Source: Mongoliibacter sp. (GTDB lineage Bacteria > Bacteroidota > Bacteroidia > Cytophagales > Cyclobacteriaceae). From it: a stretch of DNA of 54,879 nucleotides. The stretch's first letter is position 1. Each line of letters begins with the position of its first letter. The notes below the pieces were generated by a model. The model had not been told where the DNA came from. It worked only from the letters and a program-made list of their open reading frames with translations, and made no database searches. The position numbers and the translations under genes are program-made. Positions 1-54,879 of this stretch are shown here, piece after piece. The stretch spans positions 1-54,879 of the forward strand of contig NZ_REBN01000168.1 of the NCBI RefSeq assembly GCF_007692705.1, written 5' to 3'.

Positions 1-44
1 GTGAGGGCACCTAAACCTGTTACTACAACTCTTCTTAAATTCAT
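1..44 (-). CDS. fabF: 3-oxoacyl-ACP synthase II (FabF), N-terminal fragment
   Basis: The first 44 bases, read on the minus strand, start with ATG and encode MNLRRVVVTGLGAL, the typical beginning of beta-ketoacyl-ACP synthase II, the condensing enzyme of fatty-acid elongation. The rest of the gene lies outside the window. It sits just downstream of acpP on the same strand with a gap of about 20 bases, the acpP-fabF order found in most bacteria, so the two are probably co-transcribed. Only 14 residues are visible, and the call rests on this motif plus the neighbour. Confidence 0.85.
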   Translation of the reverse strand, partial: MNLRRVVVTGLGAL

Positions 45-65
45 AAATGAATTTTAAGTGATTTA

Positions 66-302
66 TTATTTAACGTTTGCTTCCAGATAACTGATAGCTT
101 GACCTACAGTTCCAATTTGCTCTGCTTGATCATCCGGAATAGAAATGTTGAATTCTTTCTCGAATTCCATGATGAGCTCTACAGTATCCAGAGAGTCAGC
201 CCCCAGGTCATTAGTGAAGCTAGCTTCTGGAGTTACTTCAGATTCTTCAACGCCTAACTTATCAACGATAATGGCTTTTACTTTTTGTGCTATTTCAGAC
301 AT
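66..302 (-). CDS. acpP: Acyl carrier protein
   Basis: This 78-residue acidic protein is a complete acyl carrier protein, the cytoplasmic carrier of growing acyl chains in type II fatty-acid synthesis. The phosphopantetheine attachment motif GADSLD is present, with the modified serine at residue 37. Length and four-helix pattern are normal. It is followed by fabF on the same strand. Upstream on the minus strand, around 333-340, there is a near match to the Bacteroidota -7 box (TTTCTTTG), which may be its promoter. Confidence 0.97.
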
Positions 303-424
303 TTTTTGAACAGTTTAATTTAAAACACTTCGCAAAGAAATATATTTAAAACCTTATTGCCAAAAAAATGGGAGAAGTAAATTCAAGTTGTACCATTCTT
401 GGGAGGAAGTTGAAGGATTATTTC

Positions 425-432
425 TAACTTTG
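425..432 (+). promoter_or_regulatory. Bacteroidota -7 promoter box (TAACTTTG)
   Basis: TAACTTTG fits the TAnnTTTG -7 consensus of the Bacteroidota primary sigma factor exactly. It lies 22 bases before the ATG at 455, which suits a short leader for the IPExxxVDY-pyk operon. A CTTG around 398-401 could be a weak -33 element at about 23 bases spacing. Confidence 0.6.
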
Positions 433-454
433 TTTTTTCTAAATTCTTCCTTTA

Positions 455-883
455 ATGAAGAAAATAAAGCTATTTGTCGAACACCAATATGATTTTGAAC
501 TTTTGGGCCTAGTAGCCCCTCACAAAGACTATAAAATGGCTTGGTTGCTCAATCAATACATGGGGATGAAACTGGTGAAAAGTGATGATTTTATATTGGA
601 TTTTATTGAAAGTCCTAAAATGGAAATTTCCAGGTATATGGAGGAAAAAGAACATGGTTTTGTCCAGCTTTTAAAAAACAAATCCCTGTCCCCCAGTCCA
701 AATGGAACCTATTTGGTACCAGAACTTAAGATCATGGATTACTTCTTACTCCTACAGGATCACACCTGCCAATTGGATATTATTGCTTATATTGAGCGCT
801 TAAGTCAAGTTAAACTCATCCAGAATGTAGTCAAACTGGACATATCAAAAATTAAATCAAGAGAAAATCTACTTACCTATTAA
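455..883 (+). CDS. IPExxxVDY family protein
   Basis: A 142-residue cytoplasmic protein of the Bacteroidota IPExxxVDY family, whose function is unknown. The name-giving motif is present as a variant, VPELKIMDY at about residues 88-96. There is no signal peptide or membrane segment. The gene ends 13 bases before pyruvate kinase on the same strand. This pairing is common in the phylum, so the two are probably one transcript started by the box at 425-432. Involvement in central metabolism would be inference from context only. Confidence 0.8.
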   Translation: MKKIKLFVEHQYDFELLGLVAPHKDYKMAWLLNQYMGMKLVKSDDFILDFIESPKMEISRYMEEKEHGFVQLLKNKSLSPSPNGTYLVPELKIMDYFLLLQDHTCQLDIIAYIERLSQVKLIQNVVKLDISKIKSRENLLTY

Positions 884-896
884 TTCCAAAATAAAC

Positions 897-2327
897 ATGA
901 GTATTGCGCTTTACAACAAAACCAAAATTTTAGCAACAATAGGCCCAGCTTCCAATAATCCAGATACTTTGGCAAGTCTTGCAAGTGCCGGGGCGAATGT
1001 GTTCAGGCTGAATTTTTCACACGGTGACCATAGCATTCATGCCGAAGTCATCAAAATGATAAGACAGCTCAATAAAGAAAAGAATCTCACATTGGGAATT
1101 CTACAGGACCTTCAAGGGCCAAAAATCCGAGTCGGTGAAATGGAGAACGGTGGAGTTCAAATAAAAGCCGGACAGAAAATTACCATTACCAATGACCCAG
1201 TGATTGGAAATGCGGAATTGGTGAGCACTGTTTATCAAAACCTTCCCAACGATGTGAAAGCAGGGGATAGAATATTAATAGATGATGGAAACATTGAATT
1301 GGCAGTCAATAATACTGATGGTAAAAATGTCAGGTGTGTGGTCATTCATGGAGGTGTTCTCAAATCCAGAAAAGGTATAAATTTACCAAATACCAAGGTT
1401 TCTGCACCATCTCTTACAGAGAAGGACATTGAAGATTTGGCCTTTGGATTGGAACAGGATGTGGATTGGATTGCCCTTTCGTTTGTGAGGTCTGCTGATG
1501 ACATCAATGATTTAAGAGAAAGAATCCAGGCCGCTGGGAAAGAATGTAGGATTGTTGCCAAAATCGAAAAACCTGAAGCACTACAAAATATAGATGAAAT
1601 TATTGAGGCCACAGATGCGATTATGGTAGCACGTGGTGATTTGGGAGTGGAAGTGCCAATGGAGACAGTTCCTCTTTGGCAAAAGAAGATGGTGCAAAAA
1701 TGTAAACTTGCCTGTAAGCCAGTGATTATTGCCACGCAAATGCTTGAAAGCATGACGAATCATCCTAGGCCTACCAGGGCGGAAACCAACGATGTTGCAA
1801 CCGCAGTATTGGACGGTGCAGATGCGGTGATGCTTTCGGCGGAAACTGCTTCAGGAGATTTTCCTGTCAATGCGGTCAAGGCGATGAGTAGCATTATCAA
1901 TTATATTGAGGTAAATTCTGATGTATTTCACCACCTCTATAAAATCCCTGAGGATGACAAAAACTTTTATTCCAAAAACCTTACTCTCATGGCCGCACGT
2001 CTGTCAAGGAATGTTAAGGCAAAAGCTTTAGTAGGAATAACAAGTTCTGGAATGACAGCATTGAGGTTGGCTTCTTTTAGACCTTTAGCCAATCTGCTTG
2101 TATTTACAAGGAATAAAAAACTGATTAACCAATTGAGTCTGGTGTGGGGTGTAAGATCTTACTATTATGAAAGTAATGTTTCTACAGATGCCACTTTTAT
2201 GGATATACAAAATCAGCTGAAAAAAGACGGTTATGTCAAAAAAGGAGACATGATCATCAATACCGCCAGTATGCCATTGAAAGCAAAGGGGAGAACCAAC
2301 ATGCTGAAGATCCACGAAGTAGAGTAA
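897..2327 (+). CDS. pyk: Pyruvate kinase
   Basis: At 476 residues this is full-length pyruvate kinase, which converts phosphoenolpyruvate and ADP to pyruvate and ATP in the last step of glycolysis. The N-terminal KTKILATIGPAS, the active-site region MVARGDLGVEVP and the ATQMLESM and DVATAVLDGADAVMLSAET blocks are all present, and the C-terminal allosteric domain is complete. The ATG at 897 follows the upstream gene closely. A strong hairpin terminator lies downstream at 2413-2441. The phosphofructokinase gene at 11477-12451 is on the other strand and not linked to it. Confidence 0.97.
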   Translation: MSIALYNKTKILATIGPASNNPDTLASLASAGANVFRLNFSHGDHSIHAEVIKMIRQLNKEKNLTLGILQDLQGPKIRVGEMENGGVQIKAGQKITITNDPVIGNAELVSTVYQNLPNDVKAGDRILIDDGNIELAVNNTDGKNVRCVVIHGGVLKSRKGINLPNTKVSAPSLTEKDIEDLAFGLEQDVDWIALSFVRSADDINDLRERIQAAGKECRIVAKIEKPEALQNIDEIIEATDAIMVARGDLGVEVPMETVPLWQKKMVQKCKLACKPVIIATQMLESMTNHPRPTRAETNDVATAVLDGADAVMLSAETASGDFPVNAVKAMSSIINYIEVNSDVFHHLYKIPEDDKNFYSKNLTLMAARLSRNVKAKALVGITSSGMTALRLASFRPLANLLVFTRNKKLINQLSLVWGVRSYYYESNVSTDATFMDIQNQLKKDGYVKKGDMIINTASMPLKAKGRTNMLKIHEVE

Positions 2328-2412
2328 TTGACGGCTTCTTTCCATTAGTTTCTGATTGAAACTAAGGAATTTTTGAAAAAAGATTTCCTATTAACCAAAA
2401 ACTCATTTAGAC

Positions 2413-2441
2413 AAAAAGCTATCCACCAGGGTAGCTTTTTT
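2413..2441 (+). terminator. Intrinsic terminator after pyk
   Basis: AAAAAGCTATCC (2413-2424), loop ACCA and GGGTAGCTTTTT (2429-2440) form a 12-bp stem with one T-G wobble, ending in a T run. It closes the IPExxxVDY-pyk operon about 85 bases after the stop codon. Confidence 0.85.
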
Positions 2442-2660
2442 ATATTTATCTCCTTAATAAAGATCATACTATTTTCAATACCGGGAATTTTTTAGAGATA
2501 TGGTATAAATCTTGAAGAGCGTGCTATTTATCTTTAAAACAGTATTGAACAATTCAGCCAATATATTCAACAGTTTAGTGCTCTAAACTTACAATACAGA
2601 AATTAAACGTATCCTTTTTGAATATTCTATGTTTATACATTAAACTAAACATAATCAACT
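2442..2660. other. Intergenic region upstream of the fasciclin gene
   Basis: After the pyk terminator there are about 220 AT-rich bases with no convincing reading frame or repeat. They presumably hold the promoter of the fasciclin lipoprotein gene, but no exact TAnnTTTG match stands out. Confidence 0.4.
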
Positions 2661-4109
2661 ATGGAAAAATTATTTAGATTTCTGTTTTTAGGAGCGTTTC
2701 TTTTTGTTATCGCCTCCTGTAATGATGAAGATGATCAGCCACCAATGCAAGATGATCCCACAGCTCCCAACCTAGTAGAAGCTGCAAATGAAGCGGGATT
2801 AACAACCTTGGTAGCTGCGGTACAAGCCATTCCAGGTTTGGCTCCCGCCTTATTAAATGCTGAGGCTATTACTGTTTTCGCTCCTACCAATGATGCTTTC
2901 GCAAATGCATTGGAAGCTTTTGGCGCGAATAGCCTAACAGATTTGGTAGACAGATTAGGTGGACCTGAAAATTTAGAAACAGTATTGGGATTTCATGTGG
3001 TTCCAGCAGTAGCTTTTGCTTCTGATCTAAATGCCTCTAACACTTTTACAACTTTAGCAGGACAAAGCATAGATGTTAATGTAAGCGGAGGAAATGTAAC
3101 AGTTGTAGATGCAAATGGAGATATTGCAAATGTTGTAGAAGCGGACGTGGCTATTGAAAATGGAGTAGTCCATGTGATTGATAGGGTATTATTACCGGAA
3201 ATTGAAATAGGCGATGGACCAGCTCCAAATTTAGTTGAAGCGGCTACTGAAGCAGGTTTAGATATTTTACTTGCAGCTGTTACAGCTGTTGATGGATTAG
3301 CAGACGCTTTATTGGGTGCAGAGGCAATTACAGTTTTTGCTCCATCCGATGATGCTTTTGCAGCTGCTTTGGATGCATTCAATGCTGAAAACTTAGATCA
3401 ACTGGTAGCCCGAATTGGCGGTATTGAAAATTTAGAAACCGTTTTAGGATTCCATGTCGTTCCTGCAGTTGCTTTCTCATCTGATCTTGAAGCAACAAAT
3501 GTATTCCCAACCCTTGGCGGACAGGAAATCACTGTTAATGCTGGAAATGATGGGGTCACAGTAACTGATGCAACTGGCAATACAGTTAATGTTATTGCTG
3601 CTGATGTAGCAATAGAAAACGGAGTTGTTCATGTGATAGATGGAGTATTACTACCTGAATTAGCAATTCCAAATATTGTTGAAGCAGCAACTGCCGCAGA
3701 CTTGACCATATTAATAGATGCAGTATTAGCTGCTGGTTTAGATGAAGCATTATTATCTGCCGAAGACATTACCGTCTTTGCGCCAACCAATGATGCATTT
3801 TTGGATTTACTTGCAGCCCAAGAAGTAGGTTCTTTAGAAGAATTGATTGATGCTCTAGGTGCAGAAGCAGTGACAACTGTTTTACAGTTCCATGTTGTAC
3901 CTACAGTTGCTTTCTCCTTTGATTTAGCTGAGGGTGATAATGATGTGCCTACTCTTGCTGGAGAAAACCTTACAGTTACAAGAAATGGTGCCGATGTCAC
4001 TGTCACTGATGCAGCAGGAAATACTTATTCTGTAGTAGCTGCTGATGTTGCTATAGAAAATGGTGTTGTCCATGTAATTGACGGAGTATTACTTCCAACC
4101 TTAGAATAA
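2661..4109 (+). CDS. Lipoprotein with three fasciclin domains
   Basis: The 482-residue product starts with a lipoprotein signal (hydrophobic stretch ending FVIASC) and an acidic NDEDD tail after the cysteine, a pattern linked to surface export in Bacteroidota. Three fasciclin (FAS1) repeats follow, at about residues 36-175, 190-330 and 335-480. Each has the FAS1 boxes ITVFAP(T/S)(N/D)DAF and NGVVHVID.VLLP. Repeats one and two are closest to each other; the third is more diverged. FAS1 domains usually mediate adhesion to matrix or carbohydrate, so a cell-surface adhesion role is inferred. The gene stands alone, with a terminator at 4120-4146. Confidence 0.93.
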   Translation: MEKLFRFLFLGAFLFVIASCNDEDDQPPMQDDPTAPNLVEAANEAGLTTLVAAVQAIPGLAPALLNAEAITVFAPTNDAFANALEAFGANSLTDLVDRLGGPENLETVLGFHVVPAVAFASDLNASNTFTTLAGQSIDVNVSGGNVTVVDANGDIANVVEADVAIENGVVHVIDRVLLPEIEIGDGPAPNLVEAATEAGLDILLAAVTAVDGLADALLGAEAITVFAPSDDAFAAALDAFNAENLDQLVARIGGIENLETVLGFHVVPAVAFSSDLEATNVFPTLGGQEITVNAGNDGVTVTDATGNTVNVIAADVAIENGVVHVIDGVLLPELAIPNIVEAATAADLTILIDAVLAAGLDEALLSAEDITVFAPTNDAFLDLLAAQEVGSLEELIDALGAEAVTTVLQFHVVPTVAFSFDLAEGDNDVPTLAGENLTVTRNGADVTVTDAAGNTYSVVAADVAIENGVVHVIDGVLLPTLE

Positions 4110-4119
4110 TATATTTCTT

Positions 4120-4146
4120 AAAGGCAGGGGTTCGTCCCTTGCCTTT
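4120..4146 (+). terminator. Intrinsic terminator after the fasciclin gene
   Basis: AAAGGCAGGGG and CCCTTGCCTTT form a roughly 10-bp stem with one bulged T and a short loop around TTCGT. It is followed by a weak T-rich tract and lies 10 bases after the stop codon. Confidence 0.65.
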
Positions 4147-4224
4147 ATTTCACTTTTTTGATTTTATGTAATCTGATCGCTTCTTTTTATTCGTTAATAG
4201 ATTAAATCTTTAGACCTCACAACC

Positions 4225-5277
4225 ATGTTTAACCACCGCTTCAAATTTGTTTTCCCAGGTTTGCTTGCGGTTTATTCATTTTTGAATATACAGCTATTGG
4301 AAGGGGATAGGTTGTTTCAGGCTGAACTCGATCCTGTAAAATTATTTTATATCATTTTTTTGATTTGTTACGCAGTTTGGTTTGCCAACTGGTCAATTGA
4401 GCAATTTGTATTGCCAAAAATTAAAAAATATCACCCTTTACTTCTTCAGTTTTCTTTTAGTCTGGTAGCGGTAACTTTAATCAGTCTTGTATCGGTTTTT
4501 ATAACAGGGCTACTTTTTGGAGAACCATTCAATTATTCCTTGCCAAACCTTTTGTTGACCTCAGGATTCTCATTTAGGATAAACCTATTTTTGAATTGTG
4601 TCAATGCAATCTTTTTCTTTAGTAAAAAATTTAAAGAAAAGGCAGTTGAAGCAGAAAAATTGCATTCATTGAATATGGAAGCTAGGTTGGAATCTCTTAA
4701 TTCCCAAATCAATCCGCATTTCTTCTTTAATAACCTAAGTGCTCTTTCAGCTTTGATTCACGAGGATGTAAAAGCGGCAGATGCTTATCTTCAAAAACTA
4801 TCGGTGATATATAGGTATATACTGAGTAATAAAGATAAAGAACTGGTAAGTTTGAAGGAGGAAATTAAATTTTTAAAAAATTATTTAGATTTATTAATCA
4901 TTCGATTTGAGGATTCTCTTACCTTTAAAATGGAGATAGACGAATCTTGTAAGGGTTTATTTTTGCCCCCCGCAGTATTGCAATTATTGGTCGAAAACGT
5001 TGTTAAACACAATTATTTCACTATTTCAGAACCTCTTGAAGTAGAAATCATATCCGATTGCGATACCATAAAAATTAAAAATAAACTTCAGCCGAAAGAA
5101 GTAGTGGAAGACTCTACGGGCATTGGACTTCAAAACATATCTGATAGATATAGGTTTTTAGGGAGTAACATTAAGGTTGCAGCCTCTGATGAGTTTTTTG
5201 AAGTTGAGCTGCCTCTAATCAAAACTTATGAAAACCGCACTAATAGAAGACGAGCCTTTGGCGCTGAAAAGGATTGA
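4225..5277 (+). CDS. LytS/YehU-type sensor histidine kinase
   Basis: This is a 350-residue membrane kinase of the His_kinase (LytS/YehU) family. Four hydrophobic segments fill the first ~135 residues. The phosphoacceptor motif INPHFFFNNLSAL follows with His165 (the family usually has NPHFLFN), then the N box LVENVVKHN and the G box GIGLQNISDRY. There is no large extracellular sensor domain, so the signal is probably sensed within the membrane. The 3' end overlaps the LytTR regulator gene by 50 bases in another frame, which suggests translational coupling. Confidence 0.93.
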   Translation: MFNHRFKFVFPGLLAVYSFLNIQLLEGDRLFQAELDPVKLFYIIFLICYAVWFANWSIEQFVLPKIKKYHPLLLQFSFSLVAVTLISLVSVFITGLLFGEPFNYSLPNLLLTSGFSFRINLFLNCVNAIFFFSKKFKEKAVEAEKLHSLNMEARLESLNSQINPHFFFNNLSALSALIHEDVKAADAYLQKLSVIYRYILSNKDKELVSLKEEIKFLKNYLDLLIIRFEDSLTFKMEIDESCKGLFLPPAVLQLLVENVVKHNYFTISEPLEVEIISDCDTIKIKNKLQPKEVVEDSTGIGLQNISDRYRFLGSNIKVAASDEFFEVELPLIKTYENRTNRRRAFGAEKD

Positions 5278-5998
5278 AAATATCATCAAACAGCATCGGC
5301 CTGAATGGGAAATTTCTTTCAAAGCTCAAAGTGTCCGGGAACTGGAGGAGTTTTTTTCAGGTGATATTGAAATTGATCTCATGCTTTGCGATATACATCT
5401 GGCAGATGGTCTCAGTTTCAAAGCTTTTAAAGATAAGCAGCCCAAGTTTCCGATTATTTTTATAACTGCCTATGATGAATATGCACTCCGTTCATTTGAG
5501 CATAACTGTATTGACTACATTCTTAAGCCTATTGATGAAGCGAGAATGATTCAGTCCTTTGAAAAGCTTGAAAAACTAGGACAGGTTCAAAATCCTTCCC
5601 TGATACACCCTGATTTGTTCGAAAAATTGCTAAAAAATTATCAAAGAAAGTCGTATAAAAAGCGGTTTTTGAGTAAAATTGGTAAAAGAATCAAATTTAT
5701 CCCAGTGGATGATATTTCATTCTTTTATTCTGAAGGTGGTGCAGTCTATTTAGTAGAAAAAGATGGGTCAAAAAAATACATGATAGACCACAACCTACAG
5801 GAATTGGAAGAAAATCTTTTGGATCCTGCGAGGTTCCATAGAATCAACCGTTCAACGATTATACATTTGGAGGGTTTGGTAGAAATGAAACCTTATATTA
5901 ATGGGAGACTTCTCCTTTCTATGACTTCGGTTAGCGATACAAAAATAGTAGTTGCAAGAGAAAGGGTTAACGAATTTAGAAACTGGATCAATCAATAA
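5228..5998 (+). CDS. LytTR-family response regulator
   Basis: A 256-residue two-domain regulator. The N-terminal receiver has the phosphoacceptor Asp55 in LCDIHLADG, the acidic pair EDE near the start and Lys in ILKP. The C-terminal LytTR DNA-binding domain covers about residues 150-255 (KIGKRIKFIPVDDISFF, FHRINRSTIIH). It begins inside the upstream kinase gene, which is surely its partner. Regulators of this type bind short direct repeats in promoters; the targets are not apparent, though the small gene starting 6 bases downstream is a candidate. Confidence 0.95.
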   Translation: MKTALIEDEPLALKRIENIIKQHRPEWEISFKAQSVRELEEFFSGDIEIDLMLCDIHLADGLSFKAFKDKQPKFPIIFITAYDEYALRSFEHNCIDYILKPIDEARMIQSFEKLEKLGQVQNPSLIHPDLFEKLLKNYQRKSYKKRFLSKIGKRIKFIPVDDISFFYSEGGAVYLVEKDGSKKYMIDHNLQELEENLLDPARFHRINRSTIIHLEGLVEMKPYINGRLLLSMTSVSDTKIVVARERVNEFRNWINQ

Positions 5999-6003
5999 TT
6001 GAA

Positions 6004-6369
6004 ATGAAGAAATACTGTTTTTTTATTATTTTTCTTTTTGGGACGCAATTATATGGTAAAGCGCAAACTACTGAATCGGCACGGATTGATAGCTTGGAAA
6101 AAACTGTCCTTCTGTTGGATAAAGAAATTTATGATATCAATTTGAATCTATACAATTCCCAGCGCCAGCTCAAAAGAGGGATTTTTGTGGCGACCCTAGG
6201 GTATACAGTCACCATCATAGGAGGACAGCTTTTGGGTACAAGGCCTGAATTAGGAGAAGCTTTGCTATACACGGGAGGCGCTATAGGTATTGCGGGGACG
6301 GTTGTCCTGGTCAAGGGGTTTAATAAAATAAGTCTAGGTCCCCCTAAGCCCCCAAGATTTGAGCAGTAA
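6004..6369 (+). CDS. Small membrane protein, unknown function
   Basis: A 121-residue protein with a signal peptide ending around YGKAQT, a short coiled-coil-like segment (residues ~25-55, IDSLEKTVLLLDKEI) and two closely spaced hydrophobic segments (FVATLGYTVTIIGG and LLYTGGAIGIAGTVVLV). It begins 6 bases after the LytTR regulator stop codon, so it is probably the third gene of that operon and could be an accessory component. The family is not recognised. It ends 4 bases before the convergent NFACT gene. Confidence 0.75.
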   Translation: MKKYCFFIIFLFGTQLYGKAQTTESARIDSLEKTVLLLDKEIYDINLNLYNSQRQLKRGIFVATLGYTVTIIGGQLLGTRPELGEALLYTGGAIGIAGTVVLVKGFNKISLGPPKPPRFEQ

Positions 6370-6372
6370 AAA

Positions 6373-7941
6373 TCAATCTTCTTCCTGAGGTCCTCTTGGA
6401 GGAACAATAATTACGCTTTCTTTATCAACCATCACAGCTCCAGCTGGGGACCCTTTTACTTTTCGTACAAATTTGGCCGGAGTATACATGACTGGGGCCA
6501 AGCTTTCATTTTTGTTTTTAGAATAGTATGCTGCAAATTCGGCAGCTCGTTCTATGACAGTTTTAGGGAATGTTATGCCGGATCTATATTTGACCAATAC
6601 ATGAGAGCCGGATACATCCTTGGCATGAAGCCAAAGGTCATCTTTCCAAGCAAAATACCTCAAAAGTTCATCATTGGCTTTAGCTGATTTCCCAACCAAG
6701 ACTTCAAACCCATCAATTTCAAAACGCTTGAACGGTACTTGTTCCTCCCTATCCTTTTGATGTTTGACCAAATGGTTTTCTTTGACAAACTCCTTGAGTT
6801 GCCTAAAATGGCTGATTGCTTCAAGTTCTTGTAGCCATTTTTCCGTTTGTTCCAGTTGTTTTTCTTTAAGCTCAAGGTTTTCGTTAAGGTGCTGTATTTC
6901 CTTTTTCCTGTTTTTGGATTTCCTGTATAAGGATTCTGCAAATTTTTGGGGGCTTACATTTTTCTTTAATCGAAAAGTTTGGTTTTCTTGAGTGTAAAAA
7001 TTAAAGAGCACAACCTCTTCTATTCCCGGTTCAATTTGATGAAGATTAGCCATGATGATATCCGCAACCTGTGAAGGAGCGATTTCATTTTCAATTTCGG
7101 AAAGCTTTGCTCCTGTCTTTTTGATATAGGAAATGGCTTTTTTCCTTTGATCTTCAAAAGTCTTGCTCCATTGTTTTTTCTCTTTTTCAAATGCCTGAAT
7201 GACCACTTTATACCTAAAAAGTTCATTACAAGCTACGATCGGATCGATAGATTGAAAAATGGCTTTGTTCTCAGGTAATAGACTCAGATTATATTCATTT
7301 TCTTCCTTGACTATACTGTAAAGAGGAGTGTCCAAAATATCGAGAAGTTCCTGCAGTAAATTCCATTTAACTTGTAAGTCTGCTTCAGGAAAACCTTTGT
7401 ATTTGAGCCACCTACGTGGTATTTTACCCAGTGTAGGGATAAACTTAGATGCATTTCCCTCCAATTCCGTAAACTTCTGAAGACTTAAATCCAAGTTGAC
7501 ATCCAAGTCTTTGAATAAAATATTTTTATCCTCTTTCAGTTCATTTCTAAATAATAATCCTGGTAAATCCTGTCCATTTTCATAAACCAGAACATTACTC
7601 CTTGTGCCGTGAAGTTTGAAGACCAAGCGGGTGCCTTTATGAAGCTCAATCCAAAAGGCACGTTCGTTTTTGAATACCTGAATATCCAATATTTCTTGGT
7701 TTATGATATTTGGGAAAAGCGAAATGGTGTTACGTTTGCTTCTTTTGAAGTCATCAGGAAAAGACAAAGCAGAAATTACAGGAAGTAAGTTGGCTCTGAT
7801 AAAAATTTGATTGTGACCATCACTACAGCCAATAACCAGTTCGTCTTTGTTTTGAGAAAAACATTCATAGATGCGTTTACCAGTTAATGAGCCCTTTAAT
7901 GCAGGGCATAAGAACTTCAAAAAATGATAGTTTAAATGCAT
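6373..7941 (-). CDS. rqcH: RqcH-like NFACT RNA-binding protein
   Basis: At 522 residues this is a NFACT-family protein, related to bacterial RqcH and eukaryotic Rqc2/NEMF. It binds stalled 50S subunits carrying peptidyl-tRNA and promotes C-terminal alanine tailing of stuck peptides. The N-terminal NFACT-N domain (GHNQIFIRANLLP region), a central coiled coil (about residues 350-400, rich in K/E/L) and the NFACT-R/DUF814 domain near the end (RYFAWKDDLWLHAKDVSGSH) are in the usual order. The stop codon of this gene's upstream neighbour, the hydrolase at 7941-8705, touches its start codon, so the two are probably co-transcribed. Symbol by family resemblance only. Confidence 0.88.
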   Translation of the reverse strand: MHLNYHFLKFLCPALKGSLTGKRIYECFSQNKDELVIGCSDGHNQIFIRANLLPVISALSFPDDFKRSKRNTISLFPNIINQEILDIQVFKNERAFWIELHKGTRLVFKLHGTRSNVLVYENGQDLPGLLFRNELKEDKNILFKDLDVNLDLSLQKFTELEGNASKFIPTLGKIPRRWLKYKGFPEADLQVKWNLLQELLDILDTPLYSIVKEENEYNLSLLPENKAIFQSIDPIVACNELFRYKVVIQAFEKEKKQWSKTFEDQRKKAISYIKKTGAKLSEIENEIAPSQVADIIMANLHQIEPGIEEVVLFNFYTQENQTFRLKKNVSPQKFAESLYRKSKNRKKEIQHLNENLELKEKQLEQTEKWLQELEAISHFRQLKEFVKENHLVKHQKDREEQVPFKRFEIDGFEVLVGKSAKANDELLRYFAWKDDLWLHAKDVSGSHVLVKYRSGITFPKTVIERAAEFAAYYSKNKNESLAPVMYTPAKFVRKVKGSPAGAVMVDKESVIIVPPRGPQEED

Positions 7942-8705
7942 TAGGCAATTTCGATTTTCAAGCCATCATATGCAAGTCTTATATTGGCTGGGAGTTGATT
8001 TTCCACTTCTTGATGGGTACCTAATTTGTGGCTTATATGGGTAAAATATGCCATCTCCGGTTTTAATTCTTGTACTAATGCCACTGCCTCATCCAGAGTG
8101 AAATGCGAAATGTGATGCGTTTTTTGAAGAGCATTAACCACAAGTATTTTGCTACCCCTAATTTTATCCAATTCCTGATTATCGATAGTCTTTGCATCAG
8201 TAATATAGGTGAAATCATCAATTCTGAATCCAAATACAGGGAGTCTATAATGCATGACTTTTATTGGTAGAATTGAGACTCCTTCTACTTCAAAAGCTTC
8301 ATTTTGGATCTCATGGGGGACTACAGAAGGGACACCTGGATATTTGACTTCTGCGAAAACGTAGGAAAATTCCCTTTTAATCTGAGCCAAAACCTTTTTG
8401 GTACCATAAATAGGCATGTCTTTTTTCTGGGCGAAATTGAAAGGCCTGATATCATCCATGCCGGCAGTATGGTCTTTGTGCTCGTGTGTATAAAGGATAG
8501 CATCAAGCCGGTTGATTCTTTCTCGGAGGATTTGTGCTCTGAAGTCTGGACCTGTATCTACGGCTATTTTTATGCCCTGCGTTTCTATAAATATTGAAGA
8601 ACGGGTTCTTTTATCCCTAAAATCTATCGAACTACAGACCTGACAATCGCAACCGATTACCGGGACTCCCTGCGAAGTTCCTGTACCTAAAAATGTGATT
8701 TTCAA
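7941..8705 (-). CDS. MBL-fold metal-dependent hydrolase (PhnP-like)
   Basis: A 254-residue metallo-beta-lactamase-fold hydrolase. The zinc motif THEHKDH (H74, H76, D78, H79) and the opening FLGTGTSQGVPVIGCDC, with paired cysteines that may bind an extra metal as in PhnP-like phosphodiesterases, are clear. Later histidines (KVMHYRLP, THISHKLG) fit the remaining metal ligands. The likely substrate is a phosphodiester or similar; the true substrate is not known. It overlaps the 92-residue gene upstream by 4 bases and abuts the NFACT gene downstream, forming a minus-strand cluster. Confidence 0.9.
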   Translation of the reverse strand: MKITFLGTGTSQGVPVIGCDCQVCSSIDFRDKRTRSSIFIETQGIKIAVDTGPDFRAQILRERINRLDAILYTHEHKDHTAGMDDIRPFNFAQKKDMPIYGTKKVLAQIKREFSYVFAEVKYPGVPSVVPHEIQNEAFEVEGVSILPIKVMHYRLPVFGFRIDDFTYITDAKTIDNQELDKIRGSKILVVNALQKTHHISHFTLDEAVALVQELKPEMAYFTHISHKLGTHQEVENQLPANIRLAYDGLKIEIA

Positions 8706-8980
8706 AGTTTTAGTTCTGTTTGCTGTAATTCTGCGATCAAGTCCTGTATTTTTTTATCTTCAAAATCTTTGGGTTTGAAACCTATTTCCTTTATGATATC
8801 TATCAAAGTATTGATTTTACCATCCAAGGTATAATATTTATTAATGATGACAATTTTTGAGTCCTTGAGTACACAGTATCCTGATTTAAAATTTCCTTTT
8901 TCGTATCTTAAAATGTAATCTGAAGCAGCGAAAATATTTTCGAGCTTATCCAGAAAACTTTTGGAATACTTGATACTCAT
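8702..8980 (-). CDS. Conserved small protein of unknown function
   Basis: A 92-residue soluble protein without signal peptide. Predicted strands around KDSKIVIINKYYTLDGK and a C-terminal helix rich in Lys and Glu are visible. I do not recognise a named family. It overlaps the downstream MBL hydrolase by 4 bases (ATGA-type coupling) and begins 13 bases after the receiver protein at 8994-9371. This places it in a tight minus-strand run and supports its being real. Confidence 0.75.
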   Translation of the reverse strand: MSIKYSKSFLDKLENIFAASDYILRYEKGNFKSGYCVLKDSKIVIINKYYTLDGKINTLIDIIKEIGFKPKDFEDKKIQDLIAELQQTELKL

Positions 8981-8993
8981 ATGAAACTGTATT

Positions 8994-9371
8994 CTATGTG
9001 AGATGTTTTTTTACAGTTGCCAATAGAAGATCGTAATCAAGTGGTTTTTGAACATAATCATCCAATCCTGCCTTTTTGAAATCATCTAAGGTGTAGTTTT
9101 TGTAATTCCCTGTGATTGCCACAATGGGTAGGGATGCTTTTTCTTTGTTTTCAAGTTTGCGGATTGCTTTGGTACACTCAATCCCATCCATGACAGGCAT
9201 GTTAATATCCATTAAGATGAGGTCAAAGTGCTCCTTTTCAATGCACTCCAATACTTGTAGTCCATTTTTCACAGCTTTGATTTCGTAATTTTCAAACATC
9301 AAAACATTTTTAGTTAAGTTGATGATTACGGAACTGTCTTCTGCTACAAGTACTTTTTTTGACTTTGTCAT
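8994..9371 (-). CDS. Stand-alone CheY-like response regulator
   Basis: A 125-residue single receiver domain. Phosphoacceptor Asp55 lies in LILMDINMPVMDG, with the acidic ED pair at residues 11-12, T in VAITGNYKN and K in VQKPLDYD. It has no output domain, so it probably acts by protein contact or as a phosphate carrier. It overlaps the upstream receiver-Hpt gene by 4 bases. Together they look like parts of a phosphorelay, but no kinase is adjacent on this strand. Confidence 0.95.
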   Translation of the reverse strand: MTKSKKVLVAEDSSVIINLTKNVLMFENYEIKAVKNGLQVLECIEKEHFDLILMDINMPVMDGIECTKAIRKLENKEKASLPIVAITGNYKNYTLDDFKKAGLDDYVQKPLDYDLLLATVKKHLT

Positions 9372-10120
9372 TGATGAAATAGTTGATTAGATTGAAAATG
9401 TTTTTTAAAAGAACTGTAAAGCTTGCGTAAATATAAATATTCTTCAAAGGTAGTATCAAAGTTGCTGTTTTTTATGTTTTTTTCAAATGACTCTGAAAAT
9501 TTAAACAATTGCATAGCGCCTAAGGTGCCCGAATTTCCTTTTAAAATATGTAGTTTACCTCCTATTTCAGGGAAATTTTCTACCCTAATTAATGCCTCAA
9601 TATCTGATAGTAGCCTTTCTGACTCTTCAAAAAAGTCTTCATAGACAAGGTTGATATTATCAATATTATTATATTTCATTAACTGTTTTACGACTTTGTC
9701 GTCTAGGATCTCGAAAGTTTCCCAATCTATTGAACTTTCATTTGATCCTTGCTCATTTTGCTGTATCAGCCTGTGTATAGTTTCAAGCAAAACTTTAGGC
9801 TTCACAGGTTTTGGAATAAAATCATCAAAACCAGTCGAAAGAAAATAATCTTTGTCGTCTTTGCTTGCAAAAGCAGAGACTGCAATTACAGGAGCATTGG
9901 AAAGCTGATCAGAGCCTATTGTTTTTAAAGTATTGATACCGTCAATTATAGGCATCTGAATATCCATTAAAATCAGGTCATATGAATTTTCCTTAAGCTT
10001 TTTTATAGCATGGCTTCCGTTTTCAGCCGATTCGAATTGGTACATCTGGCCGATGATGTTTTCAAATACCCTTCTATTGAGCGCATTATCATCCACTATC
10101 AATACCTTTTTATTTTTCAT
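9368..10120 (-). CDS. Receiver-Hpt phosphorelay protein
   Basis: A 250-residue protein with an N-terminal receiver (Asp53 in LILMDIQMPIIDG, DD near residues 10-11, K in FIPKPVK). A C-terminal histidine phosphotransfer (Hpt) domain has its phospho-histidine at about residue 191 in HILKGNSGTLGA. It can therefore both accept and pass phosphate. It overlaps the downstream CheY-like gene by 4 bases. Its start codon at 10120 directly abuts the divergent miaA start at 10121, so its promoter must lie inside the miaA coding region. Confidence 0.93.
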   Translation of the reverse strand: MKNKKVLIVDDNALNRRVFENIIGQMYQFESAENGSHAIKKLKENSYDLILMDIQMPIIDGINTLKTIGSDQLSNAPVIAVSAFASKDDKDYFLSTGFDDFIPKPVKPKVLLETIHRLIQQNEQGSNESSIDWETFEILDDKVVKQLMKYNNIDNINLVYEDFFEESERLLSDIEALIRVENFPEIGGKLHILKGNSGTLGAMQLFKFSESFEKNIKNSNFDTTFEEYLYLRKLYSSFKKHFQSNQLFHQ

Positions 10121-11089
10121 ATGTTTTGTAATACTTTTGACAAGTATAGTGAGTACAAAGCAAAAATAGATTTGGAAGATAAAAATAATTATTTAATTGT
10201 GGTAATTGGCCCTACTGCGGTAGGTAAGACGGAGTTGTGTATTCGACTTGCAAACTATCTTGATACAGCGATTATTTCGGCTGACAGCAGACAGTTTTAT
10301 AAGGAAACCAATTTGGGTACTGCTAAACCAAATGCAGAGGAAATGACTAGGGCAGTTCATCATTTGGTGGATTTCAAATCAATACATGAAAGTTACGATG
10401 TCAAAGATTTTGAAAATGATGTCTTAAATATTTTAAATGAGATATTTAAAAATAAGGATGTTGCCATACTGACAGGAGGATCCGGACTTTATGTAGATGC
10501 CATATGTAACGGACTTGATGATATTCCTGATATTTCTCCGGAAATCCGTGAAAATATTATATCAGAATACGGCAGTAAAGGCTTGGTATATCTGCAGCAG
10601 CAAGTAAAAATGCATGATCCTGAATATTTTGAAATTGTAGACCAGAAAAATCCTCAAAGACTGATGCGGGCTTTGGAAATCTGTAGAGGGACTGGGAAAA
10701 CCTATACAGTATTCAGGAAAAAGAAAAAGGTCAAGCGACCATTCAAAATCATTAAGGTTGGTTTGGAGAGAGAAAGGGACGAAATATACCAAAGAATAGA
10801 TCTAAGGATGGATCAAATGATAGCGAATGGTTTGTTTGAGGAAGCAGCAAACTTGTTTCCTTACCGTCATCTCAATGCCTTACAGACGGTTGGTTACTCT
10901 GAGATTTTTGGTTTTATGGAGAACAAATATGATAAGGAGGAAGCCATTCGTCTCTTGAAAAGAAATTCCAGAAGGTATGCCAAGCGGCAGCTTACTTGGT
11001 TTAGAAAGGATCCTGAATATACCTGGTTTCATCCAGACGACTGCCAGACGATTGAGAGTTTTATAAAATCCCGGATCAATAATTCTTAA
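10121..11089 (+). CDS. miaA: tRNA dimethylallyltransferase
   Basis: MiaA transfers a dimethylallyl group to N6 of adenosine 37 in tRNAs reading codons that start with U. From the ATG at 10121 the protein is 322 residues, close to the family norm. It shows the P-loop GPTAVGKT (residues 30-37), SADSRQFYK, LTGGSGLYVDA, NPQRLMRALEI and a conserved C-terminal RRYAKRQLTWFR. An upstream in-frame ATG at 10010 is unlikely because it would add 37 residues read antisense through the receiver-Hpt gene. A TTG shortly before the P-loop is another possible start. Confidence 0.95.
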   Translation: MFCNTFDKYSEYKAKIDLEDKNNYLIVVIGPTAVGKTELCIRLANYLDTAIISADSRQFYKETNLGTAKPNAEEMTRAVHHLVDFKSIHESYDVKDFENDVLNILNEIFKNKDVAILTGGSGLYVDAICNGLDDIPDISPEIRENIISEYGSKGLVYLQQQVKMHDPEYFEIVDQKNPQRLMRALEICRGTGKTYTVFRKKKKVKRPFKIIKVGLERERDEIYQRIDLRMDQMIANGLFEEAANLFPYRHLNALQTVGYSEIFGFMENKYDKEEAIRLLKRNSRRYAKRQLTWFRKDPEYTWFHPDDCQTIESFIKSRINNS

Positions 11090-11095
11090 TGGAAG

Positions 11096-11473
11096 CTATT
11101 TTAACTTGATTTCTTGATGGCCCATTAGTTTTGCTACAAAGGTGTAAGGGTTTTTAGCGATGGTATTGTTGTATTGTATCAAGGTGAGCTTCAGAGCGCG
11201 GTAAGGTGCCTGAACGGAGGCTATAAATTCATCTGTTTTATCTTTGTCTACTTTTGCTTTTGCATTTTTAAATATGGTTTGGAGATCAAGTAATTTATTT
11301 GACTGATTATCTTCCAATTGATTTTCCAGTAATCCCAGTTTTTTAAGTGCCTGTAATATATCTTTTTGAAGATTGATAACTTTATTTTTCTTTGTGTTCA
11401 GGCTGTAATTTACAGTCAAAAAGAAAAGGATAATAGCAGCACTCAGCGTAGTAATAATTGGTATAAATCCCAT
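11096..11473 (-). CDS. Small membrane-anchored protein, LemA-like C-terminus
   Basis: This 125-residue protein has one N-terminal membrane segment (residues ~3-22, ITTLSAAIILFFLTVNYSL) followed by a helical region. The end, YNNTIAKNPYTFVAKLMG, resembles the C-terminus of LemA-family proteins (an N-terminal anchor, helices, then a Y-N...P...A...G pattern). The region is shorter than usual for LemA, so the match is a suggestion, not a firm assignment. It ends 6 bases before the convergent miaA stop and begins 3 bases after the pfkA stop, so it probably shares a transcript with pfkA. Confidence 0.65.
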   Translation of the reverse strand: MGFIPIITTLSAAIILFFLTVNYSLNTKKNKVINLQKDILQALKKLGLLENQLEDNQSNKLLDLQTIFKNAKAKVDKDKTDEFIASVQAPYRALKLTLIQYNNTIAKNPYTFVAKLMGHQEIKLK

Positions 11474-11476
11474 AAT

Positions 11477-12451
11477 CTAGATACTTAGAATTTCAATCAG
11501 TTTGAGGTGGTCGTCTTTCAAATGTTTGGTTTTGTTGATACAGTCATCGAAAGAGGTATATACAACTTCTCCATTTACAATTCCTGCCATGCAATTTTGT
11601 TCTCCTGAAATAAGACCCTCAACGGCAGCCATTCCACACCTCGAAGCCAATACCCTGTCTCTTGCAGTAGGATTTCCACCCCTTTGGATATGTCCTAAAG
11701 TTGTCACCTTGAATTCTTTATCCGGATCATTGATTTTGGCCTTCACTTTTTCCATTATTTCATCCGCTCCGCCTTCCTCATCTCCTTCTGCAACCACTAT
11801 GATGGAAGAAGATTTAGACTTTCTTAAATTTTTCAATGATTTAGTGACTTGCCTAAGGTCTGTTGAGGTTTCTGGTATCATGACAAACTCAGCACCACCG
11901 CCGATTCCGCATTCCAGAGCGATATAACCGGAATCCCTTCCCATTACTTCCACAAAAAAGATCCTGTCGTGTGCTGCGGCAGTATCCCTGATTTTGTCAA
12001 TCGCTTCCAAAGCAGTATTTACTGCTGTATCAAAGCCAATGGTATAATCTGTTCCATAGATATCATTGTCAATGGTTCCCGGGCAGCCCACAGTAGGTAT
12101 ACCGTATTCCTCGAAAAATATTTTGGCACCGGTGAAGCTTCCGTCTCCTCCAATAACAATCAAACCTTCTATTCCAAAGGCTTTTAATTGTTCATAGGCC
12201 TTTTTCCTTCCTTCTTTGGTCCTGAATTCTTCACTTCTTGCCGACTTGAGAATGGTTCCGCCTCTTTGGATTATATTACTGACTGAGTAAGAGTGCATTC
12301 TTTTGATCCGTCCGTTGATCATTCCCTCGTATCCGTAGCTGATGCCATAGATTTCAAGTTCCTTAAATATGGCAGTTCTTACTACTGCCCTGATACATGC
12401 ATTCATTCCAGGAGCATCTCCACCGGAAGTTAAAACAGCTATTTTTTTCAT
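11477..12451 (-). CDS. pfkA: ATP-dependent 6-phosphofructokinase
   Basis: Phosphofructokinase A commits fructose 6-phosphate to glycolysis. From the ATG at 12451 (MKKIAVLTSGGDAPGMNA) it has 324 residues, matching the E. coli enzyme (320). The GGDGS motif with Gly104 indicates ATP rather than pyrophosphate use. PGTIDND carries the catalytic Asp128, and EVMGRDSGY and TLGHIQRGGNP are conserved. A longer in-frame start at 12475 would add eight residues and is less likely because family members start at MKKI. A LemA-like gene follows 3 bases downstream. Confidence 0.97.
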   Translation of the reverse strand: MKKIAVLTSGGDAPGMNACIRAVVRTAIFKELEIYGISYGYEGMINGRIKRMHSYSVSNIIQRGGTILKSARSEEFRTKEGRKKAYEQLKAFGIEGLIVIGGDGSFTGAKIFFEEYGIPTVGCPGTIDNDIYGTDYTIGFDTAVNTALEAIDKIRDTAAAHDRIFFVEVMGRDSGYIALECGIGGGAEFVMIPETSTDLRQVTKSLKNLRKSKSSSIIVVAEGDEEGGADEIMEKVKAKINDPDKEFKVTTLGHIQRGGNPTARDRVLASRCGMAAVEGLISGEQNCMAGIVNGEVVYTSFDDCINKTKHLKDDHLKLIEILSI

Positions 12452-12598
12452 AGTTAATAGGCTTTTCAATTCCAAAAATACTCATTATTGAAAGCAAATG
12501 ACAAGAAAGCTTGATTTCTTTGGGTAGAAATTGAAGCGGTTTATAATTGAAAAGCAAGTGTGAAAATATTAGGGTTGGCTATACTCCTGAAATAGAAT

Positions 12599-12659
12599 AA
12601 AAAAGGCCGTCAGTGGATGGTTTTCACGGATTTCATTTAAAAAAAATCTGACGGCCTTT
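12599..12659 (-). terminator. Terminator of ssb
   Basis: AAAGGCCGTCAG (12602-12613) and CTGACGGCCTTT (12648-12659) are perfect 12-base inverted arms with a 34-base loop. On the minus strand the second arm is followed by a run of Ts, so this ends ssb transcription 5 bases after its stop. The loop is unusually long for a simple terminator. Confidence 0.75.
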
Positions 12660-12663
12660 AAAA

Positions 12664-13017
12664 TTATTCTGCCAGTTTGGCCACCCTTTCTCCTAGGAGC
12701 ATTATGCTATCTGCCACGATTTCGGTCATATACTTTTTATTTCCGTCCTTATCTTCCCAAGAGCGATTTGAAATTTTCCCATCTACTGCTATTTCAGAGC
12801 CCTTATCCGTGTATTTTTGAACGGTTTCGGCAGACCTATCCCAAGCTACAACATTGTGCCATGTGGTTTCTTCCACACTTTCTCCTTTTTGATTTCTGTA
12901 AAAATCTTTGGTGGCCATTCTGAAAGAGGCTTTGATTTTGCCTCCATCAAATTCCTTGATTTCCGGTTTGGTACCCAATCTCCCGATCAGTTGTACCCTG
13001 TTTCTCATACTGCTCAT
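12664..13017 (-). CDS. ssb: Single-stranded DNA-binding protein, short form
   Basis: A 117-residue SSB with the OB-fold sequence NRVQLIGRLGTKPEIKEF, ETTWHNVVAW and a C-terminal strand ending AKLAE. It coats single-stranded DNA in replication and repair. The acidic C-terminal tail ending in DDDIPF or similar, which recruits partner proteins, is absent: the frame stops straight after the OB fold. This suggests a secondary SSB rather than the main replicative one. It is transcribed alone, with a terminator directly behind it. Confidence 0.93.
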   Translation of the reverse strand: MSSMRNRVQLIGRLGTKPEIKEFDGGKIKASFRMATKDFYRNQKGESVEETTWHNVVAWDRSAETVQKYTDKGSEIAVDGKISNRSWEDKDGNKKYMTEIVADSIMLLGERVAKLAE

Positions 13018-13103
13018 TTTTTTTAGTGTTAATTGTGAAAAGATTTTAGCCTTTTAAAAAGCTTATGTTGAATTTCAGAAGACTTTTTCAAACTGACATC
13101 AGC

Positions 13104-13135
13104 TTAATCGGATATATCCGTTTATATCCGATTAA
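13104..13135. repeat. 13-bp perfect inverted repeat between divergent genes
   Basis: TTAATCGGATATA (13104-13116) and TATATCCGATTAA (13123-13135) are perfect inverted arms separated by six bases (TCCGTT). The element lies between the divergent ssb and S10 peptidase genes, 87 bases from the ssb start and 110 bases from the S10 start. There is no T tract, so a regulator site or small repeat element fits better than a terminator. Confidence 0.7.
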
Positions 13136-13244
13136 TCCTGCTAATTGTAGCAAAACGCCACTTTTGTAGAAGCTGAAGCATTTCTGTACCTTTTATTGAA
13201 TATTATGTAGATTGAGTCTTCAAACTCAAATTATCAATAGCTAT

Positions 13245-14750
13245 ATGAGAAAATTTAACTTATTTGTACTAATGCTTTTTTTGGGTGTATCAATTTCTTT
13301 TGCCCAAGAAAAAGAGACATCTAAAGAAATACCGGAAGCTCAAGTCTTCACATCTACTCAAACAGTAAGGATTGGAGGGACCACACACAGCCTCAAAACC
13401 CGTGCGGGGACGATGCTTTTGAGAGATGAAAACAATAAGCCAATAGCGCTGCATGGATTCACCGCTTATTTTAAAGAAGACGGACCTTCAAAAAGACCTA
13501 TTATTTTTTCCTACAATGGAGGGCCAGGCTCTTCATCCTATTGGTTACATATGGGAGTAATGGGACCTAAAAGAATTGTAGTGCAGGACCCTGGATATAC
13601 GCCTGCAGCGCCATACGAGCTTGTTAATAATGATTTTTCCATCTTGGATGTTGCTGATGTGGTGATGATGGACCCTATAGGTACAGGACTTAGTATGCCT
13701 GTTGGGGAGGCTGAAGGGAAAGATTTTTGGGGAGTTGATCAGGATATCAGGGCCATTAGCCTTTTCATCATGCAATTCTTGAAAGAGTATGATAGGTTAC
13801 AATCTCCTAAATATATTTTAGGAGAAAGTTACGGTACCATGAGAAATGCAGGTGTGATGAAGTATCTTTTGGATAAGGGATACGCTTTGAATGGTGTGGT
13901 AATGGTTTCTTCAGTTTTTGATATCAGGTCTTTGGCTTTTCCTGTCCAAGAGAGCAATTCCTATTTGGTCCATTTCCCTTCCTATGCTGCCACCGCATGG
14001 TATCATGATAAATTGGCCAATAAAACCCCAGATTTAGAAGAATTTGTAGACAAAGCAAGGAAGTTTACTGAAGAAGAATATATGCCTGCTTTGTTTAAAG
14101 GGGGTAGATTGACTGACTCTGAAAAAGGTGCTATAGCTTCAAAAATGGAACAGTTTACGGGAATTTCATCTGAAATATGGCAAAGAAATAATCTTAGAAT
14201 GAGAGCGAATGAGTTCTTCAATGAGTTATTGCGCGATGAAGGGATGACTGTTGGACGTCTTGACTCTAGATTCAAAGGAATCAATCCAATGCCTCAAAAC
14301 CAATATTCAATAACCGACCCGCAGAGTGATGCAATATCACCCGCCTATACAACAGGGTTCTTAGACTATTTCCATAGGGATTTAGGCGTAAGTAAGGATC
14401 TTACCTATAAAACTTCAGCTTATGCTTCTCCAGGATTTAAGTGGGATTGGTCCCATAAGGGAAATGAAGGCTGGGGAAGTATGATTTCTATCAATACGGC
14501 AATAGATATGGCTGATGCTTTGAACAAGGATCCAAACTTGAAAGTACTCATGATGAATGGCTACTATGATTTAGCTACGGTGTTTTATGGAGTAGAGCAC
14601 ACTGTAGATCAAATGAATCTAAGACCGGAAATCAGAGATAATATCATCATGACTTATTATGAAGCAGGCCATATGTTTTATACGCATATGCCATCATTGG
14701 AAAAGTTTAAAAAAGACTTGGCTGATTTTATCAAAGACACTTCAAAATAA
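13245..14750 (+). CDS. Secreted S10-family serine carboxypeptidase
   Basis: From the ATG at 13245 the protein has 501 residues and opens with a signal peptide (residues 1-20, ending SISFAQ). It carries the S10 signatures YNGGPGSSS, ILGESYGT with nucleophile Ser195, Asp442 in NGYYDLAT and His476 in EAGHMFY, in the right order for a complete triad. It should remove C-terminal residues from peptides in the periplasm or outside the cell. An in-frame TTG at 13212 would prefix residues that spoil the signal peptide, so it was not chosen. A bidirectional terminator follows. Confidence 0.95.
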   Translation: MRKFNLFVLMLFLGVSISFAQEKETSKEIPEAQVFTSTQTVRIGGTTHSLKTRAGTMLLRDENNKPIALHGFTAYFKEDGPSKRPIIFSYNGGPGSSSYWLHMGVMGPKRIVVQDPGYTPAAPYELVNNDFSILDVADVVMMDPIGTGLSMPVGEAEGKDFWGVDQDIRAISLFIMQFLKEYDRLQSPKYILGESYGTMRNAGVMKYLLDKGYALNGVVMVSSVFDIRSLAFPVQESNSYLVHFPSYAATAWYHDKLANKTPDLEEFVDKARKFTEEEYMPALFKGGRLTDSEKGAIASKMEQFTGISSEIWQRNNLRMRANEFFNELLRDEGMTVGRLDSRFKGINPMPQNQYSITDPQSDAISPAYTTGFLDYFHRDLGVSKDLTYKTSAYASPGFKWDWSHKGNEGWGSMISINTAIDMADALNKDPNLKVLMMNGYYDLATVFYGVEHTVDQMNLRPEIRDNIIMTYYEAGHMFYTHMPSLEKFKKDLADFIKDTSK

Positions 14751-14791
14751 TTCTTATTTCAATTTTTTATATTTATTCATGTTATAAATAA

Positions 14792-14822
14792 ATAAAGCAC
14801 CGGGGAGTTCCCGGTGCTTTAT
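14792..14822. terminator. Bidirectional terminator between convergent genes
   Basis: ATAAAGCACCGGG (14792-14804) and CCCGGTGCTTTAT (14810-14822) are perfect 13-base arms around GAGTT, with A-rich sequence to the left and T/A-rich sequence to the right. It serves the S10 gene on the plus strand and the PepSY-like gene on the minus strand. Confidence 0.85.
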
Positions 14823-14843
14823 CAATTATAGATTAAAAAAAAA

Positions 14844-15188
14844 TTAATCTTTTTTCAAATCCTTGTCTTTTTTCTCATTTCCAGCGGCATCATATTTTTT
14901 TGACATTTCAGTGCCATTATGGTCAAATTTGATAGCATAATAGACTTTGCCATCATCACCCATCATTTGCCAAGCTTCTTTTACATCAGCCTCATTTGTT
15001 TTTTTGTCCTTCTTGATTGCGTCTTTCACAGGTTGTGGAAGTCTTGCTTCCTCAATCTTCACCTTTTCTTTTTCTTGTGTGAAGCTGGTTTCGAAAGCAA
15101 TAGGTTCTACTGAAGCAGCATTTACAGCCAATGGCGCTGTTGCTAGTCCTAAAATAAAGATACCCGGGATAATTAATTTGGTTTTCAT
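14844..15188 (-). CDS. Small secreted PepSY-like protein
   Basis: A 114-residue exported protein with a signal peptide (residues 1-24, ending VNAAS). It then has a charged region and a segment LPQPVKDAIKKD ... EAW ... DGKVYYAIKF ... KYDAAGNE that resembles the PepSY-like fold common in Bacteroidota periplasmic proteins. The C-terminus is very Lys/Asp-rich. Function is unknown. It stands alone, with a terminator directly downstream and a long gene-poor stretch upstream. Confidence 0.75.
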   Translation of the reverse strand: MKTKLIIPGIFILGLATAPLAVNAASVEPIAFETSFTQEKEKVKIEEARLPQPVKDAIKKDKKTNEADVKEAWQMMGDDGKVYYAIKFDHNGTEMSKKYDAAGNEKKDKDLKKD

Positions 15189-15854
15189 AATAATAATTGG
15201 TTTAGTTATAAAATTTATTTGGTATTCAAGTAGGGTAGTGAGCTACCCCTTTTGTTCTGATATCTTAAGTTCATTAATTATGCCAAGCTATAATAAGTAT
15301 AATTAAATGCATAAAAAATATATTTTAGGTAATTATAAATTATTTAATGTAAATAAAAAATTTGTAAGTAAACAGATTGGGGCGTGCTTTACACAAGTAT
15401 TTTCCCCATTATTGGTTTGGGTATGCAAAGTCAAATCCAATCTCCTTACAATATACTAATGTAGGTAGTGAAGGGGCTTGTTTCAGGCAGCATAACAGAG
15501 ATATAAATTTATATGGTCTAAGCATTTGATGTTTGGTTATGAGCGGATTTTAGGCACAAAGGTGAGGATAAAGCTTAAAATTTATTATCAGGAACCTCAG
15601 CTATGAGTTTGTCCCTGTTCGGATCAAAGCGCTTAAAATCAAAAATATCATGAACCTGACCTGAGCACTTAATGAGATCAACATCCTCAACACAGATAAA
15701 CCTTACGTTCTGATTTGCCAATTCTTCATTATAAGTATGATTTTAAAATTTGCTTTTACTTCGCTTATTCAAAATTTATAGAGATTAAATTCTGCAATTT
15801 TTTTATTATGTTATTGAAGATTTGGTATATTACTAATATGTAAATAATAAATTT
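15189..15854. other. Long intergenic region, one possible gene remnant
   Basis: These 666 bases separate the PepSY-like gene and the TPR kinase gene, which are divergent. The first ~380 bases show nothing I can support. The part at 15575-15742 holds a possible minus-strand gene remnant, listed separately. The last 110 bases presumably contain the kinase promoter. Confidence 0.5.
15575..15742 (-). pseudogene. Possible C-terminal gene remnant, family unknown
   Basis: A 55-codon open stretch on the minus strand has coding-like composition (for example VRFICVEDVDLIKCSGQV and DIFDFKRFDPNRDKL) and ends in TAA. It has no ATG and is preceded by an in-frame stop. It looks like the tail of a decayed gene, but I cannot name the family, and chance remains possible. 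Confidence 0.35.
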
Positions 15855-17897
15855 ATGAGGTGTAACCTTCTTCACTTTTTAGGAAAAAAAGAATACTTCT
15901 TTTTGCTTTTTTTTAGCATCAACAATCCTGTTTTTTCTCAATCACAAAAACAGGATAGTCTTCAAAACATTATTAATAAAAATATTCAAGATACCCTACA
16001 TGCCAAGGCCCTGCTCAACTTAGGGATTAATTTGGAGCGTTCTGACCTGAAGGGCTCTACTGAAAATTACTGGGCTCTTTTAAAAATGAAGGATGATGCT
16101 TCTTTTGAAAAATTCAAAGTCAGTGCTGCTATCCGTTTAGCGGGGAATTATTCAGCTATTGGGGTACTGGATTCTGTAGATTATTATTTTGCTAAAGCCG
16201 AAAAAATAATACAAGCCAACCCTAATGACCAAAAACTAGTCTACACACTGTATAATGGAAAAGGTATCCACTATAATAGAATTGGGAAGTTTGAGCAGGC
16301 CTTAGCTAGCTATGAGAAAGCCATCAAATTGGACCATCAGGCAATTGGTTTAGACAATGTAGGCGGTCTATATATCAACCTTTCCAATGTTTACAAGCAG
16401 ATGGATAATCAACAAGCCAATTTTGATGCTACCTATAAGGCCTTAGATATTTTTGATAAAACCCAAAATAAGACCGGTTTGGCTTATGTTTACAATAGTC
16501 TTGGAACAGCCCACTACCATATCAAGATTTATGAAGAGTCTGAAAAGTACCTTTTGAGATCATTGGAATACAGAAAACTTTTGGAGGATAAAAGAGGGGA
16601 GTCTATGGTGATAGGAAACCTAGCCAGTATTTACATGGACACCAAGCAGCATCTGAAAGCTCAAGAATATTTTACCATGGCGATGGAAAAGCAGGAAGAA
16701 TTGGGGCTCAAAGAGATGGTAGGCATCCAATTATACAACCTTGGGAAGAATTACAGCGAAATGGAGGAGTATGAACAGGCTTTAATTCATTTCCAAAAAG
16801 CCCAACAAGTATTGAAAGAAGCTGGTATCAGTACCTATGATGCTAAAATATTGGCAGATCTAGGAAAAACACAGCATATGCTATCTCAAGAAAAAGAAGC
16901 ATACAAAAGTTTGGTAGCCGCCTCCGAAAGTGCTGTGAATCAAAAACAATTGGGAGATGCTATTACAGCTTTTAAAAATCTGAAAGAGTATTACCAAGCT
17001 CAAGGCAAATTCAAGGAGGCTTTGGAGGCACAAGTCTTGGAATATGCATACCGGGACTCCATAGGTATAGGGGCCTTACAAGCCCAACTCAAGGAGTTAG
17101 AATCTACGTACGCGCTAGACCTTAAAGAAAACGAGATTAGCTTGCTGAAAACCGAACAGGAATTGGACAGGGCTGAATTGGCCAAACGGAAAGCCAAGCA
17201 AAATTTGACAATCGTGATTTTCTCTTTTTTGATTTTGATTGCTGGGATTTTAGTCAATAAATACAGAATAGTGGGTCGTACCAAGAGGCTTTTGGAGGTG
17301 GAAAAACTAAGAAACTCCATTGCAAGAGATTTGCATGATGACTTAGGAAGTACGCTCTCGAGTATTCATATACTTTCCCAGATGGCCCTTCAAAAAGAAG
17401 GTACGCCCGATAAAAATCTTTTTTCAAAAATCAATAATCAGACGGCCAATATGATGGATAAATTGAGTGATATCGTCTGGTCTATCCATCCCAATAATGA
17501 TACCTTGGAGCAGCTGCTCAGCAAAATGCAGGAGTTTGTTGCAGAGATTCTAGAACCTAAAGGCATCACTTATCAATTCGAAATTGGAGAAGGTGCAGCG
17601 CATATCAAGCTCGATTTGGAGAAAAGGAGAAATCTTTTCTTGATTTTTAAAGAGGCGCTTAACAATGCTGCCAAGTATGCAGAAAGCAAGCATTTGGATA
17701 TCAAATTGAAAATGGAGGGCGGAAAATTGAACCTTCTGATCAAGGATGACGGAAAGGGCTTCGATCAGGAACATATCAAAAAAGGCAATGGCCTCTTTAA
17801 TATGCAGCAAAGAGCCAGCATGATGGGAGGAAATATGGTCATTGAAAGCTTCCCCAACATGGGTACCACCATCCAACTCAGTGCGCCGATTGCTTGA
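15855..17897 (+). CDS. TPR-containing sensor histidine kinase (HisKA_3 type)
   Basis: A 680-residue kinase. It has a signal-like N-terminus (ending NPVFSQS), a periplasmic region of about seven tetratricopeptide repeats (residues ~40-400), a coiled coil, one membrane segment (about 453-472, LTIVIFSFLILIAGILV), then HisKA_3 with phospho-His494 in ARDLHDDLGSTLS. A HATPase domain (KEALNNAAKYAES, DDGKGFD, GNGLFNMQQRA) ends the protein. Such kinases pair with LuxR-type regulators, and the one at 18196 is the evident partner, though separated by about 300 bases of repeats. The TPR region probably senses a protein or peptide. Confidence 0.95.
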   Translation: MRCNLLHFLGKKEYFFLLFFSINNPVFSQSQKQDSLQNIINKNIQDTLHAKALLNLGINLERSDLKGSTENYWALLKMKDDASFEKFKVSAAIRLAGNYSAIGVLDSVDYYFAKAEKIIQANPNDQKLVYTLYNGKGIHYNRIGKFEQALASYEKAIKLDHQAIGLDNVGGLYINLSNVYKQMDNQQANFDATYKALDIFDKTQNKTGLAYVYNSLGTAHYHIKIYEESEKYLLRSLEYRKLLEDKRGESMVIGNLASIYMDTKQHLKAQEYFTMAMEKQEELGLKEMVGIQLYNLGKNYSEMEEYEQALIHFQKAQQVLKEAGISTYDAKILADLGKTQHMLSQEKEAYKSLVAASESAVNQKQLGDAITAFKNLKEYYQAQGKFKEALEAQVLEYAYRDSIGIGALQAQLKELESTYALDLKENEISLLKTEQELDRAELAKRKAKQNLTIVIFSFLILIAGILVNKYRIVGRTKRLLEVEKLRNSIARDLHDDLGSTLSSIHILSQMALQKEGTPDKNLFSKINNQTANMMDKLSDIVWSIHPNNDTLEQLLSKMQEFVAEILEPKGITYQFEIGEGAAHIKLDLEKRRNLFLIFKEALNNAAKYAESKHLDIKLKMEGGKLNLLIKDDGKGFDQEHIKKGNGLFNMQQRASMMGGNMVIESFPNMGTTIQLSAPIA

Positions 17898-17904
17898 GTT
17901 TTCT

Positions 17905-17926
17905 TATCACATGATTGGGGTATTTT
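17905..17926 (+). repeat. 21-bp interspersed element, copy 1
   Basis: TATCACATGATTGGGGTATT is a variant of a short sequence also found at about 20704, 23768, 26100 and 27590, with consensus ATCACATGATTAGGGTATTGT. This copy starts 8 bases after the TPR kinase stop codon. All copies are on the plus strand. Confidence 0.6.
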
Positions 17927-17964
17927 CTAGGTTGATGAATTTGGCGATATTTAGGTTAATTGAA

Positions 17965-18150
17965 ATAAGGTGGAAATAAAGTAGAAATAAGGTGGAAATA
18001 TGATGGAAATAAAATTGAAATAGGGTAGAAATAAAGGAATTCAATACGCTGTATTACAGTGTGTTTCGTTTAAATATATTTAACTAAGCTTATTTCCACT
18101 TTATTTCGCAAAGCATATTTCCATTCTATTTCACCGAAGGTATATTTCAA
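17965..18150. repeat. GAAATA / TATTTC inverted array, copy 1
   Basis: The left half (about 17965-18036) contains seven GAAATA units spaced about 10-12 bases apart. The right half (about 18086-18150) has the reverse-complement TATTTC units. The two halves can pair over long distances. The end shares ATTTC(A/G)CCGAAGG(T/C)ATATT with a similar array at 51085-51320. It lies between the kinase and regulator genes, 300 bases apart. Confidence 0.75.
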
Positions 18151-18195
18151 TTAAAGAACTTAGCCATAATTGAAGTCCCATTGAAAACCAAGGAT

Positions 18196-18825
18196 ATGCC
18201 CATTAAGGTTTTATTATACGAAGACAACGACCTTCTCCGCGAAAGCATCAGCAGTATGGTTGCTTTGAGTGGGGGTATGGAGCTATTGGGAGCTTTTGCA
18301 CATGCCAATGATGTAGAAGAGCAGATAAAGCTATACCATCCTGATTTAATTCTGATGGATATTGAAATGCCGGGAAGGTCAGGAATAGAAGCAACCAAGT
18401 TGGTTAAAAAGTTGCTACCTGAGACATTTATTTTGATTCTTACCGTATTTGATGATTCTGAAAATGTCCTGAATGCAATCAAAGCAGGAGCTTCAGGGTA
18501 TTTATTGAAAAAATACATTGCGACCCGTTTGTTTTCAGCGATAGATGAAATTATGGAGGGAGGTGCTCCGATGTCACCTGCTGTGGCCAAGTTGGTGATC
18601 CAATCTATGCAGAAGCCACAGGAATCAATAGATTATGGATTGACTGAGCGGGAAAAAGATGTGCTGCTTTCATTAAGCAAAGGCAATAGCTTTAAGTTGA
18701 TTGCAGCCGATTGTAAAATCAGTATAGATACTGTGCGAACCCACATCAAGCGTATTTATGAAAAGCTTCAGGTCCATTGTCAGACTGAGGCGGTATCGAA
18801 GGCGATTAATGAAGGCTTGGTTTGA
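18196..18825 (+). CDS. NarL/LuxR-type response regulator
   Basis: The 209-residue regulator has a receiver with Asp55 in LILMDIEMPGRSG and Lys in LLKKY, followed by a LuxR-type helix-turn-helix (LTEREKDVLLSLSKGNS ... IDTVRTHIKRIYEKLQV). It is the natural partner of the TPR kinase upstream, as in many Bacteroidota loci. The ATG at 18196 (MPIKVLLYED) is chosen over an in-frame TTG at 18181. The intervening GAAATA array may matter for its expression. Confidence 0.94.
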   Translation: MPIKVLLYEDNDLLRESISSMVALSGGMELLGAFAHANDVEEQIKLYHPDLILMDIEMPGRSGIEATKLVKKLLPETFILILTVFDDSENVLNAIKAGASGYLLKKYIATRLFSAIDEIMEGGAPMSPAVAKLVIQSMQKPQESIDYGLTEREKDVLLSLSKGNSFKLIAADCKISIDTVRTHIKRIYEKLQVHCQTEAVSKAINEGLV

Positions 18826-18867
18826 AATGATATTAGTGGATATTTTTAGATAATAAGATATTGGTTG

Positions 18868-18900
18868 AGACCTGCCAGGTTTTCAAAACCTGGCAGGTCT
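18868..18900. repeat. 33-bp perfect palindrome (AGACCTGCCAGG type)
   Basis: AGACCTGCCAGGTTTT and AAAACCTGGCAGGTCT are perfect 16-base arms around a single C. A half-size relative, AGACCTGCCAGGTCT, is at 20685-20699. Both have the look of a mobile repeat-extragenic palindrome, and neither is followed by a T tract. Confidence 0.85.
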
Positions 18901-18985
18901 GGATTGAATATCTATCAATATCCAAATATCCATGAATATCTTCTACATTAAATATATGTCTTGATGCTAAAATGAAGATAAAAAT

Positions 18986-19816
18986 ATGATCCAATACAAA
19001 TTTTTCGACCCCCATCCGCTTTTGGCAAGTTTTGTCCAAAGTATTTTCTTGGTGGATCATATCCTTGAACCAGGTGAGGGGGCAATTGTCGGTCAATATC
19101 CTCCAACACCCCAGCATTGTATTTTTTTGTATATCAAAGAGAAGTTCCAAGCAAAAAAAGTCAATGAAAATAAATTTAAGTTAAGGCCAAAAGCAGTGGT
19201 AGTAGGCCCACAGGTAACCCGAATGGAGTTGACAGTTAGCCATGATTATACAGTTGCAGTTATAGGTTTCCGTCCTGGAGGTCTTTTTAGGTTACTGGGA
19301 ATTCCTATGGAAGAGATTTTTGATGATGGCTTTGACGGATTAGAATTGATGGGACCGGATATCAATGAACTAGTAGAAAGGTGTGCCGAAATGAAGTCAT
19401 TGGACAACATCCATGAATGCATAGAGCATTACTTATTTGGAAAATTAATCAAGGTCAAAGAGTTGCTTCCTGTAGACAAAGCATTTTTTCACATGCTCAA
19501 TTACCAAGGCCATATGCCAATCACTCGAGTGGCGGATTTGGCATGCCTGAGCTTGAGGCAATTTGAAAGAAAATGTAAAGAAAGATTGGGGCTTTCCCCG
19601 AAGGTCTATTCCAGATTGATCAGGTTTTCCAATGCCTACAGACTTTTTGAAAGATCTGAAAGACCCAATTGGTCAGAAATAGCTTATCTCTCCGGATATT
19701 ACGATCAGATGCACTTTATCAAAGACTTCAAAGACTTTGCAGGAATCACTCCCACGATGATGGAGGAGGAGTTGAAAAGGAAGCCATTGAGATTTCAGAA
19801 GGAAATTAGGTTTTAG
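18986..19816 (+). CDS. AraC-family transcriptional regulator
   Basis: A 276-residue regulator. The N-terminal part (residues 1-150) looks like the DUF6597-type sensing domain (FDPHPLLASFVQSIF, PQVTRMELTV, VAVIGFRPGG). The C-terminal part has two helix-turn-helix motifs of the AraC class (ITRVADLACLSLRQFERK, WSEIAYLSGYYDQMHFIKDF). It probably activates or represses nearby genes. The next plus-strand genes (lipoprotein and di-haem cytochrome) are the most obvious targets, but this is inference. Confidence 0.94.
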   Translation: MIQYKFFDPHPLLASFVQSIFLVDHILEPGEGAIVGQYPPTPQHCIFLYIKEKFQAKKVNENKFKLRPKAVVVGPQVTRMELTVSHDYTVAVIGFRPGGLFRLLGIPMEEIFDDGFDGLELMGPDINELVERCAEMKSLDNIHECIEHYLFGKLIKVKELLPVDKAFFHMLNYQGHMPITRVADLACLSLRQFERKCKERLGLSPKVYSRLIRFSNAYRLFERSERPNWSEIAYLSGYYDQMHFIKDFKDFAGITPTMMEEELKRKPLRFQKEIRF

Positions 19817-19824
19817 TTTTTGGT

Positions 19825-19900
19825 ACCAAGCACCAAGTACAATGAACCATGACGTGCGTAGCTTGGTACTTCGTACATGGTACTTTGTACAATTTAAATA
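19825..19900. repeat. Interspersed GGTAC-rich repeat
   Basis: The stretch contains GGTACCAAGCACCAAGTACA and, about 40 bases later, the roughly inverted CTTGGTACTTCGTACATGG and TACTTTGTAC. The arms are imperfect. Repeats built of GTAC/AAGTAC words are a known type of intergenic repeat in Bacteroidota. It follows the AraC stop codon. Confidence 0.6.
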
Positions 19901-19941
19901 AACATGTCGTTTTCTTACTATCCATTTTTTTGCTTTGAGAC

Positions 19942-19949
19942 TAGGTTTG
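19942..19949 (+). promoter_or_regulatory. Bacteroidota -7 promoter box (TAGGTTTG)
   Basis: TAGGTTTG fits TAnnTTTG exactly and lies 34 bases before the ATG at 19984, a suitable distance for the start of the lipoprotein transcript. No clear -33 TTTG was found at the usual spacing. Confidence 0.5.
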
Positions 19950-19983
19950 TAGGGTAATTATTTGAAATCCTAATATCAAAGTC

Positions 19984-20673
19984 ATGGAAAAAGCAATTTA
20001 CTTCAAGTTAAGCAAGGCCGCCATAGTTTCAGTTATTTTGGTACTGGCTTGCGCTAATGAAGATGAACAACCTGTAGTTTCCGAGCTTGAAAAAGCCCGA
20101 ATGGAATACGAAGAAATGAAAGCCAATCATGCATTTGTTGAGCTGGCTTTTCCAGAAGATGATCCAGGACCACCATTTTATGCCAGAATTGCAGTTTTGG
20201 GTCCTGATAAACTGATTATGGAGTCCAATGGTACCATTGTGATTCCCATGATGCGGGAGGTTCAATGTATAGATCCTGAATTCAATTTGCTCGACCTGTA
20301 CCATGTTCCGAATGGATTTTTTTGTCCTTTGACACTTTCTGGGAGAGGCTTGATTGAACCAAATGCACCTATGGGTACATTTCCGGCCATTGCTTATGGA
20401 ACAGGGTCTAATATGCCGGTTTGGTTTGTGGATAGTGCTCCCCTATTGAATGCCATTTCGGATGGTATACTAACCCTTCCTGAATTAGAAGCCCTCAATC
20501 CCCGAAAAGGGATTGCCTCAAGGTATGAAGAATATAATAAACCTAGGACTGAAGAAGATTACCTCTTGGTCATCGAGTCCGAGGGAAGCATTCTAGGCAC
20601 CAATCAGCGCTTTGCGTACAAGGTGATTTCCAGAACCAAGGCGAGACAAGACGTGGAATTGAAATTTTGGTAA
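19984..20673 (+). CDS. Lipoprotein of unknown function
   Basis: This 229-residue protein has a probable lipoprotein signal, with hydrophobic SKAAIVSVILVLAC ending in the cysteine and an acidic NEDEQ tail. The rest is soluble. A region rich in prolines and small residues is followed by a C-terminal beta-like segment (YLLVIESEGSI, FAYKVISRTK). I do not recognise a named family. The gene lies about 100 bases before the di-haem cytochrome on the same strand, so the two could be linked, but a repeat lies between them. Confidence 0.75.
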   Translation: MEKAIYFKLSKAAIVSVILVLACANEDEQPVVSELEKARMEYEEMKANHAFVELAFPEDDPGPPFYARIAVLGPDKLIMESNGTIVIPMMREVQCIDPEFNLLDLYHVPNGFFCPLTLSGRGLIEPNAPMGTFPAIAYGTGSNMPVWFVDSAPLLNAISDGILTLPELEALNPRKGIASRYEEYNKPRTEEDYLLVIESEGSILGTNQRFAYKVISRTKARQDVELKFW

Positions 20674-20684
20674 GTTTTTGACTG

Positions 20685-20699
20685 AGACCTGCCAGGTCT
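20685..20699. repeat. AGACCTGCCAGGTCT mini-palindrome
   Basis: AGACCT-GCC-AGGTCT is a short inverted repeat matching half of the 33-bp palindrome at 18868-18900. It lies directly beside a copy of the 21-bp interspersed element. Confidence 0.7.
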
Positions 20700-20701
20700 T
20701 A

Positions 20702-20722
20702 TCCCATGATTAGGGTATTGTG
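20702..20722 (+). repeat. 21-bp interspersed element, copy 2
   Basis: TCCCATGATTAGGGTATTGT, about 29 bases after the lipoprotein stop codon, matches the consensus ATCACATGATTAGGGTATTGT. Other copies are at about 17908, 23768, 26100 and 27590. Confidence 0.7.
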
Positions 20723-20775
20723 CTCGGTTTTTGAAAATGGTAAATTGTGTAAAAGATTGATAATAAGGAATAAGT

Positions 20776-22326
20776 ATGAAAATTAAAAAACAGCTTTCTA
20801 GGATCCCAATGTGGTTGTATGGCTGCATGTTACTTCCATTGCTAGCTTTCGGTTTAATGCATCAGGGTAATGTAATTTTTAAAGTCATTGAAATCCCCCG
20901 CATTTGGACTGATGAAGCCATGAAGGATTGGGAACTACCCAATTCCAATCCGGATTTTTCCGCACAGCCTGTTTCTGAGGAGTTTTATTATAATTTGCCC
21001 GAGCGGGTCATTTTTAAAACTTATCCTGTGTATCATCCGGAACATGAACCTGAAGGGTATTGGGAATGGCTGCACGAACAAGAAGCCGAGGTTGTATTGG
21101 ATGAAAGCAAGCTCTTGACCGAAGAGGATTGGATCAGGGCAGGGGAGTTATTATTTGATTACCCCATTGACACCCTTGGTGCAATCATCAATACCCAACA
21201 TGTGCGGAATCCTGATTTTTATAAAGCAACCAATATGCCCTTAACTCCAGAGGGAGTAATGCCTTTTGCACAATGGGTAGTGTCAGGCAAGGGGAAAGTA
21301 TATTTGGGCAATCTCTCCTGTGCTATGTGCCATACCCGGGTAATGGAGGATGGGTCTTTGCTGAAGGGTGCCCAAGGAAATTGGCCTGGAGATAAGGCAT
21401 TTGCATTTGCACTTGAGTCAGACGGTGCATCGGAAAGAGGTATCCAAGGAGTCACAAATGCACTTTTTGGAAGTCCATTTGTAGAAGGAGACCCGCATGG
21501 ACAACTTCTTTCTAGTGGTAAAGATGCTATTATTGAAGCGTATAAGGCAGTGCCAGAAGGAGCCTTTGGCAGGCAAGGAACTAGTATTTTGTATCCTCCT
21601 CAGGCACCTAACCTTATTGGAGTAAAGGATAGAAAATACCTGGATCATGGGGGTTTGGGACAACACAGAAATATCGAAGACATGATGCGTTATATCGCCA
21701 TGAATCAGGCCTTGGATTTTTTGAATTTTTATGGGGATTATAATTCACTGGGCCTGACCAAAGAACGACTGTACAGCGGTCAGCCCATTTTTTTTCCGGG
21801 AACCCATGATCGACATTCAGAAGCACAATTGTATGCACTTGCAAAGTATGTTTATTTCTTAACTCCTCCTGAAAATCCGAACAAGTCCAGTGAATTGAGC
21901 GAAAAAGGAAGGATCATTTTCGCCGAACAAGGCTGTGTTACCTGTCATACCCCGCCTCTTTTTACCAATAATAAGTTGACCCCTGCCGATGGGTTTGAAG
22001 TCCCCGATGAACATTATGACAAATATGACATCTTCGATATATCTGTAGGTACAGATCCTGGTTACACGATGAAGACCAGAAGAGGAACGGGCTATTATAA
22101 AGTCCCTTCTTTGTTGGGATTATGGTACAGGGGACCCTTTCTTCATGATGCTTCCCTGGCCAAGTTGGAAGATTTGTTTGATTCTGACAGACTAAGGGAT
22201 GATTATGTACCTACCGCATTCAAACCACATGATGTTAAAACCAAGGCTGTAAAGGGGCATGAATTTGGGATGGAGTTGAATGATATGGACAGGAAAGCTT
22301 TGATTACGTATTTGTTGACGCTTTGA
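20776..22326 (+). CDS. Di-haem c-type cytochrome (RoxA / CcpA-like)
   Basis: This 516-residue exported protein has two c-type haem attachment motifs, CAMCH (C182, C185, H186) and CVTCH (C387, C390, H391). It has an N-terminal hydrophobic anchor or signal at about residues 13-26. The C-terminal part (VPSLLGLWYRGPFLHDAS, LRDDYVP, GHEFGMELNDMDRKALITYL) resembles the di-haem cytochromes of the RoxA and putative di-haem peroxidase type. Possible roles are peroxide reduction or oxidative cleavage of a hydrophobic substrate; the sequence does not decide. It is followed 4 bases later by an open frame containing the YceI gene. Confidence 0.88.
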   Translation: MKIKKQLSRIPMWLYGCMLLPLLAFGLMHQGNVIFKVIEIPRIWTDEAMKDWELPNSNPDFSAQPVSEEFYYNLPERVIFKTYPVYHPEHEPEGYWEWLHEQEAEVVLDESKLLTEEDWIRAGELLFDYPIDTLGAIINTQHVRNPDFYKATNMPLTPEGVMPFAQWVVSGKGKVYLGNLSCAMCHTRVMEDGSLLKGAQGNWPGDKAFAFALESDGASERGIQGVTNALFGSPFVEGDPHGQLLSSGKDAIIEAYKAVPEGAFGRQGTSILYPPQAPNLIGVKDRKYLDHGGLGQHRNIEDMMRYIAMNQALDFLNFYGDYNSLGLTKERLYSGQPIFFPGTHDRHSEAQLYALAKYVYFLTPPENPNKSSELSEKGRIIFAEQGCVTCHTPPLFTNNKLTPADGFEVPDEHYDKYDIFDISVGTDPGYTMKTRRGTGYYKVPSLLGLWYRGPFLHDASLAKLEDLFDSDRLRDDYVPTAFKPHDVKTKAVKGHEFGMELNDMDRKALITYLLTL

Positions 22327-22371
22327 ATATTGATATTGATGGATACTGGATATTTGGATATTGTTCTTGAC

Positions 22372-22416
22372 CCGCTGCGCTCGTTGCGTATTTTACGTTG
22401 CGATCGCTGCGTGAAC
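22372..22416. repeat. CGCTGCG/GTTGCG repeat, copy 1
   Basis: CCGCTGCGCTCGTTGCG ... CGTTGCGATCGCTGCGTGAAC is a GC-rich element in otherwise AT-rich DNA. The word CGCTGCGTGAAC recurs, also inverted, at about 22964, 23583, 26159 and 27646. It ends right where the YceI coding sequence probably begins. Confidence 0.8.
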
Positions 22417-22422
22417 TCAATC

Positions 22423-22956
22423 TTGGAAAAGAAGAAAATCCAACTAACGCTAAGTTTGTTGTTAGTGATTTTATTTATTTCATTTTCACTTGTAGCCCAA
22501 ACGATCAAACCAGAAAACCCAATTCAATTCAAAATCAAAAATGCAGGCATCACAGTGGATGGGACAATTTCGGACTGGATGGTGGAGGTGGATTTTGATC
22601 CGAAGAAATTGGCTCAATCGAGCATCCAAGGAACAGCCAATCCAGTCAGTATAGAAACGGGCATCAAGTTACGGGATAGGCATTTGCAAGGCAGGGAATA
22701 TTTTGATGTGAAGAAATATCCTGAAATACGTTTGCAATCCAAGTCATTCAAAACCAATGGAAAAAATACTTTTATAGGGATTTTTGAGCTTCAGATTAGG
22801 GCTGTTAAAAAGGAGGTGGAAATTCCATTTTCTGTGGCTAATTCAGAAAAACAAAGGAAGTTTAAAGGAGAGTTTGTTATTGATCGATTGGATTTTGGAC
22901 TAGGGGAGAAGAGTTTGGTGCTTTCGGATGAAGTGAGGGTGTATTTAGAATTTTAG
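22423..22956 (+). CDS. YceI-family periplasmic protein
   Basis: From the TTG at 22423 (EKKKIQLTLSLLLVILFISF) the protein has 177 residues. It has a signal peptide ending around SLVAQ, then a YceI-like lipocalin fold (FKIKNAGITVDGTISDW, GIKLRDRHLQGREYFDVKKYP, FELQIRAVKKEVEIPF). YceI proteins bind polyisoprenoid or other lipids. Two longer in-frame starts exist: GTG at 22411 lies inside the GTTGCG repeat, and ATG at 22330 would prefix repeat-encoded residues. I infer that the repeat inserted just upstream of the gene and may supply its start context. It follows the di-haem cytochrome closely. Confidence 0.85.
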   Translation: MEKKKIQLTLSLLLVILFISFSLVAQTIKPENPIQFKIKNAGITVDGTISDWMVEVDFDPKKLAQSSIQGTANPVSIETGIKLRDRHLQGREYFDVKKYPEIRLQSKSFKTNGKNTFIGIFELQIRAVKKEVEIPFSVANSEKQRKFKGEFVIDRLDFGLGEKSLVLSDEVRVYLEF

Positions 22957-22963
22957 ATTTTTT

Positions 22964-23052
22964 GTTTCACGCAGCGGACGCAAAGGGAATCACGCAACGG
23001 CCGCAACGATTACATTATACATGGGTTATTTTCGTTGCGCTCGTTGCGAGAA
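22964..23052. repeat. CGCTGCG/GTTGCG repeat, copy 2
   Basis: Starts GTTTCACGCAGCGGACGCA, continues with CACGCAACGGCCGCAACG and ends with CGTTGCGCTCGTTGCGAG. The two ends are complementary in the words GCAACG/CGTTGC, so this copy can fold back on itself. It starts 8 bases after the YceI stop codon. Confidence 0.8.
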
Positions 23053-23156
23053 ATTTATTAGTAAGATAACCGATTAATTAACCGACTAATTCATATTTTT
23101 AAGTTTTTACAGCTCTATTTTCTTTTGTAATTTGAGTCAAATAAATTTTTTAAATC

Positions 23157-23534
23157 ATGAAAGAAAATGAAATAGCAACCATCATTTTGGATAAGGCCTT
23201 TGAAATTCATAAAAACTTGGGTCCCGGATTATTGGAATCAGTTTATGAAAAGGCTCTGGAATATGAATTGATTCAGGCCGGTATTTTTGTGGTCTCCCAA
23301 GTGCCAGTTCCCCTCGTTTACAAAGAAGTAAAATTTGAAGCAGGATTTCGCCTGGATTTATTGGTGGAAAACAAAGTGATCGTAGAAATAAAAGCCAATG
23401 ATGGACTTGCTCCCGTACATTTTGCTCAAACTTTGACGTACTTGAAGCTATCGGAAAAGAAATTGGGGTTACTATTGAATTTTAATGTAAAATACCTAAA
23501 AGATGGTATTCATAGGTTAGCTAATAAGCTTTAG
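23157..23534 (+). CDS. GxxExxY family protein
   Basis: A 125-residue protein with the GxxExxY family signature, G-x-x-E-x-x-Y, here GLLESVY near residue 25. It also has PDDEXK-like patterns (FRLDLLVENKVIVEIKANDGL). Members are thought to be nuclease-like but no function is established. No signal peptide. It lies between two copies of the CGCTGCG repeat and is not in an operon. Confidence 0.88.
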   Translation: MKENEIATIILDKAFEIHKNLGPGLLESVYEKALEYELIQAGIFVVSQVPVPLVYKEVKFEAGFRLDLLVENKVIVEIKANDGLAPVHFAQTLTYLKLSEKKLGLLLNFNVKYLKDGIHRLANKL

Positions 23535-23582
23535 TTTTTCGATTTAAATATGACTTACAATTTAAATTATAATAATAAAAGA

Positions 23583-23674
23583 GTTCACGCAGCGGGCGCT
23601 ACGGTTTTACGCGGCGAGCGCAGCGTAGCCTTCGTCGCGACCGCTGCGTTCATCTTTGCGTTCGTTGCGTGAAC
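23583..23674. repeat. CGCTGCG/GTTGCG repeat, copy 3
   Basis: Starts GTTCACGCAGCGGGCGC and ends CGTTGCGTGAAC, so the ends are inverted (12 bases, one mismatch). Inner words GCGGCGAGCGCAGCG and TCGCGACCGCTGCG also pair. This is the largest and best-defined copy, lying downstream of the GxxExxY gene. Confidence 0.82.
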
Positions 23675-23763
23675 TAGAAGTATTTTTAATATTCTTTAAA
23701 TCTATTTATTGATAAGTTAATTGTTTTGATAAATAGTTTTTAGTAGTAATAAAATTCTGATAT

Positions 23764-23784
23764 AACCTAATTAGGGTATTGTTT
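23764..23784 (+). repeat. 21-bp interspersed element, copy 3
   Basis: AACCTAATTAGGGTATTGTTT matches the 3' part of the consensus (ATTAGGGTATTGT) exactly. The 5' part is diverged. Unlike other copies, it is not close behind a coding stop; it lies about 230 bases after the GxxExxY gene. Confidence 0.55.
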
Positions 23785-23850
23785 ATGCTGTTTCAATTTC
23801 GTACATTTATGAAAGCTGTTCGGCAGCATAACAACCAGACAATCAGCACT

Positions 23851-23991
23851 ATGAAAATCCAAACAGAAAACATCCTCGCCCATACCTGTGTCATTGGCGG
23901 CTGTGCCGCCCTGATAGGTACTGTAGTTTTTCTCTTTATAATGCTTTCAGATTATCTCAAAGAGGTCTTATCAGTCGCCTCAATTGGTTGA
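23851..23991 (+). CDS. Possible 46-residue membrane protein
   Basis: A short frame starting at the ATG at 23851 (MKIQTENILAHTC) encodes a single membrane segment (GGCAALIGTVVFLFIML). An in-frame ATG at 23779 would lengthen it to 70 residues. There is no recognised family, and chance is possible. The membrane-like composition and position beside the hipBA locus leave it open as a small protein. Confidence 0.3.
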   Translation: MKIQTENILAHTCVIGGCAALIGTVVFLFIMLSDYLKEVLSVASIG

Positions 23992-24310
23992 GCTATCCAA
24001 TCCCCAATTTTTATAGCTGAAGGGGTTTATTTGGAACCTGTTATCACACGATTAATTTTTTTTTTCGTCGATGCCATGCCGCTCAATTGGCAATTGGGAG
24101 GCATTCATTGCAGTACGCAGCAGGAGCCAATTAGGAGAGGTGTTTAAGGTAGGTTTCTGGTTTCTAAATTGCTTTATCCAAAAACTATTGATTAGCCAAT
24201 TGTGCTTGTAATGATCTTTACATCAAAAAAAACTTGCAGATTTTTGTATCCAATTAACTTGTCCCAAGTAGTTTTTTATTACATTTCTATTCTAACCAAT
24301 TATTTATAGT
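23992..24310. other. Intergenic region, nothing further recognised
   Basis: Between the possible 46-residue frame and the first operator half-site at 24311, these 319 bases are AT-rich. Apart from the words CAATTGGCAATTGGGAGG near 24090 and a few long T or A runs, I see no gene, repeat or regulatory motif that I can support. Confidence 0.4.
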
Positions 24311-24368
24311 GTATGAAATATGATTCATTAAGCACATTTTAATATGTTAACGACTGAAATTTCATTCA
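24311..24368 (+). promoter_or_regulatory. Probable HipB operator, upstream copy
   Basis: GTATGAAATATGATTCAT (24311-24328) and CGACTGAAATTTCATTCA (24351-24368) lie 40 bases apart. Both contain a palindrome-like TATGAAAT/ATTTCAT core. The same pair, with the same 40-base spacing, recurs at 24403-24460. This suggests a tandem operator recognised by the XRE-type HipB protein. Alternatively it is a partial duplication of the gene start. Confidence 0.55.
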
Positions 24369-24394
24369 AAAATATTTATTATCATAATAAATCA

Positions 24395-24402
24395 GTACAT
24401 TT
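24395..24402 (+). promoter_or_regulatory. Bacteroidota -7 promoter box (TACATTTG)
   Basis: TACATTTG matches TAnnTTTG exactly and lies directly before the downstream operator-like copy. Repressor binding there would cover the transcription start, a normal arrangement for autoregulated hipBA. It is 40 bases before the ATG at 24442. Confidence 0.65.
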
Positions 24403-24460
24403 GTATGAAATATGATTCGTAGTGTGCCAAATAATCTACTAATGACTGAAATTTCATACA
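24403..24460 (+). promoter_or_regulatory. Probable HipB operator, downstream copy
   Basis: GTATGAAATATGATTCGT (24403-24420) and TGACTGAAATTTCATACA (24443-24460) repeat the upstream pair at a period of 92 bases. The second half-site overlaps the first codons of hipB, so binding would block both transcription and translation start. Confidence 0.55.
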
Positions 24461-24777
24461 TAAGTGATGCGGCTATTTTGAAGAAGGTAGGAGCCTTTGT
24501 CAAAGCCCGAAGGATAGATCAAAATCTTACCCAAGAAGAAGTTTCCAAGCGGGCAGCCATCAGCCGTTCTACACTCAGTTTGTTGGAGAGGGGAGAGAAT
24601 ATAGCGCTACTGAATCTCTTGAAAGTATTAAGAGTCCTGGATGCTTTGTACGTCTTGAATGATTTTCAGGAGGTCACCACCATCAGTCCTATGCAATTGG
24701 CGAAGGAAGATGAAGCCAAATGGAAGCGAGCTTCTAAAAGTAAAAAGTCTCCTCCTAAAGATGACCTGGGATGGTAA
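24442..24777 (+). CDS. hipB: HipB-like XRE-family antitoxin
   Basis: From ATG 24442 the protein is 111 residues. It has an XRE helix-turn-helix at about residues 14-65 (RRIDQNLTQEEVSKRAAISR, SLLERGENIALLNLLKVLR). The gene overlaps the HipA gene by 7 bases, and the C-terminal Lys-rich tail fits a flexible antitoxin end. An earlier in-frame ATG at 24412 would be translated through the operator and is less likely. It should bind HipA and repress its own operon through the repeats upstream. Confidence 0.9.
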   Translation: MTEISYISDAAILKKVGAFVKARRIDQNLTQEEVSKRAAISRSTLSLLERGENIALLNLLKVLRVLDALYVLNDFQEVTTISPMQLAKEDEAKWKRASKSKKSPPKDDLGW

Positions 24778-26057
24778 GGACGGCATTTGTGAAGCTTTGG
24801 GGGCAGCGGATTGGGGCAGTGGTATGGGATGAAGGGCAGGAATTGGCTTTTTTTGAATACGACCGCAGATTTGCTTCTGGGAAATTGGATATCTCTCCTG
24901 TTCGGATGCCGTTAGGTTCCCGTATTTTCAGCTTTCCGGAATTGAGGAGAAATACCACATTCAAAGGACTTCCTGGTTTGTTGGCAGATTCCTTGCCTGA
25001 TCGCTATGGGAATGAACTGATCAATGGATGGTTGGCCCGCAATGGACGGGCGGAAAACTCACTGAATCCTGTGGAATTACTCTGCTTTATCGGAAACAGG
25101 GGGATGGGTGCTTTGGAGTTTGAACCTTCAACTTTACCTGCTCAAGAGCAAGGACAGGCCTTGGAACTATCAAGTTTGATAGAGACGACCAAGAAGTTGT
25201 TGGAAAGCAGAGAGCGCTTTGAAGCTCAAACCACTTCTGCTATGCAGGATGCCTTATTGGATGTGTTGAAAATGGGGACTTCTGCTGGAGGTGCAAGACC
25301 TAAAGCCATCATCGCTTACAATGAAGCTACAGGAATGATCCGCTCGGGACAGACGCTGCAAGATGCTGGATTTGAACATTGGTTGATCAAGTTTGATGGG
25401 GTCAATGATACGCAGTTTGGAGAAACCTTTGGTTATGGCCGAGTGGAGATGGCCTACTATCAGATGGCGGTAGATGCTGGGATTGAAATGGCAGAAAGCA
25501 GACTGATAGAAGAGGAGGGAAGGGCCCATTTTATGACCAGGCGTTTTGATAGGGTCAATGGAACAGACAAGCTCCACATGCAGACTTTTTGTGCTTTGCA
25601 GCATTTTGATTTTAACAATGTGAGCAGTTACAGCTACGAGCAGTTGTTTCAGACGATGCGCCAACTTCGGCTGTCCTATGCAGAAGCGGAGCAATTGTAT
25701 CGCAGGATGGTGTTCAATGTGCTTGCCCGCAACTGTGACGACCATACCAAAAACTTTGCTTTTCTGATGGATCAGGAGGGGAAATGGAGTCTTTCTCCTG
25801 CTTATGATATTTGCCATGCTTACAGGCCTGAAAGTGTTTGGGTCAGTCAGGATTGCTTGAGTATCAATGGCAAAAGGAAAGATTTTATGCTGGATGATTT
25901 TTTGGTGATTGCCAAGCAAAATTCCATCCGAAACCCACTGGGCATTATCCAAGAAGTACAGGAAGTAGTGTCAAAATGGATGGATTATGCTAACAAGTAC
26001 AAGGTGAATACAAAGCTTGCAGAGGCTATTGCTACTACATTGGTTAAGTTGGTGTAG
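24771..26057 (+). CDS. hipA: HipA-like Ser/Thr kinase toxin
   Basis: A 428-residue HipA-type kinase, with the small N-terminal domain and the kinase domain in one chain. Visible motifs are TSAGGARPKAIIAYN (nucleotide-loop region), HWLIKFD, NCDDHTKNFAFLMD with the catalytic aspartates, and SPAYDICHA in place of DFG. E. coli HipA phosphorylates glutamyl-tRNA synthetase and induces dormancy; the target here is unknown. The intact kinase motifs suggest an active toxin. It is coupled to hipB by a 7-base overlap and followed by a repeat-rich spacer. Confidence 0.92.
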   Translation: MVRTAFVKLWGQRIGAVVWDEGQELAFFEYDRRFASGKLDISPVRMPLGSRIFSFPELRRNTTFKGLPGLLADSLPDRYGNELINGWLARNGRAENSLNPVELLCFIGNRGMGALEFEPSTLPAQEQGQALELSSLIETTKKLLESRERFEAQTTSAMQDALLDVLKMGTSAGGARPKAIIAYNEATGMIRSGQTLQDAGFEHWLIKFDGVNDTQFGETFGYGRVEMAYYQMAVDAGIEMAESRLIEEEGRAHFMTRRFDRVNGTDKLHMQTFCALQHFDFNNVSSYSYEQLFQTMRQLRLSYAEAEQLYRRMVFNVLARNCDDHTKNFAFLMDQEGKWSLSPAYDICHAYRPESVWVSQDCLSINGKRKDFMLDDFLVIAKQNSIRNPLGIIQEVQEVVSKWMDYANKYKVNTKLAEAIATTLVKLV

Positions 26058-26096
26058 GGGCTGTTTTTTTATTAATTTTTCTCCTTCCCAAAATTC

Positions 26097-26251
26097 TACC
26101 CATCACATGATTAGGGTATTGTTAGCTAACTGGATTTCATGGAAATTTAGGAGAATTAGTTCACGCAACGTACGCAACGAAAAAAAACGCAACGACCGCA
26201 ACGGGACTATAGCAAAAACTGACACGGTTTTCCGATGCTCGGGACAAGGCA
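26097..26251 (+). repeat. Composite repeat, left copy
   Basis: Contains in order: the 21-bp element (ATCACATGATTAGGGTATTGT, about 26100-26122), the GC-rich unit GTTCACGCAACG...CGCAACGACCGCAACGGGA (26159-26206), then GGACTATAGCAAAAAC and CCGATGCTCGGGACAAGG (26232-26249). The same modules recur in the same order at 27588-27760, on the other side of the agmatine-deiminase gene. Confidence 0.8.
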
Positions 26252-26276
26252 TGCCAGAAACAAAAGCCCACAATTC

Positions 26277-27566
26277 ATGAAAAACCTATCTTTCTTCGTC
26301 TTTTTGGTAGTTGTAATTTTTTCCTGCAAGCAAGAGCAAAGGGACCCTACAATTTTTTACTATCCCGCTGAATGGGAGCCACAAGAAGCCATAATCATTG
26401 GTTGGTCAGAAAATTACACTGAATTATTTCCTTTGGCAGCCGATTTAGCCCGTGCGCTTGATGGTTCGACTTCTGTCATATTTGTGTCAGATACCAGCGA
26501 AAATCCTCAAGTATTTAAGCAGTACCTTGTAGAAAATAACCTAGATACTGCTGTATTTAACTTTGTGTCCATTCCTATTCGGCAGGCGATATCACTTAGA
26601 GATGTCGGTCCAGTGTATATGATTAATGGGTTAGGAGAGAAAAAGGCAGTGGACTATCGCTGGTCATTTCAGGATTTTTTTGAACGTTTTTTAATCGAGA
26701 AAGGTGTTGATCCTGACGAGGCAAAGGCAGATGCATCTTTCTTCAACCGAAATCAAAAAACGGACAGTTTGATAGCTGCTAGAGATGGATTGGAGGTGAT
26801 TGTTTCAACCTTGAATTTTGAAGGTGGCGAGTTAGAAGTGAATGGCAAAGGAACCATCTTATTGAATGAATACAGGTTACTGAAGCTCAATCCAACTTTA
26901 AGTAAAACCGATATTGAAGATGAACTCAAGCGCACTTTGGGAGTCCATCATTTTATTTGGGTGGGGAAAGGATTGGTTGAAGATGGTTATCCAACAGACA
27001 TAGTCGTTCCCGGATATGTTGCTATTGGTACCGATGGTCATACAGATGAATATATCCGATTTGCTAACCCGAATACCATTCTGTTGGCCTGGGTGGATGA
27101 AGAAGAAAAAGATTCGCATCCTGTTCATGCTGAAAACCATCGCCGAATGAAGGAAACGTATGATATTCTGATCAAAGCTAAAGATCAGGATGGAAGACCG
27201 TTCAAAATCATCAAAGTTCCTTTGCCGGACTTGCGCTACCGACCAACTATTGTTGTACAAGGCTGGGCATCGAATGACTCAACTATTGGCAAGGAGTATT
27301 TTCTTCCCCACCAAAAGGTAGCATTGGGGGATACATTGCAATATCTATCTGCTTCTTCTTATCTCAATTTTTTGATTTCCAATGACAAAGTGCTCTTACC
27401 AACTTACTTGACTGTTGGTAGCTCTGCTGAAAAAGAAGAACGTGTGAGAAAGATTTTCACCCAATTGTATCCCGATAAAGAATTGGTTTGGATAGACGCT
27501 ACAACTTATAATTGGTTAGGCGGAGGTTTACATTGTTATACTAAACAAGTGCCTAAAGTGAATTGA
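26277..27566 (+). CDS. Agmatine-deiminase family lipoprotein
   Basis: From the ATG at 26277 (MKNLSFFVFLVVVIFSCKQ) the protein has 429 residues and a lipoprotein signal peptide. The body is a peptidyl-arginine/agmatine deiminase fold (PAD_porph): SLRDVGPVYMIN, EGGELEVNGKGTILLNE, GHTDEYIRF and a C-terminal GGLHCYTKQVP with the probable nucleophile Cys420. It probably hydrolyses agmatine or protein arginine outside the cytoplasm. An earlier in-frame ATG lies in repeat sequence and is rejected. The gene is flanked by directly repeated composite elements. Confidence 0.92.
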   Translation: MKNLSFFVFLVVVIFSCKQEQRDPTIFYYPAEWEPQEAIIIGWSENYTELFPLAADLARALDGSTSVIFVSDTSENPQVFKQYLVENNLDTAVFNFVSIPIRQAISLRDVGPVYMINGLGEKKAVDYRWSFQDFFERFLIEKGVDPDEAKADASFFNRNQKTDSLIAARDGLEVIVSTLNFEGGELEVNGKGTILLNEYRLLKLNPTLSKTDIEDELKRTLGVHHFIWVGKGLVEDGYPTDIVVPGYVAIGTDGHTDEYIRFANPNTILLAWVDEEEKDSHPVHAENHRRMKETYDILIKAKDQDGRPFKIIKVPLPDLRYRPTIVVQGWASNDSTIGKEYFLPHQKVALGDTLQYLSASSYLNFLISNDKVLLPTYLTVGSSAEKEERVRKIFTQLYPDKELVWIDATTYNWLGGGLHCYTKQVPKVN

Positions 27567-27587
27567 GGTATATGGTTTTTATAAAAC

Positions 27588-27760
27588 CATCATATCATTA
27601 GGGTATTGTGGGCTTTCTGAATTACAAATAAATTTAGAGATATGGTTTCTCGCGGCGAGCGCAACGAAATAAAACGCAACGATCGTAACGGGATTACAGC
27701 AAAAACCTCCGCGCTCGTTGCGATTCACTTTGCGTTCTCCCGATCCTCGGGACAAGGTCC
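27588..27760 (+). repeat. Composite repeat, right copy
   Basis: Begins with ATCATATCATTAGGGTATTGT (21-bp element) 22 bases after the agmatine-deiminase stop. It continues with CTCGCGGCGAGCGCAACG...CGCAACGATCGTAACGGGA, GGATTACAGCAAAAAC and CCGATCCTCGGGACAAGG (27740-27757). It matches the left copy module by module, with an extra CGCTCGTTGCG inside. Confidence 0.8.
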
Positions 27761-27791
27761 GAGTAAACCCAAAACCAAATGTGAAATATAA

Positions 27792-27869
27792 ACACTAGCT
27801 CCTCTGTCCACATCCAAAAGAAATGACTTGGTGGATGCCTTAAGAGGTTTTGCCATTTTTGGTTTGTAA
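27792..27869 (+). pseudogene. Remnant of a DUF418-type membrane protein
   Basis: A 25-codon frame between two stops reads TLAPLSTSKRNDLVDALRGF followed by AIFGL and stop. Its end matches the start of DUF418-family membrane proteins (R-x-D-x-x-DALRGFA(I/L)FGI), the first membrane helix of which begins here. Nothing of the remaining roughly 350 residues is found downstream. It lies just after the right composite repeat. Confidence 0.6.
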
Positions 27870-27973
27870 ATTTATTTCAGTCATTGGTGGTAAAGCAAAT
27901 ATCGCTTCGGACCTTAGGAGTGGTCATGAGGGTCATTGACCGATGGAAATAATGAATTTAAAAAAATAAATCC
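27870..27973. other. Spacer before the SDR gene
   Basis: About 100 bases without a coding frame. Together with the repeat and the remnant upstream, they make up the roughly 400-base non-coding stretch between the agmatine-deiminase homologue and the SDR gene. No promoter box with an exact match is visible. Confidence 0.3.
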
Positions 27974-28762
27974 ATGAAATTCAAAAACCACATCATCTGG
28001 ATCACAGGAGCCTCTTCAGGAATAGGCTTCCATCTCGCAAAAGCATTTGCCAAAGAAGGTGCAACTGTTGCAGCTTCCGCAAGAAGAATGGAATTACTGG
28101 AAAAACTGGTACAGGAAATCCAACAGGAAGGAGGCAAAGCCCAAGCTTTTTTCTGCGATGTATTGGAAGAGCAATCCATTGAAAAGTGTTTGCATGAAAT
28201 TATTGAAGCTTTTGGCAAATTGGATGTATGTATTGCCAATGCCGGTGGAGGGGTGATGGGGAAGATTGAAAAGCTTTCTGGAGAAGAATGGGATCGGCAA
28301 TTGAGGCTCAATGTGACAGGACTAGCACTCACGGCTAAGTATGCGCTCCCCGAACTCCGAAAAACTAAGGGGAGGCTTGCTTTGATAGGCAGTGTGGCTG
28401 CTTTTGTTCCCAATCCCAATCTAGGAGCCTATGGTGCCAGTAAAGCAGCTGTACACAATATCGGCGAAACCTTGCAATCGGAGTTACTTGGTTCGGGCGT
28501 GTCTTGTACCACCATTCACCCAGGTTTTGTGGACAGCAATATCACAAGAATAGACAATGAAGGAAACTTCCACCCCGAAGCCAAGGACCCAAGACCTGCG
28601 AATCTGATGTGGCCAACAGATCAAGCAGCCAAAGCCATGGTTAAAGCAATTCTTAACCGTAAAAAAATGGTCGTCATCACAGGCCATGGAAAAGTAATGT
28701 ACGCCATTTCACGTCTGATCCCAGGTGTCTTGAGGAAGATGATGGCGAAGATGAATGGGTAA
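27974..28762 (+). CDS. Short-chain dehydrogenase/reductase
   Basis: A 262-residue classical SDR. The cofactor motif TGASSGIG lies at residues 11-18, NAGGG near residue 89, and the catalytic set S140, Y153 (YGASK) and K157 is present. The C-terminal segment (KVMYAISRLIPGVLRKM) resembles SDRs acting on lipids or long-chain substrates near a membrane. Substrate and partner are not evident. It stands alone between two non-coding regions. Confidence 0.93.
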   Translation: MKFKNHIIWITGASSGIGFHLAKAFAKEGATVAASARRMELLEKLVQEIQQEGGKAQAFFCDVLEEQSIEKCLHEIIEAFGKLDVCIANAGGGVMGKIEKLSGEEWDRQLRLNVTGLALTAKYALPELRKTKGRLALIGSVAAFVPNPNLGAYGASKAAVHNIGETLQSELLGSGVSCTTIHPGFVDSNITRIDNEGNFHPEAKDPRPANLMWPTDQAAKAMVKAILNRKKMVVITGHGKVMYAISRLIPGVLRKMMAKMNG

Positions 28763-29071
28763 AGATATACTTGCTATATAGGTTTAATCAGAGATCATAT
28801 CAAAATAATTTGTCATGCATTTTACACCAAGAGAAGATTTTTAAAATTCATTTTTAGTAATTCAAATTTTACACGTCAACTTTCTTTGTCTGGTTAACAT
28901 TAAAATAACTCAATGCCATACTCTCTTGCTACTTTTTTCAAAGGTTTTACCCGGGAAGGCATTACTGGATCCAATTGATTTAACATCTAGCTAACATAAA
29001 ATCTCTGATTAGTAACAAAACAAAAACATTTAGGAAATGAAGGGGTAAAAGCGATTGACCACATTTGTGGC
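28763..29071. other. Intergenic region upstream of the receptor operon
   Basis: These 309 bases hold the presumed promoter of the receptor operon (a near-miss -7 box, CACATTTG, at about 29058-29065) and one short minus-strand frame at 28900-28986, discussed in the findings. I see no repeat or terminator. Confidence 0.4.
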
Positions 29072-31852
29072 ATGAAAAGGATTTTGCTGTTCTTATTATT
29101 CGTTACTGTAACGTATTCCTCATTATTTGCTTCTATTATTACCGGCCTGGTTAAGGATAGGGAAACCGGTGAACCTTTGATTGGAGCTACAGTGGAAATC
29201 AAATCTGCAGGAGAAAAAATGTATTCAATCGTAGGTCTTGATGGATCCTACATTATCAAAAATGTGCCGGAAGGTAATTTCAGGGTAGAAGTCTCCTTTG
29301 TGGGGTATTCACGAGAAGTCACAGAAATAGAATTTAACGGCAACACTGTCAGGAGAAATTTTGAATTAGAATCAGAATTAAGTGATCTCTCAGAATTTGT
29401 ACTTTCTGCATCCATGATTAAGGGCTCGGAAATGCAGGCGAGAAATTTGGAGCGTAATTCCCCCAATACCTTAAATATTATATCCAAACGAGCGATTGAG
29501 CTTTCTCCAGATATTACGGTTGCCAATATTGTGCAAAGGGTATCTGGTTTATCGATTGAAAGAAATGCCAATGGTGATCCCCAGCATGCCATTGTCAGGG
29601 GTATGGACAAAAGGTATAATTATACGCTTATTAACGGGGTGAAAATCCCTTCGCCTGATAATAAAAACAGGTATATTCCATTAGATATTTTTCCTGCCCA
29701 ATTGCTTGAAAGACTTGAAGTTTCCAAATCTCTTAATGCTTCAATGGAAGGTGATGCTATTGGAGGTGCTGTAAATTTAGTGATGAAGGATGCTCCAGAA
29801 GAGTTTATGTTGGAAGGAGACATTCAATTAGGATATAACCAGCTAAACATGGATCGAGGGTTTTATACCTATGACCGTAGCCCAATTAATCGGCTTTCTC
29901 CTTATCAGCAGAATGGTCCTGACTACTTTGCTGAAACCTCCGATTTCCCCACCAAAAATATGGTTTTACAAAATGTTATGCCTTTACCTGATGTGATTGG
30001 GAGTTTGACTTATGGAGACAGATTTCTAAATAACAAATTAGGCGTAATGCTTGGAGGAAGTTTTCAAAATAGTTACCGTGGTGTAGATAGTCAATGGTAT
30101 AGAGTAGGCTTGGATAATTTCGGGTCTAATAGGCCAACACTTCAAAGGCTGCAGGAAAGAGAATCTTCAACACAGCAACAACGTTATGCCATCCACAGCA
30201 AGTTGGATTATAACATCAATGAAAACAATGTATTGAAATTTTACTATGGCAATTATCAACTAAATGATTTCCGGGTAAGAGATATGCTGGATACTGACAC
30301 CGAAGGTAGAAATTTTAGTGTCACGGAGGGAAATGGTATCTTGACTTATATTACTAGGTTTACTAATAGATTTCAAAATATTCAGACGCTGAATCCAAGC
30401 GGTGAGCATAAATTGTCAAATAACTTTGTTTTTGATTGGAATGCGGTAGCTTCTATAGCAAAAAGCGAATCTCCAGATGATGGTAATTTCATTAGAAATG
30501 GAGAACTGGCCAACTTTGAAGAGCTTCCTCAAAATATAGAAAGAAGGAATAACAGAAGATGGGAAAACAATACAGATAGAGATTTGACACTTTATCTAAA
30601 TTTTACATATTCTCCAAGACTGATCAATGATCAGACCCAAGTGAAGTTTGGTGGAATGTATAGGGATAAGGAAAGAGAAAGTTTTTTCAATAGGTATATT
30701 TTTGATCCATTTAATCCTGCCTTTCAAATTCAGGGAATACATTGGGATTCTTTCGAAGATGTCAATTTTCAGCTGTTGAATCCAAGAGGTGGGGTTTCAG
30801 ATCCATTGAATTTTGAATCTTTTGAAAGGATTGCTGCTGGATATGTTACCACTAGGTGGGATATATTCAATACGGAAATCCATGCAGGGATAAGGGCAGA
30901 AATGACCGAACAGGGATATTCTCTTAGGGTTGCACAGCAAAATGTTAATCCAGATTCTAGTCAGAATTATTTGGACCTGCTGCCTTCTTTAAGTTTTAAG
31001 CATAGGTTAAACCCAAAAACCAATATAAGAGCATCTTATTACAAAGCCTTAGCGAGGCCGGGTTTTCATGAGATTGTTCCATACAGAATGTCAGAGGATG
31101 ATGGATTTGATGAATCAGGAAACCCAGGTTTAAATAGAGTTAGAGCAAATAACTATGATATTCGATGGGAACACTTTCCTTCTTTGACGGAGCAGATTTT
31201 TTTGGGAGCATTTGTAAAGGATATCAAAGACCCGATTGAATACACACTCGTAAGAGATAGAATTTTCTCAGGGCCTCTTAGCTTGAGACCAAATAATTTT
31301 GGTGATGCATTTAACTGGGGATTGGAGGCTGATTTTATCAAATACTTCAGAAGGATTGGTGTAAGGATGAATTATACCTATACCAATTCAAGGATTACCA
31401 CAACCAAAATAACCAGAAGAAGGGAAGATCCGACAGACGAGAGCTCTCAACTGGTGCAGGTGATTGAAAATCAAACAAGACCACTACAGGGTCAAGCTGA
31501 TCATATAGGAAACTTCAGTATTATGTACAAGTCTGAGAAGACTGATATCCAATTGGCAGCAGTTTACACAGGTGAGAGAATAGAATTTGTTTCCCCATTC
31601 TTGGATAACGATCATTGGTCAAAGCCTATTACCCAACTTGATTTTTCTTTTGACCAAAGGATCAATAAATACATGACATTATTTGTCAGAGTAAATAATA
31701 TTCTTGATTCACCTTATCAATTATTTGTCAAAAGCCCTTTGGCGAGGGAAGATGCAGTATTTCCATATCAAGACAACCCAAATGAGACCACAGTAAGAAC
31801 TGATCGTTATGGGCAGTCTTACAGAGTAGGGCTAAGATTTAAACGAAATTAA
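29072..31852 (+). CDS. TonB-dependent outer-membrane receptor
   Basis: A 926-residue outer-membrane transporter. It has a signal peptide (about residues 1-20), a carboxypeptidase-regulatory-like domain (~21-105, GLVKDRETGEPLIGATVEI and DGSYIIKNVPEGNF), a plug (~115-235, NIVQRVSGLSIERNANGD, MEGDAIGGAVNL) and a long beta-barrel ending RVGLRFKRN. Energy comes from TonB-ExbBD, none of which is in the window. No SusD gene follows. Instead, three unrelated lipoproteins follow on the same strand at short spacing, which suggests an uptake or surface complex. Confidence 0.94.
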   Translation: MKRILLFLLFVTVTYSSLFASIITGLVKDRETGEPLIGATVEIKSAGEKMYSIVGLDGSYIIKNVPEGNFRVEVSFVGYSREVTEIEFNGNTVRRNFELESELSDLSEFVLSASMIKGSEMQARNLERNSPNTLNIISKRAIELSPDITVANIVQRVSGLSIERNANGDPQHAIVRGMDKRYNYTLINGVKIPSPDNKNRYIPLDIFPAQLLERLEVSKSLNASMEGDAIGGAVNLVMKDAPEEFMLEGDIQLGYNQLNMDRGFYTYDRSPINRLSPYQQNGPDYFAETSDFPTKNMVLQNVMPLPDVIGSLTYGDRFLNNKLGVMLGGSFQNSYRGVDSQWYRVGLDNFGSNRPTLQRLQERESSTQQQRYAIHSKLDYNINENNVLKFYYGNYQLNDFRVRDMLDTDTEGRNFSVTEGNGILTYITRFTNRFQNIQTLNPSGEHKLSNNFVFDWNAVASIAKSESPDDGNFIRNGELANFEELPQNIERRNNRRWENNTDRDLTLYLNFTYSPRLINDQTQVKFGGMYRDKERESFFNRYIFDPFNPAFQIQGIHWDSFEDVNFQLLNPRGGVSDPLNFESFERIAAGYVTTRWDIFNTEIHAGIRAEMTEQGYSLRVAQQNVNPDSSQNYLDLLPSLSFKHRLNPKTNIRASYYKALARPGFHEIVPYRMSEDDGFDESGNPGLNRVRANNYDIRWEHFPSLTEQIFLGAFVKDIKDPIEYTLVRDRIFSGPLSLRPNNFGDAFNWGLEADFIKYFRRIGVRMNYTYTNSRITTTKITRRREDPTDESSQLVQVIENQTRPLQGQADHIGNFSIMYKSEKTDIQLAAVYTGERIEFVSPFLDNDHWSKPITQLDFSFDQRINKYMTLFVRVNNILDSPYQLFVKSPLAREDAVFPYQDNPNETTVRTDRYGQSYRVGLRFKRN

Positions 31853-31884
31853 ATATCCATAAACTAAACCTTAAATTTTAAATT

Positions 31885-33240
31885 ATGAAAAAGACTAATT
31901 GGTTGAGATCAGCTTTCATCATAGCGATAATCTTCGGATTTGCAGCTTGTTCTGAAAGTGATCCAGATCCTATAACGGAGGATCCAAATGACGATGATGA
32001 CGAGGAGGTCGTAGCTACTCCTGAAAACATGTTTGGAGAGGTGTCAGGAGTATGGCCCGCAGGGTCTACGTATACTATTACAGGTGACGTAGTGGTCCCT
32101 GAAGGCGAAAGTTTAACAATAGAAGAAGGAGTTACTGTTATCATTGATGGCGATGGTCGTCAAGGAAGTAGCCCTGAGATCGTAGTAAGAGGTAGCCTAT
32201 ATGCTTACGGTACTGAAAATGCAAGGGTAACATTTACAGTTCCTGAAGGAAGAAGAACTGTTGCAAATACTTTTGCGGGTCTTTGGGGAGGATTTACTGC
32301 CACTGAGACTGTGGGAGATTTAGTATTTGAATATGCTGATATTGAATATGCAGGCGCTCCAGGTGAAGCCAATAACCCAATTGTTCAAGAAGGTGAAATT
32401 TCTGAAGGAGAACCTAGGTATGCAATTTACATGCAAGATGATGGATTGACTTCAAACTTTATTGTGTGGCATACTAGAATTGCTTATTCTAAAGATGATG
32501 CCATAAGATTGAATGGTGCCAAAACTTTGATTGCTTATTCTACTTTTGAATTGAATGGTGAAACAGGTGGTGAAGCAGTCAATACCAAATCAGGTACAGT
32601 GGGTGACTTCTGTTTCAATTTGATTTTTGGATCAGCGACGAATGGACTAAAAGTGGCTAATTCAAAAGGCCGAACTCCTCAGGCAGACAATTACTTCTAT
32701 AATAATACTATCGTAGACTCTGGCTGGAGAAGAGTTCAAGCCGGTAGAGGAGGTTCTCTAAATTATGAAAATGGCTCTAGGGGGCAGTGCTTCAACAACA
32801 TAGTAGTCAACTCCAGATATGGATTAAGAATGGTACCACCAGATGATCAGCCTGATTTGGCTAATACAGTGTGGGGCTTTCAATATTACTATGGGGATGA
32901 AGAAATCATAGTAGAAGAATTTTATCCTTCCAACGGTACAGTTGGAAGAGTTGAAGATCAGCCTAGACCTGAAACTGATGTTGCTGGCGGTGTGGGTGAA
33001 AATGACCCGATGTTTGTCAATTATGCCCTCGGATCTTTTGATATTGAAGCAGCAAGAGAAGGTTCTACTGTAGACAGAATGCCTAGTGATGCTGATTTTA
33101 GATTGAGTGCTGGATCTCCTGCATTAACAGGTGCTAATACTGGATTTTCACCTAGATATGCATCATACGAGGTAAACGGCAAAACTTATACTACGCCAAC
33201 TCCTCAAGAATACTTTGGTGCTTTCGGACCAGCTAATTAA
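31885..33240 (+). CDS. Beta-helix lipoprotein
   Basis: A 451-residue lipoprotein with signal SAFIIAIIFGFAAC and an acidic tail (SESDPDPITEDPNDDDDEE), typical of surface-exposed lipoproteins in Bacteroidota. The rest looks like a right-handed parallel beta-helix with regularly spaced turns (GDVVVPEGESLTIEEGVTVI, GSLYAYGTENARVTF, YNNTIVDSGWRRVQ). Beta-helix proteins bind or cut polysaccharide, but no catalytic motif is apparent. It begins 32 bases after the receptor and ends shortly before an internal terminator. Confidence 0.88.
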   Translation: MKKTNWLRSAFIIAIIFGFAACSESDPDPITEDPNDDDDEEVVATPENMFGEVSGVWPAGSTYTITGDVVVPEGESLTIEEGVTVIIDGDGRQGSSPEIVVRGSLYAYGTENARVTFTVPEGRRTVANTFAGLWGGFTATETVGDLVFEYADIEYAGAPGEANNPIVQEGEISEGEPRYAIYMQDDGLTSNFIVWHTRIAYSKDDAIRLNGAKTLIAYSTFELNGETGGEAVNTKSGTVGDFCFNLIFGSATNGLKVANSKGRTPQADNYFYNNTIVDSGWRRVQAGRGGSLNYENGSRGQCFNNIVVNSRYGLRMVPPDDQPDLANTVWGFQYYYGDEEIIVEEFYPSNGTVGRVEDQPRPETDVAGGVGENDPMFVNYALGSFDIEAAREGSTVDRMPSDADFRLSAGSPALTGANTGFSPRYASYEVNGKTYTTPTPQEYFGAFGPAN

Positions 33241-33253
33241 TTAAAACCTAATA

Positions 33254-33284
33254 GTTTGGGAGCTTAAGGCTCCCAAACCTTTTT
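33254..33284 (+). terminator. Intrinsic terminator inside the receptor operon
   Basis: GTTTGGGAGC (33254-33263) and GCTCCCAAAC (33269-33278) are perfect arms around TTAAG, followed by CCTTTTT. The T run ends 3 bases before the ATG at 33287. Transcription would mostly stop after the first two genes, or be attenuated. Confidence 0.88.
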
Positions 33285-33286
33285 AT

Positions 33287-34237
33287 ATGCTAAGAGCAAT
33301 TCAAATAGTTTCTTTTATTATACTTTGTTTTTCCTGTACAGAGGCAGATTCACCAATTGATATTTGGCAAAACCACATTCCATTTGAGGCGGATTTTTCT
33401 GATGTGAATATGGAAAGACTAAACATATTTGCTTCTCCAGCCGAATCTATGGGAGCATCAACACTAATAGAAGCTTCAGGTCTGGCTTATTCGAGAAAAA
33501 ATCCTGGTTATGTGTGGTCGCATCAAGATAAAAACAATGATAACCGCTTTTTTTTACTTGATGCCAATACAGGTGAGACTGTGGCGGCATATAGAATCCC
33601 GGGAACTAGAAATAGGGATTGGGAGGATATAGAAATTGCTAATGGTCCGGTAGAAGGTGTGGATTACCTCTATATAGGAGATGTTGGCGATAATGATCAA
33701 GTATACGCAAATTATACGATTTATAGATTTGAGGAACCTCAATTCGAAGAGGCTCATAGGGGCCAAATAGTAGATTTAAGTCTTGAATTCGAAGAGATCA
33801 AGTTTGTTTATCCGGATAAAAGTCATGATGTGGAAACTTTAATGGTTGATCCATTAACTAAAGATATTTATTTGGCTACCAAAAGAGATTTTAGGTCTAT
33901 TTTATTTGTACTTCCTTACCCACAAAGCACTACAGATCGAAGCACTGCTACTGAAGTAGGTTCATTTTCATTTACCAGAGCCACTGCCGGGACAGTTTCT
34001 ATGGATGGGATGGAGGTTTTGGTAAAAAATTACGATAGGATTTATTATTGGAAAAGGGAGGCAGGACAAAGTTTTGCCGACTTAATGGCCACAAAGCCAG
34101 CCTTGGCACCATATAACCCGACCGAAGCGCAGGGAGAAGCCATTTGCTTTGATCATGAAGGTGGTTATTACACTTTAAGTGAATTTTCTAATGCAATTAT
34201 TCCAGAACTATATTATTACAAAAGACTACAAAACTAA
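33287..34237 (+). CDS. Propeller-like lipoprotein
   Basis: A 316-residue lipoprotein (signal RAIQIVSFIILCFSC). The body contains repeated strand patterns and the motif block RDWEDIEIANGPVEGVDYLY ... IGDVGDN, found in a family of beta-propeller-like secreted proteins of unknown role. It may bind a ligand; no catalytic triad is seen. The ATG is 3 bases after the terminator T run, so its own transcript must be leaderless or read through. A truncated homologue of its C-terminus is at 35966-36124. Confidence 0.85.
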   Translation: MLRAIQIVSFIILCFSCTEADSPIDIWQNHIPFEADFSDVNMERLNIFASPAESMGASTLIEASGLAYSRKNPGYVWSHQDKNNDNRFFLLDANTGETVAAYRIPGTRNRDWEDIEIANGPVEGVDYLYIGDVGDNDQVYANYTIYRFEEPQFEEAHRGQIVDLSLEFEEIKFVYPDKSHDVETLMVDPLTKDIYLATKRDFRSILFVLPYPQSTTDRSTATEVGSFSFTRATAGTVSMDGMEVLVKNYDRIYYWKREAGQSFADLMATKPALAPYNPTEAQGEAICFDHEGGYYTLSEFSNAIIPELYYYKRLQN

Positions 34238-34248
34238 ACTTTATAAAC

Positions 34249-35757
34249 ATGACTAAACTTTACAATTTGCGAATAATGATGCTGGCCTTGCTTTTTGGAG
34301 CAATGACGATAGCATGTACTGATGATGATGACACTCCCCCAACTCAGGATCCTAATGATGAGGTAGTTGTGTTTGAAGATGAACTTTTGGAAGGATTTAT
34401 CAAAAGCGATTTGAACATTGGAGCCAATAATGATATTACTGTAGGAAGATTGGCAAATCTAACCACTTTAAATATTGCAAATACACAGGTAGCTTCTATC
34501 TCTGGTTTGGAAAAGGCCACCAACTTAGAAGTTTTGAATTTGAACTTTACCAATGTAACAGATATGTCTCCTATACAGGATCTGACAAGTCTAAAAGAAT
34601 TGAATCTTTGGAATCTTGACTTAGAAGGTCAAGGTGCGGCTATACTTGATTTTGTTCAAAACCTAAACGAACTTGAGTTTTTAGATTTGAGAGAAACGCC
34701 AACTTCTGACATTTCAAGATTGGCAGGAAAATCTACTTTAAAGCACCTTAACTTAAGAGAGGCTTTTGTTTCAGATCTTTCTCCTCTCGCAGGAATGACA
34801 CAACTTGAGTATTTGAACTTCAATAGATGTGGGAATATCACTGACATTTCTCCACTTGATGGAATGGTGAACCTTTATTATCTAAGTTTAAGAAATGCTG
34901 AAGTTGGTGATGAGCAATTCCAACAATTTGCACAATACACAAAATTGGTGGAGTCTAATATCAGGAATACTGGTATTACAGATATCACACCTTTAGTAGC
35001 AATCTTTGAGGCAGGTGCATTTACCCAGGAGCTATCTGATTTATATGGGAATAAAATTTCTCTTGACCTTCAAAATAATAACATCACAAATCCATGTTTG
35101 ATCGCTCAGTGGGTTGATCAGTTTCCACAAGGAGAGCTAGAAGGATGGGATGGTTCCACTTGTGGCGATACAGTTGAAGCTTCTTTCTTTGAAGATGCTG
35201 GCCTTGAAGGAAGGGTGAGAGAGATCCTAGGCCTTGGTGATGAAGATGAGATCACAGAAGAATTACTTCTAACTGTGGAAGAGTTGGACCTTAGAGGTAC
35301 TACTACCTCAAATATATCTGGGGTAGAGAAAATGCCAAATCTTACTTTTGTGAGATTGGATGGAACAGAGGTTTCGGACCTTACTCCGTTCAGTGAGCAT
35401 ACCAAAATCACTTATTTCAACATCAACACTGTTACTGGTATTACGGATATTTCCCCATTAGGCAATAATGTAGACTTAGGGACTTTGATTGCTAGAAATG
35501 TCGAGTTTGGAAATGAAGGCATGGAAACTATCGCTAAATTCAAAAACCTCTGGAGACTGAATATGCGAAATACAGCTGTGACAGATCTTTCGGTTTTGGC
35601 TGATTTGATGGAAGAAGGTGCCTTACAAAACGAAAAAGCTCCAGATGGTATCGCTATTTTAGATATAAGAGAAATTGAAGCTGATTTTTGTGTAATTGCA
35701 GCATACAGAACCGAGATCGGTGAACTTAGTGGCGGCGATTTCTCCTCATGTGATTAA
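34249..35757 (+). CDS. Leucine-rich-repeat lipoprotein
   Basis: A 502-residue lipoprotein with signal LALLFGAMTIAC and acidic tail TDDDDTPPTQDPNDE. It carries internalin-type leucine-rich repeats of about 22 residues in two blocks (about residues 65-250 and 355-470). Examples are TSLKELNLWNLDL and LEFLDLRETPTSDISRLAG, separated by a non-repeat region with one Cys pair. LRR lipoproteins usually contact proteins. It begins 11 bases after the propeller-like gene, so these two are one transcript, ending in the terminator at 35806. Confidence 0.9.
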   Translation: MTKLYNLRIMMLALLFGAMTIACTDDDDTPPTQDPNDEVVVFEDELLEGFIKSDLNIGANNDITVGRLANLTTLNIANTQVASISGLEKATNLEVLNLNFTNVTDMSPIQDLTSLKELNLWNLDLEGQGAAILDFVQNLNELEFLDLRETPTSDISRLAGKSTLKHLNLREAFVSDLSPLAGMTQLEYLNFNRCGNITDISPLDGMVNLYYLSLRNAEVGDEQFQQFAQYTKLVESNIRNTGITDITPLVAIFEAGAFTQELSDLYGNKISLDLQNNNITNPCLIAQWVDQFPQGELEGWDGSTCGDTVEASFFEDAGLEGRVREILGLGDEDEITEELLLTVEELDLRGTTTSNISGVEKMPNLTFVRLDGTEVSDLTPFSEHTKITYFNINTVTGITDISPLGNNVDLGTLIARNVEFGNEGMETIAKFKNLWRLNMRNTAVTDLSVLADLMEEGALQNEKAPDGIAILDIREIEADFCVIAAYRTEIGELSGGDFSSCD

Positions 35758-35805
35758 TCATATTTGTTTTTGTTAGATCACTTAGAGATAGCTATTTTTA
35801 AAAAT

Positions 35806-35838
35806 CCATCAAGCCATTAGGTTTGATGGCTTTTTTTT
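35806..35838 (+). terminator. Terminator of the receptor operon
   Basis: CCATCAAGCC (35806-35815), loop ATTA and GGTTTGATGG (35820-35829) make a 10-bp stem with one G-T pair, followed by C and a run of nine Ts. It ends the LRR gene transcript about 50 bases after its stop. Confidence 0.85.
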
Positions 35839-35965
35839 GAAGTTCAATCCATAAATACTTAATGATTCTATTAAAAGTCTTTCTTAGAACAGTATTTACC
35901 TAGGCTTACGATATTTTTGAAATTCTATTTTTTTTTGAAAATTATCAGAACTTGGAAGAAGATTT

Positions 35966-36124
35966 TGTCATGCCGATTTACTAAATCTCTTTATCCTTGG
36001 GAACCCCACAGAACCACAGGGTGAAGCGATCTGCTTTGATGAGAAAAAAGGCTATTTCACCTTAAGTGAATTCAGCAATGCCATAGTGCCTGTGCTGTAT
36101 TATTATGAAAAGCTAAGGCTTTGA
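35966..36124 (+). pseudogene. C-terminal remnant of a propeller-like lipoprotein gene
   Basis: The frame reads CHADLLNLFILGNPTEPQGE ... AICFDEKKGYFTLSEFSNAI ... VPVLYYYEKLRL and ends with TGA. It parallels the last residues of the gene at 33287 (FADLMATKPALAPYNPTEAQ, then GEAICFDHEGGYYTLSEFSNA and IIPELYYYKRLQN). Only this tail is visible, and no start codon exists. It is a decayed paralogue tail that follows the operon. Confidence 0.8.
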
Positions 36125-36363
36125 TTTGGATATTCTAAAGGTTTTTTCAGTATAACTTTTTTAAAATCTTAAACCTACCTTGATAGATTCAGGAGTGCTT
36201 TTCATAAACCCTTGCCCTGCTTTTATAGACAGCAAAATAAATAAGATTGATAGGATGTTGTAGGGAATATACAGAGTTGTACCGGGAGTCTTTAGAAATG
36301 TAAAGACAAATATGAATGACTAAAAGAATTGTAACATAAATTATTGATTTTCAGTATTTTTTG

Positions 36364-36371
36364 TAACTTTC
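36364..36371 (+). promoter_or_regulatory. Possible -7 promoter box (TAACTTTC)
   Basis: TAACTTTC differs from TAnnTTTG only in the last base and is 25 bases before the ATG at 36396. A TTGA lies 17 bases upstream of it. This is a plausible promoter for the 1241-residue protein gene. Confidence 0.4.
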
Positions 36372-36395
36372 CATAGGTTTTTAATCGGAATTTTC

Positions 36396-39300
36396 ATGGG
36401 ATTTCGCAAACTGAAAATATGGGGATTTTTTTTAGCGGCTATTGTAGTGGTGGGGTTTATACTTTTCCAGCAATCACAGGACAATAAAGTTCAATTGGAT
36501 AATCAGGCTATCAGGAATCTGGAAATGGTTAAAACCAAGTTCTTTTCCTTTTACCATTCTTTTTTAGCAGAGCATGAAGACAGGTTTGTTCGTTATGTGA
36601 TTACTGAAAAGTTGGGGGAAAATAATTTCCCAAGTGAATGGAAGGAATTTGCAGCAAGTCTTAAGTCAATCACGGGAGAACAATACAGGGAATTTAAATC
36701 CCTGAATAATAAGGATAGCTTAAATTCATCTCTTGAAATTGTTTCTAAAAATGGAGAATATGAGCTTAAGAAAATCCGCCATCCTGTAAACCCGGAGTTT
36801 TTTGAGGATGGAGAATTTAAATTCATTGATTCTGTTGGAAACCCTCCTAAAATTAATTTGACTATACCCTTGGCAAATGCTCTCAGCCTGTCTGCTCAGC
36901 ATGATTTTTTCGAAAAAATTCTTTTAGCAGACGAAAATGGTGAAATCCTATACCCTTCAATGGATATAGGTAAAAAACTCTTGAAATTGACAGAAAAGGA
37001 TGGATTAGACCTTCCTATTACTAAGGCTGAAATTATTCATCAAGACCAGTCGTATTTTTTGTATTACACTCCATTTTTCCTGGAAGGTGAAAAACTGATT
37101 CTTGCCGGGTTGATTAGTAAAAAACATTATGAATCGCTGGGCTTTAGAATTGATTTTAGTTATTTATCATTGTTGCTATTTCTGTTGGCGATGATGATTT
37201 TTTCCCTCCCTATCATTTCACTGTTTGGCTTTAGGCGCGGAGATGTTTTGACAAGATTCAAGGTGTTCAGTGTAGGGCTTTCTCTGTTCGGATTTATGCT
37301 TTTGATGGGGCTGGGGTTTGCGTTTGTCAAGGACCATCATCCCTACTCGGAAGAGGAGCATTCAAAGAAAAGAGAACGAATTAGTGATGAGATAGAAAAA
37401 GAGATTGATGCTAATCAGGGTTTATTGAGAAAAACATTTGGCAGTGGAGGTTTGATGGAATACCTGACAATAGATTGTCTGGGTAAGATGCAAACTCTGG
37501 TATTGGGAGATATGCAATTGCCTGGAAGAGGTTCCTTCATCAATTTGTCCGAGCGTGAATATTTTTACCATTTTTCAGGAAATAATTTCCGGGAATGCAA
37601 TGACCCACAATCAATTGAGAATGAATTTTTCATAGGTAGCCATTACTCGAGAAAAGATGGAAGTCTCGAAACTGTAATCAGCAAACTTGACACATTGAAT
37701 TGTGAAGTTAAAGCTGTAACATTTAAATGGAACGCATTAAAGGAGCTATCAGATAAGCATAGGTTCATTTTAGTAAAAGACAATGGGGATGTGATTTTTA
37801 AAAGTGAAAAGGTGAAAGCTCCCTTTGATAATCTCTCCCGATTACTTTCAAATGAAAACTGGCTCTTGCTCAAAAACATTATGCAATCCAACAAGGATGT
37901 TTCCCAAAAAACCGCCTGGGATTTAAATCTTCATGTGGATGGATACTCTTACATATTGAATCTTCAAAAAATCCCGGTCAGTGATTTTGACCGGTCCACA
38001 TGGCTTATTTATTTACAAGATGAGCACTTAGAGCATTCCTTCTCATTTTTTGTCGTATTGGAAGCATTCGTGCTATTATCGGGTTATATACTGTTATTGT
38101 TGTTACTGGCTATTTTAAGGTGGTCATTTAGTCCAAAATCAAATTATGGACTTTGGACTGATTTTTCTTATAACCATCTCTTTCCTAGCAGGCTCAATTC
38201 GTCCTATTATTTGTTCTTGATCTTGTTATTTATGATCCTTATAATGGTGATGTTAGGAATGTACCACTTTCTTTCAGTAAATATGTTTACACTTTATTTT
38301 TTTACATTGTGTTTTATGGTTTTTTCAACTCAGGCGATTTTCATTTTTCTGGAAATGAGATGGACAGCTGGTACTTCAGCTATGGAGAAAAACATAAACA
38401 GGCTTTATGCAATAAAATTTTTAGGTTTCACTTCTTTGATAATGGTCTTTTTGGCCATTTTTTTCAAGGGCGCTATGTCAAACCCTCTCTTAGCTTTTTG
38501 TTTTGTCTTCATCTTTATTTTATTGGTCTTTGGCTGTTTTTTGCTGAAAGTATATTTTGAAAAACTTCTTTTACAATTGGAAAATGGCAATGCCAATACT
38601 TGGCTGAAGAAACAAATTCCTTGGTTAGAGACCAATCACCTTTATGCTTGGTTTTTTGTTTTATGGATTACTTTGATTGGGTTTTTTCCTGGTTATATGA
38701 TTTTCTCCAAGACTTTTCAGCAAGAAAAAGAGGTTTGGCAGGCGAAATCTATAACGCTACAAGAGAATGCAGAAGGCTTTTCTTCATGGATTGGGGATTA
38801 TAGCCAGAAAAGGAGAAACCTATTTACCTCTTTTCCGATCAGAGAAGATGAAGAATTATTGGAATTTGTGACTACTTCCACTGGAAATATTGATTTTTTG
38901 ATCAGAAGTAAAAAGGAAAATGAACAAGATTCTAAGGAAATTAAGCAAAATGGAATTGAGTTTTTTACAGATTTAAAATTGAGGGACATTTTAAGCGTTC
39001 TGAGCTTTATTTTATTCTTTTGGATAATTTATTGGCTTAATAAAACAGTGGCTAAAAAAATGTTTTTTGCCGGAGGGATTAACCCCAAGCTAAATGAAAC
39101 AATTTCTGATATTCAGTCAAGGTTGTTGGAAAAAAGAAAATCCATTCAAATGGATGATCAAGGGGAGCTTCAGTGTCGGTTTTTCTTTATTCACCGGTTG
39201 ATTTCCGATGGGAATAAGGAATTGGTCGCAAAACTTTTTAAAATTGAAGTTGACGAAATCTATGGTTTTGATGGGAAGCTTATCAATGTTTTGGACCATT

Positions 39301-40121
39301 TTTCCCCTAAATTAGATAGGGAGTTGGAAGGATTTTTAGACAAACAAGGAACCTTAATGGTTGAGAATTTACACTGTATTGCTGATAGTAGTAAACTTCT
39401 CGAAAGGCTTTCTTACTTGATGGAGTTTTGTGAAAAGCATGACATGCTATTGGTGCTTATTTCAGGAATTTCGTGGAAACAAATGATTTCAAAGGTTGAG
39501 GGTGAACAGCAGAAACTGCATTTTTCCGAAGTTTTCAGTCCTTTTGTGTTTTCCTATATTCCCATTAAAGACAAGGATTTTTCTAAGAGTAATTTTGAGC
39601 ATATCAGTAAGGTGATTGATGAAAATCCAATTATCCCACATGATGTAGAAACCAAACTGTTATTGAGACAGCGATTTTTCAAAGCTGACTACACCAATAT
39701 TTGGGCAGAATTGAGTGCTGAGGAAAAGAAGGTTACTTATGAATTTGCAGTCCATGAATTTCTCAATTATGCGGCAGCACCTGTCATTGTTGAGCTGATT
39801 CAGAAGGGTATACTAGTTTATGAAGCGGGGAAAGACCGTTTTTCACTATTCAGTGACACTTTTCGGTATTTTATTTTGCTTCATATTTCAAGAGAAGAGA
39901 AGGATACCTTCAAAAAACTTGAATTAAACACTGGAAATGCGACTTCCATACAGATAGCGGTATTTAGTTTTGTACTGATTTCGGTAGCGATGATCAGCTA
40001 TTTTGATAGAAGTTTTTTGGATCAAGCCACAGCATATGTAACAGGGATAGTGGGCACTTTAGGAGGAATTTATTCTGTATTTAGGAGTAAGTTCTGGAAA
40101 AATCCCGAAGTAGTCAAATGA
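36396..40121 (+). CDS. Large multi-pass membrane protein with STAND-like C-terminal region
   Basis: A 1241-residue protein of no recognised family. About 12 hydrophobic segments are visible: near residues 8-25, 252-275, 288-310, 550-570, 605-650 (two), 670-720 (two), 750-770, 863-885 and two at the C-terminus. Extracytoplasmic regions of roughly 225, 235 and 95 residues lie between them. The soluble part (890-1180) has a Walker-B-like TLMVENLHCI near 986, LLVLISG near 1019 and a winged-helix-like block (WAELSAEEKKVTYEFAVHEF, then RFSLFSDTFRYFIL). This resembles STAND/AAA NTPases, but no GxxxxGK[ST] P-loop is present. It appears to be a signal-sensing protein with an altered NTPase-like domain. 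Confidence 0.7.
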   Translation: MGFRKLKIWGFFLAAIVVVGFILFQQSQDNKVQLDNQAIRNLEMVKTKFFSFYHSFLAEHEDRFVRYVITEKLGENNFPSEWKEFAASLKSITGEQYREFKSLNNKDSLNSSLEIVSKNGEYELKKIRHPVNPEFFEDGEFKFIDSVGNPPKINLTIPLANALSLSAQHDFFEKILLADENGEILYPSMDIGKKLLKLTEKDGLDLPITKAEIIHQDQSYFLYYTPFFLEGEKLILAGLISKKHYESLGFRIDFSYLSLLLFLLAMMIFSLPIISLFGFRRGDVLTRFKVFSVGLSLFGFMLLMGLGFAFVKDHHPYSEEEHSKKRERISDEIEKEIDANQGLLRKTFGSGGLMEYLTIDCLGKMQTLVLGDMQLPGRGSFINLSEREYFYHFSGNNFRECNDPQSIENEFFIGSHYSRKDGSLETVISKLDTLNCEVKAVTFKWNALKELSDKHRFILVKDNGDVIFKSEKVKAPFDNLSRLLSNENWLLLKNIMQSNKDVSQKTAWDLNLHVDGYSYILNLQKIPVSDFDRSTWLIYLQDEHLEHSFSFFVVLEAFVLLSGYILLLLLLAILRWSFSPKSNYGLWTDFSYNHLFPSRLNSSYYLFLILLFMILIMVMLGMYHFLSVNMFTLYFFTLCFMVFSTQAIFIFLEMRWTAGTSAMEKNINRLYAIKFLGFTSLIMVFLAIFFKGAMSNPLLAFCFVFIFILLVFGCFLLKVYFEKLLLQLENGNANTWLKKQIPWLETNHLYAWFFVLWITLIGFFPGYMIFSKTFQQEKEVWQAKSITLQENAEGFSSWIGDYSQKRRNLFTSFPIREDEELLEFVTTSTGNIDFLIRSKKENEQDSKEIKQNGIEFFTDLKLRDILSVLSFILFFWIIYWLNKTVAKKMFFAGGINPKLNETISDIQSRLLEKRKSIQMDDQGELQCRFFFIHRLISDGNKELVAKLFKIEVDEIYGFDGKLINVLDHFSPKLDRELEGFLDKQGTLMVENLHCIADSSKLLERLSYLMEFCEKHDMLLVLISGISWKQMISKVEGEQQKLHFSEVFSPFVFSYIPIKDKDFSKSNFEHISKVIDENPIIPHDVETKLLLRQRFFKADYTNIWAELSAEEKKVTYEFAVHEFLNYAAAPVIVELIQKGILVYEAGKDRFSLFSDTFRYFILLHISREEKDTFKKLELNTGNATSIQIAVFSFVLISVAMISYFDRSFLDQATAYVTGIVGTLGGIYSVFRSKFWKNPEVVK

Positions 40122-40250
40122 TTATTTGTGGTATAAAATTAACATCCTCAAATGCAAAAGGACTCAATAAATAGGGTTTGAACGAAAGGCTTTTAAACTA
40201 GAAATGTTCGAAAATTCTTATTAATTATTCTGTAATCTTAAAGTATTGAT

Positions 40251-40685
40251 GTGTCTCAAAAGCTACATTTAGGGTCGATATTTTTCTATTTTGAAAATGA
40301 TTTAAAGGCTACAAAAGGTAAGTTGGAAAGTGGTGAATGGACAGTGGAGTGGAATTCTTTTACAGGGAAAACTATTGTATATTTAAGAGTCAAAAATTGG
40401 AAAAAGGCGATGGAATCAAAAGTAAAATTTAAAGAACTACTTCAAATTGCAATTGAAAATTTGAAGGACTTAAGTACAGTTCAAGAACCTGATTTTAGAT
40501 TAGAACAGGCTGTTTTTAATGAACACACCAAAGAGTGGGATATTGTAGTTTCATTTTTGGTAGATAACACCAATCAAAGAACCAGTCCATTTGAGCTACC
40601 AGGCTTAAAAAATCAAAGAATTTTTAAAAAACTTAAAGTTAATTCGAACAAAGAAGTACTTGGTTTTTACATATATGAAAATTAA
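40251..40685 (+). CDS. Unknown 144-residue protein preceding a PIN-domain gene
   Basis: Starts at GTG 40251; no in-frame ATG is available. The 144-residue product is soluble and beta-rich in appearance (EWTVEWNSFTGKTIVYLRV, EWDIVVSFLVDNTNQ), and no family is recognised. It overlaps the PIN gene by 11 bases, so it is translated with it. A role as partner or antitoxin of the PIN protein is possible but unproven. No DNA-binding motif is apparent. Confidence 0.65.
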   Translation: MSQKLHLGSIFFYFENDLKATKGKLESGEWTVEWNSFTGKTIVYLRVKNWKKAMESKVKFKELLQIAIENLKDLSTVQEPDFRLEQAVFNEHTKEWDIVVSFLVDNTNQRTSPFELPGLKNQRIFKKLKVNSNKEVLGFYIYEN

Positions 40686-41145
40686 AAAGAAGCTAATAGA
40701 TACAAACGCTCTTTTACTTTTGATTGTCGGGATTATGGATGTTAGACAAATCAAAAGACACAAGCGCTTGTCAATATATGATGAACAAGATTTTTATGAT
40801 TTGTTTTCTCTGATTCAGGATATAGAAAGCTTGATTGTTTTGCCAAATGTTTGGACTGAGGTAGACAACTTATTAAATAACTTTCAAGGGGATTTAAAAA
40901 GCAAATATATTTTTCAAATCTCGGAATTGATAAAAAGTTCAACAGAAAAATATTTAAAGACGATAAAGGTCATAGAGGAATATACTTTTTATGATTTGGG
41001 AATTACAGACACCTTACTCTTATCTTATGCAGATAAATGCGAGTTTTTAATCACTTCTGACTCAAAACTGTCCGATTATGCTGTTTCAAGGGGAGTTAAA
41101 GTTTATGATTTGGTACAGGAAAAAAACAAAAGACTTTGGCTATGA
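40675..41145 (+). CDS. PIN-domain protein
   Basis: From the ATG at 40675 the protein is 156 residues, and shows PIN-like acidic positions: Asp9 in LIDTNALLLL, Glu in PNVWTEVDNLL, Asp in DLGITDTLLL and Asp in FLITSDSKLSDYA. PIN domains are metal-dependent RNases and often toxins. It overlaps the unknown gene upstream by 11 bases and the exported flavodoxin downstream by 4, forming a three-gene unit. An in-frame TTG at 40660 is a less likely start. Confidence 0.75.
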   Translation: MKIKKKLIDTNALLLLIVGIMDVRQIKRHKRLSIYDEQDFYDLFSLIQDIESLIVLPNVWTEVDNLLNNFQGDLKSKYIFQISELIKSSTEKYLKTIKVIEEYTFYDLGITDTLLLSYADKCEFLITSDSKLSDYAVSRGVKVYDLVQEKNKRLWL

Positions 41146-41714
41146 AACGACTGCCTAAGATGATTTTTGTATTGTGTGTTTTTACATTCTTTGGTGTACA
41201 AGCGCAATCAGCAAAGACCATTCTCATCACCTACCACTCCCAATCCGGCAAAACGGAAACCATGGCCAAGGCAGTTGCTAAAGGTGTTGAACAGGTAAAT
41301 GGGGTATCATATATTCTCAAACCTGTTCAAGAAGTATTGGAAGAGGATATATTCAATGCATCAGCCATCATCTTAGGCTCCCCAGTATACAATGCCAACA
41401 TGACTCCACAAGTACAGGAGTTTATCAATTCATGGCCATTTGAGGGCAGGCCTTTAAAAGATAAAATCGGAGCGGTATTCGTCACAGGAGGAGGATTTTC
41501 AATTGGGGAAGAAGCTGTTATGTTCATTATGATTCGGGCCATGATGATTCACGGGATGGTCATTGTAGGAGGAGATGCAGTGGAGGCTGCATTTGGAGCT
41601 TCGGCAGTTACTGGAGAAGGTGATTTTGCAGGGGAAGAAGTGCAGGAGATTTTTTTGAAAAAGGCTGAAGGCTTGGGAAAGAGGGTTGGAGAAATGGTTT
41701 TGAGGATTGAATAA
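41142..41714 (+). CDS. Exported flavodoxin-like protein
   Basis: A 190-residue flavodoxin-fold protein. The FMN-binding loop TYHSQSGKTETMAKAVAKG and the middle loop GSPVYNANMTPQ are present, as is GGGFSIGEEAVM. It carries an N-terminal signal peptide (RLPKMIFVLCVFTFFGVQA), unusual for a flavodoxin since FMN is normally loaded in the cytoplasm. Its start overlaps the PIN gene stop by 4 bases (ATGA), suggesting coupled translation. It may be a periplasmic NAD(P)H:quinone oxidoreductase; this is inference. Confidence 0.83.
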   Translation: MKRLPKMIFVLCVFTFFGVQAQSAKTILITYHSQSGKTETMAKAVAKGVEQVNGVSYILKPVQEVLEEDIFNASAIILGSPVYNANMTPQVQEFINSWPFEGRPLKDKIGAVFVTGGGFSIGEEAVMFIMIRAMMIHGMVIVGGDAVEAAFGASAVTGEGDFAGEEVQEIFLKKAEGLGKRVGEMVLRIE

Positions 41715-41976
41715 TAAATTCAAGCATTTTGTAAAATCCAACCTGCTTGATTTTCCTGAAGGAGGTCATGAATATTTTAGTAACTGTCATGGTTTTTATA
41801 CGAATAAAAAAGATGTAAAAACAGTGGGTTACTCATTATACGTTTAAATAGATTAATGTAATTGGAAACCCTTGAATTTTCATTCAAAGAAATCACATTG
41901 ATTGCTTTCAGACTTTCAAACGTGAAAAGCTTACCTTTACAGTAAAAATCATTCCTTTAAATAAAGCAGCAAAAAT

Positions 41977-42417
41977 ATGAAACCTATCTTTCTATTAATA
42001 CCCATTTTCTTTTTTGTTTCTTCAGTTAGTTTTGGGCAATCAAAAGATGAACTGGAAATAAAAAGGTTGGAAAAGTACTGGACCGATTTGCTAGACCAAG
42101 GAGACACCACCTCATTATTGAAAATATGGACAAAGGATTATGTGGTAAACAATCCCAATGGAGAAATTGTGACCCCGGAAAAAATTGTGGGATTGATGAA
42201 AAGTGGACATGTTTTTCCCAAGGTTGAAAGGATCATTGAAAAAATCACCTTCAATCAAAATATTGCAATTGTCATGGGGAAAGAACTGCAGCAACCTCCT
42301 TCCATGACAAAAAATCAGGAAGAATGGATACCGAGAAGGTTTACCAATGTATGGATTAGGTCTGAAAATACTTGGCAATTGGTAGCCAGACAATCATCAG
42401 AAGTGTTAAATAGATGA
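41977..42417 (+). CDS. Secreted SnoaL-like (DUF4440) protein
   Basis: A 146-residue exported protein with a signal peptide (about residues 1-20, PIFFFVSSVSFGQ). The rest is a cone-shaped NTF2/SnoaL-like fold (EIKRLEKYWTDLLDQGDTTS, RIIEKITFNQNIAIVMGKEL, RRFTNVWIRSENTWQLVARQ). Such proteins bind small hydrophobic or polyketide-like ligands or act as subunits; the ligand is unknown. It lies alone, with about 110 bases before the peptidase gene. Confidence 0.85.
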   Translation: MKPIFLLIPIFFFVSSVSFGQSKDELEIKRLEKYWTDLLDQGDTTSLLKIWTKDYVVNNPNGEIVTPEKIVGLMKSGHVFPKVERIIEKITFNQNIAIVMGKELQQPPSMTKNQEEWIPRRFTNVWIRSENTWQLVARQSSEVLNR

Positions 42418-42503
42418 CACCATGTTAGGAGGTTTTATTTTTTTTTGGTCATGAATGACCAAATGCCCTTGACCCACCAAGTTCAAATCTTAAAACAAAC
42501 ACC

Positions 42504-42511
42504 TATCTTTG
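42504..42511 (+). promoter_or_regulatory. Bacteroidota -7 promoter box (TATCTTTG)
   Basis: TATCTTTG fits TAnnTTTG exactly and lies 18 bases before the ATG at 42530, giving a very short leader for the oligopeptidase gene. Confidence 0.6.
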
Positions 42512-42529
42512 GGAGCATTAGTTTGGAAT

Positions 42530-44665
42530 ATGAAAATAGAGACCAAAATCCTTTTACTATTAACCTTAAGCATGAGTATAGCTTGTTCCCCTGAAGAGTC
42601 AACTTCTGGTTTGCCAGAAGTTCATCCGCCTGTAGCCAAAATAAAAACCCATGAAATCACGGCCAAACATGGCCATGTTCGCACAGACAATTACTATTGG
42701 CTCAATGACCGTGAAAATCAGGAAGTAATAGATTACCTGAATGCTGAAAATGCTTATATGGATACCATGTTGGCCCATACGAAGGGTTTTCAAGATCAAC
42801 TTTTCAAGGAAATGAGAAGCCGTATCAAAGAAGATGATGCTTCAGTGCCTTACAAATTGGATGATTACTACTATTATTCCCGATATGTAGAAGGGGGTGA
42901 ATATCCAATTTATGCAAGAAAAAAGGGCTCTCTTGATGCAGAAGAGCAGATCATCATGGATGGGAATGAATTGGGCAAAGGAAAGTCTTTCCTCAATTTC
43001 TTTACTTCTGTCAGTCATGACCATAATCTTGTGGCTATTATCATGGATACGCAAGGCCGGAATTTTTATAATGTGATGATCAAAGATTTGCGGACAGGCG
43101 AAATCCTTCCGGATAAGATCGAAGACATCAGAAGTTCTGCTGTATGGACCAAAGACAATAAGTCTTTTTATTATTCCATTCCGGATACCGAAACGCTTCG
43201 AAATTATCAGGTAAAAAGACATATCATCGGACAAGATCCTTCACAAGATGAAGTGGTGTTCGAGGAAAAAGACCAAACCCTTAATTGTGGGGTAGGAATC
43301 ACCAAATCCAAGGAATATATAATCATTGGTTCAGGTAGAACCGATGCTTCGTATGCCTACTTTATAGATGCCAATAAGCCCGGTAAACCTAAACTGATTG
43401 CTCCTATAGAGGACAATGTGCAGTATAGTGTAGACCATGCCGGGGGAGATGATTTCTTTATCCATACCAATAAAGATGCAGTCAACTACCGTCTGGTAAA
43501 AGCGCCCATATCGAATCCGGTTAAGGAAAATTGGAAGAATGTCATTCCAAACAGAACTGATGTTTTTCTTGAAAATGTAGACTATTTCAAAGATTACATG
43601 GCAGTTGAAGAGACAAAGGAAGGTCTCGCCAAAATCAGAATTGTCAAATATGCAGGCAATTCAGAGCATGAGATTGAATTTGATGAACCTGCCTATTCAG
43701 CCGGTTTGGGTTATAACCCCGCTTTTGATACAGATATAGTCAGGTACTCGTACACTTCTATGACGACCCCTAACTCTGTGTATGATTATAACATGGAAAG
43801 CAGGGAAAAGGAATTGATGAAAGAGCAGCCTGTGTTGGGTGATTTTGATAAAAATAATTACCAGACAGAAAGGGTCATGGTTACTGCAAGAGATGGTAAA
43901 AGAGTCCCGATGTCAATAGTATATAGAAAAGATAAATTCAAGAGGGATGGCAGCATGCCCGGCTGGATTTATGCCTATGGTTCTTATGGCTATTCCATGG
44001 ATGCTTCTTTCAGTTCAGCAAGATTAAGTTTGCTGGATAGGGGGATGGTGTATGCTATTGCCCATATACGAGGTGGACAAGAGATGGGAGGTGACTGGTA
44101 TGAAGATGGAAAGATGATGAATAAAAAGAACTCTTTTTATGATTTCATTGATTGTTCCAAATGGCTTCAGGAAAATGGTTATGTAGCCAAAGATAAACTT
44201 TTTGCTTCAGGTGGAAGTGCTGGAGGATTGCTGATGGGAGGGATTCTGAACATGGCTCCAGAAGTTTACAGGGGAGTAATTGCTGCAGTAGCTTTTGTAG
44301 ATGTAGTGACAACTATGATGGATGAATCCATTCCGCTAACCACTTTTGAATGGCTGGAATGGGGTAATCCAAACATTCAGGAGCAATACGAATACATGCT
44401 CTCGTATTCTCCCTATGACAATGTGGAGGCTAAAGATTATCCCCATATTTTAGCGACTACAGGCTTGCATGACTCACAGGTTCAATACTGGGAACCGGCC
44501 AAGTGGGTAGCCAAACTCCGAACCATGAAGACGGATAACAATAACCTCTTTCTTTACACCAATATGGATGCAGGACATGGAGGTGCAAGTGGGAGGTTTG
44601 AGCGTCTCAAAGAAGTTGCAAGGGAATATGCTTTTGTCTTTGATATTTTAGGAATCTCAAAATAA
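42530..44665 (+). CDS. ptrB: Oligopeptidase B (S9A family) lipoprotein
   Basis: From the ATG at 42530 the protein is 711 residues and carries a lipoprotein signal ending SMSIAC. It has the S9 prolyl-oligopeptidase architecture: a seven-bladed propeller region (about 100-430) and an alpha/beta-hydrolase domain with Ser563 (GGSAGG), Asp648 (GLHDSQV) and His683 (DAGHGG). It should cut small peptides after basic residues in the periplasm. An in-frame TTG at 42509 would add residues before the signal and is not chosen. Symbol by family resemblance. Confidence 0.92.
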   Translation: MKIETKILLLLTLSMSIACSPEESTSGLPEVHPPVAKIKTHEITAKHGHVRTDNYYWLNDRENQEVIDYLNAENAYMDTMLAHTKGFQDQLFKEMRSRIKEDDASVPYKLDDYYYYSRYVEGGEYPIYARKKGSLDAEEQIIMDGNELGKGKSFLNFFTSVSHDHNLVAIIMDTQGRNFYNVMIKDLRTGEILPDKIEDIRSSAVWTKDNKSFYYSIPDTETLRNYQVKRHIIGQDPSQDEVVFEEKDQTLNCGVGITKSKEYIIIGSGRTDASYAYFIDANKPGKPKLIAPIEDNVQYSVDHAGGDDFFIHTNKDAVNYRLVKAPISNPVKENWKNVIPNRTDVFLENVDYFKDYMAVEETKEGLAKIRIVKYAGNSEHEIEFDEPAYSAGLGYNPAFDTDIVRYSYTSMTTPNSVYDYNMESREKELMKEQPVLGDFDKNNYQTERVMVTARDGKRVPMSIVYRKDKFKRDGSMPGWIYAYGSYGYSMDASFSSARLSLLDRGMVYAIAHIRGGQEMGGDWYEDGKMMNKKNSFYDFIDCSKWLQENGYVAKDKLFASGGSAGGLLMGGILNMAPEVYRGVIAAVAFVDVVTTMMDESIPLTTFEWLEWGNPNIQEQYEYMLSYSPYDNVEAKDYPHILATTGLHDSQVQYWEPAKWVAKLRTMKTDNNNLFLYTNMDAGHGGASGRFERLKEVAREYAFVFDILGISK

Positions 44666-44766
44666 ACCATCAATTCAATGCAGCTGCCTGAAATATATTT
44701 TAACTTAGTATATATATCAGCAGAGGCAGTCAAAAAAAATATTCCAGATATTTTAGTACTGTTAAA

Positions 44767-45135
44767 ATGAAAAGCGTTTTTACCATTCTGCTCTTGGTGC
44801 TTTCCAATACCTTTATGACATTCGCATGGTATGGGCACCTCAAATTCAAAGAATTAAAATGGTTTGAAAATCTTGGTTTGATTTCCATAGTGCTGATCAG
44901 TTGGGGGAATGCATTCTTTGAGTATATTTTCCAAGTTCCTGCAAATAGAATAGGTTTTAGTGAAAACGGAGGTCCTTTTTCACTGGTAGAACTCAAAGTA
45001 TTGCAGGGGGTAATCACATTGGTGGTTTTTATGGTTTTTACATTTCTTTTTTTCAAAAACGAGAGCATCAAGGTTAATCACCTTATAGGTTTTGGATTCC
45101 TGATCCTCGCCGTTTACTTTATCTTTAAAAAATGA
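44767..45135 (+). CDS. DMT-family membrane protein (DUF486)
   Basis: A 122-residue protein with four membrane segments, of the DUF486/DMT small-transporter family (FAWYGHLKF, WGNAFFEYIFQVPANRIG, FLILAVYFIFKK). Substrate is unknown. Its stop codon overlaps the start of pheA by 4 bases, so it is part of the aromatic amino-acid operon. A role in exporting or importing a pathway compound is possible. Confidence 0.9.
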   Translation: MKSVFTILLLVLSNTFMTFAWYGHLKFKELKWFENLGLISIVLISWGNAFFEYIFQVPANRIGFSENGGPFSLVELKVLQGVITLVVFMVFTFLFFKNESIKVNHLIGFGFLILAVYFIFKK

Positions 45136-45947
45136 AAATTTCAATTCAAGGTATTCCAGGTTCATTTCATCATCAAGTAGCACTTCAATATTTTGGTGAG
45201 GACTCTGAAATATTGAATCACAAGACATTTGAGGAAGTGGCCAAAAGTGTCAGAACAGAAGAAACGCAGTTTGGGGTGATGGCTATAGAAAATTCCATTG
45301 CAGGGGCGATTTTGCCTAATTATGAGTTGATTGACAGATACAGTCTACACATTTTTGAAGAGTTTTACCTTCCTATATCACACAACCTCATGTGTCTTCC
45401 TGATCAAAAGATCGAAGATTTAAAAGTAGTCAGATCCCATCCCATGGCACTTTTGCAATGTAAAAGTTTTTTTCAGTCCCTTCCTGATATCACATTGGTG
45501 GATGATGTGGATACGGCAACTGTTGCCAAGCGTATTCATGATGAAAAGTTGGTTGGTGTTGGGGCAATTGCCAGTAATATCGCCGCAGAAATCTATGGGC
45601 TTGAAATATTAGCTACCGACATTCAGACAGTTCAAAATAATTTCACGAGATTTATATTACTCCAGAAAGAAAAATCTGTACCCACCTCTATTCCCAATAA
45701 AGCCTCATTTAAAGTGACCATCAGTAATGAGAGAGGGAGTTTGGCTCTGCTACTTACACAAATGAGTGAGTTGGGTCTGAATCTCTCTAAGATTCAATCA
45801 ATCCCTGTAATTGAGAATCCCTGGAACTATTCCTTCTTTATAGATACGCAATTTGAGGATTATAATCAATATCTTAAGGCCATTGAATCAATTATAAAAA
45901 GTGGAGGAGAGGTAAAGGTATTTGGGGAATATCAGAGCGGAAAGTAA
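45132..45947 (+). CDS. pheA: Prephenate dehydratase
   Basis: A 271-residue monofunctional prephenate dehydratase, converting prephenate to phenylpyruvate for phenylalanine synthesis. The N-terminal catalytic half (GIPGSFHHQVALQYFG, VMAIENSIAGAILPNYELI, NFTRFI) and a C-terminal ACT domain (ISNERGSLALLLTQMSELGL, WNYSFFID) for feedback by phenylalanine are both present. There is no chorismate mutase domain. The aminotransferase and tyrA genes follow. Confidence 0.95.
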   Translation: MKISIQGIPGSFHHQVALQYFGEDSEILNHKTFEEVAKSVRTEETQFGVMAIENSIAGAILPNYELIDRYSLHIFEEFYLPISHNLMCLPDQKIEDLKVVRSHPMALLQCKSFFQSLPDITLVDDVDTATVAKRIHDEKLVGVGAIASNIAAEIYGLEILATDIQTVQNNFTRFILLQKEKSVPTSIPNKASFKVTISNERGSLALLLTQMSELGLNLSKIQSIPVIENPWNYSFFIDTQFEDYNQYLKAIESIIKSGGEVKVFGEYQSGK

Positions 45948-45956
45948 GGAATAAAT

Positions 45957-47099
45957 ATGAAGGGATTTGCAAAAAGCGTCAGTGCTGTTGAGGAATATTA
46001 TTTTTCCAAAAAATTAAAAGAAGTTAACCGCTTAATTCAAGAAGGTAAACCCATTATCAATATGGGTATTGGAAGTCCTGATTTGGCACCGCACCCAACT
46101 GTAGTTGATGCCCTGAAACATACAGCCTCTCAAGGTTCTAGTCATGGCTATCAAGGCTATCAGGGAATCTTTGGCTTGAGAAAGGCTGTTGCGGATTTTT
46201 ATAAAGAGCATTACGCTGTCATTCTCAACCCCGATGCAGAAATACTTCCCCTCATGGGTTCTAAAGAAGGGATCATGCATGTTACCATGACTTTTTTGGA
46301 AAAAGGAGACGGTGTTTTGGTTCCTGATCCTGGTTATCCGACCTACTCTTCTGTTTCAAAACTAATGGGTATTAAGGTTCATCCTTATGTATTGAATGCA
46401 GCAAATGGTTGGTATCCTGATTTTGAAGCGCTCGAAAAGCAGGACCTTTCCAATATCAAATTGATGTGGTGTAATTATCCACATATGCCCTCTGGAGCTA
46501 AAGCGGACTTAAGCGTTTTCGAAAAACTTGTAAAGTTTGCGCAGAAGCATAATTTGGTACTTGTTCATGATAACCCTTACAGTTTCATCTTGGAAAATGA
46601 ACCTAAAAGTATTTTTCAAATCGAAGGGGCCAAAGATGTAGCTTTAGAGCTGAACTCACTTAGCAAATCTTCCAATATGGCAGGATGGCGTGTAGGGATG
46701 CTGTTGGGTAGAAAGGATTGGATTCAGGCTGTCACCAAAGTCAAAAGCAATATGGATTCCGGGATGTTTTTAGGCCTACAAAAAGGAGCTATCGAAGCGC
46801 TCAGCTTGGGTGCTGATTGGTATACTACACTCAATGAAATCTATGTAAAAAGAAGGGAACTGGTTTGGGAACTGGCAAGCAAGATGGAATTGGAATTTGA
46901 AAAAGAAAGTGCAGGGATGTTTGTCTGGGCTAAGTTGCCTGAAAACATGACAGCAATGGGATTTGTAGATAAAATGCTTTATGAAAAGGATATTTTTCTT
47001 GCTCCAGGAGATATCTTTGGGAAAAATGGGCTGGGATATGTCCGATTTTCACTATGCCTTCCTGAGGAAAAAATACAAGAGGCCATATCCAGAATTTAA
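45957..47099 (+). CDS. Class I/II aminotransferase
   Basis: This 380-residue PLP enzyme of class I/II has the motif GSKEG, the internal PDPGYPTY and the lysine block SLSKSSNMAGWRVGM that forms the Schiff base. The context between pheA and tyrA makes it the likely aromatic aminotransferase that converts phenylpyruvate and hydroxyphenylpyruvate to phenylalanine and tyrosine. It starts 9 bases after pheA. Confidence 0.92.
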   Translation: MKGFAKSVSAVEEYYFSKKLKEVNRLIQEGKPIINMGIGSPDLAPHPTVVDALKHTASQGSSHGYQGYQGIFGLRKAVADFYKEHYAVILNPDAEILPLMGSKEGIMHVTMTFLEKGDGVLVPDPGYPTYSSVSKLMGIKVHPYVLNAANGWYPDFEALEKQDLSNIKLMWCNYPHMPSGAKADLSVFEKLVKFAQKHNLVLVHDNPYSFILENEPKSIFQIEGAKDVALELNSLSKSSNMAGWRVGMLLGRKDWIQAVTKVKSNMDSGMFLGLQKGAIEALSLGADWYTTLNEIYVKRRELVWELASKMELEFEKESAGMFVWAKLPENMTAMGFVDKMLYEKDIFLAPGDIFGKNGLGYVRFSLCLPEEKIQEAISRI

Positions 47100-47122
47100 T
47101 CAATTAAACCTATAAACTGAAA

Positions 47123-47971
47123 ATGAAAAAAATACATCTTATTGGATTGGGGCTCTTGGGAGGGTCTTTCTCACTGGCACTTAGAAAAGTTATGCCAGAA
47201 ATCACCTTCACAGGCTTTGATGCCAATACAAAACATATGGAAGATGCTCGTACTTTGGGGATCATCGATGAAGCTTCAGAAGAAATTCCCGAGGATGCCG
47301 ATGTGGTTATTTTAGCTACACCAGTAGATACACTGGAAGACCTTTTGGTGAAATCATTGGAGCAAATCAAAGAAAACACTTTAGTGATCGATTTCGGTTC
47401 GACCAAAAATGCCCTTTGTCAAACAGTAGCCAATCATCCCAAAAGGTCCCAATATTTAGCAGGACACCCTATAGCAGGAACAGAATATTCTGGTCCCAAA
47501 GCTGCCAAAGAGGACCTTTTGGAAAAGAAAGTGTTCATCATCTGTGAAATGGAAAAAACAGATGTACACCTCAAAGGAATGGCCTACGATATTTTTGAGG
47601 CATTGAATATGAAATTGAGGTTTATGGATCCCGAAGAGCATGACCGTCAACTTGCTTTTGTATCCCACCTCTCTCACATTTCTTCTTTTATGTTGGGAAA
47701 AACAGTGCTCGACAAGATGGAGGACGACAGGAATATTTTTGATATGGCGGGAAGTGGTTTCGCTTCTACAGTACGTTTGGCTAAAAGTTCTCCGGGAATG
47801 TGGGCTCCAATCATGAAAGCCAACAAAGAGAATATTTTAGAATCCTTGGATGCGTACATAACGAATCTTCAAGAATTTAGAAATAAGATATCTGAGGAGC
47901 AAACTTCAGCTTTGCACTCTGAAATGACAGACATCAATAAAATCGGTGAGATTTTGGATTTAGGGAAATAG
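47123..47971 (+). CDS. tyrA: Prephenate dehydrogenase
   Basis: A 282-residue prephenate dehydrogenase converting prephenate to hydroxyphenylpyruvate with NAD(P). The Rossmann GLGLLGGSFSLALRK opens the sequence, and VIDFGSTKN, GHPIAGTEYSG and DPEEHDRQLAFVSHLSH follow. It starts 23 bases after the aminotransferase gene and is the last gene of the run. No DAHP synthase or chorismate mutase follows, which differs from many relatives. Confidence 0.95.
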   Translation: MKKIHLIGLGLLGGSFSLALRKVMPEITFTGFDANTKHMEDARTLGIIDEASEEIPEDADVVILATPVDTLEDLLVKSLEQIKENTLVIDFGSTKNALCQTVANHPKRSQYLAGHPIAGTEYSGPKAAKEDLLEKKVFIICEMEKTDVHLKGMAYDIFEALNMKLRFMDPEEHDRQLAFVSHLSHISSFMLGKTVLDKMEDDRNIFDMAGSGFASTVRLAKSSPGMWAPIMKANKENILESLDAYITNLQEFRNKISEEQTSALHSEMTDINKIGEILDLGK

Positions 47972-48377
47972 TGGCAGCTTTATTTTATGCTTGTCAACGA
48001 TAGTAATGTCAATTTGCCATTTATAGAAAGGGAATGTCATTGCATGGGCGACATTCTGATTCATAAAAATTGGTGTTTACAGAAAGGAAATGACAACTGT
48101 TACTGCGTCATTCTGACGTAGGAAGAATCTCCTACCTTTTATACTTGGAACTCTCCGAAACCATCGGGGTAGGCTTTCGCTACACTCTGGGTGACGACCC
48201 CTACAATCATGTAATTGATATTGAGATGGATTTGCTGAATTGGAAAATAGAATCAGTATTTAAGTTAAAAATTGTAAAAGTTGAAATACTGGAGGACTTT
48301 TTGAAATACTTTACGTCATGAGTTTGTCCAGTTCCCGGTTGGGTAACTGATAATAATTTGGCTAAATTTAATGTACC
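47972..48377. other. Intergenic region with interspersed repeats
   Basis: These 406 bases between tyrA and the SIMPL gene contain two imperfect copies of AGAAAGG(G/A)AATG...CATTCTGA (48020-48061 and 48077-48114). They also hold a CGTCATTCTGACGTAGG...GGGTGACGA repeat that can form a long hairpin (see the next feature). Beyond this I see no gene. Confidence 0.5.
48020..48212. repeat. Interspersed GTCATTCTGA-type repeat
   Basis: The right part (48105-48212) begins GCGTCATTCTGACGTAGGAAG and ends ACTCTGGGTGACGACCC, so its ends are roughly complementary. Repeats of this kind (CGTCATTCTGA...TGGGTGACGA) occur in many Bacteroidota genomes. The two related AGAAAGG..CATTCTGA stretches at 48020 and 48077 are the left part of the same element or a second copy. 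Confidence 0.65.
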
Positions 48378-49082
48378 ATGAAACAGATCATTTTCTTAAT
48401 TCCAATGTTCTTGCTTACCTTAGGATTGATGGCACAGAACCAAGTGATAGAAGTAGAGGGGAAAAGTGAAATACGCATCATGCCTGATGAGGCGCTGATA
48501 CTTCTCTCCTTAAATGAAAAAGCGATGAAAGTGGCGGATGCCACAAATGCACTCAATAAAAAAACTAAATCCATAGAAGATGCGCTAAAAAAATCCGGTG
48601 TCAAGGATTATGAATTTTTTGTAGACAATTACTATGTAGGTGTCAATAGGGTGTATGGAAGAAACAGCAGCAAAGACAGCGGTTACGTTGCTTCCCAAAC
48701 GTTAAGGGTTAGGGTAAAAAGTATAGAAAAGGATTTGGTGAAAATCACAGAAACACTACATCAAACAGCAGACATGGGTTTCAATGTTCAGTTTTCTGTC
48801 TCTGACAGACTACGCAAAGAGTCGGAAAAAGAATTAATTGAACTTGCGGTGGCTGATGCCAGATCAAAAGCTGAAATCATTGCAAACTCCTTAGGTATTG
48901 CTGATATAAAAGTACACCGTGTCAGCTACGGCAATACACAGAAGGATTTCTTTCCTATGGCAAGGGAGTCAAAAATGATGATGGCAATGGATGTGGCAGA
49001 AGAAAGAACCGAAGCTACTTTCAGACCTGAAGAAAGAAAGTTAAATGATAATGTGACGGTCTCCTTCTCTTTTGAGAATTGA
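48378..49082 (+). CDS. SIMPL-domain protein
   Basis: A 234-residue exported protein with a signal peptide (about 1-20) and a SIMPL domain (DUF541), a beta-alpha repeated fold: VIEVEGKSEIRIMPDEALIL, RVRVKSIEKDLVKITETL, EKELIELAVADARSKAEIIA. Members are periplasmic or outer-membrane-linked proteins of ill-defined role, some tied to stress resistance. It is followed by a strong terminator and stands alone. Confidence 0.93.
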   Translation: MKQIIFLIPMFLLTLGLMAQNQVIEVEGKSEIRIMPDEALILLSLNEKAMKVADATNALNKKTKSIEDALKKSGVKDYEFFVDNYYVGVNRVYGRNSSKDSGYVASQTLRVRVKSIEKDLVKITETLHQTADMGFNVQFSVSDRLRKESEKELIELAVADARSKAEIIANSLGIADIKVHRVSYGNTQKDFFPMARESKMMMAMDVAEERTEATFRPEERKLNDNVTVSFSFEN

Positions 49083-49108
49083 GGAAATATCAATCAACAT
49101 AAAAATAC

Positions 49109-49130
49109 AAAACCATCTTCGGATGGTTTT
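49109..49130 (+). terminator. Terminator of the SIMPL gene (UUCG loop)
   Basis: AAAACCATC-TTCG-GATGGTTTT is a perfect 9-bp stem with a stable TTCG tetraloop, followed by TTTGTTTTTT. A classic intrinsic terminator about 27 bases after the stop codon. Confidence 0.93.
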
Positions 49131-49266
49131 TTTGTTTTTTATTTTATCAAAAACTCTGATAAAGTAAAGGAGTTTCCAAAATACAAAAAGAATTTTTATT
49201 CTTGGATAAATACAACTGTTATTGATATTCTTAAATTATATCGAAAAATAAAATTGAAATTAACGT

Positions 49267-49292
49267 AAAAATACCCTGTACAGGGTATTTTT
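49267..49292. repeat. 26-bp perfect palindrome
   Basis: AAAAATACCCTG-TA-CAGGGTATTTTT (49267-49292) is fully self-complementary and is followed by TTG. It resembles a second terminator, but no gene ends close before it on either strand. A binding site or small repeat is also possible. Confidence 0.8.
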
Positions 49293-49498
49293 TTGTAAGT
49301 CAGCGTTGAGTACTTTTACCTCGGGTGATTAAGCAACTTTTCAGACAATTTTTTCTGGAGAACAAAAAAACCTTGGGCAGGATTTGACTAACAATTTTTT
49401 TAACTGCCCTATTTTCTTTCTCTTACCACTCATCAAATGTGTTTTTATATCTGAGTTACATAGGTTAAATTTCTTTGCTTAATTCAATCAATCTAAAT
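49293..49498. other. Intergenic region before the M20 gene
   Basis: The gap from 49083 to 49498 is 416 bases. Besides the terminator and palindrome, I find nothing clear in the remaining AT-rich sequence; the M20 promoter is presumably here. Confidence 0.35.
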
Positions 49499-51019
49499 AT
49501 GAAAAGATCAATATTGCTGATTACCCTCATAGCTTTAAGTATGCAATCGCAACTTTCAGCACAGCAGGAAATAAATTTGGATAAAGTCACAGATGCCTAT
49601 TTCCAAAAGGGAATTGGAATCTTAAATGATATCCTAAGTATGCCCAATGATTCTAATATACCCGAGCAATTGGTTGCCAATGTAGCCTGGTGCGAAGAAA
49701 ACCTGCAGCAAAGAGGCTGGATTACCAAAAAGCTTGAAACCCCTGGAGCGCCATTGGTACTGGGACATAAAGAGGTGCCAAATGCGGAAAAGACTGTTCT
49801 CTTTTACTTTCATATTGATGGGCAGCCTGTAGACAGAAAGAGGTGGGACCAGGAAGATCCTTATAAGCCAGTGCTCAAAAAAATGAATGCGCAAGGCAAG
49901 TGGGAACAGATTCCTATGAGTAGGTTGGATTCAGAATATGATGAGGAGTGGAGAATCTTTGCCCGTTCATCTTCTGATGATAAGGGTCCTTTTGCCATGT
50001 TTTTGACAGCATGGGATGCCATGGTGGAAAATGGGCTAATGAGCAATTATAACATCAAAGTGATTTTGGATTTCGAAGAAGAAATTGGTTCTCCTAATCT
50101 TCCCGTTGCTGTAAACAAGTACAAAGATGACCTCAAAGCTGATATGATGTTGATCATGGATGGACCAAGACACTTGAGCAATAAGCCTACTTTAAGTTTT
50201 GGGGCTAGGGGAATTTCCCAAATTACTTTGACAACTTATGGGCCAAGAGCAGCCCAACATAGTGGCCATTATGGGAATTATGCTCCAAATCCGGCATTCA
50301 GAATGGCCCAATTGCTGGCGTCCATGAAAGATGATGATGGCAGGGTAATTATTCCAGGGTATTATGATGGAATTACCCTAACCCAAACAGAAAAAGATAT
50401 CCTTTCCCAAGTGCCGGATGACGAGACAGAAATCAAAAAGAAAATCGGAATAGGTACAACTGATAAAGTAGGGACTACCTACCAAGAATCTTTACAATAC
50501 CCTTCCCTGAATATCAGAGGGCTTTCTTCTGGTTGGGTAGGAGATGAAGTTAGGACTATAGTGCCAGCCGATGCAACTGCTGAGATTGATATCAGGTTGG
50601 TACCTGAATCTGATCCTGAGAGGCTCTTTTCCCTGATCAGAAAGCATATTGAAGACCAGGGATACCATGTTTTGGATACAGAACCTACGGATGCAGAGCG
50701 AGAAAATTATCCAAAATTGATCAAATGGGAGGGAAGTATTTCATATCAGGCTTTCAGAACTCCTTTTGATTCTGAACCTGGTGTTTGGTTGAACAAGGCC
50801 TATGTCAGAGCCTTTGGAGAGGAGCCTATCCGCAAAAGAATCAGTGGTGGTTCATTACCGATTTCACCTTTTGTGGAGGCATTGGATAATATTCCTGCAG
50901 TGACAGTTACTACTGTGAATTCTGACAATAATCAGCATGGACCCAATGAAAATATCAGGTTGGGTAATTATAAAGAGGGTATCAAAACCGCATTGGCAAT
51001 TTTGACCCAGCCTTTGTAA
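49499..51019 (+). CDS. Exported M20-family metallopeptidase
   Basis: From ATG 49499 the protein is 506 residues with a signal peptide (about 1-21, SMQSQLSAQQ). The M20/ArgE-DapE fold is clear: His105 and Asp107 in FYFHIDGQPVD, Asp160/161 in SSSDDKGPF, Glu193-195 in DFEEEIGSP. The C-terminal part keeps NSDNNQHGPNENIRLGNY with the last metal-binding histidine. It should cleave small peptides or N-acyl amino acids in the periplasm. An in-frame TTG at 49475 would precede the signal peptide and is not preferred. A terminator follows. Confidence 0.93.
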   Translation: MKRSILLITLIALSMQSQLSAQQEINLDKVTDAYFQKGIGILNDILSMPNDSNIPEQLVANVAWCEENLQQRGWITKKLETPGAPLVLGHKEVPNAEKTVLFYFHIDGQPVDRKRWDQEDPYKPVLKKMNAQGKWEQIPMSRLDSEYDEEWRIFARSSSDDKGPFAMFLTAWDAMVENGLMSNYNIKVILDFEEEIGSPNLPVAVNKYKDDLKADMMLIMDGPRHLSNKPTLSFGARGISQITLTTYGPRAAQHSGHYGNYAPNPAFRMAQLLASMKDDDGRVIIPGYYDGITLTQTEKDILSQVPDDETEIKKKIGIGTTDKVGTTYQESLQYPSLNIRGLSSGWVGDEVRTIVPADATAEIDIRLVPESDPERLFSLIRKHIEDQGYHVLDTEPTDAERENYPKLIKWEGSISYQAFRTPFDSEPGVWLNKAYVRAFGEEPIRKRISGGSLPISPFVEALDNIPAVTVTTVNSDNNQHGPNENIRLGNYKEGIKTALAILTQPL

Positions 51020-51042
51020 TAAGTTCGAAAATAAAAAAACAA

Positions 51043-51080
51043 ATCCCCGTCAGATTAGATTTGACGGGGATATTTTTTTT
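51043..51080 (+). terminator. Terminator of the first M20 gene
   Basis: ATCCCCGTCA (51043-51052) and TGACGGGGAT (51062-51071) form a perfect 10-bp stem around a 9-base loop, then ATATTTTTTTT. About 24 bases after the stop codon. Confidence 0.92.
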
Positions 51081-51084
51081 AAAG

Positions 51085-51320
51085 AAATACAATAGAAATA
51101 CGCTATTGCGAAATATAGTAGAAATAGGGTCTGTAATTGAACGGGTCAATAATTCCGAACTAAATTGAAAGATAAGTTCTAAACAAATTTACTATTTTGA
51201 CAAGAGACAGATCAGGTTTTATGCAGAACAATAATGCTGATCTGAAGCCTCGATGCTGAGATATATTTCGCCGAAGGCATATTTCAATCTTATTTTACGA
51301 ATTATATTTCGGATTTTATG
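51085..51320. repeat. GAAATA / TATTTC inverted array, copy 2
   Basis: Left half (51085-51127) repeats AAGAAATACAATAGAAATA and similar words. Right half (about 51258-51320) has the complementary ATATATTTCGCCGAAGGCAT and ATTATATTTCGG. It shares the ATTTC(A/G)CCGAAGG(T/C)ATATT block with the array at 17965-18150. It lies between two convergent genes. Confidence 0.72.
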
Positions 51321-51344
51321 AGAACCGCATATTTCTCAACGTCA

Positions 51345-52316
51345 TCAATTCCTGCCTTTTATAAATTCTTGAAAATATTGATCAGCTTCCTCTTTTTCTA
51401 AAACACCATCAAACACAACCAAACCATATTGTAATTGATATTCTTTACCTACTTCCAGCAACCAAGAATCATGTCTCGTAGGTGTAAAATTGATAAAAAC
51501 ATTCCCCTGCCCACCTTCAGCATCTTCCTCCCAGGTCCTGATAGGCTCAGGATGAGTTTTGTTTTGAGGATGGCTCATGATCAATAATCCACAGTCTTTT
51601 TCTGGAGATAAGCCAGGTCCTTGCACCAGCAACCATTCCGCCAAACTTCCATCTGCCTCAGCCCTATTTTTTCCTTCTGAAGTCAAGATTCGACTATTAT
51701 TCCCACCCCAGTCTGCTCTTGCCCTAAAACCTAACCCCCCACCATACCTGTATTGCTCCAAAAGCACATTCTGGTTTTGAGGGGATAGTTTGCTGGTATA
51801 GTCTACCTGGTAAGAATTATCTTTCGGTGCATGCACCCGAATAACCAGCTCCTCAAGCAGGGCTGTTCTATAAGTTCCATTACCCATGATTTCCTGATGA
51901 TCTTGTCTCACTTTTATTTCCACATAATTTTCTCCTTCGGTGATTGAAAGTAATGAGTCAAATTCAACCCTTCCTGTTAGGTCTCCAATATTCCAGAAGT
52001 CCACTTGCCTTCCAGCGATATTGGTCTTGGTCCAAGGCCCCCATATCCCATAATGATGATAATGGTCTTCCGGATGTATCCGGGTAAGGGTTTCCCCCGA
52101 AAGGGTATTCAAAGGATGTATAAAACCGGATTTGGAAAGTGCATTGTCAACTCCATCAGGAACAAATGCTTTTTGGGTCTGATAGAAAAGCAAGAGTTGT
52201 GTGTTATTATAGATTCCAATCCCCTTTTCCTCCATTTGGATATGAAGCCCTTGGCATATAGCCAAGGAGACTTGAAGTGAAAATACTATTCCAGTAAAAA
52301 AAACCTTTTTATTCAT
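51345..52316 (-). CDS. Secreted DUF6807 (PmoA-like) protein
   Basis: A 323-residue exported protein (signal peptide 1-22, ending AICQG) of the DUF6807 family, once labelled PmoA. The core beta-rich domain is recognised by HPLNTLSGETLTRIHPEDHY, HHYGIWGPWTKTNIAGR and the C-terminal TPTRHDSWLLEVGKEYQLQY. Members are found near carbohydrate genes in Bacteroidota. The fucosidase at the edge of the window supports a sugar role, which remains inference. No catalytic motif is recognised. Confidence 0.85.
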   Translation of the reverse strand: MNKKVFFTGIVFSLQVSLAICQGLHIQMEEKGIGIYNNTQLLLFYQTQKAFVPDGVDNALSKSGFIHPLNTLSGETLTRIHPEDHYHHYGIWGPWTKTNIAGRQVDFWNIGDLTGRVEFDSLLSITEGENYVEIKVRQDHQEIMGNGTYRTALLEELVIRVHAPKDNSYQVDYTSKLSPQNQNVLLEQYRYGGGLGFRARADWGGNNSRILTSEGKNRAEADGSLAEWLLVQGPGLSPEKDCGLLIMSHPQNKTHPEPIRTWEEDAEGGQGNVFINFTPTRHDSWLLEVGKEYQLQYGLVVFDGVLEKEEADQYFQEFIKGRN

Positions 52317-52432
52317 TCCTTAATTTACTGGTAATTCAGTAATAAGCCCAATTTATTTGAAATGAATGGGCTTATCACATTATCAATCCAGTTAAAGATT
52401 TTATTTGGGCAGTGCCAAAAGATTTTGGTATT

Positions 52433-53668
52433 ATGAAAAAAAAATCCACCATGAAGACAACGAATAAAATTCAAGCATTTTTGATGTTTCTCTTATTTTT
52501 GATTTTTTCTTTTCCCTTGCTTAGCCAAGACCTCAAGCTGAGTACTGCTCAGAAGGCCGCGATGGATTTTCTTGAAAATCAGGAAAAGCGCTCAGCGGAA
52601 ATGCTGGTAGAAATCGGAGGTATTATCAGCCCCTCTGGAATGGAAATGAAAAGAGCTGAAAAGGTCGCCGATTACATGAAAGCAATAGGCCTGTCTCATG
52701 TTGAGGTGGATCAACTTCCCAATGCTATAGGTGTAATCCCTGGTAAAACAGATAATGTATTGGTTTTCATCAGCACCTTGGATGATCTGGAAACAGTGGC
52801 CTTACATCAAAAAGCATCTGGGAACGCCCCAGTTATTGAAGGGGATAAAGTCATAGGGCCAGGTACCAATACAAGCTCGATAACAGTGTCTATGCTCTTG
52901 GCTGCCGAGGCTATTGTAAAATCAGGACAGCAGCCCAAGCATACTTTGGTATTTGCAGCAGTGGCACAGGAAGAGACCGGCCTGAAAGGGATGCATGCAA
53001 TTTATGAAAAGTACAAAGACAGGAGTATTGGCTTTGTGGATATACTGGGAGATGGGAGAAATATCAGCTATGGTGCTATGGGCATACACTGGTACAAAGT
53101 CAGGGCTTTTGGGCCAGCTGGCCATACGCTAAGGGGAGGACTTCCCAATGTCAATCAGGCCATGGCCAAAGCCATTGACCGTATTTTCCAAATGGATTAC
53201 AAAGAGGACAGGACAGTAGTCAATGTATCCATTATAGAAAGTGGTAAAGTGTTTAACCATAAACCGGAAGAAGCTTGGTTTTCCCTGGATATGAGAAGTC
53301 TGAACAATGCCACTTTAGCCGAAATGGAGTCTAAGGTTAAAGAAATCCTTTCCGATGTAATGGAGGAAACCAAGATAGAAATGAAGCTGGAACCTTACCA
53401 AATCACGCCAGGAGGACAGATCCCAAATGTCCTGCAAACGCCTTTGGTTCTCCGTGCGCAAGAAGTAAGCAGATTTCTGGGTTTTGAACCTAACATGTCT
53501 AATGCTGGTAGCAGCAATATGAACATCGCCATTGCGGGGGGAACTTCCGCCATTGGATTGGGAGGAGAAAGAGGTGGTCAAAGGGGATTTCCCGATGAGT
53601 GGGCTTCCATTCCCAATATGATTACAGCTGCTAAGCATGTTTTCCTTTTGGGTAGCTATGATTGGTAG
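52433..53668 (+). CDS. M20-like protein, apparently lacking metal ligands
   Basis: From ATG 52433 (a second in-frame ATG at 52451 fits as well) the protein has 411 residues and a signal peptide ending FSFPLLSQD. The M20 fold is visible, with QEETGLKGM (E180, E181) and the lid-domain region. The other ligands differ: the usual HxD is TLD (residues 115-117) and the usual G-x-D-D is GTN (144-146). The GERGGQRGF stretch near the end has no histidine. Catalytic loss, or a changed metal set, is likely. It lies next to the GH29 gene. Confidence 0.85.
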   Translation: MKKKSTMKTTNKIQAFLMFLLFLIFSFPLLSQDLKLSTAQKAAMDFLENQEKRSAEMLVEIGGIISPSGMEMKRAEKVADYMKAIGLSHVEVDQLPNAIGVIPGKTDNVLVFISTLDDLETVALHQKASGNAPVIEGDKVIGPGTNTSSITVSMLLAAEAIVKSGQQPKHTLVFAAVAQEETGLKGMHAIYEKYKDRSIGFVDILGDGRNISYGAMGIHWYKVRAFGPAGHTLRGGLPNVNQAMAKAIDRIFQMDYKEDRTVVNVSIIESGKVFNHKPEEAWFSLDMRSLNNATLAEMESKVKEILSDVMEETKIEMKLEPYQITPGGQIPNVLQTPLVLRAQEVSRFLGFEPNMSNAGSSNMNIAIAGGTSAIGLGGERGGQRGFPDEWASIPNMITAAKHVFLLGSYDW

Positions 53669-53798
53669 GCTTGATTGATAGATTTTGCTCTTTAAAACTG
53701 GTGAAATATTATCCTTGCCACCCAATGCAGCAGGGGCTTCACCTGGTTTAAAGCTTAGCGATTCATCCAATGATAATTGTGTGGAAGAATGTGCTTAC

Positions 53799-54879
53799 TT
53801 AGTCAATCCAAATTCTGTTGAACCTAAGCGGCTCTTCGATTTCATCAAGAATTCTGAATTGGATAGTGTAATAACCTGTCGTTTTAAATTCCATTTCTCC
53901 CAAAGCAAGATCCACAAACTCTTCCGTATAATAGTTTTGGTTTGGTTCTACCACCACTTTACTTGTAGGCGATAAATTGATTTTGTGTTTTTGATCAGCA
54001 ATAATCACCTCAGCCTTTAATTCTTTTTCGCTTGGATTGGCAAATGAAATACTCATTTTTTTCTTGCCTGCTTCGGAAACATAGACCTTCCAACTGATAT
54101 TTTGATCCTTTTTCAAATTGAGGTGCTCTGGGGAAACCATTCGATTTACAGTTTCAAGTCGATTGATTTCCATATTTTCTTCCAATATATTCCCAGCATG
54201 CAAGGCTATGCCTCCGAAGGTAGATTCAGCTGCCACTTCTTTATCCAGTATTACATTTTCATCAAACTCCAGTACCACTACCGATACAAAAGCATCCGGT
54301 TGTCTAATAGGTAATTGGATGTGAAGCATTGGGCCAGATTGGGTAAAATTCAAGGGTTTTTGAAGCTTGTCAGCCAGGAGATAGGCTTTTTTCGGATTTG
54401 AAGTGATTCCACTTAGCCTTAGATTTTTATCCAATGGCCAATTAAATACGTGGAGAAAAACCTTCTCAGTACCTTGTTCTTTTTTAATCGTAAGCTTTCC
54501 CCAATCATGTTGCTTTGGTCTCAAATCCAATCCTCCTGCACCATAAATGGCTTCTCCATTGATTTCTAGCCACCTTCCCATGTCCTCTAACCTTGATACA
54601 GATTCATACGGAAGGCCGCCATCTGCTCTTGGACCAATATTGAGCATAAAATTACCGTTGAGGCTGACATTGTTGATCAATGCCTGGAGCAATTGATTGG
54701 TGGATTTCCAATCGTTTTCCAAGGCGTGATATCCCCATGAGTGGGCAATAGTACCAGGTGTCTGCCAAGGATTCTTTTGATAAACAGCCCCCAATTGATT
54801 GTCTCCCAATGTTTCATAATCTATATCGGGATCACTGACAGGAAGACCTAAGCGGGAATTGATCAGGCAATTGGGTTGA
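53799..54879 (-). CDS. Alpha-L-fucosidase (GH29), C-terminal part
   Basis: This is the C-terminal 359 residues of a GH29 fucosidase; the frame is open to the right edge, so the N-terminal catalytic part lies outside the window. It reads NCLINSRLGLPVSDPDIDYE, then IAHSWGYHALENDWKS, LQALINNVSLNGNFMLNIG and RADGGLP, which is typical of GH29. A beta-sandwich C-terminal extension (about residues 160-359) follows. It should release L-fucose from glycans. An in-frame TTG at 54809 is not a true start, since the frame continues through it. Confidence 0.93.
   Translation of the reverse strand, partial: QPNCLINSRLGLPVSDPDIDYETLGDNQLGAVYQKNPWQTPGTIAHSWGYHALENDWKSTNQLLQALINNVSLNGNFMLNIGPRADGGLPYESVSRLEDMGRWLEINGEAIYGAGGLDLRPKQHDWGKLTIKKEQGTEKVFLHVFNWPLDKNLRLSGITSNPKKAYLLADKLQKPLNFTQSGPMLHIQLPIRQPDAFVSVVVLEFDENVILDKEVAAESTFGGIALHAGNILEENMEINRLETVNRMVSPEHLNLKKDQNISWKVYVSEAGKKKMSISFANPSEKELKAEVIIADQKHKINLSPTSKVVVEPNQNYYTEEFVDLALGEMEFKTTGYYTIQFRILDEIEEPLRFNRIWID

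Follow-up and report, generated by a model that had tools for sequence, protein, structure and literature searches.

Several described systems share part of their architecture with the protein reported here. DnaA and Hda have the same strand order, Walker B and sensor 1 strands, and a helix after Walker B. However, the clade of the present protein lacks the P-loop, its core is joined to a sensor of some 10 transmembrane (TM) segments, and where DnaA has a DNA-binding domain it has a winged-helix-like block and a membrane hairpin. STAND NTPases (nSTAND1, Avs4, and MalT) also place a winged-helix-like block after an AAA+-like core, but they carry a P-loop and a C-terminal repeat sensor, whereas the sensor here is N-terminal and outside the cell, and the relation in sequence is weak. 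In ORC3-type AAA+ subunits, too, a helical block comes after the AAA+ core, and ORC3 has lost its catalytic motifs. In contrast to ORC3, the present protein is bacterial, membrane-bound, and a single polypeptide, with no evidence for a role in replication.

For the sensor half, the nearest comparison is with the dCache receptors, such as chemoreceptors and sensor kinases, where a large dCache-type outer region lies between two TM segments, as in relatives of our protein. The output of those receptors is a kinase, cyclase, or methyl-accepting domain, whereas here it is an AAA+-like module, and several further TM segments are present. As described in PMC11154593, EccC5 of type VII secretion (the work concerns its DUF domain) is likewise a membrane protein in which an ATPase domain has degenerated, although it is the ATPase of a secretion machine.

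The gene lies in a 54,879-nucleotide stretch of Mongoliibacter sp. DNA (the window; contig NZ_REBN01000168.1). Its product belongs to a new family built of known domain kinds. A new family had been thought possible from the sequence, and database models for it are indeed lacking.

Gene, topology and outer regions

The sequence-only reading had described a 1241-residue membrane protein with about 12 hydrophobic segments and several extracytoplasmic regions, and this description holds. A single open reading frame (ORF) with an ATG start encodes 1241 amino acids at 36396-40121 (+). Eleven segments exceed a hydropathy of 1.6 (some were split into adjacent peaks and joined by hand), and a twelfth, at about residues 1213-1232, appears in the clade mean only, at 1.39. 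From a reading of the topology, three large regions (27-252, 311-547, and 772-866) would lie outside the cell; Lys and Arg are found in the longer inside loops. The features are as follows.

36396-40121 (+): whole gene, predicted sensor of 1241 aa whose C-terminal domain is AAA+-like and lacks a P-loop (ORF and homologues)
36420-36470 (+): TM1, residues 9-25 (hydropathy)
36474-37151 (+): first putative extracytoplasmic region, residues 27-252 (hhalign of clade A against clade B, 97.7%, E 1.6e-12)
37152-37325 (+): TM2, short inside loop, and TM3, residues 253-310 (hydropathy)
37326-38036 (+): second putative extracytoplasmic region, residues 311-547, probably dCache-type by homology (Pfam dCache_1 in relatives, hhalign)
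38037-38708 (+): membrane block TM4-TM9, residues 548-771 (hydropathy)
38709-38993 (+): third putative extracytoplasmic region, residues 772-866 (identity to L042 and L077)
38994-39056 (+): TM10, residues 867-887 (hydropathy)
39063-39665 (+): AAA+-like core without P-loop, residues 890-1090 (low-confidence fold, P-loop-bearing relatives, DnaA profile)
39186-39239 (+): place of the presumably lost P-loop, FIHRLISDGNKELVAKLF, residues 931-948 (alignment to relatives)
39351-39380 (+): Walker-B-like strand TLMVENLHCI, residues 986-995 (clade A alignment)
39444-39485 (+): sensor-1-like strand and SG-x-S loop, residues 1017-1030 (clade A alignment)
39666-39953 (+): winged-helix-like block, residues 1091-1186 (conservation; wing unconfirmed)
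39954-40118 (+): C-terminal TM hairpin, residues 1187-1241, second helix weakly hydrophobic (hydropathy)

TLMVENLHCI (986-995), LLVLISG (1018-1024), and RFSLFSDTFRYFIL (1148-1161), which had been picked out beforehand, are present at these positions, and the features are taken to be beyond chance because they recur in homologues. No Pfam or NCBIfam model fits the window protein, and Pfam, NCBIfam, PADLOC, and PDB sequence searches with it gave no match worth keeping. Weak matches, DUF1508 and a FliA-type sigma factor among them, were put down to chance, and the whole alignment, run as a profile against the PDB, returned mostly TM-type noise.

A search of 148 genomes from the GTDB family gave a match in 44, among them the genome of the window. 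The closest relatives, 61-76% identical over their full length, are from Indibacter alkaliphilus, Arthrospiribacter ruber, and Mongoliibacter ruber. The clade of the window protein (clade A) has 20 alignment rows and an effective sequence number of 12. A truncated copy (L057, 607 aa) and two short ORFs (L106 and L109) are not in the tree, and clade B, as used in hhalign, excludes the long branches L099, L102, L103, and L104. Between the two clades, the first outer region (97.7%, E 1.6e-12) is homologous across the family; the second scored 97.8% (E 1.1e-12), the AAA core 96.3% (E 1.7e-9), and the winged-helix-like block 99.7%.

Eight of 37 members matched Pfam dCache_1 at E ≤0.1 (best 1.6e-11), with the matches in L067, L068, and L072 mapping to residues 318-539 of the window protein; three dCache_1 matches viewed singly reach 25.6-29.1 bits against a cut-off of 45 bits. 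The dCache models did not match the window protein itself, and Pfam had no match in its first outer region (27-252). Judged from the relatives, the second outer region (311-547) would be of dCache type. The third (772-866) is the least conserved, with 62% identity to L042 and 36% to L077.

Kinship of the cytoplasmic core

The C-terminal part had been called STAND-like, a label that the results do not establish; the measurable kinship is with AAA+ proteins of the DnaA/Hda kind. In the final profile comparison (30 DnaA, 30 response-regulator, and 7 nSTAND1 sequences), the AAA core matched DnaA in register over 113 columns (83.6%, E 8.2e-6), and the P-loop-less clade alone did so at 66% (E 5.6e-5). 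The controls, response-regulator and outer-region profiles, gave E 0.053 or worse. A smaller comparison (18 DnaA, 17 response-regulator, and 4 nSTAND1 loci) placed DnaA at 48% (E 1.8e-4). With the nSTAND1 profile of 7 sequences, the alignments spanned 16-25 columns and E was 0.031 at best, and a single relative had one weak nSTAND1 match (E=0.014). Single relatives also matched Hda (4.5e-6), AAA_22 (0.002), and Bac_DnaA (0.0037), and all of these matches map onto residues 906-1040 of the window protein. A profile of the P-loop-bearing members recovered DnaA unasked in 3 genomes, among 11 weak matches of which those with plus-strand frames were read; L236, the best weak match (E 7.4e-7), falls outside that set. 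The profile also weakly matches other P-loop proteins, L243 and L244 among them, which seem unrelated. With C-terminal profiles against the PDB, DnaA (2z4r) appeared at E 0.1 and 0.032, with unrelated proteins at similar E. The search for a known family found no Pfam or NCBIfam model but did find kinship of the core to DnaA. Judged by profile comparison, the core shares ancestry with AAA+ proteins of the DnaA/ORC type, and the fold matches of a low-confidence model point the same way.

Predicted structures are of low confidence. For the C-terminal part, AlphaFold reached a mean pLDDT of 47.9, and its model of the sensor half (888 residues, pLDDT 32.4) was discarded; both models were built with four close sequences only. 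With the weak, P-loop-less C-terminal model, all 50 Foldseek matches listed were AAA+/STAND by title, although among them the TM-score was ≤0.31, the rmsd >12 Å, and E <0.001 in a single case. VIA Z was <8, a range where common arrangements can explain matches. The best matches of this model in both Foldseek and VIA were ORC3 and further degenerate AAA+ subunits that carry a winged helix. The Foldseek matches listed also include Avs4 and a structure from the maltose system, which we take to be MalT. Pfam detected no C-terminal superstructure-forming repeats, a STAND trait, and the last part of the window protein is a hydrophobic hairpin.

Of the soluble regions, the winged-helix-like block shows the strongest conservation (87.5% to L042 and 86.5% to L077), and W1103, E1110, N1124, L1134, K1137, G1138, and F1156 are invariant in 37 members. 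The wing implied by its earlier name is unconfirmed, as the low-confidence model shows helices only and no wing strands. Such conservation, together with a cytoplasmic location by topology reading, would suit a membrane-tethered transcription factor of the ToxR/CadC kind, in which the block binds DNA and the outer part senses. However, the block has no basic character (13 K+R vs 14 D+E), it sits between the AAA+-like core and the membrane hairpin, no partner gene is common to the lineages, and the wing itself is in doubt; we consider this role unlikely.

The former ATP site

The absence of a P-loop, noted from the sequence, was borne out: the pattern [GA]x4[GA]K[ST] does not occur anywhere in the window protein, and none of the 20 clade A proteins has a P-loop. 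Among 47 aligned homologues, the loop is canonical in two, both distant, where the window protein has RFFFIHRLISDGNKEL, and near-canonical in five; the remainder are without it. No motif was assigned to L217 and L218, which aligned poorly in the final profile comparison. Residues 931-948 (FIHRLISDGNKELVAKLF) align with GLPHSGKT, GVPIVGKS, and GLPFSGRT of relatives. A scan of 48 family proteins for the Walker A pattern GxxxxGK[ST] found it in place in L058 and L105, and elsewhere in the protein in L070 and L103, where it was taken as chance.

Because colinear relatives retain a P-loop at the homologous place, loss is supported by more than the mere lack of the motif, in keeping with the suggestion of an altered or lost nucleotide site. 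We infer that the direction of change was from an ATP-binding ancestor. At least three changes of P-loop state are forced on the tree, and randomised P-loop labels need nearly as many; the P-loop was probably lost more than once in the family.

The Walker-B-like acid, for which lack of conservation in the region had been named beforehand as a possible refutation, is conserved only in part. E990 occurs in only 11 of 20 clade A proteins (rank 62 of 197 core columns), and the second Walker B acid is replaced by H993 in the window protein, but the next residue, N991, is present in all 20 and ranks first. High counts are also seen for H993 (18/20, rank 3), G1024 (18/20, rank 10), S1023 (17/20, rank 15), D936 (16/20, rank 7), and S1026 (16/20, rank 20). 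It is possible, though doubtful, that clade A's new polar residues at the old ATP loops bind another ligand or catalyse a reaction, that is, that the ATP site was rebuilt (N-x-H and S-G-x-S, with an Asp at the place of the P-loop in members beyond the window's subgroup) and is driven by the Cache region. The six residues are fixed or near-fixed with high ranks while E990 ranks 62; they lie on loops after the strands that carry the P-loop, Walker B, and sensor 1 in relatives, and fixed polar residues are no less expected of a new ligand site than of a plain scaffold. However, D936 is missing from the window's subgroup (I in 4/4), the effective sequence number of 12 is small, and the columns were chosen after the alignment had been viewed. 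S1023 and column 991 are conserved in clade B too, so part of the pattern may be structural.

Selection, gene neighbourhood and proposed role

As estimated by dN/dS, the window's clade is under purifying selection: the values are 0.08 and 0.11 for the AAA+-like core and 0.04 and 0.08 for the winged-helix-like block, although dS is high or saturated in several cases and the sole low-dS pair comes from a tract that is unusually similar between genera. Erosion of the P-loop in many relatives could indicate a decaying gene whose domain no longer matters, but these ratios, the intact ORF in the four closest sequences, and the residues fixed in clade A make decay highly improbable.

No conserved partner gene was found around the window's clade. 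A sigma factor-like ORF (named by reading) and two others lie downstream of eight members (L048, L050-L054, L056, and L076), which looks like shared synteny of related genomes. Neighbouring ORFs were called mechanically, so some may not be genes. At least 7 of 43 member genomes (0.51 expected) have a gene for a patatin-like phospholipase no more than ~6 kb away, the patatin and family ORFs overlap in L055 and L101, and a Tle1-like phospholipase adjoins L103. This would fit a two-part effector, in which an AAA+/STAND-like sensor controls a lipid-cleaving enzyme. Nevertheless, three of the seven genomes are of one genus, the test was devised after the pattern had been noticed, the ORFs examined include no patatin beside the window gene or its close relatives, and no PADLOC defence model fits the window protein. 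We therefore hold such an effector to be quite improbable. The defence function once suggested likewise gains nothing from PADLOC, which returned no match for the window protein and, across 37 members, three scattered weak ones (E 0.0009 to 0.052, one member each).

The reading that we favour, with some confidence, is an envelope sensor in which the AAA+-like module serves as a non-hydrolysing switch, in line with the earlier view of a signalling-type membrane protein that has lost its nucleotide site. It probably senses something outside the cell and signals to the internal AAA+-derived domain. The dCache-type outer region, together with another outer region, would read a small molecule or the envelope state, and the membrane bundle would pass the change to the cytoplasmic core and winged-helix-like block, which may be clamped to the membrane at both sides, by TM10 and by the hairpin at the C terminus. 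Of ATP-binding ancestry, the AAA+ core would here be unable to bind ATP in the usual way, and hence would act as a pseudo-ATPase, either switching conformation or serving as a scaffold. Output would probably run through the conserved winged-helix-like block, as the face that binds a partner. We infer the topology, sensing, relay, switch, and partner binding alike.

One protein of this family would combine a Cache-type sensor outside the cell with an AAA+-like module, an arrangement for which our searches found no family model and, in open-licence PMC text, no paper beyond general precedents. If the site has been rebuilt, an AAA+ fold would have become a new kind of transmembrane signalling output. 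In addition, the family presents the ATP site in stages, as the P-loops of its colinear members range from canonical and near-canonical to eroded and replaced, and these would form a natural series on how an AAA+/STAND-like switch works without ATP.

Gene, topology and outer regions

The gene at 36396-40121 (+ strand) starts with ATG and encodes 1241 residues in a genome of 4.42 Mb and 285 contigs. It is set apart from its neighbours, an ORF with leucine-rich repeats 639 bp upstream and a 144-aa ORF 130 bp downstream. A pattern scan found no P-loop in the whole protein; ORF, hydropathy, and scan thus agree with the sequence-only reading of a large membrane protein without this motif. A topology of 12 transmembrane (TM) segments with both termini inside is predicted from hydropathy and from the Lys/Arg that the longer inside loops contain.

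Predicted topology of the window protein (TM segments and hairpin also from hydropathy)
TM1: N-terminal to outer region 27-252
27-252: first outer region
TM2-3: between 27-252 and 311-547
311-547: second outer region
TM4-9: between 311-547 and 772-866
772-866: third outer region
TM10: between 772-866 and 888-1187
888-1187: cytoplasmic part
After 1187: C-terminal hairpin, second helix weak

With Pfam dCache_1, 8 of 37 family members have a match at E ≤ 0.1, the strongest at 1.6e-11. Three of them, scored singly, reach 25.6-29.1 bits, below the Pfam cut-off of 45, and their matches map to window residues 318-539; Pfam gives no dCache_1 match in the window protein itself. Cache domains sense small molecules, from which it follows by analogy that this region would do so too. 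Between the homologue loci of Indibacter (L039) and Arthrospiribacter (L041), DNA identity is 95% over a tract of some 6 kb (7816-13825) and a second one of 2 kb, against 74-89% in the other matching pieces. Within the gene, identity is only 68-84% over residues ~41-240, in the first outer region, but mostly 92-100% elsewhere, which looks like an exchange of the sensor region.

Two small overlapping ORFs, 40251-40685 and 40660-41145, lie between the window gene and a flavodoxin-like gene; this gap is 100 bp in L039 and L041, and L039 carries an upstream 93-aa ORF that by eye resembles 40251-40685. ORF 40660-41145 has a weak CDC24 match only (E 0.0075) and motifs that we take to be PIN-like. 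The two are possibly a mobile toxin-antitoxin-like pair.

The family and its gene neighbours

The family is covered by no model in Pfam or NCBIfam. Counting the window's own genome, 9 of 39 close genomes have a match, as do 44 of the 148 from the GTDB family; searching the phylum with a C-terminal profile gave 9 of 395, a count that may be low because at most four candidates were scored per genome. The profile made from P-loop-bearing members hit 39 of the 390 genomes searched in the order and 18 of the 395 in the phylum, weak matches not necessarily being family members; in the phylum, matches extended to the winged-helix-like block in only 7 genomes (own counted). Adjacent ORF pairs within the family's cluster, L106 (genome G694, 5454-9760; 988+426 aa) and L057 (G144, 1337-5467; 764+607 aa), look like one gene divided into a sensor half and an AAA-like half, by either fission or sequence error.

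No gene accompanying the whole family was found among the neighbours of members. Of 43 genomes, at least 7 (G013, G105, G147, G050, G088, G059, G295) have a patatin-like phospholipase no more than about 6 kb from the family gene, against 0.51 expected from the 179 patatins in those genomes, a test made after the observation and with three of the seven from one genus. L103 adjoins a Tle1-like phospholipase, and L071 and L075 an M19 dipeptidase; none of these three kinds adjoins the window gene. Distant members near patatin or Tle1-like genes are L055, L061, L071, L101, L103, and L059/L062/L063, the phospholipase ORF overlapping the family gene in L055 and L101. A common ORF of 320-414 aa with a hydrophobic start lies near the family gene in distant genomes (L065, L071, L101, L108), without a Pfam match in the two tested. 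Upstream of the member L108, the ORF at 10115-13573 (-) encodes 1153 aa and carries an eCIS_core domain.

Kinship of the cytoplasmic part

The tree of 47 rows divides into clade A, the P-loop-less group of 20 with the window protein (support 100/100), and clade B, the 27 others. Profile comparison of the clades gave 96.3% (E 1.7e-9) for the core (residues 890-1090), 99.7% (E 6e-26) for the winged-helix-like block, and 97.8% and 97.7% for two outer regions; each E-value is from a single comparison, taking the segments out of a joint alignment biases towards agreement, and four long-branch rows were omitted. Since block and both outer regions align too, the clades are homologous throughout. In the core, window 'FFFIHRLISDGNKEL' falls on clade B 'LFVIGLPFSGRTDRL', LMVENLHC on VVIENFEY, and LVLISG on IVILSE.

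Among single relatives, L068 matches Hda (E 4.5e-6), L058 AAA_22 (E 0.002), L067 Bac_DnaA (E 0.0037), and L101 nSTAND1 (E 0.014), all mapping to window residues 906-1040. Against a 30-sequence DnaA profile, the both-clade core reached 83.6% (E 8.2e-6, 113 columns), the P-loop-less clade alone 66% (E 5.6e-5, 52 columns, Walker B to sensor 1), and clade B alone 35.5% (E 3.9e-4), with response-regulator and outer-region controls at E 0.053 or worse. The eleven weak matches of the P-loop-bearing-member profile include DnaA itself, unasked, in three genomes, and also some other P-loop proteins. On these grounds the domain is called AAA+-like, with DnaA/Hda as its nearest measured kin. STAND is a possible label, nSTAND1 having appeared in that one relative and its profile comparison having given E 0.031 or worse. 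The idea of a defence role found no support, PADLOC returning no match for the window protein.

This sequence evidence is independent of the structure model of the C-terminal part, which was built from four sequences (mean pLDDT 47.9) and predicts, in this order, a strand, loop, helix, strand, helix, Walker B strand, helix, and sensor 1 strand. All 50 Foldseek matches listed are AAA+ or STAND by title, with ORC3 best (E 4.1e-4, the only one below 0.001) and ORC, RFC, FtsH, DnaA, TnsC, ClpX, Avs4, and a maltose regulator among the others; TM-scores are at most 0.31 and rmsd above 12 Å. The highest VIA-align Z was 7.9, with alignments of 109-178 residues, under the tool's level for a safe match. 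The proposed winged helix stands as a conserved block at 1091-1186 (W1103, E1110, N1124, L1134, K1137, G1138, and F1156 invariant in the 37-member alignment), but its wing is unconfirmed, because the low-confidence model has helices only there.

The probable loss of the P-loop and the old ATP site

The P-loop pattern occurs in 0 of 20 clade A rows. At the aligned place in clade B it is canonical in L058 (GLPHSGKT) and L105 (GVPIVGKS), near-canonical in L067 (GLPFSGRT), L071 (GLPYSGKN), L068 (GLPRSGRS), L061 (GVTYAGKH), and L101 (GSPGSGKL), and scored lost in 20 of 27. Pattern matches in L070 and L103 lie far from this place and were taken as chance. Sixteen further loci (19 given, 3 repeating tree rows) held no canonical P-loop there; L204 (GAPGSGKM) and L208 (GLPFSGKN) are near-canonical, and L217 and L218 could not be judged. 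Judged from the alignment, the family has a P-loop at the homologous place that is gone in the window lineage, so the suggested loss of a nucleotide site holds in substance. Six state changes are needed, at least three forced by well-supported branches; shuffled labels gave a count as low in 150 of 500 cases, and the tree by itself does not separate gain from loss, its long branches leaving details unsure. Since a P-loop is unlikely to have been gained independently at one and the same strand end, we infer repeated loss.

The dN/dS values are 0.08 (core) and 0.04 (winged-helix-like block) for the window protein against Indibacter, at dS 1.6-2.1, and 0.11 and 0.08 for Indibacter against Arthrospiribacter, a pair within a tract of unusually high identity. 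The values speak for continued selection on both parts. Conservation of the Walker-B-like acid was only partly upheld: E990 survives in 11 of the 20 clade A rows, but its neighbour N991 in 20. Clade A also retains H993 (18/20), S1023 (17/20), G1024 (18/20), S1026 (16/20), and D936 (16/20, absent from the window's subgroup of 4). Clade B has H at column 991 in 19 of 27 rows and E at 993 in 16. By weighted conservation among 197 core columns, N991 ranks 1, H993 3, D936 7, G1024 10, S1023 15, S1026 20, and E990 62, these columns having been chosen after looking at the alignment, with an effective sequence number of 12. By homology, all of these positions are strand ends on the ATP-holding side of an AAA+ fold, the model being too weak to place side chains, which is why the site is not called simply dead and may have a new task. 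That it was rebuilt as a ligand site is the bolder and less likely reading. On the most likely one, the window protein would act as a sensor at the envelope whose AAA+-like output is a pseudo-ATPase.
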